Both the position numbers and the translations under genes were made by a program. DNA of 44,007 nt from Caldilineaceae bacterium SB0661_bin_34 (GTDB lineage Bacteria > Chloroflexota > Anaerolineae > Caldilineales > Caldilineaceae), in contig VXMJ01000091.1 in the NCBI GenBank assembly GCA_009841145.1, forward strand, positions 3,709-47,715. Direction: 5' to 3'. Below the pieces are notes generated by a model, which was given only the letters and a program-made list of their open reading frames with translations, was not told the DNA's origin and did no database searches. Of the stretch, positions 1 to 44,007 are shown piece by piece. Each line of letters begins with the position of its first letter. Positions within the stretch are counted from its first letter, which is position 1.

Positions 1-2380
1 GGGCTTCGGCGGCGAGCAGGACCTTGGCAAATTCCGCATGCCCTTCCCCAGCGGCTCTGTGCAGCGGGGTCCAGCCCGTGTCGTCCTGTGCGTCGGCATC
101 GCCCCCTGCAGCGAGCAGGACTGCGGCGACTTCGGTATGTCCTTGCCAGGCTGCCGTGTGCAACGGGATCCAACCGTCGCGGGCCTGTGGGTTGACCTGG
201 GCTTCGGCGGCGAGCAGGACCTTGGCGACCTCCGTATGCCCTTCCCCAGCGGCCCTGTGCAGCGGGGTCCAGCCCGTGTCGTCCTGTGCGTCGGCATCGC
301 CTCCTGCAGCGAGCAGGACTGCGGCGACTTCGGTGTACCCTTGCCAGGCTGCCATGTGCAGGGGGGTCCAATTGCCATTGTTCTGTGCGTCGACCTGGGC
401 ACCGGCAGCGAGCAGCAAGTCCACGGCTGCGGCGTGTCCGTGAGACGCTGCCGTATGCAAGGGGGTCCCGTTGTCGACATCCTGTGCGTCGGCATCGCCT
501 CCTGCAGCGAGCAGGATTTCGGCGACTTCGGTATGTCCTTGCCAGACTGCCGTGTGCAACGGGATCCAACCGTCGTGGGCCTGTGGGTTGACCTGGGCTT
601 CGGCGGCGAGCAGGGCCTTGGCAAATTCCGCATGCCCTTCCCCAGCGGCCCTGTGCAGCGGGGTCCAGCCCGTGTTGTCCTGTGCGTCGGCATCGCCTCC
701 TGCAGCGAGCAGGACTTCGGCGACATCGATATGCCCTTGCCAAGCCGCCGTGTGCAAGGGAGTCCAGCCGTCAGTGTCCTGCATGTCGACTTGGGCTTCG
801 GCAACGAGCAGGACCTTGGCGACCTCCGTATGCCCTTCTCCAGCGGCCCTGTGCAGCGGGGTCCAGCCCGTGTTGTCCTGTGCGTCGGCATCGCCTCCTG
901 CAGCGAGCAGGACTTCGGCGACATCGATATGCCCTTGCCAAGCCGCCGTATGCAAGGTGGTCCAGCCTTCAGTGTCCGGGGCATCCACATTCGCACCGGC
1001 AGCCAGCAGCACTTCCATGACTTCGGTGTGCCCTTCCCACACCGCCGTATGCAAGGGGGACCAGCCGTTGACATTCTGCGCGTCGACCTGGGCACCGGCG
1101 GCGAGCAGCAAGTTCGCGACTGCGGTGTGTCCGTGAGACGCTGCTGTGTACAAGGGGGTCCCGTTGTCGACATCCTGTGCGTTGACTTGGGCACCGCCAG
1201 CGAGCAGAACTTCGGCGACATCGATATGCCCTTGCCAAGCCGCCGTGTGCAAGGGAGTCCAGCCGTCAGTGTCCTGCATGTCGACTTGGGCTTCGGCAAC
1301 GAGCAGGACCTTGGCGACCTCCGTATGCCCTTCTCCAGCGGCCCTGTGCAGCGGGGTCCAGCCCGTGTCGTCCTGTGCGTCGGCATCGCCCCCTGCAACG
1401 AGCAGGACTTTGGCGACATCGATATGCCCTTGCCAAGCCGCCGTATGCAAGGTGGTCCAGCCTTCAGTGTCCGGGGCATCCACATTCGCACCGGCAGCCA
1501 GCAGCACTTCCATGACTTCGGTGTGCCCTTCCCACACCGCCGTATGCAAGGGGGACCAGCCGTTGACATTCTGCGCGTCGACCTGGGCACCGGCGGCGAG
1601 CAGCAAGTTCGCGACTGCGGTGTGTCCGTGAGACGCTGCTGTGTACAAGGGGGTCCCGTTGTCGATGTTCTGTGCATCGACATCTGCACTAGCACCCAGT
1701 AACACTTCTGTCACTTCCATGGTCCCGTGCATGGCCGTTTCGTGCAACGGTGTCATCCCTTGGACATTGCGCAAGTTGACGTCTGCACCGGCAACCAGCA
1801 GTAAATTCGCGAATTCGGCATGGCCTTCTCCAGCTGCTCCATGCAATGGTGCCCATCCATCCTCGTCCTGCGCGTCGACTTGGGCATCGAAGTCAATCAG
1901 CAAGTTCGCGACATCTGTGTTGCCTGCCAGGGCTGCCATGTACAACGGAGTCGTGCCATCTGCATCCGTTTCGTTGACTTGGGCACCGGCAACCAGCAAT
2001 GCTTGCGTCGCTTCAACATGGCCTTCCAAAGCTGTCGTGTGCAACGGTGTCCAACCCTTGTCGTCCTGAACACTGACATCTGCGCCGGCGAATAGCAATG
2101 CCCGCACTGCTCCGGTGTTTCCATCCACTGCCGCTGCATACAACGGTGTCCAACCTTGGTTGTTCTGTGCTTCGATACTCGCGCCGGCGGTCAGAATGCA
2201 CTGAATCGTTAAGAGATCATCATTCCACACCGCGATGTGGAGTCGAGAGTTCCCGTCCTCGTCCATGTATTGCAGATCAACATCCGCTAATCGGGCAGCA
2301 CACAATTCGCTTGTGCAAGCGGCGGCACTTGCCAGCACCAACACTCCACAAAGTAGCAGCCAGAAATTTCTAGGGCTCAT
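1..2380 (-). CDS. Ankyrin-repeat protein with N-terminal signal peptide, 3' end outside window
   Basis: The frame starts at ATG 2380 and stays open to the left edge (at least 793 residues), so the C-terminus lies outside the window. The first residues (MSPRNFWLLLCGVLVLASAA, then AC) form a signal peptide ending in a possible but non-canonical lipobox. From about residue 40 the protein is almost wholly 33-residue ankyrin units, recognisable by repeated G-x-TPLH...GH...LL..GA patterns, roughly 23 of them. Ankyrin stacks bind other proteins; an exported one would act in the periplasm or outside the cell. Repeats near the N-terminus are diverged while those further on are nearly identical. The start has only a weak GGAG about 9 nt upstream. 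It is the last gene downstream of thrC and the epimerase, 227 bp away, and may be transcribed alone. The partner is unknown. Confidence 0.85.
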   Translation of the reverse strand, partial: MSPRNFWLLLCGVLVLASAAACTSELCAARLADVDLQYMDEDGNSRLHIAVWNDDLLTIQCILTAGASIEAQNNQGWTPLYAAAVDGNTGAVRALLFAGADVSVQDDKGWTPLHTTALEGHVEATQALLVAGAQVNETDADGTTPLYMAALAGNTDVANLLIDFDAQVDAQDEDGWAPLHGAAGEGHAEFANLLLVAGADVNLRNVQGMTPLHETAMHGTMEVTEVLLGASADVDAQNIDNGTPLYTAASHGHTAVANLLLAAGAQVDAQNVNGWSPLHTAVWEGHTEVMEVLLAAGANVDAPDTEGWTTLHTAAWQGHIDVAKVLLVAGGDADAQDDTGWTPLHRAAGEGHTEVAKVLLVAEAQVDMQDTDGWTPLHTAAWQGHIDVAEVLLAGGAQVNAQDVDNGTPLYTAASHGHTAVANLLLAAGAQVDAQNVNGWSPLHTAVWEGHTEVMEVLLAAGANVDAPDTEGWTTLHTAAWQGHIDVAEVLLAAGGDADAQDNTGWTPLHRAAGEGHTEVAKVLLVAEAQVDMQDTDGWTPLHTAAWQGHIDVAEVLLAAGGDADAQDNTGWTPLHRAAGEGHAEFAKALLAAEAQVNPQAHDGWIPLHTAVWQGHTEVAEILLAAGGDADAQDVDNGTPLHTAASHGHAAAVDLLLAAGAQVDAQNNGNWTPLHMAAWQGYTEVAAVLLAAGGDADAQDDTGWTPLHRAAGEGHTEVAKVLLAAEAQVNPQARDGWIPLHTAAWQGHTEVAAVLLAAGGDADAQDDTGWTPLHRAAGEGHAEFAKVLLAAEA
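702..1668. repeat. Tandem near-identical 495-bp block inside the ankyrin gene
   Basis: The sequence from about 702 to 1172 recurs 495 bp later (about 1197-1667) with very few differences. For example, the end of the phrase tatgcaaggtgg falls at 960 and again at 1455. The period of 495 bp equals five 99-bp ankyrin units, so the duplication keeps the frame. A second, shorter relation has a 396-bp offset (four units): 84-227 resembles 480-623. Both point to recent unequal recombination within the gene. Confidence 0.85.
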
Positions 2381-2607
2381 GTCTGGGCTCCGACGTAAGT
2401 GGCCATGGGCGGGGACAACACTGGGACGGGACACACCATTCCCGCCAAGAGCAGGCATTCCCATCCGATTCTCCGAGTAGGCTTGCAGTTTGTTTCGATC
2501 GAGAGTTCGCGTGTACGCCGCCTTTAGTGGTCCTGATTTCGCCAACGAAGCGTTGACTCGTACGTTGCGGAAGGCATTATCTGGTAGTTTCCTGTGACCC
2601 CGCACTT

Positions 2608-3633
2608 CTATCGGTGATGACCGGTCCGGCTTGCCTCGTCGATCATGTTGAATACCGAGTATCGGGCACGCACACCAAGGTCACGCATCGCCTTCGCACC
2701 GCTCAGATTGGATCTCGCCGGAGCGCCTGGCAGTTTGACTTCCACCCATCGCTTGTCCAGAGCCCTGCCCATGTACGGCACGACCTCAGTGAAGGACACC
2801 GTGCTGTCCGGGGCGAAGTTGTACACATTGTCTTCGGCCTCCGGCCTGAACAACGCGGGCACCAGACCGGCCGCGATGTCGCGGGTGTCCATCATTTCCA
2901 AGACCAATGGTTCCCCTGTATCCGTTAGGCTCAACAGGAGAGGATTGTCGTCTGCGTCCACAGCCCGCAGACGACGGATGGACTCCGTGGTTACGGAGTC
3001 GGTGCGTCCGCTGTCCAAAAGCCAAGCCAGTCTGCCTTTGACATAAAACTGTCGTTCGGCGAAGAAGCCGTGCGGGTCCAGGATTTCCTGCCAGGTCTGG
3101 TTGTGGCAGAACCGGACAATCGTGAACCGGCAGTTCGGCACGACTCGGGCCGTGTGGCGGGTCAACTCCTCGCCAATGAGTTTGCTGATCCCATAGGCGG
3201 TGGTGGGTTCCAGCGGATGTTCCTCATCGGTAGGGGTGTATTGGGGAAACGGCCCTGGGTACACCTGGTCGCTGGAAGCGAACAATAACCTGAGCGGTGA
3301 TGGAGGCCGTTGCTGGATCGCGCGCATGAGGTTGCGCGTGCCCTCCACGTTGACTCGCCAAATCAGCTCGTCCTGGTGGGGTTGATAGAGGATTACCGCC
3401 GCCAAATGGACGATGTGCGACACATTGGCCACGGCTACGTCCAGGGCAACGGCATCGTCAAGGGAGCCTTCCACCACCTCAACCGAGGGATCCACCTCTG
3501 ATCGGAGCGGGTCATTGGGTATCACGAGACCTCTGACGGCAACGTCCCGTGCCAGAAGCTCCGATGTCAAATGGGATCCAATGCGGCCCGTGATACCGGT
3601 AATGAGAACGCGGGAGCGGTCGTTGGCCATCAT
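2608..3633 (-). CDS. NAD-dependent epimerase/dehydratase (extended SDR)
   Basis: This 341-residue protein is an extended short-chain dehydrogenase/reductase of the kind that acts on nucleotide sugars or related alcohols. The NAD-binding glycine motif GITGRIG is at residues 13-19, the catalytic Ser is near 120-121, and the YxxxK pair is Tyr147/Lys151 in AYGISK. The length is usual for the family. Start choice is between two adjacent ATG codons (3633, 3630); an AGGGA-like site lies just upstream of both. It follows thrC by 66 bp on the same strand, so the two are probably co-transcribed, although no metabolic link is obvious. The exact substrate cannot be read from the sequence. Confidence 0.85.
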   Translation of the reverse strand: MMANDRSRVLITGITGRIGSHLTSELLARDVAVRGLVIPNDPLRSEVDPSVEVVEGSLDDAVALDVAVANVSHIVHLAAVILYQPHQDELIWRVNVEGTRNLMRAIQQRPPSPLRLLFASSDQVYPGPFPQYTPTDEEHPLEPTTAYGISKLIGEELTRHTARVVPNCRFTIVRFCHNQTWQEILDPHGFFAERQFYVKGRLAWLLDSGRTDSVTTESIRRLRAVDADDNPLLLSLTDTGEPLVLEMMDTRDIAAGLVPALFRPEAEDNVYNFAPDSTVSFTEVVPYMGRALDKRWVEVKLPGAPARSNLSGAKAMRDLGVRARYSVFNMIDEASRTGHHR

Positions 3634-3699
3634 TGGGTCCCTGCTGCGCGTGGAGTGCCGTGTCTGGTCGTGTGCAGGAGGGGCCGGTGCGGCATTCCC

Positions 3700-4872
3700 T
3701 CAGTCGAACAGATGCGTGTACTTGAGGGACGTGCCGGTATTGAACAGGACCACGGTCTCGTCCCGGCCAATCATGTACTGGCTGAGCAGGACCCTCTGTG
3801 CCTCCAGGCAGGCAGCGGCCTCGGGGGCCGGAAACACCCCGGTCAGGGACGCCATGAGGCCGACCGATTCCATGATGGCTTCGTCGGTCACGGTGATGGC
3901 GGTACCTTCGCTGGCCCGGACCGCGTCGAGAATCAGAAAGTCGCCCACGGCCTTGGGCACGCGCAGGCCGTCGGCAATCGTGGCTGCATTCTCCCATTCG
4001 TCGGCAAACCGCTCACCGCGGTCGTAGGCCCTGACGATAGGGGCACAACCCGTGGTCTGCACGGACACCATCCTCGGGCGTTTTGAGCCAATCAGCCCCA
4101 TCTCCTCCATTTCCGCGAAGGCTTTCCACATGCCCACCAGGCCCGTTCCGCCACCCGTGGGGTAGATGATGACATCCGGCAGTGTCCAGTCGAACTGCTC
4201 GGCGATTTCATAGCCCATGGTCTTCTTGCCTTCGAGGCGGTACGGTTCCTTGAGGGTACTCAGGTCGAACCAGCCGTGTGCCTGCACGCCTTCCGCCACC
4301 TTGGCGCCACAGTCGGTAATCAGGCCGTCCACCAGCGTCACGCTGCCGCCGTAGGCCTGGCATTCGGCCTTGAAGGTGTGCGGAACGTCCCGTGGCATGT
4401 AGACGTGGGCCTCCAGCCCTCCGGCCGCCGCGTAGGCGCACATGGCACCGGCGGCATTGCCGGCACTGGGGATGGCGAGGACGGTTTCGCCCAGTTCCTT
4501 GGCGCGGGAAACCGCCATTCCCAAGCCGCGTGCCTTGAAGCTGCCGGTTGGATTCAGCGATTCGTCCTTGATGTAGGTGTTCGGGCAGCCGATGGTCTCA
4601 CCCAGGCGCGCGGCCTTCAGCAGGGGCGTAGAACCTTCTCCGAGGTCAATTACGTTTGCATCCGACCGGACCGGAAGTACTTCCCGATAGCGCCACATGC
4701 CGGGTTTGCGGCGGACCAGGTTCTCCGGTGTAAGGGACTTGGCCGCTTCGGCCAGGTCATAGCGTGCCAGGAGGGGACGCTGGCTGTTGGGCGCCAGGTT
4801 CATGACCTGGTCCGCTTCGTAGGTTTCGCCGGTCAGGCTGCATTCAAGGTGGGTGAGTGTTGACTGTGGCAT
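3700..4872 (-). CDS. thrC: Threonine synthase
   Basis: The 390-residue protein matches PLP-dependent threonine synthase, which converts O-phospho-L-homoserine to threonine and phosphate in the cytoplasm. The PLP lysine is Lys113 in LNPTGSFKARG. The cofactor phosphate loop GGGTG and a C-terminal FNTGTSLKY segment are present, and the N-terminus has the LTGETYEAD start common in this subgroup. Related threonine-synthase-like proteins with other substrates exist, so the assignment to threonine synthesis is probable rather than proven. The gene is divergent from the PLP-dependent gene at 5074 across about 200 bp and leads into the epimerase. Confidence 0.82.
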   Translation of the reverse strand: MPQSTLTHLECSLTGETYEADQVMNLAPNSQRPLLARYDLAEAAKSLTPENLVRRKPGMWRYREVLPVRSDANVIDLGEGSTPLLKAARLGETIGCPNTYIKDESLNPTGSFKARGLGMAVSRAKELGETVLAIPSAGNAAGAMCAYAAAGGLEAHVYMPRDVPHTFKAECQAYGGSVTLVDGLITDCGAKVAEGVQAHGWFDLSTLKEPYRLEGKKTMGYEIAEQFDWTLPDVIIYPTGGGTGLVGMWKAFAEMEEMGLIGSKRPRMVSVQTTGCAPIVRAYDRGERFADEWENAATIADGLRVPKAVGDFLILDAVRASEGTAITVTDEAIMESVGLMASLTGVFPAPEAAACLEAQRVLLSQYMIGRDETVVLFNTGTSLKYTHLFD

Positions 4873-5073
4873 GGATGTCGGCAGTGTTGAATCCGGAGTT
4901 CGAGGATTGGCAATCCGAGACGTGCCTCATTAAGGGCCGTATCGTCGGAGACTGAGTGAGGCAATGACCCGTGCGCTTGGGTCACACGGAATCGTAGTAC
5001 GGTAAGGGGATTACGCGACCTTGGATTATAGGGCCGCAAATCCAAGATACGCTTTGCCGGAGGCTTGCCGCAG
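4873..5073. other. Divergent intergenic region between thrC and the PLP-dependent gene
   Basis: This 201-bp gap separates two genes read outward and so must hold both promoters. No convincing -35/-10 pair, operator or riboswitch fold was recognised. The only clear signal is a GGAGG ribosome-binding site for the right-hand gene. Confidence 0.6.
5059..5063 (+). promoter_or_regulatory. Ribosome binding site deciding the start at 5074
   Basis: GGAGG lies 10 nt before ATG 5074 but only 1 nt before an in-frame TTG at 5065, so the ATG is the likelier start. Confidence 0.7.
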
Positions 5074-6468
5074 ATGTCTGATCCGAAACATTCGGTATAT
5101 GGCCCCACCTATGCGGAAATGCGGGATCCAGGCCTCCTGGACCCGGTGTTTCGGGCTCGTGCAGCGGAATTACAAAATCACTTGCCGCTGCACCGGGACA
5201 ATCTGTTCAACATCCACTGGCAGGATGCGCACACCGGCGTTTCGGCATTCCTGGTGCCGCAGGCGGTATCCGGGTTGGCGGCAAATCTGGTTGTTATGGA
5301 CGGCGGCACGTTCCCGTCCGGAAGCATGAAGGTCGGGCCTGCCTACGCCATGTTGATGGAGCGGGAGCTCAACGAGGGCATACGGCCCGGCAGTACCACG
5401 GTCATTGCCCCCTCTACCGGCAACTTCGGCATCGGCGCGGCCTGGGTGGCCAGAGTCAAGGGGTATGAGGCACGCGTCGTGATGCCCTCGGGGATGAGCC
5501 GGGAACGGTACGCGTTGATCGAGCGTTACGGCGCGACCACGGACCTGACACCCGGCTCCGAGGCCGATGTCAACCTGACCCTGCAGCGGACGCAGGACCG
5601 GTACGCCGGGCAGTCGGACTGCGCGGTTTTGGGACAATTTTCGGACTTGGCGAACTACCGTTTTCACCGCCATGTCACGGCGGAAGGCGTGCGACGTGCG
5701 GTCCGGGGGCTTGGATTGGACGGCGTTGATCTGTTTGTGTCCGCACCCGGCAGCGCGGGCACGCTGGCTGTCGGAGAAGGACTGCGGGAGTCCTTTCCCG
5801 ATCTGTGTATTGCCGCCGTGGAACCCGAGGAGTGCTCCACGCTCACGGATGGCGGTCGAGGCTCGCACGTCATCGAAGGGATCGGCGACCAGATGGTGAC
5901 GCTCATCCACAACGTGCATGCCACCAATCTCGTGGTGCGGATTCCGGATGTCCACACAATCAGGGGCACGGCCGTGTTCAGCAGCTCAACGGATGACATC
6001 ATGGTCATGTTTGGAGTCGATGCGGATTGCGCAGCCCGTTTACAAGGCCGTTTTGGGCCGAGCGGCATCTGCAACGTCGTCGGTGCGATGCAGGCTGCCT
6101 CCTATCTGGGCCTGGACCGAAGGCGTACTGTCGTCACGGTTGCAACGGATTCGAACGATCGGTACCGGTCCGTCCTCGACCGGTTGTCGAACAACCTCGG
6201 CAGGCAACCGCATCGACGCGATCTGTCCAGGTGGTGGTCCGAGGTACGGGAGCTTGAGCCCGCTCGGCAGGTTCTGGACATCCGTGAGGGCGATCACCGG
6301 GAGCGCTTGCATGGCATGAAGCGGGATACATGGGTCCCATACGGCTACAGCGCGGACTTCATCGACTCGATGCAGGACCAGACATTTTGGGATCGGGAAT
6401 GTGCCCGCGTTAAACAGCTGGACCTCCAATGGCAGGCACTTCGACAACCGCCTGATTCATGCCGGTAG
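5074..6468 (+). CDS. PLP-dependent lyase/synthase of the cysteine synthase fold
   Basis: The 464-residue protein has the fold-type II PLP enzyme pattern. The cofactor lysine is Lys86 in FPSGSMKVG, a substrate-loop PSTGNFG lies about 35 residues later, and a glycine-rich phosphate loop GSAGT follows. Members of this superfamily include cysteine synthase, threonine deaminase and diaminopropionate lyases. The long C-terminal extension (about 100 residues beyond the usual core) does not match plain cysteine synthase. The neighbour thrC also belongs to fold-type II, but the genes are divergent and not obviously paralogous. The reaction is left open: beta-elimination or beta-replacement on an amino acid is the family-level expectation. 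Confidence 0.7.
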   Translation: MSDPKHSVYGPTYAEMRDPGLLDPVFRARAAELQNHLPLHRDNLFNIHWQDAHTGVSAFLVPQAVSGLAANLVVMDGGTFPSGSMKVGPAYAMLMERELNEGIRPGSTTVIAPSTGNFGIGAAWVARVKGYEARVVMPSGMSRERYALIERYGATTDLTPGSEADVNLTLQRTQDRYAGQSDCAVLGQFSDLANYRFHRHVTAEGVRRAVRGLGLDGVDLFVSAPGSAGTLAVGEGLRESFPDLCIAAVEPEECSTLTDGGRGSHVIEGIGDQMVTLIHNVHATNLVVRIPDVHTIRGTAVFSSSTDDIMVMFGVDADCAARLQGRFGPSGICNVVGAMQAASYLGLDRRRTVVTVATDSNDRYRSVLDRLSNNLGRQPHRRDLSRWWSEVRELEPARQVLDIREGDHRERLHGMKRDTWVPYGYSADFIDSMQDQTFWDRECARVKQLDLQWQALRQPPDSCR

Positions 6469-6709
6469 GGCGTGGAGACAACGACTCTTGGCCCGCGGTG
6501 ACGGCGTACGGTACGGGGATCGGCGGACGAGCCTCAAACTCTTGGCTTGTCTACCTTAGTCCCCGGAAGAACAGACAGCATGTCGGTCACGATAGGTGAA
6601 GCAGCCTGCATTCCGGGCACGAAGTCCGACACCCCTCGACGAACGGGGCAGAGGCTGTGTGCGGCGGTTCTTTGGTTGGTGACATCCTGCCGACGTGCCG
6701 CGCGTGTTA

Positions 6710-7780
6710 TTACTTGGAGGTGTCTTCCTCGGGGATGTGCGGCAGCAAGCTCCAGATTCTTTCGGCGGGAACCTGCGTCGGGCCGCCGCCGTCCCGGATC
6801 GCGAGCAGGAGTCGTGCGCCGTCGGGAACTTCGTCAAGGTCGAAGCGTACGCCACGCAGGACGGCCTCGACAACCCGGTCGACATGGGCTTCGATATCCC
6901 GCGCCAACTGTGCGTCCAAGCCGCTGGCGGCCAAGGTGCGTCGGAAGCTCAACAGCATCCCCACAACTTGCCCTTCGGCCTGCCCTTCGACTCGTCCTTC
7001 AGCCCGTCGTTCGGCCATCTGTCTGAAAAAACGTTCCTGTACCGTTTCCATTTCCCTCACCACCTCGTTGAGTGGACGGCTGTCGTCCAGTTGGCTGGCA
7101 TCCAGCAGAATCCTCCCCTGCTCGTCCCGGAGCCTGTCCCACTGTCTCATCTTGTCGGACAGAAACCGCATTAGAAGTTCGTAGGCATCCCGGTTCCCCA
7201 GGCCGCGAATGGCTTGCAGGACCGGGATGGTCTCGCCTGGGTCCCCGCAGCGTTCGACCTCGAAGACCATCCGCACCAGGCGCGACGCGGGTTCCTCCTC
7301 CCGCTCCATGTGCAGTACGTCATAGTATTGTACGGGGAATTCGAAGCGCATGAGTACCTGAGCCAGGGGGCTGAAAAGGTCGTGCAGGGAGGGCGGCCGC
7401 CACTGGTCCGGTCCGGTGTAAAGGACGGCCACCACCACCGGTGGCAACCCCTGTCGCCGGTCATGTTGCGTCATGCCCTCGTACAATTCCAGGAGGCGGT
7501 CCATGACATAACGGGCGAGGCGAAGTTCGAGCGCGCGCTCGCGCGAGCTTTGGGCCTCCACGATCATCATGACAGTGCGCTGCCGGTCGGTGTCGAAGGC
7601 CCAGGTGCTGTCGGCAATGCGCTCGTGGCCGGTCTCCTTGACGGAACTGGTAGGCCCCGGCTGCAGGGATTGGCGGTCAACGGTGCCGAGGCCGAACGCG
7701 TCGGCCAGCACCTGTGCCATCTCGTAGGCGAAGACGGCGCTGGTCAGGATGCGCTTGTAACGCCGATCATGAATGGCCAT
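6710..7780 (-). CDS. Rpn-family PD-(D/E)XK nuclease-like protein
   Basis: The 356-residue protein resembles the recombination-promoting nuclease / YhgA-like putative transposase family. Residues Asp57 and Glu75-x-Gln77 (ADSTWAFD ... IVEAQSS) fit the D...(E)xQ form of the PD-(D/E)XK nuclease core. A Glu/Gly/Arg-rich tract (RRAEGRVEGQAEG) toward the C-terminus is typical of this family. These proteins cleave DNA and stimulate RecA-independent recombination in the cases studied. ATG 7780 is preferred; an in-frame TTG at 7813 would add 11 residues. It is convergent with the PLP gene, with a 241-bp gap that shows nothing else. Such genes are often multicopy and mobile, but no inverted repeats were seen here. 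Confidence 0.75.
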   Translation of the reverse strand: MAIHDRRYKRILTSAVFAYEMAQVLADAFGLGTVDRQSLQPGPTSSVKETGHERIADSTWAFDTDRQRTVMMIVEAQSSRERALELRLARYVMDRLLELYEGMTQHDRRQGLPPVVVAVLYTGPDQWRPPSLHDLFSPLAQVLMRFEFPVQYYDVLHMEREEEPASRLVRMVFEVERCGDPGETIPVLQAIRGLGNRDAYELLMRFLSDKMRQWDRLRDEQGRILLDASQLDDSRPLNEVVREMETVQERFFRQMAERRAEGRVEGQAEGQVVGMLLSFRRTLAASGLDAQLARDIEAHVDRVVEAVLRGVRFDLDEVPDGARLLLAIRDGGGPTQVPAERIWSLLPHIPEEDTSK

Positions 7781-8378
7781 TAACGAATCGACCGTCGGAC
7801 TCCATGGGATCAATATGGGAATACTACATTCCGGTTGTTTGAGTGTGCAAAAAACGCTAAAGTGTTCTTTTTTTGAACTTCATCGGAATGCCAACCGGAC
7901 TTTCGGACACAAGCAGTTTGAAAGATTCCGGTCGTGCAGCATAAAGCCGATTCGGGTATTCCGTGCTGCACCGGAACCTTGTCCCGGCCGCACAGAAACC
8001 CCTTCTCCAAGACGGCTTGCAGGATTCGTGACGCTTGTCACAGCTATGCGCATGTTGCATCCCATGCCGCACACGGTGATCCAAGTCGAGTGACCGGGGC
8101 ATGTTGCCAAGATCTCATGGCCAAGGCTTGCGTTTGTCGGGCAGGAATGATCGCCGCTGGCATCTTCCGGTCACTGCCGGCCCCATGGTAGGGCATTCGA
8201 CGCGTGGCACCGGCGTCGGATGCTACATGGTTCAAGACAACCTACGGTCCCCTAGGAACGGCTGTTCCCTGCCGCCGGGTGGTTGCGGCTCGCTTGGGAC
8301 CGGACAGGGGCTGGTCAGGAAACCGCTCGGGATTGACAAACCCGTTCTCGGGCAATCCGGGGTTGCCCGTGCCGGAAT
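7781..8378. other. Gene-free stretch
   Basis: About 600 bp between two genes on the minus strand. Short open frames exist on both strands but none has a recognisable domain, good start site or consistent codon use. A short AT-rich patch near 7848-7873, including a run of seven T, lies just upstream of the Rpn-like gene and could hold its promoter. No RNA gene fold was recognised. Confidence 0.5.
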
Positions 8379-9662
8379 TCAACGGGGAGCACGGTCAACG
8401 TAGGCAATGGTCATGGGACCATCCGGCATCACGCAGATGCGCGGTGCGGCTCCATTGGCCGGGACGGCCAGTTGCGCAACGGTCTTGGACACGTCTGCAC
8501 AGGGAATAAACAACGCCTCCCGGATCTGTTTCTCGGTCAAGCCATCGCTGAAGACATGCACGTCCGCTTGTTGCTGAATGCGCGCCTGAATCTGAACCTG
8601 CCACTGGTCGTGCTCTTCAAATCCGTCCTCATTCAGCATGGCCAAAATGCCGTCAGGTGAACCCCCGCGGCGAAGCAAGTCCGCATACTTGCCGTGGTCG
8701 GGTATGCCATCGGCACACTCGACGGCCATTACGATGTGGCCGTCGGGTCTGGTGATCTGGCTGGCGGCACTCATGCCCTTAACGCACTGGTACAGGTTCT
8801 GGTCAAGTGGGTAGCCGCTATTGCAGGAGACCACGATGTCATAGGGTTCGCCTACCGACACCATGGAGTATCGGCGCACGAAGTCTGCACCCTGCCGGTG
8901 GGCCGCCAAAAGGTCTCCGGCAAACACCCCGGTGATCTCGTGTTGCTGGTTCAGGGTGACGTTCAGGAGAAATACCTGGTCCAGCATCAGGGCAACTTCC
9001 TTCATCTCCTCCCATATGGGGTTGCCGTCAAGCGAGCCCCATGTGGCCTTGGGACTGCCCACCATTTGGCGTCCGTGATTGGACAGAACACTTTCGAAGC
9101 CCGCCAGGGACGGCAGTACGCCCTTGGGACCGCCCGAAAAACCCGCAAAGAAATGGGGTTCGATGAACCCGGTCAGAATGCACAGGTCGGAGTCCACCAG
9201 CAGATGGTGCAGCCGGACGGAATGGCCGTTTGAGGTTCGGCCCATGTCGACCAGCAGGTCGTCGTCAAAGGCATCGTGCTGGAGGCACCGGAAGTTCTCG
9301 TAGACGGCATCCCCAACGAGTGCGCGGTGCTCGCTTTCGGTCTGCGGCCTGTGGGTACCGAGAGCGTTGACCAGGGTGATGTGGGTTCGAGGAACTCCGG
9401 CATCGAGCAGTTCATCCAGCACCACAGGCAGGATGCGGTCGTTGGGTGTCGCTCTTGTGATGTCGGTGTGGACAATCACGATGTGGCTGGAGGGATCGAC
9501 GCGGTCGGCAAGAGGGGCGCTTTCGATTGGCGAGCGCAGTGCCTGTTCCAAGGCCGCTTTCTCCGACGTGACCCCGGGCAGTTGGGTTGATTGGATGATC
9601 TCGGTACCGGAAGGCACCTCGATATCCAGCCCGGTGCGTCCGTAGGCAACTTGGACCTGCAT
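8379..9662 (-). CDS. LarA-family nickel-pincer racemase/epimerase homologue
   Basis: The 427-residue protein matches the lactate racemase LarA family (DUF2088-type N-terminal domain). The DITRATPNDRIL and GTHRP stretches and the HFFAGFSGGPKGVLPS segment, which carries the lysine expected to bind the nickel-pincer cofactor, are intact, as is PLDQNLYQ. LarA proper interconverts D- and L-lactate; homologues act on other 2-hydroxyacids such as malate or sugar acids. The cofactor-making genes larB, larC and larE are not in the window, so they must be elsewhere if the enzyme is active. Two hydroxyacid dehydrogenases in the window make a 2-hydroxyacid substrate plausible, but none is adjacent. Start is ATG 9662. 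Confidence 0.8.
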   Translation of the reverse strand: MQVQVAYGRTGLDIEVPSGTEIIQSTQLPGVTSEKAALEQALRSPIESAPLADRVDPSSHIVIVHTDITRATPNDRILPVVLDELLDAGVPRTHITLVNALGTHRPQTESEHRALVGDAVYENFRCLQHDAFDDDLLVDMGRTSNGHSVRLHHLLVDSDLCILTGFIEPHFFAGFSGGPKGVLPSLAGFESVLSNHGRQMVGSPKATWGSLDGNPIWEEMKEVALMLDQVFLLNVTLNQQHEITGVFAGDLLAAHRQGADFVRRYSMVSVGEPYDIVVSCNSGYPLDQNLYQCVKGMSAASQITRPDGHIVMAVECADGIPDHGKYADLLRRGGSPDGILAMLNEDGFEEHDQWQVQIQARIQQQADVHVFSDGLTEKQIREALFIPCADVSKTVAQLAVPANGAAPRICVMPDGPMTIAYVDRAPR

Positions 9663-9964
9663 GTTTGGTCTCGCTGGTGGTTGTGGCCAAATGCAGCCCC
9701 GCTTGGCACTGGTTTTGAACCTGCTTCCGCCAATGGATTGTGGGCAGATTTCTGCAGAGTGCTCGCTGTTTTGCCAAGGGAGCTTTCCACTACCTTACGG
9801 GATGAGGGACGGCACCTTCAACGTCTGTGGTCTGTCTTCATGACCACCGTCCTGATACGGGACAGGCAAGACGGGACCGTTTCACTTGTGCTGAGGCGGG
9901 TGTTCGAGCACGTGAGACACAGGACAAAAGCCGCAATTTGGTGTGAACTCGAATTGGGATCCGG
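9663..9964. other. Intergenic region upstream of the LarA-family gene
   Basis: About 300 bp with no supported gene. It carries the promoter of the LarA homologue unless that gene is read through from the MFS gene. No clear promoter or operator was identified. Confidence 0.5.
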
Positions 9965-9978
9965 CCCCGAAGGCGGGG
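9965..9978 (-). terminator. Short GC hairpin directly after the MFS gene
   Basis: Read on the minus strand, CCCCG-CCTT-CGGGG begins right after the MFS stop codon. The stem is 5 bp and there is no T run, so it may only slow or protect the transcript rather than terminate it. Confidence 0.3.
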
Positions 9979-11175
9979 TTAGTGTCCGGCTTCCGCCGGA
10001 TCGGCAGTGGCGGGCAGCAACAGCCGTCCTCCGACCTGCGGTACCAGCAGCAGCAGACATGGCACCGCCAGCAACAGGAACGTGGTTTGGATGCCGAACT
10101 GTTCCGACAGGAATCCGGCGATGAACGGTCCTGTGAACATGCCGACACCGTAGATGCCCTGATGCAGGCCCATGGCGGCGGTCCTCTCGTGGTCGGACAC
10201 CTCCCTGATGCTCAGGCCCATGAGCGTCGGATAACCAATGCCGGTGGCCAACCCGACCAGTCCCTGTGCCAGGAACAGCCACCAGACGGTTGGCGCCCAC
10301 GCGGCCAGCACGGTGGCCATGCCCAACAATAGAAATCCCGTGCGCACCAGCTTGCGCGCGCCGAGCCGGTTAACGAAGGCGGCCGTGGTTGACAAGCCCA
10401 CTAGGTTGACCGCCATGAAGACGGTCATGAGGAGGCTAACCTCCACGTCCGAGGCGCCCTTGTTGACTGCCAGGATGGGAATGAAGCTGAACGTAACAGC
10501 CCAGTTCACGAACTGGGAGGCGGCATTCAGCAGTGCCGGAAACAGCACATGGGGCCGCGAGGCAAGTGCCGCGATGGGACCGAGCGAAGGTTTGGTCGGG
10601 GCACGGGGCGTTTCCCTGACCAATAGCATCAACACCAAGGCCAGAACGGCCGCAACCGCCGCCAGGTTGAAGGCTAGGGAATAGCCGCCGGCGCTGTTGA
10701 CGAATCCGGTAGCACCGGTGGCCAGGATCCGTGCTGCGCCGCCGACCATGGCCATTAACGCAGTGGCCCGGATGGCTTGTGCCGGTGGAAAGAACCGGCT
10801 GAACACCACCACGATGGGTACCCACGTGGCCGCGGCCAAGCCGGTGACGCTCCGGCCAACCCCAATCCAAAAGATGTTGTCGGCAAATCCGATCAGCCAA
10901 GCCCCCAAAGCAGTAAGCAGATAGCCAAAGAGGATGAAAGGTTTGGCTCGTCCCAGGAGATCGCTCGTCACACCCACGGGAAAGCGCAGGAGGGCCTGCC
11001 AGAGGCCGTACATGGACAGAACAAGGCCGATTACACCCAGATGGCTGCTGTATTGCTTTACGTAAATGGGGAGGGTGGGCGCGTAGAGGTACAGACCTAC
11101 CCAGTAGCAGAAGACGGCACCGACAAACACTGCGATTTGCCATCCGTGGGCGCGGGTGGTGGAGTGGGTCTGCAT
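9979..11175 (-). CDS. Major facilitator superfamily transporter
   Basis: About 398 residues with roughly twelve hydrophobic segments in two halves of six, the layout of MFS secondary transporters in the inner membrane. The cytoplasmic loop between helices 2 and 3 carries a RFPVGVTSDLLGRAKP stretch, the family's G-x-x-x-D-x-x-G-R-x-x signature. ATG 11175 leaves a short N-terminal tail before helix 1, as is usual; an ATG at 11235 would add 20 residues without a better ribosome site. It is divergent from the acetoacetate-decarboxylase-like gene at 11356, sharing a promoter region. The substrate is unknown; drug or metabolite efflux is typical for this type. Confidence 0.85.
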   Translation of the reverse strand: MQTHSTTRAHGWQIAVFVGAVFCYWVGLYLYAPTLPIYVKQYSSHLGVIGLVLSMYGLWQALLRFPVGVTSDLLGRAKPFILFGYLLTALGAWLIGFADNIFWIGVGRSVTGLAAATWVPIVVVFSRFFPPAQAIRATALMAMVGGAARILATGATGFVNSAGGYSLAFNLAAVAAVLALVLMLLVRETPRAPTKPSLGPIAALASRPHVLFPALLNAASQFVNWAVTFSFIPILAVNKGASDVEVSLLMTVFMAVNLVGLSTTAAFVNRLGARKLVRTGFLLLGMATVLAAWAPTVWWLFLAQGLVGLATGIGYPTLMGLSIREVSDHERTAAMGLHQGIYGVGMFTGPFIAGFLSEQFGIQTTFLLLAVPCLLLLVPQVGGRLLLPATADPAEAGH

Positions 11176-11343
11176 GGAGCTTGGTGTCTGCGTGGCAGGA
11201 CGGTGAGCCAACCGGTAGCCTGCGGTCCCGGGCATGGAAGGGGCGGTCTGTAGACTAAACTCAAGCGGGCTGTTTCCGGCAGTCGCGGTTGGTCCGAGTT
11301 GGGTTTACTGATGGCCACGCCGGGGCATGGCAATGTTGCGGAC

Positions 11344-11349
11344 AGGAGG
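11344..11349 (+). promoter_or_regulatory. Strong ribosome binding site for the gene at 11356
   Basis: AGGAGG stands 6 nt before ATG 11356, which selects this start over upstream in-frame TTG 11299 and ATG 11311. Confidence 0.8.
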
Positions 11350-11355
11350 AACTGG

Positions 11356-12186
11356 ATGAGCGATTCGTTGTTTGCACCGGACATGTGGCGCATGCCCTAT
11401 TGTTTTGGCCCTGCCACCGGACCACGGCGGGGACCGGACGGGCGGCGCTTTATGAACGAGGACTCTCCGTCTTCGGTTTCCCATTCCGTTGCCTTCCGCA
11501 CGCACCCGGAACTGCTGCAGAAGTTGTGCCCGCCCGGATTCAGTCTGGGACACTCACCTGTGGTCACGGTCACTGCAACCTACATGTCGAACATCGAATG
11601 GCTGGCCGGCCGCGGGTATGCGGTCTTGGGCGCCACCTTCCCGGCCGAATTCCACGGGAACAGGGACTCGGTGCACGGATCCTTCCTGACCGTACTCTGG
11701 GAGAACCTGACCGATCCCATCATCACCGGGCGGGAAGAGCTTGGTTTCGCCAAGATCTATTGCGAGCTTCCGCCGCCGCGCACGATCGGCAAGGACACGA
11801 CCTGCGAGGCTGCTTGGCTGGGCTATCGCTTCCTGGAGATGAGCCTGACCGACATGGAAGAGGTTGATCCCGCTTCCGTGCCTCCGCCGGCGCACCGCAA
11901 CGACGGGCAACTGCACTACAAGTACATGCCGCGCACCGGCGAATGGGGAACGGCGGACTGCGAGTACGCGGTCCTCACTCCCGCCGCGACGCCCAACAGC
12001 AAGGTAAAGGCCATGTGGAAGGGCATCGGGCACTTGGAGTTCCGGCGTCCCCGGTGGGAAGACATGCCCACCCAGTACCAGGTGGTCAACGGTCTGGCGG
12101 ACTTGGAACCGCTGGAGTTTCTGGGAGCCACCACCACGCATACGGTGGGTTCGAAAGACCTGTCCGACCAGCGCATCCTGGAGTAG
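11356..12186 (+). CDS. Acetoacetate decarboxylase-like protein
   Basis: The 276-residue protein resembles the acetoacetate decarboxylase superfamily. It has the characteristic segment with a proline-rich turn after a helix (HPELLQKLCPPGF), a Y-x-E-like strand region and a later F-x-x-x-YCEL element. The classical enzyme forms a Schiff base on a lysine within an E-x-K context; whether Lys in the ELGFAKIYCEL segment plays that part needs alignment. Some family members are aldolase-dehydratases used in secondary metabolism rather than decarboxylases. It is followed 113 bp later by the asparagine-synthetase-like gene on the same strand, and the two may act together. Confidence 0.65.
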   Translation: MSDSLFAPDMWRMPYCFGPATGPRRGPDGRRFMNEDSPSSVSHSVAFRTHPELLQKLCPPGFSLGHSPVVTVTATYMSNIEWLAGRGYAVLGATFPAEFHGNRDSVHGSFLTVLWENLTDPIITGREELGFAKIYCELPPPRTIGKDTTCEAAWLGYRFLEMSLTDMEEVDPASVPPPAHRNDGQLHYKYMPRTGEWGTADCEYAVLTPAATPNSKVKAMWKGIGHLEFRRPRWEDMPTQYQVVNGLADLEPLEFLGATTTHTVGSKDLSDQRILE

Positions 12187-12299
12187 GGCGGTTGATTGTT
12201 GCGCCCCTGGTTTGCCGGCGGCACAGAGGCCGGATTCCCCATCGGATGCCTGTTCCGGGCCCGGTGGACCGCCCGCGTTGAGGCATTGGGCGCGGTCCC

Positions 12300-14183
12300 A
12301 TGGGCTATCTTTTCGGCATTGCCGGTGCAGTTCCCGGAGAACAACTGCACCGGCAGCTGACTGCCGTGTGCGAGGCTGCGAATCCGGTTGGGGAGCTGTC
12401 GAGCCAGGAGTTGGATGTCCCGGGCTTTGCCTGTGCCAGCCTGAATCACCAGCGGGAAATGCCGCTGGCGGGAACCCGGGTGCAGCGGTACGGATCGTCG
12501 TTACTAGCTGTTGCAGCCTGTTTGGACAACAGACAGGAACTGGTTGGCGACCTGGAGTTGTCGGCGGCCGAAGCACTCCGGTTGTCCGACCCGGAACTCG
12601 CGTCGCTGGCCTGGCATCGTTGGGGAGACGCTTGCCATGATCGCCTGATCGGAGACTGGGTTTGTATCGAGTGGGACGGTGAACGTCGCCGACTGACGCT
12701 GCTGCGGGATCACAACGGCAACAGCATCCTCTACTTCGCTTGTCAGGCCGGCATGATGGCGTTTGGCACTTCGGGCCGCGCCCTGTTGGCGTTGCCATGG
12801 ATTTCGCATCGGCTGGATGAACTGTCCCTGGCCTGCATCGTCGCCAACATGGAGCCGGTTGGTCGCAGGACCGTCTATGCGGACCTATGTCGGCTTCCGC
12901 CGGGATGGATGGCAACGCTGGACGGTCGCGACAGTCGGCTGCAACGGTACTGGTTCCCCGAAGACACACCGCTGTGGGAGGGACAGGGCAGTTCGGCCTA
13001 CCAGGAAGCCCTGCGCATGGGCATTGCCGATTCAGTGGAGCGCATGGTCGTCCGGGCCGAATCCCCGGCCCTACAGCTGAGCGGCGGTCTCGACTCGGGC
13101 GCGGTGGCCTGGGGTACCAGTCAGGCGCATCTTCCGTCAAGAGCCGTGGCCGGATACTGTTCGGTGCCTGTACATGACACACAGGCAGCGTGGCCTGCCG
13201 AGGCGGTTGCCAACGAGATCCCGCTGGCCGAGGAAATCGGTCGGATGACTGGCGTGGACCCTGTGCGGGCGGTTCCCGCCGCCGGAGTGTCGGTACTGGA
13301 TGGCATTCGCTGGATGCTCGACGCACGCCTGGAACCCAGCATTGGCGCTGGAAACATGTACTGGATCTCCGCGCTGCTCCGGGAGGCCAAGGCACGGGGT
13401 CACGACCTGCTCCTGACCGGGCAGCAAGGGAACGGGACCATTTCCTGGTATGGCAGGCCCTGGTCGCGTTCCTTCGGAGAATTGTGGCGACACCGTTCAC
13501 CGGCCGGTGCCGTACAGCACAAGCTGCTAAGGCCGTTGTTGTCGCGGATGGGACGCGACGGAGTCAACCGGTGGCGGATCGGCTCCGAACCCTGGCTTGC
13601 GGGCACCTTGATTCGCCCGGAGTTCGCCAGGAAGGTTCACCTCCGGGAATACATCGCCGAAGAGGCGTACGGATTTTGGTTTCACTCGTTCGAGATGGAC
13701 CCGCGGATCGATCGGTGGCAGGTCATTGAAGCCGGACAGTCCCGCGTGGGGGGACGTTGGGCCGAAGGCGCGGATGCCCTTGGCCTGCGCGTCCGGGACC
13801 CGACTGCCACCAAGGCCCTGGTGGAACTGTCGCTGTCCATTCCCGATCGGGAATGGTCCGGTCCGGCGGGATCTCAGCGTTGGCTTGTTCGTCAGGCCAT
13901 GCAGGGTCTGTTGCCGAACTCCGTGACCGGGTCGCTGTCAAGGGGAAGACAGGCAGCCGACATCGTGCAGCGGCTGCTGTCCGACACTCCTGCCGTTGAG
14001 GATCTGTTGGGCAGATGTTCTCCCAACTCCCAGGTGGCCCAATACCTGGACATTGAACGGAGCCGGACGACTTGGCAGGCCCTCTCCAGGCAACCGTTCA
14101 CCTACCGGCTTCAGCAACGGTGCCTGCAGGAACTGATCCCGGCCATCACATTGGCCATGTTCCTCGAGCAGCGACAGCCTTGA
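12300..14183 (+). CDS. Asparagine-synthetase-like ATP-dependent amidotransferase lacking the glutaminase Cys
   Basis: The 627-residue protein has the two-domain layout of class B asparagine synthetase: an N-terminal Ntn-type domain and a C-terminal synthetase domain with the pyrophosphatase loop SGGLDSG at 261-267. The N-terminus reads MGYLFGIAGAV where active enzymes begin Met-Cys-Gly-Ile, so the Cys2 glutaminase nucleophile is absent. An in-frame stop at 12279-12281 rules out an upstream start. Such nucleophile-less members include lasso-peptide cyclases and beta-lactam synthetases, which adenylate a carboxylate and form an amide or ring. No lasso precursor, B1/RRE or B2 protease gene was found nearby, so the product is unknown. 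It converges on the PhyH gene with a 19-bp gap. Confidence 0.75.
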   Translation: MGYLFGIAGAVPGEQLHRQLTAVCEAANPVGELSSQELDVPGFACASLNHQREMPLAGTRVQRYGSSLLAVAACLDNRQELVGDLELSAAEALRLSDPELASLAWHRWGDACHDRLIGDWVCIEWDGERRRLTLLRDHNGNSILYFACQAGMMAFGTSGRALLALPWISHRLDELSLACIVANMEPVGRRTVYADLCRLPPGWMATLDGRDSRLQRYWFPEDTPLWEGQGSSAYQEALRMGIADSVERMVVRAESPALQLSGGLDSGAVAWGTSQAHLPSRAVAGYCSVPVHDTQAAWPAEAVANEIPLAEEIGRMTGVDPVRAVPAAGVSVLDGIRWMLDARLEPSIGAGNMYWISALLREAKARGHDLLLTGQQGNGTISWYGRPWSRSFGELWRHRSPAGAVQHKLLRPLLSRMGRDGVNRWRIGSEPWLAGTLIRPEFARKVHLREYIAEEAYGFWFHSFEMDPRIDRWQVIEAGQSRVGGRWAEGADALGLRVRDPTATKALVELSLSIPDREWSGPAGSQRWLVRQAMQGLLPNSVTGSLSRGRQAADIVQRLLSDTPAVEDLLGRCSPNSQVAQYLDIERSRTTWQALSRQPFTYRLQQRCLQELIPAITLAMFLEQRQP

Positions 14184-14202
14184 AGGCGCGGCACTGCCGG
14201 CT

Positions 14203-14991
14203 TCATGCAAATAGGGATGGGAAATACCGGTGCGGGTCTCCCGGCTCGCCGAACAGGATTTCCTGTCGATCCGTCAATTTGACGCTGTCCGGTATCTGGA
14301 CGCGGGACGACTTCCAGGCCATGTGCGATACACAGTACTTGTACAGGAGTGAGCGTCGTCCCGTCTTGCTGCGCCAGACCGCGGTGCCGTGGGTCAGCGA
14401 CTCCGTGAACAGCGTGACGGAGCCGGCCGGTGCGTGGGGCATGACCACCGCCGGCGATGTTTCGGGCGAGTCGAAGATGGCGCGGGGCACCTTGTAGTTG
14501 CTCTTGTGACTGCCGGGGATGCAGGAGAAGCCTCCCATGCCCGGCCCGGAATCGGTCAGGTTCCAGGTCACCACCACGAAGCCGTTGTAGATCTGATTGG
14601 ATTTGAAGGCGAAGTACTCCCCTTCCTCCACGCCCGAGAACGGTGCGGTGGCACCGTAGTCGGCATGGAGCGCACTGGTGAGCACGCGTCCCGTGTCTTC
14701 CTCCATGCAGATGCCGTAAATCCGATCCAGCCGAAAGCAGTCGCCGAGTTGCTGGCGAAGAATGGGCATGATTGTTTCGTGGTCGAGGAGGTTGCAGAAG
14801 GGTTGGCCCCAGTCCAGGAATCCCGGTCCGTCCGGCGCGCTGCCGAATCGTTCCCGGGAGCCCTCTTCCGGTAGCTGGTGCTCGTCCAGGATGGCATTGA
14901 TGGTCGCCACTTCGTCGGTGCTGAGAGCGTTCTCGATGACCAGGTATCCCTGAAGATCGAACAGGTATTGCTGAACGGTGTCAAGGCTCAT
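14203..14991 (-). CDS. Phytanoyl-CoA dioxygenase-family (PhyH) Fe(II)/2-oxoglutarate oxygenase
   Basis: The 262-residue protein has the PhyH double-stranded beta-helix fold signature. The iron-binding triad appears as His109-x-Asp111 (ALHADYG) and distal His201 (LTHGTAVW); Arg212 or Arg213, in GRRSLLYKY, is placed to bind 2-oxoglutarate. The FSCIPGSHKSNY segment between them is typical of the family. Members hydroxylate many small molecules and natural products, so the substrate is open. It sits tail-to-tail with the asparagine-synthetase-like gene. Start is ATG 14989-14991. All catalytic residues are present, so it is probably active. Confidence 0.85.
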   Translation of the reverse strand: MSLDTVQQYLFDLQGYLVIENALSTDEVATINAILDEHQLPEEGSRERFGSAPDGPGFLDWGQPFCNLLDHETIMPILRQQLGDCFRLDRIYGICMEEDTGRVLTSALHADYGATAPFSGVEEGEYFAFKSNQIYNGFVVVTWNLTDSGPGMGGFSCIPGSHKSNYKVPRAIFDSPETSPAVVMPHAPAGSVTLFTESLTHGTAVWRSKTGRRSLLYKYCVSHMAWKSSRVQIPDSVKLTDRQEILFGEPGDPHRYFPSLFA

Positions 14992-15223
14992 GTCGATAGG
15001 CTCCGTAAGGGTTGGCTGGTGAAGGATTCATGCAGTGTCGGCAAGGTGAACGCTGGAGCCGGTTCGCCCCAGAATCCGCCGCGCGCGGACAGGCTGTGGA
15101 CTGTGATCGTACAACGTCCCGCAGGCCATTGAACAGGTCAATTCAAGGCGGGCTGTTCAGAGTTGAGTTGAAACCGAATCGCGGGCGCGGGCATTCCCAG
15201 CACGATGGGGATGGGACGGCCTG

Positions 15224-16255
15224 CTACGACGGGTCGTAGCGTGTTGCTTTCTCCAGAGTCGGGATGAAGCTGGCCAGGTTTGTGAACTGGAAGGGGCTGG
15301 TCTTGGCGATGTTCCGAACCTGGCTGTCCGTGGCCGCGGAAGCCACCAAAATGGTCCGCTCGGGCACCACGTTCAACCGCCTGCGGATCTGGTGCATCTT
15401 CTTGCGCCGGGCCAAGGTGTTCTTGGCGGTTGTGCATTCGATCCACAACGGCTCGTCCTCCTCCAGCACGAACAGGTCCAGTTCGTGCTTGTTGCCGTCG
15501 TTGGCGATCTTGGCATTCATCAGAATCGAGTAACGGGCACTGCTGTCGTGCAGGAACTCGTCCAACCGGCTGCCGACGAACTGTTCGAGCCAGTAGCCTT
15601 TCAGGAACCGGACTCCGTCCTTGGTGAGCGTGACCCGCAGACGCTGCGTGTCATCGCGTTGTTCGAACTTGTCCAAATACTTGGTGCGTTTCAGCATCTG
15701 GCAGAGATTGACCGAGTGGCTGTACTCCTTGGCGGTCCTGTCGCCGAGGTCCACCACCAGCGGTTCCTCCGCCTTGCTCCGGCTCAGCTGATTGAACAGG
15801 GGTGCCAGCGATGTCGAGTGCCGCCGTCCAAGGAAGCGGCAGGTTTCGGTGACCTGCTCGTCGATCGTGTCCTGGTAGGCCTCGATGACATAACCACGGT
15901 CAGTCAGATAGTCGGCGGCAGGCTTGGACACACCGGTGACGGCAACGGGCGCCGGTGCCTTGCGCGACCGACGTTGGCCGGTGCGGGCGCGTGTGCGTGT
16001 GGTACCGGCTTGGGCCTTGGAGGCACCCTTGGCCGCTCTCTTCGCTGGCTGTCTGGTCTGGGTTCTTGGACGCGCTTGGCTTGCCCGCGGCTGCTCTGGC
16101 CGAACCTGGGCCGGTTGAGCGGCGGTCGTACGCTCCTGTTGCAACCTGCGGATGTCACCGCGCAGACTGCGCACCTCGGCCGTAAGCGCCTCCAGGGCCA
16201 AGGTCAGATTCTGCAGGATTTCATGTGTCTCCTTTCCGGAGCGGAATAGGTTCAC
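15224..16255 (-). CDS. Coiled-coil protein with basic Ala/Arg/Pro-rich linker and PD-(D/E)XK-like C-terminal domain
   Basis: The 343-residue protein has three parts. Residues 1-45 look like a coiled coil (ILQNLTLALEALTAEVRSL). Residues 45-105 are rich in Ala, Arg, Lys, Pro and Gln, resembling disordered DNA-binding tails. The C-terminal half ends with a segment HELDLFVLEEDEPLWIEC that resembles the strand-hairpin-strand core of restriction-like nucleases such as the DUF1887/Card1 type, where it usually reads D...E-x-K. Here the lysine position appears to be Thr (ECTT), so the domain may be inactive or use another residue. Start is GTG 16255, supported by AAGGTG 5 nt upstream. It may act in DNA repair, partition or defence; this is a guess from architecture. 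Confidence 0.55.
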   Translation of the reverse strand: MNLFRSGKETHEILQNLTLALEALTAEVRSLRGDIRRLQQERTTAAQPAQVRPEQPRASQARPRTQTRQPAKRAAKGASKAQAGTTRTRARTGQRRSRKAPAPVAVTGVSKPAADYLTDRGYVIEAYQDTIDEQVTETCRFLGRRHSTSLAPLFNQLSRSKAEEPLVVDLGDRTAKEYSHSVNLCQMLKRTKYLDKFEQRDDTQRLRVTLTKDGVRFLKGYWLEQFVGSRLDEFLHDSSARYSILMNAKIANDGNKHELDLFVLEEDEPLWIECTTAKNTLARRKKMHQIRRRLNVVPERTILVASAATDSQVRNIAKTSPFQFTNLASFIPTLEKATRYDPS

Positions 16256-16378
16256 TTCGACACCTTAGTTATTGGTTGTGTACTTGGATGATAGGTGGTG
16301 GTTCCCGCCCAACGGGTGCATTCGGTCTTTTCCAGAGCCGTGTCGTTGGCAGGGATTGAATTTTCAGTTGTTCGGAGC

Positions 16379-17380
16379 TTACGGTGTTGCCCGGGACAGA
16401 ACTTCCGGGTTGAGCGGATTATGGGGATCCTTGCCGGCAAAGAACCGCAGGACTTCCTCCACGGCCATGGCTTCGATGCGTTCGCGCGCCTCCACTGTGG
16501 TGGTGGCGGAATGGGGTGTGGCCACCAGCTTCGGGTGGTTCCTCAGTCGCGAATCCGCAGGAGGTGGCTCGGGATCGAACACATCGATCCCCGCTCCCGC
16601 CAGCTTGCCGGAGTCCAAGGCATCCAACAGGGCGTCGCCGTCGACCAGGGGACCGCGGGCCAGGTTGAACAGGAATGCACCGTCCTTCATTTGCGCGAGG
16701 GTCTCGCGGTTGATCATGTGGCGCGTGGACGGAATGGACGGCGCATGCAGGGACAGGAAGTCGGCCTGGGCCAGGACCTCATCCATGGAGGCCAGTTCCA
16801 CTTCCAAACCGGTCGTGGCTACGGACTCCTCGGTCATGATGGGATCGTGGGCCACGACCCGCATGCCGAATCCACGTTGGCAGATGTGGGCTACGCGCTG
16901 GCCGATGCGCCCAAAGCCCATCAATCCCAGGGTCTTGCCCATCAGTTCACGGCCCATCGGCACGGCCCTGGGCGCGAACCGGCCCTCGGCCAGCTGGGCT
17001 GCGCCTTCCGGAACCCGCTTGGCGCAGGCCAGCATCAGGGCAACCGTGTGTTCCGCGGTTGATTCGGTCGGACCGGCCGGAGTGTTGCAGAACAGGACTC
17101 CGGCCGTGGTGGCATCCTCGGTCACCACGTTGTCCGTGCCAATGCCGGTGCGAACAAGGATCTCGAGGTTGGGGAGGCGTCGGAACACTTCCGTGTCGTA
17201 GCGGAGGCCCGAACTGGCCAGGATGGCCTGGGCTTCGACAGCCGTGGCAATGGGGTCCGGGTGTCCCTTGTCGGGAACCAGAATCTCCACGTCCGGGCCA
17301 AATGCCTGCAGCGCGTCGGACAACTGCTGGATTTCGCACCATACGGCGGTCAACCGGGATTTGGGCATTGGGGCTGGCAT
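16379..17380 (-). CDS. D-isomer-specific 2-hydroxyacid dehydrogenase
   Basis: The 333-residue protein is a NAD(P)-dependent D-2-hydroxyacid dehydrogenase, reducing a 2-oxo acid or oxidising the matching hydroxyacid. The Rossmann glycine motif GFGRIG is at 155-160, and the catalytic Arg242 (NLARGPLVD), Glu271 (DPEPP) and His290 (TPHSA) are all present. The aspartate after the glycine motif (AHDP, about 179) suggests NAD. The start may be ATG 17380 or ATG 17368; the G-rich tract upstream fits the latter slightly better. It follows the sulfatase by 45 bp on the same strand and is probably in its operon, so the substrate may be a desulfated sugar acid. Confidence 0.85.
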   Translation of the reverse strand: MPAPMPKSRLTAVWCEIQQLSDALQAFGPDVEILVPDKGHPDPIATAVEAQAILASSGLRYDTEVFRRLPNLEILVRTGIGTDNVVTEDATTAGVLFCNTPAGPTESTAEHTVALMLACAKRVPEGAAQLAEGRFAPRAVPMGRELMGKTLGLMGFGRIGQRVAHICQRGFGMRVVAHDPIMTEESVATTGLEVELASMDEVLAQADFLSLHAPSIPSTRHMINRETLAQMKDGAFLFNLARGPLVDGDALLDALDSGKLAGAGIDVFDPEPPPADSRLRNHPKLVATPHSATTTVEARERIEAMAVEEVLRFFAGKDPHNPLNPEVLSRATP

Positions 17381-17425
17381 CCCCCTTTGGGATGGTTGGC
17401 TATTGGTCGAACCGAGGAGCGGTGC

Positions 17426-18916
17426 CTACATTTCCAATCCGGAGTGGATGGGGCGTCCGCCGTATTGAGCGAGATTGTCGGCATGGCCTTCCCGCCCGGT
17501 GGCGCGCAAGCGCTCCAGGTACTCGGGCCAGTAGGGATGGTTGGTGTTGGCATGATGGGGTCCGCCTTCGGCCATCACCCCCCAGAAGGGATCGCCGCGC
17601 TCCGAGGTTCCCATCTGGTCGCCCATCCACTGGTCCAGGCGCAGGAGCCCGGCCCCCAGGATGTCGGGGCGGGCTGCGGCCAGATTGTCCTGCTCATGGG
17701 GATCGTCGGCCAGGTTGAACAACATGTAGGCCGGCAGATCCTTGAGGCCGGTGTGATAGGTCCGGATCAGGAGCCAGTCGTCCCAGCGCACGCTGCGCTG
17801 GCAGCTCCAGGCACCGTTGCTGAGTACGAGGTAGGGACGTTCGCCGCCACTGTCCGCACCGAGTGCGCCGGCGAAGCTTTGGCCCTGCCAGAAGTCGGGA
17901 CACTCGCCGTCCACCAGGTCCATGAGTGTGGCCGGCAGATCCACGTTGTAGTTGAACTGGTTGCGGACCGTTCCCTCCTGTCCGTTGGTAACCCCGGGCC
18001 AGCGTACGATGAGAGGCACCCGGTTGGTGATGTGGTCGGCGAGCTGGTGGTCGCCCCACACGTTGAGTTCGCCGTGGTTCTCCCCGTGGTCGGCCGAAAT
18101 GACGATGGCCGTCTCCTCGTAGATGCCGAGGTCCTTCAGATCCTGGATTAGCTTGCCGATGTAGTGGTCCGCGTACCGGATGCCCGTGTCGTACCCGTCC
18201 ATGTGGGCCTTGGCATCCGCCCGTGTTTTGATGCGGCTCACACCCATGGTGGAGACCGGGGACAGGCGCTCGTCCAGTCCCGGCACCTCGGTGGCACTGT
18301 GCGGTCCGTAGGAGGCGTTCTGTCGGTCGATCAGATCCTGGGTAATCCAGGGATCCATCGGGTCGTCGGCGAATGGGTTGCCGAAGTCTTCGGGGTGGTC
18401 ATAGGGGGTGTGGGGATCCCAGAAGTTGACGTGGAGGAACCAGTTGTCGTTGCGGCCGTTGGCTTCGAGCCAGCGCTTGGCCGGGGGATACATCTCATCC
18501 GCGTTCTCCAGGCCGTTGCCGCCCGTGTCGTAGGTTTCGCTGAACCCGTACCAGACCTGATACGCCGTGTGCCGGTTCGGGAACGGGCTGATGCTGGCGG
18601 TGTGGTAGCCGGCCTGCCGCAGGGCGCTGGCGAGAGTCCCTTGTGCCAGCCGGGACCGGAACGCGCGTCCTGATCCCTGAGGCGCCATGTCGGCGTACAG
18701 GCCCCCGTGGTTGACTACGCCGGTCCGGATGCCGAACTGGCCCGTGAACAGGGCAGTGCGACTGGGCAGGCAGGGCGTGTCGGAGGCGTAGTAGTTGGTG
18801 AAGCGAACACCTTCGGACGCGATCGCGTCGATGTTGGGCGACGTGTTGCGATGATAGCCGTAACAGGACAGGTGATCCGGACGCAGCGAATCAATGTCAA
18901 TGTAGAGGATGCGCAT
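17426..18916 (-). CDS. Type I formylglycine-dependent sulfatase
   Basis: The 496-residue protein belongs to the alkaline-phosphatase-superfamily sulfatases, which release sulfate from sugars or other organosulfates. The N-terminus MRILYIDIDSLRPDHLS carries the metal-binding acids, and the signature Cys49-Leu-Pro-Ser-Arg53 has the Cys that would be converted to formylglycine. A later SADHGEN segment carries metal ligands. No signal peptide is visible, so it should be cytoplasmic, acting on imported substrate. ATG 18916 is chosen because GGAG lies 5 nt upstream; the frame extends 13 codons further. No formylglycine-generating enzyme or anaerobic maturase is in the window. The hydroxyacid dehydrogenase gene follows. 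Confidence 0.9.
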   Translation of the reverse strand: MRILYIDIDSLRPDHLSCYGYHRNTSPNIDAIASEGVRFTNYYASDTPCLPSRTALFTGQFGIRTGVVNHGGLYADMAPQGSGRAFRSRLAQGTLASALRQAGYHTASISPFPNRHTAYQVWYGFSETYDTGGNGLENADEMYPPAKRWLEANGRNDNWFLHVNFWDPHTPYDHPEDFGNPFADDPMDPWITQDLIDRQNASYGPHSATEVPGLDERLSPVSTMGVSRIKTRADAKAHMDGYDTGIRYADHYIGKLIQDLKDLGIYEETAIVISADHGENHGELNVWGDHQLADHITNRVPLIVRWPGVTNGQEGTVRNQFNYNVDLPATLMDLVDGECPDFWQGQSFAGALGADSGGERPYLVLSNGAWSCQRSVRWDDWLLIRTYHTGLKDLPAYMLFNLADDPHEQDNLAAARPDILGAGLLRLDQWMGDQMGTSERGDPFWGVMAEGGPHHANTNHPYWPEYLERLRATGREGHADNLAQYGGRPIHSGLEM

Positions 18917-19345
18917 GTTTTCTCCGCGCGCGGCAGGTGGCAGGAATGTTGACAAGGGTGGTATCCGACGCGGCGAGAACCGCCGGCGTTCGGAGATTAG
19001 GGTCTATGGAGCTTCGGGGGAGCCCGCGGGGCCGGGTTCGGACCCGGCGGGGGCTGTTGAATGGCGCGGGGTACGGATCTATCGTCGAGCGAGGTTCGTG
19101 AATCAGGTAACCAGATGGCGGCTGGAAAACGGCATGCGGCCACTTGGCGAACTCAAGCAGATCGCCAGGCATCAGGCGGAAAATCCGCGGCAGAGTACAG
19201 TGCATGGCCCGTCCGACGACCCGCATAATATCACGCTGAAGTGACGGATTGACTCAACAAGGCACCCCGAACAGCCATGCGCGACCTTCTCGACCAAATG
19301 ACCCAGGGCGCTCACACGTCCGCTGGCGGGGGAGGTGTGTCCGCC
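18917..19345. other. Divergent control region between sulfatase and galactonate-dehydratase-like gene
   Basis: This 429-bp region separates outward-reading genes and should contain both promoters. It holds a strong hairpin (19031-19048). A CATAAT hexamer near 19224 could be a -10 element for the right-hand gene, but no matching -35 was found. No supported gene lies here. Confidence 0.5.
19031..19048. other. Strong GC hairpin in the divergent region
   Basis: GCCGGGT-TCGG-ACCCGGC forms a perfect 7-bp stem with a 4-nt loop, and the flanking AGCCC and GGGCT can lengthen it after a short internal loop. It has no T run. It could be an operator or a leader structure. Confidence 0.4.
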
Positions 19346-20473
19346 ATGAAAATCACGCGCCTTGAAACGTTTCCGGTTCGGCCGCGCTGGCTGTTCCTGA
19401 AGATCCATACGGACTCCGGACTGGTGGGCCTGGGCGAGCCCATCCTGGAAGGCCGGGCGCTGACCGTGGCCCAGGCGGTGGCGGAGCTGGAACCCTATCT
19501 GATTGGACAGGATCCCACGCGCGTGGTCCACCACTGGCAGGCCATGTACAAGCACGCCTTCTACCGCGGCGGACCCATCCTGACCAGTGCTCTGTCGGGT
19601 GTGGAACATGCCTTGTGGGATTTGGCCGGCAAGGCGGTCGGCTTGCCCGTCTACCGCCTGTTGGGTGGACCGTTGCGCGACCGCATCCGGGTTTACCGGG
19701 GCGTGGGCAGTTCCGGAGATCTGGACGACGTGGTGGCCAATGCCAAGGCCCTGGTTGCCAAGGGCTTCACGGCCATGAAGACCGGCCCTGCCGGAGGGCG
19801 TCCGGCACGGATCGTGGAGACACCGGCGTTCGTGGAGGAGGTGGTCCGCCGCTTCGGTGTCCTGCGCGACGCGGTCGGTCCGGACGTGGATGTGGCGATT
19901 GACTTCCATGGCGCGGTCAGCCCGCAGACGGCTGCCCTGTTGATTCGCGAACTCGAACCCATGCAGCCGTTCTTTGTCGAGGAGCCGGTACAGTGCCAGA
20001 ACGTGCCGGTCTTGGCCGACCTGGCGCGCGGCACGCATTTGCCCATCGCCACGGGCGAGCGCATCTTCACCAAGTGGGGCTTCCGCGAAATTCTGGAACA
20101 GCGCGCCGCCTCCATCCTGCAGCCGGACATCAGCCACGCCGGTGGCATCTTCGAAGTGCGCCTGATCGCCGGCATGGCGGAGGCAAACTACGCGGCGATT
20201 GCACCGCATTGTCCCTTGGGACCGATTGCCTTCGCGGCCTCAGTCCAGTTGGACGCATGCATTCCCAACTTCCTGATCCAGGAACACGTGTCCCTGGGCG
20301 AAGGCTACCTGAAGAACCCCTTCGAACTGGATGGGGATGGATTCGTGGCTCTGCCCGAAGGGCCGGGTCTGGGCATCGAATTGGATGAAGATGCCCTGGC
20401 CGACAAGATTGACCACGACTGGACCAATCCGCAGTCCTTTCATCCCGACGACGGTACCGCCATCGACTGGTAG
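19346..20473 (+). CDS. D-galactonate dehydratase-like enolase-superfamily enzyme
   Basis: The 375-residue protein belongs to the mandelate racemase/muconate lactonizing branch of the enolase superfamily and is close in motif to D-galactonate dehydratase (DgoD), which converts D-galactonate to 2-keto-3-deoxygalactonate. Metal ligands Asp186, Glu212 and Glu238 and acid/base residues His188 and His288 have the same spacing as in Escherichia coli DgoD, and the segment ILQPDISHAGGI is near-identical to the family. ATG 19346 follows a GGGGGAGG tract; an upstream frame start at 19277 would add 23 unlikely residues. It lies between two sulfatase-fold genes on the opposite strand, pointing to sugar-acid catabolism. 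Related acid-sugar dehydratases cannot be excluded. Confidence 0.85.
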   Translation: MKITRLETFPVRPRWLFLKIHTDSGLVGLGEPILEGRALTVAQAVAELEPYLIGQDPTRVVHHWQAMYKHAFYRGGPILTSALSGVEHALWDLAGKAVGLPVYRLLGGPLRDRIRVYRGVGSSGDLDDVVANAKALVAKGFTAMKTGPAGGRPARIVETPAFVEEVVRRFGVLRDAVGPDVDVAIDFHGAVSPQTAALLIRELEPMQPFFVEEPVQCQNVPVLADLARGTHLPIATGERIFTKWGFREILEQRAASILQPDISHAGGIFEVRLIAGMAEANYAAIAPHCPLGPIAFAASVQLDACIPNFLIQEHVSLGEGYLKNPFELDGDGFVALPEGPGLGIELDEDALADKIDHDWTNPQSFHPDDGTAIDW

Positions 20474-20514
20474 GTCGGGATACCGACGGTCGGGTCCAGC
20501 CCTCGGCGTATGGG

Positions 20515-21915
20515 TTAGGTTTGAGTTAGGGGCTGCACCGCCTTGACCGCGCGCTCCGGGGCTTCCAGGTCGGCCAGGTATTGGTTCAAAAGATCCTGTA
20601 TAGCTTCGGCTGTGGCCGGATGATCCGCTGCGACATTGGTCTCCGCCATGGGATCGGCTCTGCGGTCGAAGAGGGCTGTTTCCCCTTCCATGCCGATGGG
20701 GGCATAAATCCACTCGTCGCTGTACACCACCGGTGTGGTGGATCTGTCTGCGACCGAGCCGTCCGCCGGTACCGAGAAGCTGGCGGTCACGGCAAAGGTT
20801 CGGGGGTTCGGATCCGCCTCACCCCGCAGCGGGCCGGCGAACGACCGTCCGTGGATCGGGTCTTCGTAGTTCAGGTTCAGGTCGACCAGTTCCGCCAAGG
20901 TCGGCAGAATGTCGCAGGGCTGGATGTAGGAGGACACCGCGGTGTCCTGCGGCAGCTGCGGCGCACGGATTATGAATGGGCAGTGGGCCACTTCCGGGAA
21001 GATCGGCCAGTACCGGCTGTCTCCGGTCCCGATGTTGCTCTTTCCCGTACGGTTGTGCTCACCGGTGCTCATGCCGTGGTCCGACATGAAGATCACGATG
21101 GACTTGTCGAAGAGGTCGAGGTCCTCGATTTTCTGCAAAATGCGACCCACACTGCGGTCGACCAGGAAGGCCTCGGCCAGGTAGTGGGCACGCAGGTTGG
21201 ACAGTTCCGCGTCCGTGTAGACGTCCGCCCGGCCGTAGTTCGGATGGATTAACGGCGGGCCGTCGTAGCCGCTATCGTCATACTTGCGGACAAGATACTC
21301 CGGCGGGTCCCACGGTTCGTGCGGATCGAAGAAGTCCACCCACAGGAAGAAGGGATCCTGGAGGTAGTTCTCCTCCAGCCATTCCTCGGCCAGGCTTGCA
21401 GTTCGATAGGCAAACGTCTGCGATTCGCGCTGGTAGTACTGGTTGACCCAGCGGTGCAGGTCGGCCAGGTTGTGGTCGCGGAAGTGGGAACCGGGGCGGG
21501 TCTTGTCCGGCGGAATGACTTCCCGGATTTCGTGGTTGAGACGCAGGAAGTGCGTATCCCCTTCCTGCCCGCGCACTTGGTGGAACCCGGTGAAGCCGAG
21601 GTCAAACTGTGCCTTGATCAGATGGGGACAGTCCCCGATCAACTGGGAGGCATACCCGTGCGGTGCCAGCAGCCGTGGCAGATGGTTGCGTCCGCTGCGC
21701 AGCAGGCTCTGCCACGGATACCAAGGCCAACCCACGCGGCCGGTTGTGAAGTCCGTGCGCTGGGGGATAGTGGGGAAGCTGCCGGTGTAGAAGTTGTGCA
21801 GGCTGACGCCTTGCCGGGCGAAGGCTTCCAGGTGCGGTCCACCCACGGCACCTCCGCCAAGGGGATAGATGTTGTCGTAGCGGAAGGTGTCGGCGATTAC
21901 GACAATGATGTTCAT
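20515..21915 (-). CDS. Sulfatase-fold hydrolase with Thr in place of the catalytic Cys
   Basis: The 466-residue protein has the alkaline-phosphatase-superfamily sulfatase fold. It begins MNIIVVIADTFRYDN, has HLEAFARQGV as in sulfatases, and a late MSDHGMSTGEHN metal-binding segment. Where sulfatases read Cys-x-Pro-x-Arg, it reads Thr49-Ile-Pro-Gln-Arg53, so formylglycine cannot form. Thr nucleophiles occur in the nucleotide pyrophosphatase and phosphonoacetate hydrolase branches of the superfamily, so this may be a phosphodiesterase or phosphonate hydrolase, or an inactive relative. Start ATG 21915 has AGGAG 7 nt upstream. It lies downstream of a PhyH gene across a strong hairpin and converges on the dehydratase gene. 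Confidence 0.8.
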   Translation of the reverse strand: MNIIVVIADTFRYDNIYPLGGGAVGGPHLEAFARQGVSLHNFYTGSFPTIPQRTDFTTGRVGWPWYPWQSLLRSGRNHLPRLLAPHGYASQLIGDCPHLIKAQFDLGFTGFHQVRGQEGDTHFLRLNHEIREVIPPDKTRPGSHFRDHNLADLHRWVNQYYQRESQTFAYRTASLAEEWLEENYLQDPFFLWVDFFDPHEPWDPPEYLVRKYDDSGYDGPPLIHPNYGRADVYTDAELSNLRAHYLAEAFLVDRSVGRILQKIEDLDLFDKSIVIFMSDHGMSTGEHNRTGKSNIGTGDSRYWPIFPEVAHCPFIIRAPQLPQDTAVSSYIQPCDILPTLAELVDLNLNYEDPIHGRSFAGPLRGEADPNPRTFAVTASFSVPADGSVADRSTTPVVYSDEWIYAPIGMEGETALFDRRADPMAETNVAADHPATAEAIQDLLNQYLADLEAPERAVKAVQPLTQT

Positions 21916-21953
21916 CGAATGGCTCCTGGAGGATGGTTGGTCCGACAAGCGAA

Positions 21954-21975
21954 CGGCACGCCGTCAGGCGTGCCG
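21954..21975 (-). other. Intercistronic hairpin between PhyH and the Thr-type sulfatase
   Basis: CGGCACGCC-GTCA-GGCGTGCCG forms a perfect 9-bp stem, and flanking CCGAC/GTCGG can pair further out. It sits after the PhyH stop and before the sulfatase ribosome site. It could be a terminator without a T run or a processing/stability element that sets the relative expression of the two genes. Confidence 0.5.
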
Positions 21976-22057
21976 CTGTTCGTCGGATTGGGTGTGGAAC
22001 CGGGTTCCTACCGGTTGTTCGTCCCGGTCCGGGTGGCTCCGGGGGCGGGGGTACCGT

Positions 22058-23029
22058 TCAGGCGCAGACCGCGGCTTCGCCATCCCATCGATACGTCGTG
22101 GTGGCGTCGGAGGGTAGGGCGGCCAAGCGCGCATGGGTTTCGTGCCACAGCCGATTCCACTCGGCCGGATCCCTCAATTCGGTCTCGGGATCCCGGCGGC
22201 TGCGGACTACAAACCCGGGCAGGAAGCCCCTACCCGTGGGCTGGTCGGTCGGGTTGTAGCGCACGTCGAAGCTCCAGCGGATGCGGTCCGAGACGTTGGA
22301 CAGGGAGCCATGGCAAGTGTGTTTGTGCATGAACAGGACGTCGCCGGCTTCCATCGGCACCGGAATGGCGCTGTCCAGTTCCAGGGACTGGTCCGGGACG
22401 TGGATGCCCATGTTCCCCATGCAGTGCGTCAGCAGCTCGCGCCGATGGCTTTTGGGGATGAGCTGGAGGCATCCACTCTCCACGGGCGCGTCCAGCAGCG
22501 AAAACCAGACTGTCAGCATGTTGGTTTCGTCCGCTTCCGGCATGACCACCCCATGGTCCTGGTGCCAAGGCGTGGCCTTGATGATCGGGTTGTAGTCGCC
22601 GTCGATCGGGATTTGGTCCTCGGGCGGCTTGATGCGCACGTGTTGGACGGGGTTGGAGTAGATTTCGGGCCCAATCAGGTTCTCCACGACATCGATCAGC
22701 CGTGGTTCGGTAAGGGCCCGGAACACCGCCGGCCCGGTCCAGAACGGTGTGTCCTCTTCGGTGGCTGAACCCGGCAGGTGGAAGTCGAAGTACTGGGCAA
22801 ATCCCTTGCCGGTGTCCATGTAGATTTGGGTCAAGCGCTCCCCGAACGGCAACTCCTCGTAGGTGGACTCGATCTCACCTTCGGCATGGAGGTCTTCCGC
22901 CAAGGTATCCAGAACCGTCCCGTACTCGGCAATCAGGTCGTCCAATACCCGCTGGGGCATCAGCTTTTCAACCTTTACATAACCGAACTCGTCAAAGTGC
23001 CTCAACTGTTCGGCTGTCAAACCGGCCAT
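22058..23029 (-). CDS. Phytanoyl-CoA dioxygenase-family (PhyH) oxygenase
   Basis: The 323-residue protein is a second PhyH-type Fe(II)/2-oxoglutarate oxygenase, unlike the first in length and detail. The iron triad is His156-x-Asp158 (PWHQDHG) and His240 (TCHGSLSN), with Arg251 (DRIRWSF) for 2-oxoglutarate. The N-terminal opening LTAEQLRHFDEFGYVKVEKL is the standard PhyH entry. It begins a two-gene minus-strand unit with the Thr-type sulfatase-fold enzyme. Pairing of an oxygenase with a sulfatase or phosphonate hydrolase could mean sequential attack on one substrate, for example oxidation at a carbon bearing the leaving group; this is inference. Start is ATG 23029. Confidence 0.88.
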   Translation of the reverse strand: MAGLTAEQLRHFDEFGYVKVEKLMPQRVLDDLIAEYGTVLDTLAEDLHAEGEIESTYEELPFGERLTQIYMDTGKGFAQYFDFHLPGSATEEDTPFWTGPAVFRALTEPRLIDVVENLIGPEIYSNPVQHVRIKPPEDQIPIDGDYNPIIKATPWHQDHGVVMPEADETNMLTVWFSLLDAPVESGCLQLIPKSHRRELLTHCMGNMGIHVPDQSLELDSAIPVPMEAGDVLFMHKHTCHGSLSNVSDRIRWSFDVRYNPTDQPTGRGFLPGFVVRSRRDPETELRDPAEWNRLWHETHARLAALPSDATTTYRWDGEAAVCA

Positions 23030-23332
23030 GTCCGTAAACCCCTTGCATATGCTCGGTACCCGACAGGCGAAAGCGTCCGTCGGATGCGTATGGAATGGGT
23101 GGGATTATGGCACAGGTTCCATACGGAGTTCACGGCAGGATGCGGTGGCGGCTGCCGCAATGCAGCGGGCGACGGAATGTGGGCCGCGATCGGGTCTGCC
23201 TCCGCGACCGCTATAGTATTGGTCGTGGAGCCATTGACCACGGGTGTGCCGCCGGTCTTGGAGTGCCGCGATCATTGATTGCCGGTGCCCGGCATCGGCA
23301 CGGTCCAGCGGCATGGCTTGAACCGTGAATCC
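23030..23332. other. Divergent intergenic region
   Basis: About 300 bp between the PhyH and methyltransferase genes, which point away from each other. A TATAGT hexamer near 23211 could serve as a -10 element for the right-hand gene, with no convincing -35. No gene or RNA was supported here. Confidence 0.45.
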
Positions 23333-24211
23333 ATGCCTGACAACAAGACCTCCAACAAGCCGAGCACCACGGCCGACATGGTCCTGGTCGCCCGCGCCCT
23401 GCATGTCCGCGAGTATTCGCCGCCGGTATTCGACGACAGCCTGGCGTTCACGCTGTTGCCGCCGTTCTGGAAGGTCGTCCTCAGCAACCGGCTGCTGACC
23501 TGGATCATGATGTACGGCCTCCTGGGCAAGCAAAGTCGGCTTATGCCCGAAGTGTATGTGCGAGCCCGGTGGGCCGAGGAAATCGTGGAAGCGGCGGTGG
23601 AACGGGGTGTCGAGCAGGTGGTGATCCTGGGGGCTGGCTATGACTCACTGGCCCTGCGCCGGCGCGATCTGATGGCGCGCACCCGCCTATGGGAAATCGA
23701 TCAGGCCGCCACCCAGCGCGAGAAGTTCCGCCGTATGGACAAGCACGGCCTGGAACGGCCCGCCAACGCTCGTTACGTGGAGGCCAATCTGGAAACGGAT
23801 CGGCTCGAAACGGTGCTTGAGGCCGCTGGTGTGGACCGGGAACGGCCGGCCGTGTTCGTCTGGCTCGGGGTTACCTTCTACCTGACCGAAGAGGCGACCA
23901 GGAAGACGCTTACCTCAATTTCAAGCCACATGGCTGCGGGCACGGAGCTGTGTCTGGACTACATGGCGGACGCGGAGCACATCCCGGACGACTGGAAGGA
24001 GTTGCGGGACACGTGTGCCACCTTCGTGGCCAAGTACGGCGAGCCCTGGGTGTCGGCCTACGATCCCGCGGAAGTGCCGGCCTTCCTGCAAGGCTGCGGT
24101 TTCTCGTCGGTGGACAACATGCAGCCGCACCAGATCCCACCTCGCTACCTCCATCGCCATCCGTCCATTGTGTTCCCGGAAATCATGGGGTTTGCCCGGG
24201 CCGTCGTTTGA
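23333..24211 (+). CDS. Leucine-carboxyl-methyltransferase-like SAM-dependent methyltransferase
   Basis: The 292-residue protein resembles the bacterial family of putative SAM-dependent methyltransferases related to leucine carboxyl methyltransferase. The SAM-binding strand VVILGAGYDSLALR, the later WEIDQAATQREK acidic loop, and VFVWLGVTFYLTEEA fit that family. Members are common in mycobacteria and in secondary-metabolite loci, where they methylate carboxyl or hydroxyl groups. The start is taken as ATG 23333; a TTG at 23279 opens the same frame but adds an unconserved tail. It precedes the sugar transporter genes by 155 bp and could belong to their unit only by read-through. The substrate is unknown. 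Confidence 0.75.
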   Translation: MPDNKTSNKPSTTADMVLVARALHVREYSPPVFDDSLAFTLLPPFWKVVLSNRLLTWIMMYGLLGKQSRLMPEVYVRARWAEEIVEAAVERGVEQVVILGAGYDSLALRRRDLMARTRLWEIDQAATQREKFRRMDKHGLERPANARYVEANLETDRLETVLEAAGVDRERPAVFVWLGVTFYLTEEATRKTLTSISSHMAAGTELCLDYMADAEHIPDDWKELRDTCATFVAKYGEPWVSAYDPAEVPAFLQGCGFSSVDNMQPHQIPPRYLHRHPSIVFPEIMGFARAVV

Positions 24212-24274
24212 ATGGCCTCCGGTAGTAGAGAGTGCAACAGCCCGGCCAGGACCGCCGCCAGCCGCACTGTGCCA

Positions 24275-24280
24275 TATACT
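24275..24280 (+). promoter_or_regulatory. Possible -10 element upstream of the sugar transporter genes
   Basis: A TATACT hexamer lies about 87 nt before the start of the binding-protein gene. No good -35 hexamer was found at the expected distance, so this is tentative. Confidence 0.25.
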
Positions 24281-24351
24281 TAAGCCGCCTCGGCGCTTCA
24301 GCCTCCGTGCCTGCCATCAGTGGTGAGGTGGGTTGGGCGCGCTTTCTTCAC

Positions 24352-24357
24352 AGGAGG
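24352..24357 (+). promoter_or_regulatory. Ribosome binding site of the sugar-binding protein gene
   Basis: AGGAGG lies 9 nt before ATG 24367 and selects it over the long upstream frame beginning at 24232 and over TTG 24361. Confidence 0.75.
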
Positions 24358-24366
24358 ATATTGAAT

Positions 24367-25881
24367 ATGGGTCGTGATCTAACAAGACGCGATTTTCTGC
24401 GCCTGTCCGGCGCTGCGGCTGGTATTACGGCACTGGCGGCTTGTGCCCCGGGTGCTCCCGGTGACGGCACCGGTGTTGCCCAGGCCGAACAGGCGGTCAT
24501 CCGCTACGCCGGTCTGGAAGGCATGGGTGCAACGGTGGAACGCTTCATCCTGCCCTGGCTGGAAGATGTTGGCTACGGCTGGGAGCGCGGTTCCTTTGGG
24601 CAGCAGGAGTTGACGGACAAGATCATGCAGTCGGTGGCCACGGACACGTACCTGGCCGATGTCTTCCAGTTTCCGTCCAACGCGCGTTCCGACGTGATCA
24701 ACGCCGGTGCCCTCTATCCCATTCCGGACTTTGTGCTGGACGCCATCGACTTCGACGATGTCCTGCCGAGCATTGTGGGCACGCTCTCCTGGGGCGGCCA
24801 GGTTTACGCCCTGCCCTACGACGGGGATATCCATTACTCGTCCTTCCGCAAGGATCTCTTTGCAGACTCGGCGATTGCCGCCGATTTCGAGTCGAAGACC
24901 GGCTACCAGCTTGATCCCGAATCGGGGGCCAAGACCTGGGACGAGTGGCGCGCCATTGCGGAACACTTCACCGGTTGGGACTGGAACGGCAACGGAGAGG
25001 AGGACGACTACGGCATCGCCACGATGAACAAGCGCGGCGACACCCTGTGGTGGGGCTTCCATTCCCGCGCCACCGCCTATGCCAAGCATCCGGACGATCC
25101 CTCCTACTTCATCGATATCGATACGGGCGAGGCCCGGGTCAACAATCCCGGCTTCGTGCGCGCCCTGACCGAGTGGGTGGAGGAGAACCAGAACTGGTCG
25201 CCGCCCGGCGGCACCGGCTTTACCTACGGCGACTCGCTCAACGCCATGAACGGTGGGCGCGTGGTCCAGACCTACAACTGGGACGCGGTCACCACCGCTG
25301 CCGCCGGCGAGTTTTCCGTCATTCAGGGCAAGCAGGGCTACAACCACCTGCCGGGTTCCCACGAGGTCTACAACCACAAGGAAGGCGGCTGGGAGTCCTT
25401 CGAGGAACCGAGTGCAGCACCCTTCCTGGCCTTTGGTGGCTGGGTGATCGCGGTCTCAGCCCTGACCGATGACAGCGTGATCGAGCAGGTCTGGAACATG
25501 ACCATCGAGTTGACCAAGCCCGAGTCGGGCATATGGTTCGTCACCAACCTGACCGGATGCAGCCCGTACCGCTTCAGCCAGCTCGAGGCCGTGGACGAGT
25601 TCGCCACCGGCCCCCTGCAGCTGGGCGAGGAGGTCGCGGTTGACTACCTGAACGCGGCCAAGGCAACGCTGGATCATCCCAACGCGGTCACCGACCAGGC
25701 CTTTGGCGGCTGGGTTCAGTACCGCGACGCCCTTGAACTGGGTGTCTCCAAGGCCATGGCCAACGAAATCGACCCGCAGGGCGCGATGGACGAAGTGGCG
25801 GCTGCCTTCGATGAGATCAGCGACCGTATGGGCGGCAAGGAACGCCAGGCGGAACTGTATCGGCTGACGCTTGGCCTTTAG
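24367..25881 (+). CDS. Tat-exported ABC sugar-binding lipoprotein
   Basis: The 504-residue protein is an extracellular solute-binding protein (family 1), the capture subunit of an ABC sugar importer. Its N-terminus combines a twin-arginine motif (TRRDFLRLSG, residues 6-15) with a lipobox LAAC, lipidated Cys26, so it should fold in the cytoplasm, cross by the Tat route and anchor to a membrane. The body has several Trp-rich stretches (SWGGQVYALPYDGD, TLWWGFHSRA) typical of sugar-binding clefts. It is followed by two permease genes on the same strand. A strong hairpin after the stop probably leaves the binding protein in excess over the permeases. No ATPase gene is present; a shared MsmK-like ATPase elsewhere is likely. 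Confidence 0.9.
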   Translation: MGRDLTRRDFLRLSGAAAGITALAACAPGAPGDGTGVAQAEQAVIRYAGLEGMGATVERFILPWLEDVGYGWERGSFGQQELTDKIMQSVATDTYLADVFQFPSNARSDVINAGALYPIPDFVLDAIDFDDVLPSIVGTLSWGGQVYALPYDGDIHYSSFRKDLFADSAIAADFESKTGYQLDPESGAKTWDEWRAIAEHFTGWDWNGNGEEDDYGIATMNKRGDTLWWGFHSRATAYAKHPDDPSYFIDIDTGEARVNNPGFVRALTEWVEENQNWSPPGGTGFTYGDSLNAMNGGRVVQTYNWDAVTTAAAGEFSVIQGKQGYNHLPGSHEVYNHKEGGWESFEEPSAAPFLAFGGWVIAVSALTDDSVIEQVWNMTIELTKPESGIWFVTNLTGCSPYRFSQLEAVDEFATGPLQLGEEVAVDYLNAAKATLDHPNAVTDQAFGGWVQYRDALELGVSKAMANEIDPQGAMDEVAAAFDEISDRMGGKERQAELYRLTLGL

Positions 25882-25953
25882 TCGCTGTTTGGTATCGATT
25901 GAAGGCGGGAGGCGGACTGCGGTTCGCTTCCCTGCCTCAAGCATGAAAGGCAC

Positions 25954-25977
25954 GGAAGGGCGCACATGCGCCCTTCC
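25954..25977 (+). other. Perfect hairpin between binding-protein and permease genes
   Basis: GGAAGGGCGCA and TGCGCCCTTCC are exact inverted repeats separated by CA (24 nt in all; in practice about 10 bp with a 4-nt loop). There is no T run. By analogy with malE-malF style operons it likely stabilises the upstream message or partly ends transcription. Confidence 0.65.
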
Positions 25978-26002
25978 TGCAACCTGTCAAGGTGCCTGAC
26001 TG

Positions 26003-26938
26003 ATGGCCACTGCCCAACGCTCCGTGCCTCCGGCACGCGGTGTGCTGCAGTTTTCCATCCACGATCGGCTGTGGAAGTGGCTGCTGCTGTTGCCGTCCCT
26101 TCTGATGACTACGGTGCTGTTCATTGCACCCGTGGTCTGGACTCTGTACGCGGCGTTCACAGACCTGCACCTGTTCCGGGTCGGGGTGGAGACCGAATGG
26201 GTCGGTCTGTACAACTTCCAGAAACTGCTGGGCAACTCTTCGTTTTGGCGCACCGCCAGGAACACCGTGGTGTTCATGCTGGGGGTGGTTCCGATGCAGT
26301 TCCTGATCGGCATGGTGCTGGCAGTCTGCCTGGACAACGTCACGCGGGGCCTGAAGCTGTTCCGCACCTGGTTCCTGATGCCGCTGATGGTGAGTCCGGT
26401 GGTGGTCGCGTTCGTAATTGGACGCATGTTGTTCCAGGAGGACATCGGACCGATCAATTCACTGATTCGGTGGCTGGGATTCGAGGGGATTCCGTGGCTG
26501 ACCCACCCCAACTGGGCCATGTTCACCATCATGGTGATCGATGTCTGGCAGTGGAGTTCCTTCATGATCCTGATGCTGATGGCGGGATTGCAGGGGGTGC
26601 CCTACGACTTGCGCGAGGCGGCCTCCATCGACGGCGCCTCCTTCTGGCAGACCTTCTTCCGCATCACGCTGCCCCTGGTGCTGCCCATCGCGGCCACGGC
26701 GCTGCTGATTCGAATCATCGACGCCTTCAAGGTGGTGGACATCATCATGGTCCTGACCGGCGGCGGACCCGGTCAGGCAACCGAGTCCGTGACGCTGGCC
26801 ATTTACCGGGCCGGTGTGAAGGGCGGCGACTTGGCGTTTGGAAGCAGTCAGGCCTATTTCCTGCTGTTGGTGATGGTGGTGTTTGGCGGTGCATTCCTGG
26901 CCCTGACGCGCCGCACCATGTCCCAGACCAAGGACTGA
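26003..26938 (+). CDS. ABC sugar transporter permease (MalF/UgpA type)
   Basis: The 311-residue inner-membrane protein has about six transmembrane helices and the permease-ATPase coupling loop EAASIDGASFWQTFFRITLP (EAA motif) in its second half. It is the first of two permease subunits that form the channel for the importer whose binding protein lies upstream. The N-terminus carries a short cytoplasmic tail before the first helix (LLLLPSLLMTTVLFIAPVVW). Start ATG 26003 has AAGGTG about 8 nt upstream. Substrate is set by the binding protein and is probably an oligosaccharide or sugar derivative. Confidence 0.92.
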   Translation: MATAQRSVPPARGVLQFSIHDRLWKWLLLLPSLLMTTVLFIAPVVWTLYAAFTDLHLFRVGVETEWVGLYNFQKLLGNSSFWRTARNTVVFMLGVVPMQFLIGMVLAVCLDNVTRGLKLFRTWFLMPLMVSPVVVAFVIGRMLFQEDIGPINSLIRWLGFEGIPWLTHPNWAMFTIMVIDVWQWSSFMILMLMAGLQGVPYDLREAASIDGASFWQTFFRITLPLVLPIAATALLIRIIDAFKVVDIIMVLTGGGPGQATESVTLAIYRAGVKGGDLAFGSSQAYFLLLVMVVFGGAFLALTRRTMSQTKD

Positions 26939-26969
26939 GCCGGGGCCGGTCGAGGCAGCGGGGGGAAAC

Positions 26970-27824
26970 GTGAAGGTATCCACACAGCGGCGGTTCATCC
27001 GCGGCGTGTCCTATGCGATCTTGATTCTGTGGTCGCTGACGCTGGTCTTCCCGATGTACTGGGTGTTGATCACGTCGTTCAAGAATCCGGTGGACATGTC
27101 CATCAAGGCGACCTACCTGCCTTTCCTGGACTTCGAGCCGGGACTGCACGCCTGGCGCTATCTGTTTGTCGAACGCCTGGGCTGGTTCATGCAGCCCTTT
27201 TCCAACAGCATGATCGTGGCGTTCGTCTCGTCGTCCATCGCCCTGGTGGTCGGCTCGATGGCAGGCTATGCCCTGGCCCGCTTCGACTTCAACGGCAAGA
27301 ACAACTCCATCGTGCTTGGGTTCATGGCGCAACGGATGTTTCCCGGTGCCCTGTTCATACTGGCCTTTCTGGTGATGTTCCGGGAATTGAGGCTGCTGGA
27401 CACCAAGACGGCCCTGGTGATCGTCTATGCCGCCGGCGCCATCCCGTTCATCGTGTGGGTGATGCGGGATTTCTTCGAGGGCCTGCCGGTCGAAATCGAG
27501 GAAAGCGCCCTGATTGACGGGGCCAATCGCCTGGTGGTGATCTTTCGCATCGCCATGCCCCTGGCGGCGCCGGGCCTCGTGGCCGTGTTCGTGCTGTCGC
27601 TGATTGGGGCCTGGAACGAGTACATCGTGGCCCTGACCCTGACCTTCCGGGACTCGATCACCATCCCGCTGTTCATGGGGATGCAGGTGAGCCAGACTGG
27701 CTACACCGAATGGTGGAACATGAGCGCTATTTCGCTGGTGAGCGTGATTCCCGTGGTCACGGCGGGCATGGCCCTGGAAAAGTACATCACCAGCGGTCTG
27801 ACGTTCGGGGCTCTGAAGGGGTAG
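26970..27824 (+). CDS. ABC sugar transporter permease (MalG/UgpE type)
   Basis: The 284-residue inner-membrane protein is the second permease subunit of the importer, with about six helices and the coupling loop ESALIDGANRLVVIFRIAMP. Its start is GTG 26970, with GGGGG 4 nt upstream. It follows the first permease by 31 bp and is surely co-transcribed. A pair of hairpins follows the stop codon, and no ATPase gene comes next. Confidence 0.92.
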   Translation: MKVSTQRRFIRGVSYAILILWSLTLVFPMYWVLITSFKNPVDMSIKATYLPFLDFEPGLHAWRYLFVERLGWFMQPFSNSMIVAFVSSSIALVVGSMAGYALARFDFNGKNNSIVLGFMAQRMFPGALFILAFLVMFRELRLLDTKTALVIVYAAGAIPFIVWVMRDFFEGLPVEIEESALIDGANRLVVIFRIAMPLAAPGLVAVFVLSLIGAWNEYIVALTLTFRDSITIPLFMGMQVSQTGYTEWWNMSAISLVSVIPVVTAGMALEKYITSGLTFGALKG

Positions 27825-27832
27825 GCACAGAC

Positions 27833-27888
27833 GTTCCCTCCAAGGGAACTGCAGGTTCAGGATCCTTTGAGAGTGCCGGTCACGGCAC
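27833..27888 (+). terminator. Two hairpins downstream of the permease operon
   Basis: GTTCCCT-CCA-AGGGAAC (27833-27849) and GTGCCG-GTCA-CGGCAC (27873-27888) follow the last permease gene by 8 nt and 48 nt. Neither has a clear T run. They may terminate or protect the transcript of the importer genes, which converge with the next gene. Confidence 0.35.
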
Positions 27889-28030
27889 CCGGAAGTCCAC
27901 ACAGCCCCAGCGCTTGTACTTCGGTTTGGGCCTACACGGGGTCCGTCCGACAGACCGCAGGTGCACAACCTGCGATTTGCTCCAATCCGGGGCAGGTTGC
28001 ATCGTACAAGCGTGCTCCTGCCCGGCGCGA

Positions 28031-29077
28031 TTAGTCAATGCTAAACGGCGGAGTCCAGTCCGGCGCGGGTTTGAGGTCGGCCCGCGGCGTAACGCCCGGG
28101 TTGAAGACGTGTGGCGGAAGGAATCCCCGCAGGACGTTCGAAACGGCTTGGCCTACCGTGTGCTGGGCTTCGATGTGGGAGTGCACGGACCCGCCTGACG
28201 TATGGGGGGTTAGGGTGACCTGCTCCATGGTGCGGAACGGATGATCCGCCGGCATCGGTTCCTCTTCGAAGACATCCAGCGCGGCGCCTGCGATGCGATC
28301 CTCCTGCAGCACCCTTATCAAGTCCGGTTCGTTGATGACCCCGCCGCGACTGGTATTGATGAACAAGGCGGACCGCTTCATCTTCTTGAGCTCATCCCAG
28401 CCAATCAGGCCCCGCGTGGCCGGCGACAGCGGCACGTGCACGGAAATGTAGTCACAGACTTGCAGAACCGACGGCAGATCCCAGAGTTCGACATCCAGCG
28501 CCGCCGCGTCTTCGGCATTGGCCCAAGGATCGTGGGCCACGATCCGGTGCATGGCAGGCCGCATGCGCCTTGCCACCTCCTTGCCGATGCGGCCGAATCC
28601 AATGAGGCCCAGGGTCTGCTGGTTCATCCGGTGCACGGGTTTCATGCGGGGACGGATTTCAGCCCATTGGCCTTGGTGCAGCGCGCGATCGCACAAGGCA
28701 ATCTGCCGGGCTGCGCCGTAGATGAGGGCAGCTGTCTGGTCCGCCACCTCGTGCACACAGAAAACGGCGAGATTGGAGACGATGATGTTGTGGCGCGTCG
28801 CCGCTTCGGGGTCCACGCTGTCCATGCCGATGCCGTAGCGCTGCACCAACAAGCACTTCTCAAGGCCGGCAAACACCGTCTCGTTGAAGGGTGTGTACTG
28901 GCCGGCGAACAGGACCACGTCGGCATCGTGCGCCACCGCCAGGATTTCCTGCTCGGTGCGGGCCGGCGGATCCACGATCACCAGGTCCACATCCAGCCCG
29001 TCCCAGTACGTACGCTCGATCGCCAACTGCTCGTCGGACTTGCGCCAGGGATCGATATACACAACTTTCCACGTCAT
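28031..29077 (-). CDS. D-2-hydroxyacid dehydrogenase (phosphoglycerate-dehydrogenase-like)
   Basis: The 348-residue protein is a second D-isomer 2-hydroxyacid dehydrogenase. The NAD-binding GFGRIG is at 160-165, and catalytic Arg244 (NTSRGGVIN), Glu in the FEEEP segment (about 272) and His292 (TPHTSGG) are intact. It is only a distant paralogue of the one at 16379. The closest general type is phosphoglycerate dehydrogenase without the C-terminal regulatory domain, but many members act on glyoxylate, hydroxypyruvate or sugar acids. It faces the importer genes tail-to-tail and lies 62 bp after the thioredoxin-fold gene on the same strand, so the two could share a transcript. Confidence 0.87.
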   Translation of the reverse strand: MTWKVVYIDPWRKSDEQLAIERTYWDGLDVDLVIVDPPARTEQEILAVAHDADVVLFAGQYTPFNETVFAGLEKCLLVQRYGIGMDSVDPEAATRHNIIVSNLAVFCVHEVADQTAALIYGAARQIALCDRALHQGQWAEIRPRMKPVHRMNQQTLGLIGFGRIGKEVARRMRPAMHRIVAHDPWANAEDAAALDVELWDLPSVLQVCDYISVHVPLSPATRGLIGWDELKKMKRSALFINTSRGGVINEPDLIRVLQEDRIAGAALDVFEEEPMPADHPFRTMEQVTLTPHTSGGSVHSHIEAQHTVGQAVSNVLRGFLPPHVFNPGVTPRADLKPAPDWTPPFSID

Positions 29078-29139
29078 GGCATCACCGAAAGGGATGGGTT
29101 AATGCAGGAGATGGCCGCCCATCGGGGGAGGCCCGGTCT

Positions 29140-29760
29140 TTAGGACGAGGGGTATTCCTCGGCAAGCAGACTTTGGATGGCGGCCTCGGTCTCCGCATAC
29201 CTGCCTTCGCCGATGTGCCGGTAGCGAATATGGCCCTGCTTGTCGATCAGGATCTTGGTGGGCCAGTACCGGTTGCCAAAGGCGCGCCAGGTGGCACCGT
29301 CGTTGTCAAGGCAGACCGGGTACTCGATTTCCAGGTCCTTCACCGCCTGCTCCACATTGGTCAGATCCCGCTCGTAATTGAATTCCGGATAGTGGTTGCC
29401 GATGATGACCAGACCCTGGTCCGCGTACTTGGAGTTCCATTCCCTCAACGAGGGAATCGTGCGCTTGCAGTTGATTCAGCCGAAGGTCCACATGTCGATC
29501 AGGACCACCTTGCCCTCCAATTCAGCCAGGCGCAGCGGTCGGTTGCTGTTGATCCAGACCGTGTTGGCGATTTCCGGTGCCGGTCCCAGGTCCGGAAGGT
29601 CGGATCTGACTACGGGTCGGTCCTGTCCATCGGTAGGTCCGGGATCGGCTGCAGGCTGCGGGGTTGGCGCCCCGGGATCGATTTCAGGTTGCATCGGGGG
29701 CACCAGGCACGCGGCCAATACTGCCGGCAGGATCAGCACTAGGAAGATCAACGTACGCAT
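29140..29760 (-). CDS. Probable selenoprotein: thioredoxin-fold lipoprotein with UxxC redox centre
   Basis: Two adjacent frames (29760-29476 and onward from 29475 to 29140) are the same reading frame split by one TGA at 29476-29478. Read through, they give a 206-residue protein: signal peptide with lipobox LAAC (Cys18), a Pro-rich linker (20-50), then a TlpA/AhpC-like thioredoxin fold. The TGA falls at residue 95 in DMWTFG-U-INCKRT, exactly where relatives have the first Cys of WTFGCINC, so it most likely encodes selenocysteine, giving UxxC with Cys98. Downstream motifs GLVIIGNHYPEF and a cis-Pro segment YWPTKILIDKQG are intact and show no decay. A SECIS-like hairpin follows the TGA. It would reduce or oxidise thiols or peroxides outside the cytoplasm. 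The alternative is a pseudogene with one nonsense change. Confidence 0.8.
29439..29478 (-). promoter_or_regulatory. Putative bacterial SECIS element with UGA codon
   Basis: On the mRNA, the UGA (29478-29476) is followed by 18 nt and then AUUCCCUC-GUU-GAGGGAAU (29457-29439), a perfect 8-bp stem with a 3-nt loop. The loop begins 26 nt after the UGA and its first base is G followed by U. Known bacterial SECIS elements have a stem-loop inside the coding region with the apical loop about 16-37 nt after UGA and a G in the first two loop positions, so all conditions hold. Confidence 0.75.
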
Positions 29761-30669
29761 GGAAATCCTGTGTCAGTGTTGGGGCTGGTCACGGGCCAAA
29801 GGTACCCAGAGCCTATCAGGTTCGCAGTATACAGGAATTGTCGCAGGTTTCTCACGAGCATGCGCGGAGCAATCGCAATTGTAGGCTGCAGAGGTTCCAA
29901 GAACGTCGGATTTGGCATTGGCTCAGCCGGGACCGGTGATCAGCAGACATAACCGACTTCAGTGTTTTTGCCTTCACCATAATTTCACTGAGGTTTTTCG
30001 TTCCTCGGTTCGGTGTCATCCGCTGGAGAACAGCCACTGGATCGAGATTCTGGCCGAAGTACTCGGTGCAGACAGCCAGGTACAGCGTTGATTGGCGCCC
30101 ATTGGTCCCAAGTCCGACCGGATCACTCTTGGTAGATCCCAAGGAAGATGGGGACTTGGAGCCGGGGATGGTGTCCACAGTCAGGTGGAACCGGGCTCCA
30201 ATGTCGACGAGGAACAGGTGGCAGGCACTATGTACGAGCACATGAGGTCTGGAGAGATGTACGTAATCACTCTGGTGAAGGTTAGCAACCTCGCAATGGA
30301 AGATCCCTAGGACCTTTTGAAGGGAGATGTGTGAGGACCATGTGTCGTTGGACATGGAGCACCTAGACTAGAGCGTAGCTACTGCCCAGAACAGGCTGCC
30401 GGTGGACGATGGGCAGGAAAGTGATTCAGCGGTCCAGCCGCGCGGAAGATGCTGGCATCGTTCCCCGAACTAAGCTCTCACGCTCCGCTGCTTCCACTTT
30501 TTGCTGATGTTTGCCTTGGTCAAGTACAGGCACGACTCCAATGAGCTGCATCCCAGCAACAGCAGGCCCAAGCAAGTCGACAATTTTATTGGACATCTAC
30601 TGGAGACTCGTCTACAGACTGGATACTAAAGCTGCTTTCTAAGGCACGTACCGCCGCGCGCCATCCAGA
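29761..30669. other. Gene-poor stretch at the edge of the mobile region
   Basis: About 900 bp with no supported gene. Open frames on both strands (for example minus 30355-29852 and plus 30092-30310) have no recognisable domain or good start. Their composition suggests old, decayed coding sequence. GC falls through this stretch toward the AT-rich gene that follows, so it probably marks the boundary of an acquired segment. Confidence 0.45.
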
Positions 30670-32640
30670 TCATGTCAATATGTTTCGAATTTTGATTTGA
30701 GGAGAACTCCAATTTCTATTCATAAACCAATATCCATCAACCACAGATGACGAAGTCTGAATCGAAATCAAGCCAAACCACTTATCGGCGTCACTCTTGT
30801 GTCGAAGAGCAAGTTTGAAACAAATTGATCTCACTTGTGCAGAAGTAAAATAAATCGGAAAACTGGTAAGTGTGATCCCCAACTCTCCACCTTCCAATCT
30901 AAAAGAACAATCATGCATCTTGCCATCAAGCATAGTTTGCATTTTCGCTGAATCGAATGTACTAACAACGCGATCAGCAAACTCAGATGTAAGCCCATAA
31001 AACGAAAAAATTACATCAACTACAAAAGGACCTCCTAGGTGTTTCAATTCTGCATGTAACGACTTGGTGTTCTCAGTCCAGTAGGAACTGATCACCGTAC
31101 TTGTGTCTACACCTGGCAATGGTTGGCCTTTACTTGCAGGAAATAAGACATCCACAACATTCGCAAGCTGTGGTTCAGGGACTACAACATCAAAATCGCG
31201 AGACTTCCCTAGAGGAGACCGCAAATGCAATCCAAGAATCTCCATTTCCGAGTTCATAATATATTGATTTCCAAGGCCAGTACGTTGACTCACATAATAG
31301 AGGAGATCAATTTGATCCTTGAGGAGACTGCAAATGATCTCCAAATCAAATACACTCATTATCAACGGAAACGGATCGCCTTCTTTCTTCTCCAATAGGG
31401 CTCTTTGTTGGGCTTGCAGTGCTGGATAGCTGTCACCAGTAATGCACAGAATATAAATCTCGTCCACGGATGAAATGTTTACCCGACTGCCTTTGTTATT
31501 CACTAGCTTGACTGTGTTGTCATTCAATATAAGGGACCGACAACTCAGCCCCTGAGTATAGGCACCCTGACAAGCTATTTGGAAATCATTTTTCAATTTG
31601 GATCTGTCTCCTCTTTTCGCTAATGCTGTAAGCTTTTTTGATTTGACTTGAACTACAAATGCTTTGTTGCTATAGACAAAAAGCACATCAATCTCAGCTT
31701 TTATCTGTTTGCCCTTTAAAATGTTCACTCCTTGGTATGTTCGGCCATTCTGATTGGAATCAAACAAAATGTGATATACGATTCTTTCGGTGGCTGGGCC
31801 TCGGTTGCGCAACGCTTGTTGGCTGTATTTATTATCTTCACACATCCAGTAATATGGACTTTCATAGATGGATTGGTTCAAAAAAGTGTGATCTGCCAAA
31901 AAGTAACGTTGATCAAGCATGATCAACGGTGTGATCTCTGCATCATTGACGTCGTTAATATGGTCAAACTTTTTATTGGCTTCCCCAGGTTGGCATGAGA
32001 ACAGGTCAAAAAAGCGATTTACCGTTTCTGCTGGCTCGCTGTGCAGCTGCGTAGGGTCAATACAGAACACATCCAATAAATCAGTATTGGCGCACTCATT
32101 CTCCCGTGGATTAGCTCTTGTACCTTTGATCTCAACAGCAATGTTGATCATCGATTGTATACTGATTCCCAATGAGTTCTCGAACCACTCTTCGTCGTAG
32201 GCGTACCGATAGGATGCTAGTTCGAGCCATTGGAAGTCGTAAGCTCCCGGATTGTCATAAAAAATCGGCTCAACCAGCGGTTGGAGTTTCAGAATTTCTT
32301 CGACAGAATTAAATTTCTCTGATTGTAGGTCAGAAAATGACGGGAACTCGGACAATGAAACAGAATTGTGGAGTTCCTCTAACAAGCGGCCTGCCTTTTT
32401 TTGTTGACGCTCAAATGAAAATTTGCATTTGGGGAGTTCTAGGGTTATGGGATTCTTGATCATCAACCCCAGTAGAAATGATAGTTCTTTGTGATTGAGG
32501 CGATTGGTCCAGTTGACGTCCAAGATGTCGGATGGTGCAATAGCAATATTTTTCAATACCAATGTGCAATATGCATAAATGAAACCTTGTTTGTTGACCA
32601 AGTTGGTAAGTTGGGAAATAATCGGCGTGGGGTCTGCCAT
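30670..32640 (-). CDS. AT-rich large protein with PD-(D/E)XK-like nuclease motif
   Basis: The 656-residue protein was not recognised as a whole. Near its middle, ERIVYHIL then AEIDVLFVYSNKAFVVQVKS (about 20 residues) matches the order of a PD-(D/E)XK nuclease core: a helix Glu, an Asp in a strand, and Q-x-K in the next strand. The NERD and related nuclease-like domains look similar. The N-terminal third is mostly helical and the C-terminal third has alternating strands; no membrane segment is visible. Its base composition is far more AT-rich than every neighbour and its codon use follows, so it was probably acquired. ATG 32640 is preferred; the frame extends to GTG 32772 into the IS-adjacent hairpin. 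It lies next to an IS and the defence operon and may be a defence effector. Confidence 0.6.
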   Translation of the reverse strand: MADPTPIISQLTNLVNKQGFIYAYCTLVLKNIAIAPSDILDVNWTNRLNHKELSFLLGLMIKNPITLELPKCKFSFERQQKKAGRLLEELHNSVSLSEFPSFSDLQSEKFNSVEEILKLQPLVEPIFYDNPGAYDFQWLELASYRYAYDEEWFENSLGISIQSMINIAVEIKGTRANPRENECANTDLLDVFCIDPTQLHSEPAETVNRFFDLFSCQPGEANKKFDHINDVNDAEITPLIMLDQRYFLADHTFLNQSIYESPYYWMCEDNKYSQQALRNRGPATERIVYHILFDSNQNGRTYQGVNILKGKQIKAEIDVLFVYSNKAFVVQVKSKKLTALAKRGDRSKLKNDFQIACQGAYTQGLSCRSLILNDNTVKLVNNKGSRVNISSVDEIYILCITGDSYPALQAQQRALLEKKEGDPFPLIMSVFDLEIICSLLKDQIDLLYYVSQRTGLGNQYIMNSEMEILGLHLRSPLGKSRDFDVVVPEPQLANVVDVLFPASKGQPLPGVDTSTVISSYWTENTKSLHAELKHLGGPFVVDVIFSFYGLTSEFADRVVSTFDSAKMQTMLDGKMHDCSFRLEGGELGITLTSFPIYFTSAQVRSICFKLALRHKSDADKWFGLISIQTSSSVVDGYWFMNRNWSSPQIKIRNILT

Positions 32641-32722
32641 GTTTCTTCTCTTTGAATAGATTAGGTTGAACAATTGCTGCAATAGCATGATATTTGGCGG
32701 CCTTTTATAAATGTCGATGGCG

Positions 32723-32747
32723 TGAACAATTTTCGAGATAAAGATGT
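32723..32747 (+). repeat. Left copy of an imperfect 25-bp direct repeat
   Basis: The sequence TGAACAATTTTCGAG followed by ATAAAGATGT matches 22 of 25 positions at 43451-43475. Further similarity continues a few bases beyond. It lies next to an IS remnant here and a transposase remnant there, so it may be an IS end. Confidence 0.6.
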
Positions 32748-32753
32748 TGCCGG

Positions 32754-32784
32754 CTAGGGCAGGGCGCAGCACTCCCTGCCCTAG
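32754..32784. repeat. 11-bp perfect inverted repeat abutting the IS end
   Basis: CTAGGGCAGGG and CCCTGCCCTAG are exact complements separated by 9 nt. The right arm shares its final CTAG with the first bases of the IS. It may be a terminator-like target into which the element inserted. Confidence 0.6.
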
Positions 32785-33597
32785 TGAGCTGCTGAAGATT
32801 TGGTTTGGGAAGCGATCGGCAACGGCGTAAGGTACGCGGTACCGGAGTTCGGGCAGTCCGATGGGCCTTGAAGCCCCTGTTGCGGTACCGCATGTCCCCT
32901 GGTAGCCGCGCAGAGTTGTTGTTGTCTCATCCGGACGGCTTTGCTGCAGTCACCGGCTCGTCCAAGAGCTTGGCTAGGCGCATCAGATGGTAGTCCGTCG
33001 CCACCAAGTAGTCGGCCACACTGGTCTGCTCTGCGTTCCGGTAGTGGGTTCTCAGGAAGCTCTTGAGGCTGGCCACAGCCTCGATCAGTGTCCCGTCCAC
33101 GCTGAAGTGCTCGCCCGACAGCAGCCCTTCTTCGTCGGCCACCCACACCACCTCGTCGAAAAGGGCCCGGCCCGCGTCGTACGCCAGCAGCCGTTGCCGG
33201 TTCTTGGTGAAGACCGTGGCATCGAAGCTGCGCTCCTTCAGATCCATGTCTTGGAACTAGCAGTAGAGTAGGTTGTACTCGAGCTCCTCGCCGAAGGCGC
33301 GCTCGCTGCGCACCGAGTACAGGGCGATCAGGAGCGAGGCCTTCAGCAGCCGCTCCGGCGGCACCGAGGCGCGTCCCACCCGCGCGTACATGCGGTCGAA
33401 GGTCGGCGAGAACCATGCCAGGGCCGCATCGGCCACTTCCTCAATCCGCCGCAGCGGATGGTCCCGGGGGAACTGTTCCTTCAGGTCCACGATGACCAGC
33501 ATGCTGCGTTGGGGGTTGGGACCACCGCGCATCAGGAACTCCTTTGTTGCCATGCAGACCTAGTCCTAACTGGCCGCGTTTTTCAGCAGTCTACTAG
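32781..33597 (-). mobile_element. Deleted insertion sequence with terminal inverted repeats (IS1182/IS5-like)
   Basis: The ends are CTAGTGAGCTGCTGAA (32781-32796) and, on the other strand, CTAGTAGACTGCTGAA (33597-33582), matching 13 of 16 positions. Between them is a broken transposase gene read on the minus strand. The total of 817 bp is about half of a complete element of this kind, so it has lost its middle. The family name is from memory of end sequence and protein and should be checked. Confidence 0.7.
32927..33553 (-). pseudogene. Transposase pseudogene (nonsense codon and internal deletion)
   Basis: The frame from ATG 33553 reads as a DDE transposase N-terminus (RSMLVIVDLKEQFPRDHPLR; PPERLLKASLLIALYSVRSE; FGEELEYNLLYC). 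A TAG at 33257-33259 interrupts it where relatives continue with W-F-x-D-M-D-L, and the same frame resumes with DMDLKERSFDATVFTKNRQ and EHFSVDGTLIEA, which carries the first catalytic Asp. After LKSF the frame passes directly to a segment like the extreme C-terminus of the family (TDYHLMRLAKLL), so the other catalytic residues are deleted. It cannot transpose by itself. Confidence 0.8.
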
Positions 33598-34342
33598 AGA
33601 GTGAGAGGCACGAGAGCCAGGGCGTCTACGAAGGCGGATGCGGTCTTAGGGTACCCGGTCTCGTAGCAGCATGTGGGCGGGCGCGAACGCGGCGGAAGCC
33701 CTGCTCCCGCAGTTCCACGGCAGTGACAGAGTTGGTAGGCATAGGTCGGACCAAGGTGCTGCGGTGGTACCGGCAGAAGCCTGGATGCAGTGCGGCTCCC
33801 CGCTGGGTGGGATGGGCAAGCTCTCCCACCTGACATCGGCACAGGAGGCGCAGTTTATGGTGGTAGCCCGGGACTGGGTCGAGGCACAGTGGGGCATCGT
33901 TTACACACGCCTCAACCTTCAACTGGACCTGGTAGGAGACCTGCGCCCGCGCAGGGCCGCAGGCCGGTGGAGGGAGGGGGATGGCAATATCCTTCCGTGG
34001 TTTCCACGGACAAAAATCATAACGCAATCATCATAGTACCAGCTCCCAAGGCGGCCAGTATGACCGACCAGTGGGGGCTTTGGGTACCGCAGGTGTGCCG
34101 GTTGTCCTCGCAGGACACGCAAGTGCTCCCTGCCCTCCATCCTAGATGTTATGAGACTGAGTGGAAGGTACGTCATTTCATAACGTTGCGATATGATAGA
34201 TCTGGGTTGATTCGGCCCGGGTGGCCGCCTGTCGGAGTGGGAGGAGAGCACATGGGCAAGACGAATCTGTTTCGTCGTGATTTGGTTCGTTGTGCCACCA
34301 ATCCTCAGCAATCGTCCGGTCAACACAGTTCCTGGAATGCCC
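33598..34342. other. Non-coding or decayed region upstream of the defence operon
   Basis: About 745 bp. Frames on both strands (plus 33671-34036, minus 34027-33626) show no recognisable domain and are probably relics. The promoter of the operon should be near its right end; a TATGAT hexamer at about 34190 may be a -10 element, without a convincing -35. Confidence 0.4.
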
Positions 34343-37294
34343 ATGTCAAGTCTGAAAAGTCTGGTCCGCCCTCGCAAGGAGGTATTGGAATCCACGCTTG
34401 ACGAATCGATTTTCGCTGCGAATCTGGGTACGGTGCTGCAAGGCACTGCGCCACCCGTCTACGGAGATGCGGGTGAGTTCTTTTCTCGCACCCATCCATC
34501 GTCTGGGCTGAAGGCCCTGCTCAACCTCTGCCTTGGGCGCCTTGTAGGCGCACAGCCGGACGCGCCGCCGATCATCCGCATCGACACCAACTTGGGTGGC
34601 GGCAAGACCCATAACCTAATTGCCCTCAGCCACGCGGTTCAGGGCGGTCTGGACGCAGCCTCCGCGGAAAGACTTCTGTCGCCACCGGTCAGACAGACGC
34701 TGGACCAAATGCCGGGTGTGCGCTTGGCCGCTTTCGTAGGCACCGACCATGGCGTGTCCGAAAGCGAAAGCACCATGTGGGGGCTGCTGGCCAACCAACT
34801 GGGCGGAGCGTCGGGTTATGCCCTGGTGCGTCCGGACGATGTGGGCCGAACCGCTCCAGGCACCGCCACGCTGGCAGAACTATTGGGCAACGAACCCAAT
34901 CTGATCGTGGTCGACGAGATTGCCCAGTACCTCCAAAAGGCCGATGGAGTGGCAGTGGGAAACGGTACGCTTGCGGACCAGACCTTGACTTTCCTGATGG
35001 CCCTGTGTGAAGCCGCAGCCCGGGTTCCACGTACGGTTCTGGTCCTGACAACCACACAAGATTCGAGCGTATTCAGCAGCGGTACCGAGAAGGTCGTTGC
35101 CTTGATGACCCGTGTGCGGGAAATCACCGGACGGCAAGCCCACCTAATCCAGCCTTCAGCGGAGGCAGACCTGCCTTCCATCCTGAGCCGCCGGCTGTTC
35201 AAGCATGTGGATCGCTCTTACATTGCAGACATTGCTGCTTCCTATGCGGATGCCCTGACAGCGGCGGAGCAGCGCTGGGAGAGCGGTTTGCCTGCCGAAC
35301 TGGCTCCCGTGCGTCTGGCATCCCGCATGCACGAGACCTGGCCGTTCCATCCGGAACTCATTGTGTTGCTGGACAAGCGGCTTTCGACTAACCCCTACTT
35401 CCAGCGCACCCGTGGAGCCCTGCGTCTGTTGGCCCGGACAATTCAGTTGCTCTGGAAGAACGGGGCAGCGTCCGCCAGTGCAATCCATCCACATCATCTG
35501 GACCTGGCTGACGGGGTCATCATTCGACCGCAGTTGACCCAAGCCCTGCAGCAGCCCCAGATGGAAGCTGTGGCACGGGCCGATGTGGCCAATGAGAATG
35601 AGCATGAACCTTCGAGGGCGGACCTGATAGACCAGCGGTACGACGCGTCCTGTATCCGCCACGCCGCGACTACCTGCTTTGTCCATTCCCTGCACTTGGG
35701 CGCGGCCATGACGCAAGGACATACGCTGGCCACCACGCTGGAACCCGGCACGGACGCGGACATTCTGCTGGATGGATGGACCCGGCTGGTTCGAGAGGCC
35801 TGGTATCTGCATCAGGACAGTGAGGGCTTCCGCTTCAAGACGGAGCCGTCCTTGACCAAGATGGTGGTCGACCGAACGAACGAAGTGCGGACATCGCAAG
35901 CGCGCAGTGCGGCACAGGAACTGCTGGAGAACCTCTTCTCTTCCAGTAGCAGCACCGGCAACGTCCGTCGCATGTACCTCAACGAAAAGGCACCCGACAA
36001 CCTTGCCCATATCAACATCTGCGTCTTCGGATGGGCACAGTTCAAGGGCGAGCACGGTGTGGTCGATTACGACTCTCCGCCTCAGGTCATTCTGGACCAC
36101 TGGAGGCAGCTGGACAGCGGTGGACAACGGCGGTACCTGAACCACATGGTGTTCATTGCACCGAATGCCCAGTACTACGACCGCATGCTCAAGGTCCTAC
36201 AACGCCGCATTGCCCTGGACACCCTGATTCAGGATGGTTCGGTCACGGAACGCCTGAGCCCGGATGTCCTGGGCGATCTCACGGATCGTTGCAACAAGCA
36301 GCAGCTGGAAGCTCGCGTCGCTGTCGCGAATGTTATGAATCTCTGCTGGTATCCGGCTACGAACGACAGGCTGGAACTGGTGGAACTTACGGTGGACAGC
36401 AAGGCCCGAGCCAAGCGGAACCAGACAGAGGTCATCTTCGAGCAATTGCGCGAGCGGGGGAAGCTCCTGACAGCGGACAGTTCCCCCATGGACCCGGCGC
36501 GACTGAGGCAGATGCTGGGAGAGCGTCTTAGCCGCAGCATCACCATTCGCGGTGTGCAGGAGTTCATGGCCAGCTCCGGCAGCAGTCCCATGCTTCTGGA
36601 TTCCGGGCAGCTGCGGACGGTTATCCAAAACGGCATTCGTATGGATGTTTGGGACTGTCAGCAGGCGAACGGCGGCTGGGTAGACAAGCTGGACCTGGAT
36701 TCCTTCAGTCTGGACGAAGAATACCGCCTCCATGCGCCTGGAACCAAACCAGAACCGTGTGCCCCATGCGACAAACCAACCCCCGCAGCATGTCCCGCAT
36801 GTGGTGAGCATTCCTGTGTTTGTAGCCAACCTCCGCCAACCAGTGAATTCCAGTCCACGCGTGCGCCTGCAGAAGCGATTGAGGATGTAGTTGCCCAGGC
36901 CCAGGACGCTTCGGCCACCCGTATGGAGGAACTGATTCTGGAATGGGATGCAGAGCAGGATGCCGCGCTTGGGTGTGTGGCCAAAGCCCTGCACACGCTC
37001 GCGCAAGTCCGAATCCACCCCAACGTTGATCCATCGCTGAGTGTTGATCTAGACACGGAAACCGAGGGCAAGCCATTCACCCTCAAGATGACATGCTCCG
37101 CGCCGCAAGCCCAGATGATGGGGGACAGCCTCAAGGCCATCCTTAGGCAAGGTGAAGGGACTGCATGCACAACCAGGATTGTGCTCGCCTTCCCGGCCTC
37201 GACATCGGTTGAGGGAAATGAGAAGCGAACAATCCAGGACGCCGTACGAGGGACCATGGTCTCAAGGTCCCTCACCATCCTGAAAACGGCATGA
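34343..37294 (+). CDS. DUF499-type AAA ATPase of a defence-associated operon
   Basis: The 983-residue protein matches the DUF499 ATPase family. The P-loop LGGGKTH is at about 84-90 and the Walker B acids at VVDEIAQYL (Asp191-Glu192). The family is related to the large ATPases of BREX-like systems and is often found beside DUF1156 methylases. Near the C-terminus (nucleotides about 36757-36831) is a Cys cluster of CxxC, CxxC and CxC that could bind zinc. The start could be ATG 34343 or 34337; upstream frame starting at GTG 34277 is less likely. Its stop overlaps the next start (ATGA), so it is the first gene of a coupled operon. It probably couples ATP hydrolysis to DNA sensing or loading of the methylase or helicase. 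Confidence 0.85.
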   Translation: MSSLKSLVRPRKEVLESTLDESIFAANLGTVLQGTAPPVYGDAGEFFSRTHPSSGLKALLNLCLGRLVGAQPDAPPIIRIDTNLGGGKTHNLIALSHAVQGGLDAASAERLLSPPVRQTLDQMPGVRLAAFVGTDHGVSESESTMWGLLANQLGGASGYALVRPDDVGRTAPGTATLAELLGNEPNLIVVDEIAQYLQKADGVAVGNGTLADQTLTFLMALCEAAARVPRTVLVLTTTQDSSVFSSGTEKVVALMTRVREITGRQAHLIQPSAEADLPSILSRRLFKHVDRSYIADIAASYADALTAAEQRWESGLPAELAPVRLASRMHETWPFHPELIVLLDKRLSTNPYFQRTRGALRLLARTIQLLWKNGAASASAIHPHHLDLADGVIIRPQLTQALQQPQMEAVARADVANENEHEPSRADLIDQRYDASCIRHAATTCFVHSLHLGAAMTQGHTLATTLEPGTDADILLDGWTRLVREAWYLHQDSEGFRFKTEPSLTKMVVDRTNEVRTSQARSAAQELLENLFSSSSSTGNVRRMYLNEKAPDNLAHINICVFGWAQFKGEHGVVDYDSPPQVILDHWRQLDSGGQRRYLNHMVFIAPNAQYYDRMLKVLQRRIALDTLIQDGSVTERLSPDVLGDLTDRCNKQQLEARVAVANVMNLCWYPATNDRLELVELTVDSKARAKRNQTEVIFEQLRERGKLLTADSSPMDPARLRQMLGERLSRSITIRGVQEFMASSGSSPMLLDSGQLRTVIQNGIRMDVWDCQQANGGWVDKLDLDSFSLDEEYRLHAPGTKPEPCAPCDKPTPAACPACGEHSCVCSQPPPTSEFQSTRAPAEAIEDVVAQAQDASATRMEELILEWDAEQDAALGCVAKALHTLAQVRIHPNVDPSLSVDLDTETEGKPFTLKMTCSAPQAQMMGDSLKAILRQGEGTACTTRIVLAFPASTSVEGNEKRTIQDAVRGTMVSRSLTILKTA

Positions 37295-37689
37295 CCCTGT
37301 CGTACCGGCTGGTTGCGAGCCGTGATACCGATGGCTGCATCAATCGGTTCGATGTCTTGGATGTGGATGGTCGGTCGGTCACCCTGCATGGCTGGCGCGC
37401 AGAAGCTGTTGTGGATTCAGTCCAGGCAACCCTGACACGCGCATCCAGGCGCCTGTCATTGGCGGTGGATCGGCCTTTGCATCTGGACGAACACCTAGGG
37501 GTTCAAGTCCTGCTGATTTTGCGAGCGGTCAAGCCGCTTGCCGGCTATCAACGTGTCACTCGGGTGGCGATGGGTATAGCCCGAATGTCCGAAGAAGAGG
37601 CCACCTATTGGCATGCCCATGCCGCCCACAAGGGTGGACTCCCAGCATTGAGGAAGTTGCTGATTTCATGTCCAAACCACGCCCTCTAA
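37291..37689 (+). CDS. Small unknown protein coupled to the DUF499 ATPase
   Basis: The 132-residue protein starts inside the stop of the ATPase gene (ATGA) and overlaps the methylase start at 37668, so all three genes are translationally coupled. It is predicted to be mixed strand and helix with no membrane segment. Small proteins of this size commonly follow DUF499 genes, but I do not recognise a named domain with certainty. It may be a structural or adaptor subunit of the complex. Confidence 0.7.
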   Translation: MTLSYRLVASRDTDGCINRFDVLDVDGRSVTLHGWRAEAVVDSVQATLTRASRRLSLAVDRPLHLDEHLGVQVLLILRAVKPLAGYQRVTRVAMGIARMSEEEATYWHAHAAHKGGLPALRKLLISCPNHAL

Positions 37690-40600
37690 TCACGCGATGG
37701 TTTCCTGCGGCGACCATCGGCGCGGAGTCACTCCGCGATGTATCCGCCGGACAGCAGCCGCCGCCCAATCGCCTCCATGTGTGGTGGGCCCGCCGACCGT
37801 TGACCACCGCACGCGCGGCTGTTGTTGCAACTCTTTTGCCGGCTTGGCAGGACCCTGAAGGGATACAACCTCATGAACACGCCCCGACTCGCTACCCAAT
37901 GGATGCCAACCCCTCAGTTGGGAGCGGAGTCCCTCAGGGAGAGAGCAGCCTCAAGCTCTCTTCCGCCCCTGTACTTCCTACACGTTTGGTGGGCACGTCG
38001 CCCTCTGATTCTGGCCAGAGCGGCGGTGCTGGCAGCACTACTGCCAGCGTGGACAGAAACCAATCTTCGCCCCCCCCCTCTGAAATTCAGGAATTGCTGA
38101 ACTCTACGTTCGGTTCGGAATCCGAGTACAGACGGTGGTTCCTTGAGGCGATAGGCATCAAGGGGGATCCAGTTGTTGCTAGACAGCAGATTGTTGAAGC
38201 TGTACAGTCTGGAAACCGCATAAAGAACCCATATGGTTACAACCGTGCTTTCACATCCAATCCCTTACCCGAGCATCGACAATTTCTGAAAACAATAACA
38301 TATTTTCAGAAAGATACCGCTGAAAGCAATCAACCCGTAGTCCTTGATCCATTTGGTGGTGGTGGCTCGATTCCCTTTGAAGCTGCGAGATACGGGTGCC
38401 ATGGGCTGACCACTGAACTGAATCCAGTTGCAACAGCGATTCTCCATGGAACGGTCGATTTGCCGTTCCGCTTGGGTGAGGGTTTCTCTGAAACTCTTTC
38501 GCAATGGGGAGAGTACTGGTGCCAGTTGATCAACGACCGACTGGCACGATTTTTCCATCGTACAGACGAACAGCGCTTGGCTTGTGTTTGGGCACTAACC
38601 GTACCTTGTCCCACCACCGGGCATCCCACCCCTCTGCTCCCCAACCACTGGTTGGCTCGTACTGCCCAACAGAAGGTGGCGATCAAGCTGCATCCGGACA
38701 GCGAAACTGGGCGAATCTCGATCGAGTTGCTAGGCAGTGCCACTGTATCAGAGGGCAACCAGTTCACCTACAAGCGTGGAGCGGCCACAAGCGTATTCAC
38801 TGGAGACACCTTTGACGGCAAATACATTGCCTCTGAGGCTCAGGCTGGCCGCATGGGGCATCTGTTGTATGCCATCGCTTATCGTCCCGCTAACGGCCGG
38901 GGGACCCAGTTCCGAGTGCCGGTTGACGAGGATTTCGCGGCCTTGGGGAAGGCTGAGCAGTACCTCAAGGTCAATTGGGATAAGTGGGATGCCAAGGGAC
39001 TGATACCTACCGAGCCATTTCCAAGTGGGTCTGACAACAGGCCTCTTACCTACGGCATGCTCCGTTGGTGTGACATGTTCACAACCCGCCAATTGGTGGC
39101 CCTGGTCACTGCAGTTGAATGTCTGCACGAAGTCCTTGAGGAAGCCTCCGACGAACTGGACTTGGATACGCTCAAGGCGCTCAACCTGTACCTCGCTTTC
39201 GCGATTGACAAGGTCGTGGACTACAACAGTAGGTTGACCATGTGGGATCCAACCTATCTGAAGGTCGCCCACGTCTTCTCTCAGCACAATTTCTCATTGA
39301 GCTGGACGTTCGCGGAGATGGAGGGAATTGATGCCTGTCGCTGGGGGCTGAAACAGGTTGTTGACTGTTACAGGGACATCTCCAAGCTGGTTGGTAGAGC
39401 ACAGGTATCTAGAAATGGCGCGTTGCTGCCGGATCAGGTGTCTGCACCACTTCTTCCGGCAGAACCTACTTTGACATCTGCCACCACACTTCCCTATGAG
39501 GACCAATCGGTTGATGCCATCGTGACGGATCCTCCGTACTACGACAACGTCATGTATGCAGAACTCTCGGACTACTTCTACGTATGGCTCAAACGCTCTC
39601 TCAAGCCCTACTGGCCAGAACTCTGTCGGCAGCACCTCTCCGACAAGGACAACGAGGCAGTGTCCAACCGAGCCCGTTTCGCCGATATGGCCACCCACTC
39701 CGGACGCGGTAAGAAACCACCCGGCGCCGTAACGGCTCAGGAACTTGCCGAAGCCCACTACCAGTCCATGATTGCTCGCGCTTTCGCCGAGGCATACAGG
39801 GTGTTGCGAGACCACGGTGCCATGACGGTGATGTTCACCCACAAGAGAGCCGACGCCTGGAATGCACTGGCTACGGGGCTCCTCAACGCCGGTTTTCGCA
39901 TCGAGTCTTCGTGGCCGGTTTCCACTGAGTCGGAGCATTCGCTCCACCAGAAAGGCAAGAATGCGGCGAACGCCACGATCCTTCTCACCTGCACCAAGCG
40001 AGGGAGTTCGGAGCCTGTGTGGTGGGATGACATCCAGTCGGAAGTTCGGAAGGCGGCACACGAAGCTGCAATTCGGCACGCCGAAGATGGCTTGGCCGGT
40101 GTGGACGTAACCCTTGCGTCCTTCGGTTCGGTGCTGTCAGTCCTGTCCCGACACTGGCCCGTCTACACCGGCAACCTTGACGCTGACGGCAATCGTCAGA
40201 TCATTTCGCCTGAGGTGGTTTTGAACCTTGCTCGGGAGGAAGTCGGCCGCACCAAGATTGCCCGACTGCTCCAGGGACGACAGGAGTACCAGTTTGATCC
40301 ACCTACCCAGTGGTGGCTGCTTGCATGGCATGACTTCGGAGCACCAAAGTTCCCCGCTAGCGAGGCAATCAAGCTTTCCCATGCGACACACCTGGATCTG
40401 GAGACCGAACTGCGCAAGAGTTGGCGCCTAGTGGAGACCAAGAGTGGAACTGCTGAGATCCTGACCCCGGCCAGACGCTTTGAAGCACGGGCCTTCCAAG
40501 TGGATTCCCTCTACCTACTGGACACGTGGATTGATCGGCTTCATGCCCTGATGGTGATACACGAACAGGATGGAGCAGTTGCGTCACGCCAGTGGCTCGG

Positions 40601-40802
40601 TGACCGGGAGCTTGATCAGAGCCAGCATCTCAAGGAGTTGGTGGACGCTGCCCTGAGGGTAGTCCCAAGACACAGGAACAGCAATGGTGAACTGGCCCTG
40701 CCCGAAGCGCGAACATTGGAGTCGATGCGCCAAACCCTGGACCTGTTCCATGATCTGGAGCCGCCAGCTCCCGGCATTGCCCAGATGGATCTCTACGGTT
40801 AG
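37668..40802 (+). CDS. DUF1156-type DNA methylase with a doubled N-terminal region
   Basis: This 1044-codon frame encodes an N6-adenine or N4-cytosine DNA methylase. It begins with a DUF1156-like module (GAESLRD ... LHVWWARRPL, residues 18-45), has SAM motif LDPFGGGGSIPFEAA (about 226-240) and catalytic motif Asp621-Pro-Pro-Tyr (TDPPYYDNVMYAELSDYF). In between, residues 61-135 read as an unusual low-complexity linker because they translate, out of frame, a second N-terminal module at 37873-38064. A run of nine C at 38070-38078 sets the frame. ATG 37668 overlaps the preceding gene and has AGGAAG about 11 nt upstream. The enzyme would modify host DNA so that the helicase or nuclease partners spare it. 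Confidence 0.85.
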   Translation: MSKPRPLITRWFPAATIGAESLRDVSAGQQPPPNRLHVWWARRPLTTARAAVVATLLPAWQDPEGIQPHEHAPTRYPMDANPSVGSGVPQGESSLKLSSAPVLPTRLVGTSPSDSGQSGGAGSTTASVDRNQSSPPPSEIQELLNSTFGSESEYRRWFLEAIGIKGDPVVARQQIVEAVQSGNRIKNPYGYNRAFTSNPLPEHRQFLKTITYFQKDTAESNQPVVLDPFGGGGSIPFEAARYGCHGLTTELNPVATAILHGTVDLPFRLGEGFSETLSQWGEYWCQLINDRLARFFHRTDEQRLACVWALTVPCPTTGHPTPLLPNHWLARTAQQKVAIKLHPDSETGRISIELLGSATVSEGNQFTYKRGAATSVFTGDTFDGKYIASEAQAGRMGHLLYAIAYRPANGRGTQFRVPVDEDFAALGKAEQYLKVNWDKWDAKGLIPTEPFPSGSDNRPLTYGMLRWCDMFTTRQLVALVTAVECLHEVLEEASDELDLDTLKALNLYLAFAIDKVVDYNSRLTMWDPTYLKVAHVFSQHNFSLSWTFAEMEGIDACRWGLKQVVDCYRDISKLVGRAQVSRNGALLPDQVSAPLLPAEPTLTSATTLPYEDQSVDAIVTDPPYYDNVMYAELSDYFYVWLKRSLKPYWPELCRQHLSDKDNEAVSNRARFADMATHSGRGKKPPGAVTAQELAEAHYQSMIARAFAEAYRVLRDHGAMTVMFTHKRADAWNALATGLLNAGFRIESSWPVSTESEHSLHQKGKNAANATILLTCTKRGSSEPVWWDDIQSEVRKAAHEAAIRHAEDGLAGVDVTLASFGSVLSVLSRHWPVYTGNLDADGNRQIISPEVVLNLAREEVGRTKIARLLQGRQEYQFDPPTQWWLLAWHDFGAPKFPASEAIKLSHATHLDLETELRKSWRLVETKSGTAEILTPARRFEARAFQVDSLYLLDTWIDRLHALMVIHEQDGAVASRQWLGDRELDQSQHLKELVDAALRVVPRHRNSNGELALPEARTLESMRQTLDLFHDLEPPAPGIAQMDLYG
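37873..38100 (+). pseudogene. Second DUF1156 N-terminal module in another frame, cut off at the C run
   Basis: From ATG 37873, with AAGGGA about 9 nt upstream, a frame encodes MNTPRLATQWMPTPQLGAES ... LHVWWARRPLILARAAVLAALLPAW, clearly homologous to residues 1-60 of the longer frame (GAESLR and HVWWARRPL shared) but only about half identical. It ends at TGA 38098 just after the C run. If the run had ten C (or seven), this frame would pass directly into SEIQELLNSTFGSESEYRRW and the complete catalytic body, with a natural linker. It is therefore either the ancestral or alternative start of the methylase, switched off by one base, or an artefact of homopolymer length. Confidence 0.75.
38070..38078 (+). 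repeat. Nine-C homopolymer, possible phase-variation tract
   Basis: Nine consecutive C lie at the junction between the doubled N-terminal modules and the methylase body. Slippage by one base would exchange which N-terminus is in frame. Such tracts cause phase variation in many methylase genes, and they are also frequent sites of sequencing error. Confidence 0.7.
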
Positions 40803-40820
40803 CAACGGACTGGATCGAGA

Positions 40821-43433
40821 ATGTCTGGATTGCGCGATCTGACGCTGAAACCCAAGTACGGGCTCGGTGATGACTTCCTGAATGATGTGTACGTTCCGCT
40901 CTTGGGGAGAGCGATCCGATATACCCGGGCCGTTGGATACTTCAGTTCAGGCGGCCTCGCGTCGGTTGGTTCGGGATTGGAATCCTTCATTCGCAACAAC
41001 GGTTCCATGCGCCTGATGGCAAGCCCGGTGGGATGGAGTCCGCAAGATGTGGAGGCACTGAGCGGCCACCGGGAAATTCCTCGGGAACTTGCTGACCGGC
41101 TTGCCAGGTCCTTGATTACCAAGAGCGACATCGAGCGGGACCATCTGTCGGTGTTGGCCTGGCTGATGAGAGAAGGCCGACTTGAAACCCGCATCATCAT
41201 CGGTCCGAACGGTCAGCTCTTCCATCAGAAAGTGGGCATGTTTTGGGATTCCAGGGATGATGCCGTTGGCATTGAAGGGTCCAACAACGAAACACTAGCC
41301 GGTTGGGACTCGAACATCGAATCGCTTTCGGTCCGTCGGTCCTGGCTGGATCAGGAAGCCTGGTTCCCCGCGACCATTGCAGAGCTCGACCGGTTGTGGC
41401 AAGGCAGTTCCCACAGCAGGTCATACTCGCTGCCTGAGGCTGTGAGGAAGGAGTTGCTGAAATACGCCCAACACAGGCCACATCCGATTCCGAAACCAGT
41501 TAGCAAGTCCCTGCAACTCTACCCACATCAACAGGAAGGCTGTGACCGGCTCCTTGCAGCATGGCCGGAGTCCCGCTTACTGGCCGATGAGGTTGGTTTG
41601 GGCAAGACGATCACAGCCTCCGCAGCCATGCAGGCTCTGCAGGCGCAAGGGAAATGCCAGAGAGTGTTGATCTTGGCGCCTGCCAACGTCTGTATCCAGT
41701 GGCAGGAGGAACTTGCGGAGAAGTTCAACATGAAGGTTCCCCGCTTGGTAAAGAACTATCTCCACAATGTTGATGGGAGCGAACATGCGGCAGTCAATCC
41801 TCTCAATGAACCCATGCTCATTGCCTCGTGGCATCTGATGCGACAGCCGACTTGGCGTAGCCGTCTACTGCAAGGACCGGATTGGGATCTGGTAATAGTG
41901 GATGAAGCGCACCATGCGCGCCGTCGTAGTCCAGGTTCCGACCTCAAATCAGGAATTCGGCGGCCGAATCAGTTTCTGGAACTGCTTGAAGAGGTGTTGC
42001 CCCAGATTGCTCGCACGCTGTGGCTCCTGACCGCGACACCCGTCCAGCTTCACTTGGTCGAATTATTTGACCTCCTGAATGTCATCAAACCCGATTCAGA
42101 ACCGCAATCATCTCCACTGGGCTCTTGGTTCAAATTTGAACGCTTTTACACGGCGCTGGCTGCTCCCAAAAGCGACCGGAACTGGGAAGCCTTGGGTATG
42201 GGAGTAGGTGAGACAGTGCCAGTCCAACTGGACCCCCGCAAATACAGTGAACTGAAACCATTCTTGCGGCGTCAACTGACAGGGTTCGGCAGACCAGGAC
42301 GCGATGCCGTACAGGACGCAGACACCCTTGTTAAGCATGAACTGCAGGAGGAACTACTGGAATCCATTCGGCAGCGTTCGCCTGGCAGCCGGCTGATGCT
42401 GCGCCGTACCCGTAGAGACGCGGACATGCAAGGGGCGTTTGCGACCCGGCAGCCATCCAAAGAGGCTATCGAGTTTGCCTCTGCGGAGGAGCGAAGTCTG
42501 TATCAGGAACTGGATGCCTTCTTGGCTGGCCTATGGGCCATGAGGCACGGCAGAGACAAGGGGTTTGGTTTCCTCTTGTCAATGTATCGGCGGCGCTTGA
42601 CTTCCAGTTGGCAAGCCATTGAACGCACGATTCAGCGTGCGCTGGCTGCCACCAGCCTGCCCGATGACGAAATGGAACTGCTGGAATCGGGGCTGGACGC
42701 AAGCATGTCCGATGAGATCGGCTCTGGCGGCAATGAGGAAGGATTCAGTACTGAAGAGATGGAAGTCCTTCGGTGTTTTGCTGCCAGGATCGGAGGTGCC
42801 ATTCGGGGAGCCGGCGATCCCAAGATTTCCAGCTTGGTGCAGGATCTTCACACCTGCCGTCTTCAAGGCAGGTCCATGCTGGTGTTCACTCAGTTTATTG
42901 ATACGTTGGAATACATTCGGGATACCCTACAGTCGACCTATGGCTCCCAAGTTGGTACATACTCTGGTCAGGGGGCAAGGCTGTTTGAGGATGGTACATG
43001 GACCCCGGTGTCCAAGGAGCAACTGACCTTGGCGCTTGCCAATGGCGAGATCTCCATCCTGCTCTGCACCGATGCAGCCAGTGAAGGTCTCAACCTTCAG
43101 ACTGCAAGCACATTGGTCAATTACGACCTTCCTTGGAATCCAATGCGCGTTGAGCAGCGTATTGGACGCATCGACCGCATCAACCAAGCAGCGCGAACTC
43201 TTTCCATCCGCAACTACGTGATGTTGGATACCGTGGAGGAGCAGGTGTATGACGCTTTGCGAAAACGCATCAGAGTGTTCGAGGGTTCGGTTGGTGAACT
43301 ACAGCCTATCTTGGGTGAGGTGGAAGACCTTGTCACGGGGTCTACTGTCGGCAACGTAGTGAGAAACTTGGACAGCCACATCGCTGCCATGGGAAACACA
43401 GGTAAGCCGATTGCGGCAGCATTGCGATGCTGA
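40821..43433 (+). CDS. PLD-like domain plus SNF2-family helicase
   Basis: The 870-residue protein combines an N-terminal phospholipase-D-like domain (His135-x-Lys137 in FHQKVG, and GSNNET at 153-158) with a SNF2/RapA-type helicase: P-loop ADEVGLGKT (255-263), DEAH (361-364), LTATP, and C-terminal motifs EGLNLQTAS and QRIGRIDRI. Single HxK domains of this type can be nucleases. Similar PLD-SNF2 proteins occur in DISARM-like and DUF1156/DUF499 defence loci, where they are thought to act on invading DNA. It starts 18 bp after the methylase and ends 18 bp before an IS-like repeat, so the C-terminus may have been shortened by insertion. Confidence 0.88.
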   Translation: MSGLRDLTLKPKYGLGDDFLNDVYVPLLGRAIRYTRAVGYFSSGGLASVGSGLESFIRNNGSMRLMASPVGWSPQDVEALSGHREIPRELADRLARSLITKSDIERDHLSVLAWLMREGRLETRIIIGPNGQLFHQKVGMFWDSRDDAVGIEGSNNETLAGWDSNIESLSVRRSWLDQEAWFPATIAELDRLWQGSSHSRSYSLPEAVRKELLKYAQHRPHPIPKPVSKSLQLYPHQQEGCDRLLAAWPESRLLADEVGLGKTITASAAMQALQAQGKCQRVLILAPANVCIQWQEELAEKFNMKVPRLVKNYLHNVDGSEHAAVNPLNEPMLIASWHLMRQPTWRSRLLQGPDWDLVIVDEAHHARRRSPGSDLKSGIRRPNQFLELLEEVLPQIARTLWLLTATPVQLHLVELFDLLNVIKPDSEPQSSPLGSWFKFERFYTALAAPKSDRNWEALGMGVGETVPVQLDPRKYSELKPFLRRQLTGFGRPGRDAVQDADTLVKHELQEELLESIRQRSPGSRLMLRRTRRDADMQGAFATRQPSKEAIEFASAEERSLYQELDAFLAGLWAMRHGRDKGFGFLLSMYRRRLTSSWQAIERTIQRALAATSLPDDEMELLESGLDASMSDEIGSGGNEEGFSTEEMEVLRCFAARIGGAIRGAGDPKISSLVQDLHTCRLQGRSMLVFTQFIDTLEYIRDTLQSTYGSQVGTYSGQGARLFEDGTWTPVSKEQLTLALANGEISILLCTDAASEGLNLQTASTLVNYDLPWNPMRVEQRIGRIDRINQAARTLSIRNYVMLDTVEEQVYDALRKRIRVFEGSVGELQPILGEVEDLVTGSTVGNVVRNLDSHIAAMGNTGKPIAAALRC

Positions 43434-43450
43434 TCTCATTACCAATGGTA

Positions 43451-43475
43451 TGAACAGTTTTCGGAATAAAGATGT
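43451..43475 (+). repeat. Right copy of the imperfect 25-bp direct repeat
   Basis: TGAACAGTTTTCGGA followed by ATAAAGATGT matches 32723-32747 at 22 of 25 positions, in the same orientation. It lies just after the helicase stop and 139 bp before the remnant transposase, and probably marks one end of that element. Confidence 0.6.
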
Positions 43476-43602
43476 CTCTGGCCTGGACGAGGATTCATCA
43501 TCCTGTCTTTGCTTGCGGAGACATCCGGGACCGCGACGGCCAGCGGTCGATGCAGGGGGGCACGGCTCCTGTTATGGTGTTGGTGTCAAGCCACGCCATC
43601 CC

Positions 43603-43607
43603 GGAGG
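43603..43607 (+). promoter_or_regulatory. Ribosome binding site of the remnant transposase
   Basis: GGAGG lies 6 nt before GTG 43614 and identifies that codon as the start. Confidence 0.6.
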
Positions 43608-43613
43608 TGTTCC

Positions 43614-43942
43614 GTGCCCCTGCTGCCCACTATACTGGCGGCCCTGCCCGTCGGCAAACCGCAACGAGCCTACCTCGGCGCCCTGCTGCCCCTGCTGGTC
43701 GGCCTGCCGGTCCTGCCCACGCACCGCAACCTGGCCCGGTTCGGCGACCGCTGCCCCCACACCCACGGACGCCAGGCGGCCCGCGCCTGCGACTTTGCGG
43801 CGCTCAACCTGGCCGGGCTGTGCGCGGTGGTGCCCTACGCGCACGACCTGGCCCGGTTGGGGACTGCACCTGCCTGCCCAAGAGTGGGCGCAAGCTGCCG
43901 GGGGTGGGCTGGCGCTGGCACAAGGCCTATTCGACTAGGTAA
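43614..43942 (+). pseudogene. Frameshifted, truncated transposase (IS4/IS701-like N-terminus)
   Basis: From GTG 43614 the frame reads PLLPTILAALPVGKPQRAYL and then HRNLARFGDRCPHTHGRQAA, the N-terminal part of a DDE transposase family. At about 43860 homology moves to another frame: DCTCLPKSGRKLPGVGWRW (the first catalytic Asp region) is read there, ending at a stop at 43940-43942. A frameshift and early stop therefore break the gene, and the rest lies outside the window or is deleted. The family name is tentative. Confidence 0.7.
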
Positions 43943-44007
43943 TCCCGCACTGGGCGGTGTGGAGGCTGCGGGGTGCTTAACGAACGAGACGAAAACGCCG
44001 CATTAAA

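What the first reader, a model, noticed from the sequence alone, without database searches (positions are those of the whole stretch)
34343..43433. Four-gene defence-like operon: DUF499 ATPase, small protein, DUF1156 methylase, PLD-SNF2 helicase
Overlapping starts and stops and a single orientation indicate one unit combining DNA modification, ATPase, possible nuclease and helicase activity. DUF499 and DUF1156 proteins are known to co-occur in phage-defence islands, often with DUF3780, which was not seen here. Placement among IS remnants fits a mobile island. The combination with a single HxK PLD-SNF2 fusion may be a distinct subtype.
Basis: partly seen in the sequence, partly recalled or inferred. 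Interest (0 to 1): 0.72.

Follow-up and report, generated by a model that had tools for sequence, protein, structure and literature searches.

The report
Defence methylase with switchable front end
This is a four-gene, BREX-related anti-phage operon of a known kind in an uncultured bacterium, but its DNA-methylase gene carries two alternative start domains in overlapping reading frames, joined to the enzyme through a length-variable run of C's that looks like a switch between two enzyme versions and an OFF state.

Summary
The four-gene operon is real (34343-43433, + strand): DUF499 ATPase, DUF7680 small protein, DUF1156 N6-methylase, HKD-SNF2 helicase. It belongs to the DUF499-centred BREX-related (BR/Hma-like) systems and is closest to Type-2 BR. 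DUF7680 fills the slot of the 'missing' DUF3780 and is probably a distant homologue of it. The gene order recurs in dozens of loci. The HKD-SNF2 fusion is not new; it defines Type-2 BR.

The methylase gene starts with two tandem DUF1156 modules in different frames: alpha, 37668; beta, 37873. Both run into a C9 tract (38070-38078). Four related haplotypes put the methylase body in frame with alpha (window and a second species), with beta, or with neither. Both modules are under purifying selection. Alpha and beta match two alternative versions found singly in about 30 homologues, where they swap as freely as shuffled labels on the methylase tree and independently of every other position tested. 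Best reading: a three-state phase-variable switch choosing the methylase's N-terminal module (alpha, beta or OFF). This resembles known homopolymer phase variation but selects an N-terminal module; I found no description of that. Switching and function are inferred, not shown.

The parts
34343..37294 (+). DUF499 AAA+ ATPase (HmaC/BrxC-like)
   Evidence: PF04465 E=2.9e-29; PADLOC HmaC E=4.6e-79
37291..37689 (+). DUF7680 small protein, counterpart of DUF3780
   Evidence: PF24728 E=5.5e-23; ATGA overlap with DUF499; profile match to DUF3780; AlphaFold pLDDT 89
37668..37872 (+). Alpha module: first DUF1156 N-terminal domain, frame 0, in frame with the methylase body in this assembly
   Evidence: PF06634 E=6.8e-16; pN/pS about 0.16 over four haplotypes
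37740..37772 (+). Alpha version of the 11-residue variable segment (VSAGQQPPPNR) before LHVWWARRPL
   Evidence: alignments; dimorphism
37873..38069 (+). Beta module: second DUF1156 N-terminal domain, frame +1, own ATG; its short ORF ends at 38100 in this assembly
   Evidence: PF06634 E=4.6e-15; pN/pS about 0.11; ORF
37945..37977 (+). Beta version of the variable segment (AASSSLPPLYF)
38070..38078 (+). C9 homopolymer tract joining the modules to the methylase body
   Evidence: total lengths 8, 9, 10 and 11 nt in relatives with three reading-frame outcomes
37668..40802 (+). DUF1156 N6-adenine methylase ORF as assembled (alpha fusion, with about 73 extra linker residues read from beta-module DNA out of frame)
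   Evidence: PADLOC HmaB; motif DPFGGGGS about 38346 and DPPYYDN about 39528
40821..43433 (+). HKD (PLD)-SNF2 helicase; HxK...GSNN motif near 41223-41288
   Evidence: SNF2, Helicase_C, weak PLDc_2; PADLOC PLD_Helicase; motif conserved in relatives
30670..32772 (-). Low-GC gene with weak NERD nuclease-like domain, in the same exchanged block; possible auxiliary effector, not part of the core operon
   Evidence: PF08378 E=0.0027, below cut-off; 98.7-100% identical per 300 bp to the second species

Best explanation
The locus is a DUF499-centred, BREX-related defence system: a restriction-modification-like machine with an ATPase scaffold, an N6-adenine methylase marking self DNA, a DUF3780-like small protein (DUF7680) and an HKD-nuclease/SNF2-helicase effector. 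Shown: it falls in this class by sequence and gene order; its methylase gene carries two divergent DUF1156 N-terminal modules in overlapping frames, both under purifying selection; and related loci differ in poly-C length so that alpha, beta or neither module is in frame with the enzyme. Inferred: slippage at the tract reversibly switches the cell between an alpha methylase, a beta methylase and OFF. The 11-residue segment that differs between alpha and beta, beside the N-terminal helix of the methylase core, probably tunes an outward-facing property: most likely target-site specificity, less likely escape from phage inhibitors. By analogy with BREX, loss of the methylase should silence restriction as well as modification, making OFF a safe state.
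For: Class; gene order in Chloroflexota, a cyanobacterial plasmid and IMG/VR contigs; PMC12839542. Two modules in two frames. Selection: pN/pS 0.16 alpha, 0.11 beta. Tract outcomes: total C/A length 9 = alpha (window and G003 contig L079, separately assembled MAGs with 4 internal SNPs in about 9.1 kb), 10 = beta (L077), 8 and 11 = neither (L078, L076). The window, G003, L077 and G001 copies share one chromosomal site. Tract and double module occur only in this clade, single origin 100/100. C9 windows are rare genome-wide: 21 and 26 in 4.0 and 4.6 Mb in G002 and G003, against about 1.5 per 44 kb in shuffles. Alpha/beta dimorphism: 10 changes on the tree, as many as shuffled labels; no column of the ATPase, DUF7680, helicase or methylase body co-switches. 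The MTase-core structural match starts near residue 10-29 of the beta methylase model. Precedents: brxX loss abolishes defence and methylation, and tract phase variation of brxX has been proposed (PMC6326788); poly-C frameshifts switch MTase specificity in H. pylori (PMC3936762).
Against: All close relatives are metagenome-assembled genomes; no read-level tract mixture was available, so reversibility is not seen. Only four haplotypes from one genus. The G001 copy (OFF) has an IS in its DUF499 gene, so its state may reflect decay. G000 and G001 assemblies contain spurious poly-G/C runs elsewhere. The alpha frame staying open through the beta DNA is only weakly informative (chance about 0.25 per haplotype). 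The alpha fusion carries a 73-residue low-complexity linker that no single-module homologue has. No methylation or phage data exist for this clade.
Confidence: 0.6

Rival explanations
1. Only beta is the real methylase N-terminus. Alpha is a separate small DUF1156 protein, translationally coupled to DUF7680, and tract lengths that put beta out of frame are assembly errors or decayed copies.
For: The beta fusion has the spacing of single-module homologues and lacks the odd linker. Alpha's ATG overlaps the DUF7680 stop as ATGA in relatives (coordinates). G000 and G001 assemblies have poly-G artefacts, and G001's ATPase gene is IS-interrupted.
Against: Two separately assembled genomes from different species give C9 with alpha in frame. 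L078 has only C7, short enough to assemble reliably, and is still out of frame for beta. Three of four haplotypes would need errors or decay while both modules stay under purifying selection.
Confidence: 0.22
2. The tract is a programmed frameshift or transcription-slippage site, so alpha and beta methylases are made together from one mRNA rather than alternating at the DNA level.
For: A C7-C10 run can be slippery, and both N-termini lead into it.
Against: Tract length varies between haplotypes through all three phases, so no fixed shift would serve. No stand-out RNA structure near the tract (z -1.26).
Confidence: 0.1
3. Degenerate remnant: a tandem partial duplication from recombination, now drifting, with no function for the second module.
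For: The G001 copy is IS-interrupted; the doubled arrangement is confined to one genus.
Against: pN/pS 0.11-0.16 on both modules; open frames in all four haplotypes; parallel ARR to SRK replacement in both modules of L078 using different codons; methylase bodies align without internal breaks.
Confidence: 0.08

Closest known systems
Type-2 BR (BREX-related) systems, Rakesh and Krishnan 2026 (PMC12839542)
   Same: DUF499 ATPase, DUF1156 N6-MTase, HKD nuclease fused to SNF2 helicase, and a small gene lying between ATPase and MTase, as DUF3780 does in the DUF3780 loci seen here
   Different: The small gene is DUF7680, not DUF3780; the ATPases form a separate lineage from the DUF3780 clade; the helicase is about 870 aa against about 1060-1270 in most relatives; doubled DUF1156 module with poly-C tract
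Hma (PADLOC; PMC8565338), = Type-1 BR
   Same: Helicase, methylase, ATPase; HmaB and HmaC are the best PADLOC hits for methylase and ATPase
   Different: The helicase matches PLD_Helicase/PbeA/DrmD better than HmaA and has an N-terminal HKD domain; an extra DUF7680 gene
Phase-variable BREX brxX/pglX (proposed; cited in PMC6326788)
   Same: Homopolymer tract in the coding sequence of the system's methylase
   Different: There ON/OFF only; here two alternative N-terminal modules plus OFF
H. pylori Type IIG JHP1272 / HP1353-HP1354 (PMC3936762)
   Different: Specificity there depends on gain or loss of a C-terminal domain; here one of two N-terminal modules is chosen
C-terminal phase variation in H. 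canadensis and N. gonorrhoeae (PMC2823697, PMC5320596)
   Same: Tract length picks among protein ends encoded in different frames
   Different: Mirror image: the varied end here is the N-terminus and is a conserved domain

Membership tests
DUF499-centred BREX-related (BR) systems | DUF499 AAA+ ATPase | tested here: met
   PF04465 102 bits, cut-off 23
DUF499-centred BREX-related (BR) systems | N6-MTase with DUF1156 N-terminal domain | tested here: met
   PF06634 in both modules; DPPYY and DPFGGGG motifs
DUF499-centred BREX-related (BR) systems | Swi2/Snf2 helicase in the same locus | tested here: met
   PF00176 and PF00271
Type-2 BR | HKD nuclease at the helicase N-terminus | tested here: met
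   HxK...GSNN motif conserved in relatives; PF13091 itself below cut-off; PADLOC PLD_Helicase 221 bits
Type-2 BR | Standalone DUF3780 gene in the locus (98% of taxa) | tested here: not met
   No DUF3780 in G000. DUF7680 takes the slot and is a probable distant homologue: hhalign score 22.1 against at most 9.7 in 200 column shuffles
Type-2 BR | ATPase within the Type-2 clade of DUF499 | tested here: inconclusive
   In our tree the DUF7680 ATPases lie apart from the DUF3780 clade; the published tree was not available for placement
Hma (PADLOC) | HmaA-type helicase with HmaB and HmaC | tested here: inconclusive
   HmaB and HmaC are top hits, HmaA only seventh for the helicase
BREX | PglZ gene in the locus | tested here: inconclusive
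   No ORF other than the four core genes fills 34343-43433; no PglZ search of the whole window or genome was made
Homopolymer phase-variable (contingency) gene | Tract in the coding region with length differing between strains so that the reading frame changes | tested here: met
   Total lengths 8, 9, 10 and 11 nt in four haplotypes, with the caveat that all come from MAGs of related species rather than strains of one species
Homopolymer phase-variable (contingency) gene | Reversible switching at high rate within a population | not testable with these tools
   No reads or cultures

The most novel reading that the evidence does not exclude
A poly-C tract acts as a three-way reading-frame selector that joins one of two naturally alternative DUF1156 modules, or neither, to a BREX-related methylase. 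The locus would thereby switch between two self/non-self specificities and OFF. The alpha/beta segment would be a family-wide specificity dial, exchanged in evolution and here made switchable within one gene.
Probability: 0.45. Interest if true: 0.85.

Novelty: new variant of a known kind. Interest (0 to 1): 0.66.

Why it matters
If true, phase variation can choose between two complete N-terminal modules of a defence methylase by using overlapping frames, a compact design not found in the papers searched. It also points to a short segment of DUF1156 as a candidate specificity determinant for a class of systems reported in thousands of taxa (PMC12839542), whose target recognition is unknown, and makes that testable with two tract-locked alleles. 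It further names DUF7680 as a likely DUF3780 counterpart.

Tried and rejected
A loose two-motif DNA pattern over 396 genomes gave hits everywhere and was useless. A viral-contig scan with the window methylase alone found no relatives, and an exact scan for beta-module DNA found none; an alignment query did find 59 DUF1156 loci. No second DUF1156 cassette was seen in any single-module locus, so cassette inversion or silent copies are not supported. Structure search of DUF7680 gave no significant PDB match. PDB sequence searches gave nothing useful. The idea that C9 runs are common in this genus was dropped: the runs inspected in the two genomes with high counts are largely contig-end or gap artefacts, and the two cleaner genomes have few. 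The stop-free alpha frame through the beta DNA was considered as evidence and judged weak.

Full report
WHAT IS THERE. The window carries four intact, co-directional genes: a DUF499 ATPase (34343-37294), a 132-aa protein (37291-37689), a DUF1156 methylase (to 40802) and an SNF2 helicase with an N-terminal HKD/PLD-type motif (40821-43433). The ATPase and small gene overlap as ATGA, the small gene and methylase by 22 nt, and the helicase follows after 18 nt. The small protein is DUF7680 (PF24728); no paper in the library mentions it. The window lies in a genome of 4.34 Mb in 102 contigs; the nearest named relatives are Caldilineaceae/Caldilineales (Chloroflexota) MAGs.

A RECURRING OPERON. DUF7680 is found in 18 of 400 sampled genomes of the phylum and 28 of 392 of the class. 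Where the contig reaches far enough it lies next to a DUF499 gene, and the order DUF499-DUF7680-DUF1156-helicase recurs, sometimes with extra genes between. It is also seen in a Pseudanabaena plasmid and in IMG/VR contigs L162, L163, L165, L166 and L167. In DUF3780-bearing loci, DUF3780 occupies the same slot between ATPase and methylase. Profile comparison aligns DUF7680 and DUF3780 over 132 columns with score 22.1, while the best of 200 column-shuffled controls was 9.7 and the reversed control 1.3; the hhalign probability is only 17%, so I call this probable homology, not proof. Forty of 41 DUF7680 genomes lack DUF3780; in the one with both, DUF3780 sits beside a different DUF1156 gene at a separate locus. 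DUF3780 and DUF7680 ATPases form separate lineages in a quick tree. AlphaFold gives a confident DUF7680 model (pLDDT 89) with no significant PDB match.

CLASS. The 2026 survey by Rakesh and Krishnan (PMC12839542) defines three DUF499-centred BREX-related systems; Type-2 has the HKD-SNF2 fusion and DUF3780. The window matches Type-2 except that DUF7680 replaces DUF3780 and the helicase is shorter.

THE TWO-FRAME METHYLASE START. The ORF contains one DUF1156 domain in frame 0 (ATG 37668, 'alpha') and a second, clearly related but divergent copy in frame +1 (ATG 37873, 'beta'); beta runs into a C9 tract at 38070-38078. In this assembly alpha is in frame with the methylase body, and the beta DNA is read out of frame as a Ser/Gly/Pro-rich linker of about 73 residues. 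Relatives were aligned. L017/L077, with total tract length 10, have beta in frame, giving an open 979-aa protein. L016/L078 (8 nt) and L018/L076 (11 nt) have neither. L015/L079 from another species has C9 and alpha in frame, and differs from the window by four internal SNPs in about 9.1 kb. Thus all three phases are seen in four haplotypes. Both modules evolve under purifying selection: pN/pS 0.16 for alpha, 0.11 for beta. In L078, both modules carry the same ARR to SRK change with different codons, as expected if both must fit the same enzyme.

SAME SITE, DIFFERENT STATES. DNA comparison puts the window, G003, G002 (L077) and G001 loci at one chromosomal site; L078 is a second copy in G002. 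G001's DUF499 gene is split by an IS, with 6 bp of the target present on both flanks, so its OFF state may be decay. The window and G003 are about 100% identical from about 27.5 kb to the end of the comparable region, against 92-98% upstream, which indicates recent exchange of the island.

ALPHA AND BETA ARE A FAMILY-WIDE DIMORPHISM. In single-module homologues the 11 residues before LHVWWARRPL are either alpha-like (STGQHPPPNR, ASAARKPPLNR and similar) or beta (ASSALPPLYF and similar); a further form, TPMTPFPAPNR, appears in IMG/VR contigs. On a tree of 30 methylase bodies the two labels need 10 changes each, no fewer than shuffled labels (means 10.3 and 9.7); the doubled clade has one origin, 100/100. 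No column in the ATPase, DUF7680, helicase or rest of the methylase tracks the label beyond permutation expectation. A segment that toggles freely while nothing inside the system follows it is best explained by contact with something outside: DNA target or phage inhibitor. I favour target specificity because the versions are few and conserved over great distances. This step is inference.

STRUCTURE. The beta methylase model (pLDDT 86) matches Trm11/Trm14/TrmN methyltransferases (Z 15-17), with aligned ranges starting at model residues 10-29. So the LHVWWARRPL helix likely belongs to the methylase core, and the variable segment immediately precedes it. Without DUF1156 the core would probably be incomplete, consistent with OFF being inactive (inference).

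PRECEDENTS. In E. coli BREX, brxX deletion removes both methylation and defence, and tract-driven phase variation of brxX was proposed (PMC6326788). In H. pylori, C-tract frameshifts switch a Type IIG methylase on/off and change its recognition site through a C-terminal domain (PMC3936762). C-terminal sequence switching by tracts is described in H. canadensis and N. gonorrhoeae (PMC2823697, PMC5320596). I found no description of N-terminal module selection, within the limits of the searches.

LIMITS. All close relatives are MAGs, two of which hold homopolymer artefacts elsewhere. Reversible switching, the activity of either fusion, and any change of specificity are untested. Confidence that this is a BR-class defence operon is about 0.95; that the tract is a genuine phase-variable selector, about 0.6; that the two forms differ in specificity, lower.

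Noticed in passing
window 30670-32772 (-): Low-GC (about 41%) 700-aa gene with a weak NERD nuclease-like domain (below Pfam cut-off) next to the operon; it lies in the recently exchanged block shared with G003 and is not matched at the G002 site.
   Followed up: partly
window about 27500-43921 versus G003 contigs C32, C171, C363: About 16 kb nearly 100% identical between two genomes whose adjacent backbone is 92-98% identical: recent transfer or recombination of the defence locus.
   Followed up: yes
L018 about 8497-10000 / L019 10824-11032: An insertion sequence interrupts the DUF499 gene of the G001 locus, with 6 bp of the target (window 35161-35166) present on both flanks.
   Followed up: yes
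G000:C2:3742-3853, G000:C3 near 34154, G001:C37, C47, C69: Long poly-G/C runs at contig ends, next to N gaps and inside contigs, most likely sequencing artefacts in two of the MAGs; caution for homopolymer claims.
   Followed up: yes
L162, L165, L170, L171: A further version of the DUF1156 variable segment (TPMTPFPAPNR) in IMG/VR contigs.
   Followed up: partly
L161-L219 (IMG/VR contigs): Many contigs catalogued as viral carry BR-type operons in several gene orders, suggesting carriage on proviruses or misassigned islands.
   Followed up: no
L013, L014, L080, L081 (G003, G001): A second, divergent DUF499-DUF7680-DUF1156 system in the same genus, with a single DUF1156 module where the gene is visible (L014/L081).
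   Followed up: partly

What the first reader, a model, noticed from the sequence alone, without database searches (positions are those of the whole stretch)
37668..38100. Two competing methylase N-termini in different frames joined by a C9 tract: a possible on/off or specificity switch
Two homologous but clearly different DUF1156-type starts, each with its own ribosome site, lie in tandem in frames offset by one. The C9 run just after the second decides which is fused to the catalytic body. With nine C the first is fused through a 75-residue linker that is only the second module read out of frame; with ten C the second would be fused with a natural linker. One-base slippage would thus swap N-termini, a design I do not know from described systems. 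A -1 ribosomal frameshift on the C run could also make both forms.
Basis: partly seen in the sequence, partly recalled or inferred. Interest (0 to 1): 0.85.

Follow-up and report, generated by a model that had tools for sequence, protein, structure and literature searches.

The report
Slippage-switched N-terminus of defence methylase
In a genus of bacteria known from metagenome-assembled genomes, a phage-defence DNA-methylase gene carries two alternative front ends in different reading frames, and the length of a run of C bases decides which one, if either, is joined to the enzyme, so a one-base copying slip could swap or silence it.

Summary
Two DUF1156 modules (M1 at 37668, M2 at 37873; 205 bp apart, so offset by one base) precede a C9 run at 38070-38078 and the catalytic body. 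The window is a Caldilineaceae MAG (Chloroflexota). All five loci found in the four genomes of its genus keep the tandem. The four distinct loci have tract spacings of 8, 9, 10 and 11 nt, the only indels in about 420 aligned columns. Spacing 9 (window, G001) joins M1 to the body, 10 (G002) joins M2, and 8 or 11 (G002, G003) joins neither. Both modules are under purifying selection (dN/dS 0.02-0.17). The 66-codon M1-frame linker over M2 is not. All 34 other orthologues examined carry one in-frame module of alternative allelic types; M1 is type A and M2 type B, and these types are scattered over the body tree. AlphaFold places either module at the same position of the methylase fold. Best reading: a three-state slipped-strand switch (M1 form / M2 form / off) of a BREX-related (Hma-like) defence methylase. 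Activity of the M1 form and any change of DNA target are inferred, not shown. Nearest precedent: NgoAV poly-G slippage. New variant of a known kind.

The parts
34277..37294 (+). DUF499 AAA+ ATPase (HmaC / BrxC-like) of the cassette
   Evidence: Pfam DUF499 101.9 bits; PADLOC HmaC 2.5e-79; 90-91% identical partner upstream in L023, L024 and L025
37291..37689 (+). small cassette gene, DUF7680; its stop overlaps the M1 start
   Evidence: Pfam DUF7680 82.2 bits; present at the same place in relatives
37650..37656 (+). SD-like GAGGAAG before M1
   Evidence: sequence
37668..37871 (+). module M1: DUF1156, allele type A (RDVSAGQQPPPNR-LHVWWARRPL)
   Evidence: Pfam 64.0 bits; dN/dS 0.05-0.13
37734..37772 (+). 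variable segment of M1 (residues 23-35)
   Evidence: column variation across 36 orthologues; low pLDDT loop
37858..37863 (+). SD-like AAGGGA before M2
   Evidence: sequence
37873..38100 (+). module M2 ORF: DUF1156, allele type B (RERAASSSLPPLYF-LHVWWARRPL), one base out of phase with M1; stops just after the tract in the C9 state
   Evidence: Pfam 56.0 bits; dN/dS 0.02-0.17; fused to the body in G002:C72
37936..37977 (+). variable segment of M2 (residues 22-35)
37872..38069 (+). M2 DNA read in the M1 frame: 66-codon spacer of the M1 form, predicted disordered
   Evidence: dN/dS 2.8-6 in this frame; pLDDT under 50 for residues 65-134
38070..38078 (+). C9 tract: frame switch; spacings 8, 9, 10 and 11 nt in the four distinct loci of the genus
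38079..40802 (+). methylase body: motif I DPFGGGG 38346-38366, TRD region, motif IV DPPYYDN 39528-39548
   Evidence: PADLOC HmaB 6.8e-71; invariant motifs over 36 orthologues; coordinates
40821..43433 (+). SNF2 helicase with N-terminal PLD/HKD-like part (HQK...GSNN near 41223), effector of the cassette
   Evidence: PADLOC PLD_Helicase 7.1e-66; SNF2 and Helicase_C in Pfam

Best explanation
The gene is a phase-variable N6-adenine methylase of a DUF499-centred, BREX-related (Hma-like) defence cassette. Slipped-strand mispairing at the poly-C tract chooses among three states: (1) spacing 9, module M1 (allele A) joined to the catalytic body through a disordered 70-residue spacer read from M2's DNA; (2) spacing 10, module M2 (allele B) joined to the body by its natural linker; (3) spacing 8 or 11, neither joined, body untranslated, methylase off. 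The module bears the HVWWARRP element that packs onto the AdoMet-binding fold ahead of motif I, so each fusion should restore an active enzyme, while the variable loop that distinguishes A from B probably tunes a contact (DNA target or partner). Shown: tandem, frames, tract lengths, the three states in related loci, selection on both modules, allelic nature of A and B in relatives, predicted equivalent docking. Inferred: switching within a population, activity of the M1 form, and the effect of the A/B difference.
For: Four distinct loci have four spacings (8, 9, 10, 11 nt), covering all three frames; no other indel in alignment columns 79-500. Mis-framed readings stop within about 10 codons of the tract. 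Both modules are under purifying selection in every pair (M1 dN/dS 0.05-0.13, M2 0.02-0.17, body 0.10-0.20), so M1 is not a relic. In 34 single-module orthologues the same body carries either an A-like or a B-like segment (or others), in frame at the natural place; on the body tree the label needs 15 changes against 15.3 for shuffled labels, A versus B alone 8. M1 and M2 share T8 and A48, absent from all 34 other orthologues, and in the C57 copy both carry WWSRKPL with different codons where all 36 aligned sequences have WWARRPL: both modules track one partner. AlphaFold: M1 folds like M2 (pLDDT profiles nearly equal over residues 1-60), its linker (65-134) is disordered, and alignments to Trm11 start at the equivalent residue in both forms (11 and 10; Z 16.3 and 18.0). 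M1 sits at the canonical start of the gene (overlapping DUF7680) and M2 at the canonical distance from the body.
Against: No reads, so no within-population variation has been seen. States are compared across species and paralogues, where length changes could be slow mutation. The window and G001 copies are nearly one lineage (99.86%), so the M1-fused state was seen essentially once. The M1-frame spacer is not selected as protein, and its openness is expected by chance in 22-34% of recodings. AlphaFold docking of M1 may be led by the alignment. At residue level the segment does correlate weakly with the body (Mantel r 0.32 against 0.49 for flanks), so exchange is not completely free. This MAG has artefactual poly-G/C near contig ends.
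Confidence: 0.6

Rival explanations
1. Ordinary ON/OFF phase variation: only the M2-body protein works (spacing 10); spacings 8, 9 and 11 are all off. M1 is a separate short protein or a decaying duplicate.
For: M2 has the natural linker and distance to the body as in all relatives; the M1 spacer is unselected; mis-framed products stop right after the tract.
Against: M1 keeps dN/dS about 0.1 and all invariant motif residues, and changes in parallel with M2. No stand-alone single-module protein family was met among the relatives read here.
Confidence: 0.22
2. M1 (and the unfused short M2) act in trans as small subunits that pair with the body or with the fused protein, so that tract states change stoichiometry rather than identity.
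For: In every state at least one module is made as a short free peptide with its own start and SD-like site.
Against: In all other orthologues the module is fused and in frame; in off loci the body has no plausible start of its own.
Confidence: 0.08
3. Programmed ribosomal (or transcriptional) slippage on the C run makes both forms from one DNA state; DNA length changes are incidental.
For: CCC-CCC codons could slip (established biology); M2 would reach the body by a -1 shift in the window.
Against: The required shift differs between loci (none, -1 or +1), which a programmed site would not tolerate; a stimulatory context was not looked for.
Confidence: 0.06
4. Assembly error or gene decay: true length always fuses M2 and the extra module is a leftover.
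For: This MAG holds poly-G/C artefacts near contig ends.
Against: The C9 state is repeated in a second assembly differing by SNPs; four distinct loci, from three independent MAG sources, each have a different length; both modules under purifying selection.
Confidence: 0.04

Closest known systems
NgoAV type I R-M (hsdS1/hsdS2 poly-G slippage, Neisseria gonorrhoeae; PMC9577141, citing Adamczyk-Poplawska 2011)
   Same: One-base slippage in a homopolymer changes which protein parts are fused in a methylase specificity protein; specificity changes; strains fall into functional-A, fused-B and inactive classes.
   Different: There the C-terminal half of HsdS is added or lost. Here two homologous N-terminal modules in tandem compete for one catalytic body, and the enzyme is a single-chain N6-methylase of a BREX-related cassette.
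Phase-variable Mod (type III) and other phasevarion methylases
   Same: Simple-repeat tract in the methylase gene; ON/OFF by frameshift.
   Different: Mod tracts give ON or OFF of one protein; here a second frame gives an alternative full-length protein.
C-terminal phase variation (Helicobacter canadensis, gonococcus; PMC2823697, PMC5320596) and lic2A with several initiation codons (cited in PMC4235727)
   Same: Different frames give different protein ends, or use different starts upstream of the repeat.
   Different: Those give mostly short alternative tails or different expression levels; here the alternatives are two folded homologous modules under selection.
DUF499-centred BREX-related (BR) systems, alias Hma (PMC12839542)
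   Same: ATPase + DUF1156 N6-methylase + SNF2 helicase; PLD/HKD helicase as in Type-2 BR.
   Different: DUF7680 stands where Type-2 BR has DUF3780; a search of that paper for 'phase variation' found no mention.

Membership tests
BREX-related (BR)/Hma defence cassette | DUF499 AAA+ ATPase | tested here: met
   Pfam 101.9 bits, HmaC 2.5e-79
BREX-related (BR)/Hma defence cassette | N6-methylase with DUF1156 N-terminus, motif I and DPPY | tested here: met
   DUF1156 58.6 bits for the full M1 form, HmaB 6.8e-71; invariant motif I glycines and DPPY
BREX-related (BR)/Hma defence cassette | SNF2 helicase; Type-2: N-terminal HKD/PLD nuclease | tested here: met
   PLD_Helicase 7.1e-66; HQK...GSNN motif at about 41223; Pfam PLDc_2 only 13.7 bits
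Type-2 BR subtype | stand-alone DUF3780 gene | tested here: not met
   the small gene matches DUF7680 (82.2 bits), nothing else up to E 1; so the subtype is left open
BREX-related (BR)/Hma defence cassette | phage defence activity | not testable with these tools
   no experiment
slipped-strand phase-variable gene | unstable repeat in the coding sequence whose length varies between relatives and changes frame | tested here: met
   8, 9, 10 and 11 nt in four loci, all three frames
slipped-strand phase-variable gene | length heterogeneity inside one population | not testable with these tools
   no reads held
phase-variable specificity switch (NgoAV-like) | each state gives a different DNA target | not testable with these tools
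   needs methylome; only allelic variation of the segment is shown

The most novel reading that the evidence does not exclude
A three-position epigenetic switch: tract slippage swaps two homologous N-terminal specificity modules on one defence methylase (A form, B form, off). The variable loop of DUF1156 would be a previously unrecognised, horizontally exchanged specificity element of BREX-related systems, so the host alternates two self-marks and two phage-discrimination states.
Probability: 0.3. Interest if true: 0.88.

Novelty: new variant of a known kind. Interest (0 to 1): 0.72.

Why it matters
If right, single-base slippage would not merely silence a defence methylase but choose between two folded N-termini kept in overlapping frames, giving two active states and one inactive state from one gene. 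It would extend slippage-type phase variation to BREX-related systems and to uncultured bacteria, and it points to the loop between IGxES.RE and LHVWWARRPL of DUF1156, a module without an assigned role, as a variable functional element that can be tested directly by methylome mapping.

Tried and rejected
Tandem modules elsewhere: a DNA pattern for two WW(A/S)R(R/K)-P motifs about 205 nt apart found only the window's genus among 396 genomes of its class; 11 IMG/VR matches were chance, with no DUF1156 similarity. Openness of the M1 frame as evidence for the fusion: too likely by chance. Mismatch-repair loss as cause of instability: MutS is present in all four genomes. Recent duplication of M1/M2: DNA identity is only 55-63%, so old or of separate origin. 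A solved close relative: none (one weak match). Foldseek on the full model was weak; VIA-align gave MTase folds. Poly-C runs elsewhere in the genome as contingency loci: several of those read lie near contig ends or an N gap and look artefactual. Literature searches found no described swap of two homologous N-terminal modules by slippage; subscription papers and preprints were not covered.

Full report
What is in the window. The stretch lies in a defence cassette of a Caldilineaceae (Chloroflexota) metagenome-assembled genome (G000, 4.34 Mb, 102 contigs; named relatives). In order on the + strand: DUF499 ATPase (34277-37294), a small DUF7680 gene (37291-37689), the DUF1156 methylase (from 37668), and an SNF2 helicase with a PLD/HKD-like N-terminus (40821-43433). 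The same four genes occur in this order on Rhodococcus and Sinorhizobium plasmids, with two extra genes before the helicase on a Nostoc plasmid, and around the same-genus loci as far as their contigs reach. PADLOC names the parts HmaC/HmaB and PLD_Helicase. A 2026 survey calls these DUF499-centred BREX-related (BR) systems and notes the DUF1156 helical N-terminus of their N6-methylases (PMC12839542).

The observation. M1 begins at 37668 and M2 at 37873. The distance of 205 nt puts them one base out of phase. Both score far above the DUF1156 cut-off. Nine C lie at 38070-38078. In the window the M1 frame runs through M2's DNA and the tract into the body (1044 aa), and M2 ends at 38100.

Comparison of loci. 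The four held genomes of the genus contain five such loci. The DNA alignment shows no indel in columns 79-500 except at the tract, where the spacing between G and TCTGA is 9 (window and G001), 10 (G002:C72), 11 (G003:C55) and 8 (G002:C57). Translation gives M1-body (1044 aa) for 9, M2-body (979 aa) for 10, and neither for 8 and 11, where both modules end just after the tract and the body keeps no plausible start. All three frames are thus represented, and one genome (G002) holds one M2-on copy and one off copy. The window and G001 copies are 99.86% identical over 9.2 kb with scattered SNPs, so they are separate assemblies of nearly one lineage.

Selection. Pairwise Nei-Gojobori dN/dS is 0.05-0.13 for M1, 0.02-0.17 for M2 and 0.10-0.20 for the body. 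The M1 frame read over M2 has dN/dS 2.8-6. So M1 and M2 are each kept as protein, while the 66-codon spacer that M1 needs to reach the body is free of protein constraint. Its openness is no proof: 22-34% of synonymous recodings of M2 leave that frame open.

What the modules are. Orthologues from Chloroflexota, Actinomycetota, Cyanobacteriota and Pseudomonadota have one in-frame module. Columns of the module are strongly conserved (LIExWLP..xIGxES.RE and LHVWWARRPL..SRAA) except a segment of about 13-14 residues between them. That segment comes in alternative types: A (..PPxNR, as M1), B (..LPPLYF, as M2), and others (C, D, E). On a tree of the bodies, type changes 15 times against 15.3 for shuffled labels (109 of 200 shuffles as low), and A versus B changes 8 times. 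Residue-level comparison softens this: segment distance still correlates weakly with body distance (r 0.32, against 0.49 for the flanks). The plain reading is that the segment is exchanged between lineages as an allelic element. The window's genus keeps one A-type and one B-type module in tandem.

Signs that both modules serve the same body. M1 and M2 share T8 and A48, found in none of the 34 other orthologues. In the C57 copy both modules read WWSRKPL, encoded by different codons, where all 36 aligned sequences read WWARRPL. Common ancestry, conversion or co-adaptation could each explain this; all tie both modules to one partner.

Structure. AlphaFold2 models of the M2 form (979 aa, mean pLDDT 85.4, pTM 0.84) and the M1 form (1044 aa, 81.0, 0.81) show the same module fold. 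The variable segment is a low-confidence loop, and in the M1 form residues 65-134 are disordered. VIA-align matches both to class-I methylases of the Trm11/Trm14 kind, beginning at residue 10-14 of the module in each form. The module therefore seems to be part of the AdoMet-binding face ahead of motif I, which explains why a body without a module should be inactive.

Mechanism proposed. Slippage of the C run during replication moves the body among three frames: M1 form, M2 form, off. Steps shown: anatomy, states across loci, selection, allelic nature. Steps inferred: fast switching in a population, activity of the M1 form, and what the A/B difference does (DNA target is the favoured guess; a partner contact is possible). 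The main rival is ordinary ON/OFF switching of the M2 form only, with M1 as a separate or dispensable product; persistence of selection on M1 argues against it but does not exclude it.

Known relatives. The closest mechanism is NgoAV of Neisseria gonorrhoeae, where loss of one G fuses hsdS1 with hsdS2 and changes specificity, and strains fall into three classes (PMC9577141). C-terminal phase variation is described in Helicobacter canadensis and gonococcus (PMC2823697, PMC5320596), and lic2A uses several start codons in different frames (cited in PMC4235727). I found no description of a tract that selects between two homologous N-terminal modules, within the limits of the open-access library searched.

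Caveats. The MAG contains artefactual poly-G/C stretches near contig ends, so the exact lengths deserve read-level checks. The tract at 38070 is internal and reproduced in another assembly.

Noticed in passing
L029 (G002:C57) modules at 2524-2727 and 2729-2923: Both modules carry WWSRKPL with different codons, whereas all 36 aligned sequences in A2 have WWARRPL: parallel change or old conversion.
   Followed up: partly
window 38079-39500 versus L027/L028/L029: Bodies are mosaics: blocks around motif I are 35-37% identical between the window/C57 and C72/C55 groups, while the C-terminal half is mostly over 90%, as if the target-recognition region had been exchanged.
   Followed up: partly
window 33247-42428 and L022 (JAPPAJ010000327.1): A different species' MAG holds the cassette at 99.86% identity; its contig departs inside the helicase at 42428 and in the transposase remnant at 33247: recent transfer, mis-binning or disruption.
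   Followed up: no
L139-L145 (parts of G000 contigs 2, 3, 6, 15, 18, 20, 27): Mixed poly-G/poly-C stretches up to 41 bases, several of them near contig ends or beside an N gap, probably sequencing artefacts of this MAG.
   Followed up: partly
window 32927-33553 (-): Transposase-like gene split into two overlapping frames next to the cassette.
   Followed up: no
window 30670-32772 (-): 700-aa protein with a weak NERD/Card1-type nuclease domain beside the cassette, possibly an accessory nuclease.
   Followed up: no
window 1-2605 (-): Long ankyrin-repeat-like protein (over 860 aa, runs off the window) made of near-identical repeats.
   Followed up: no
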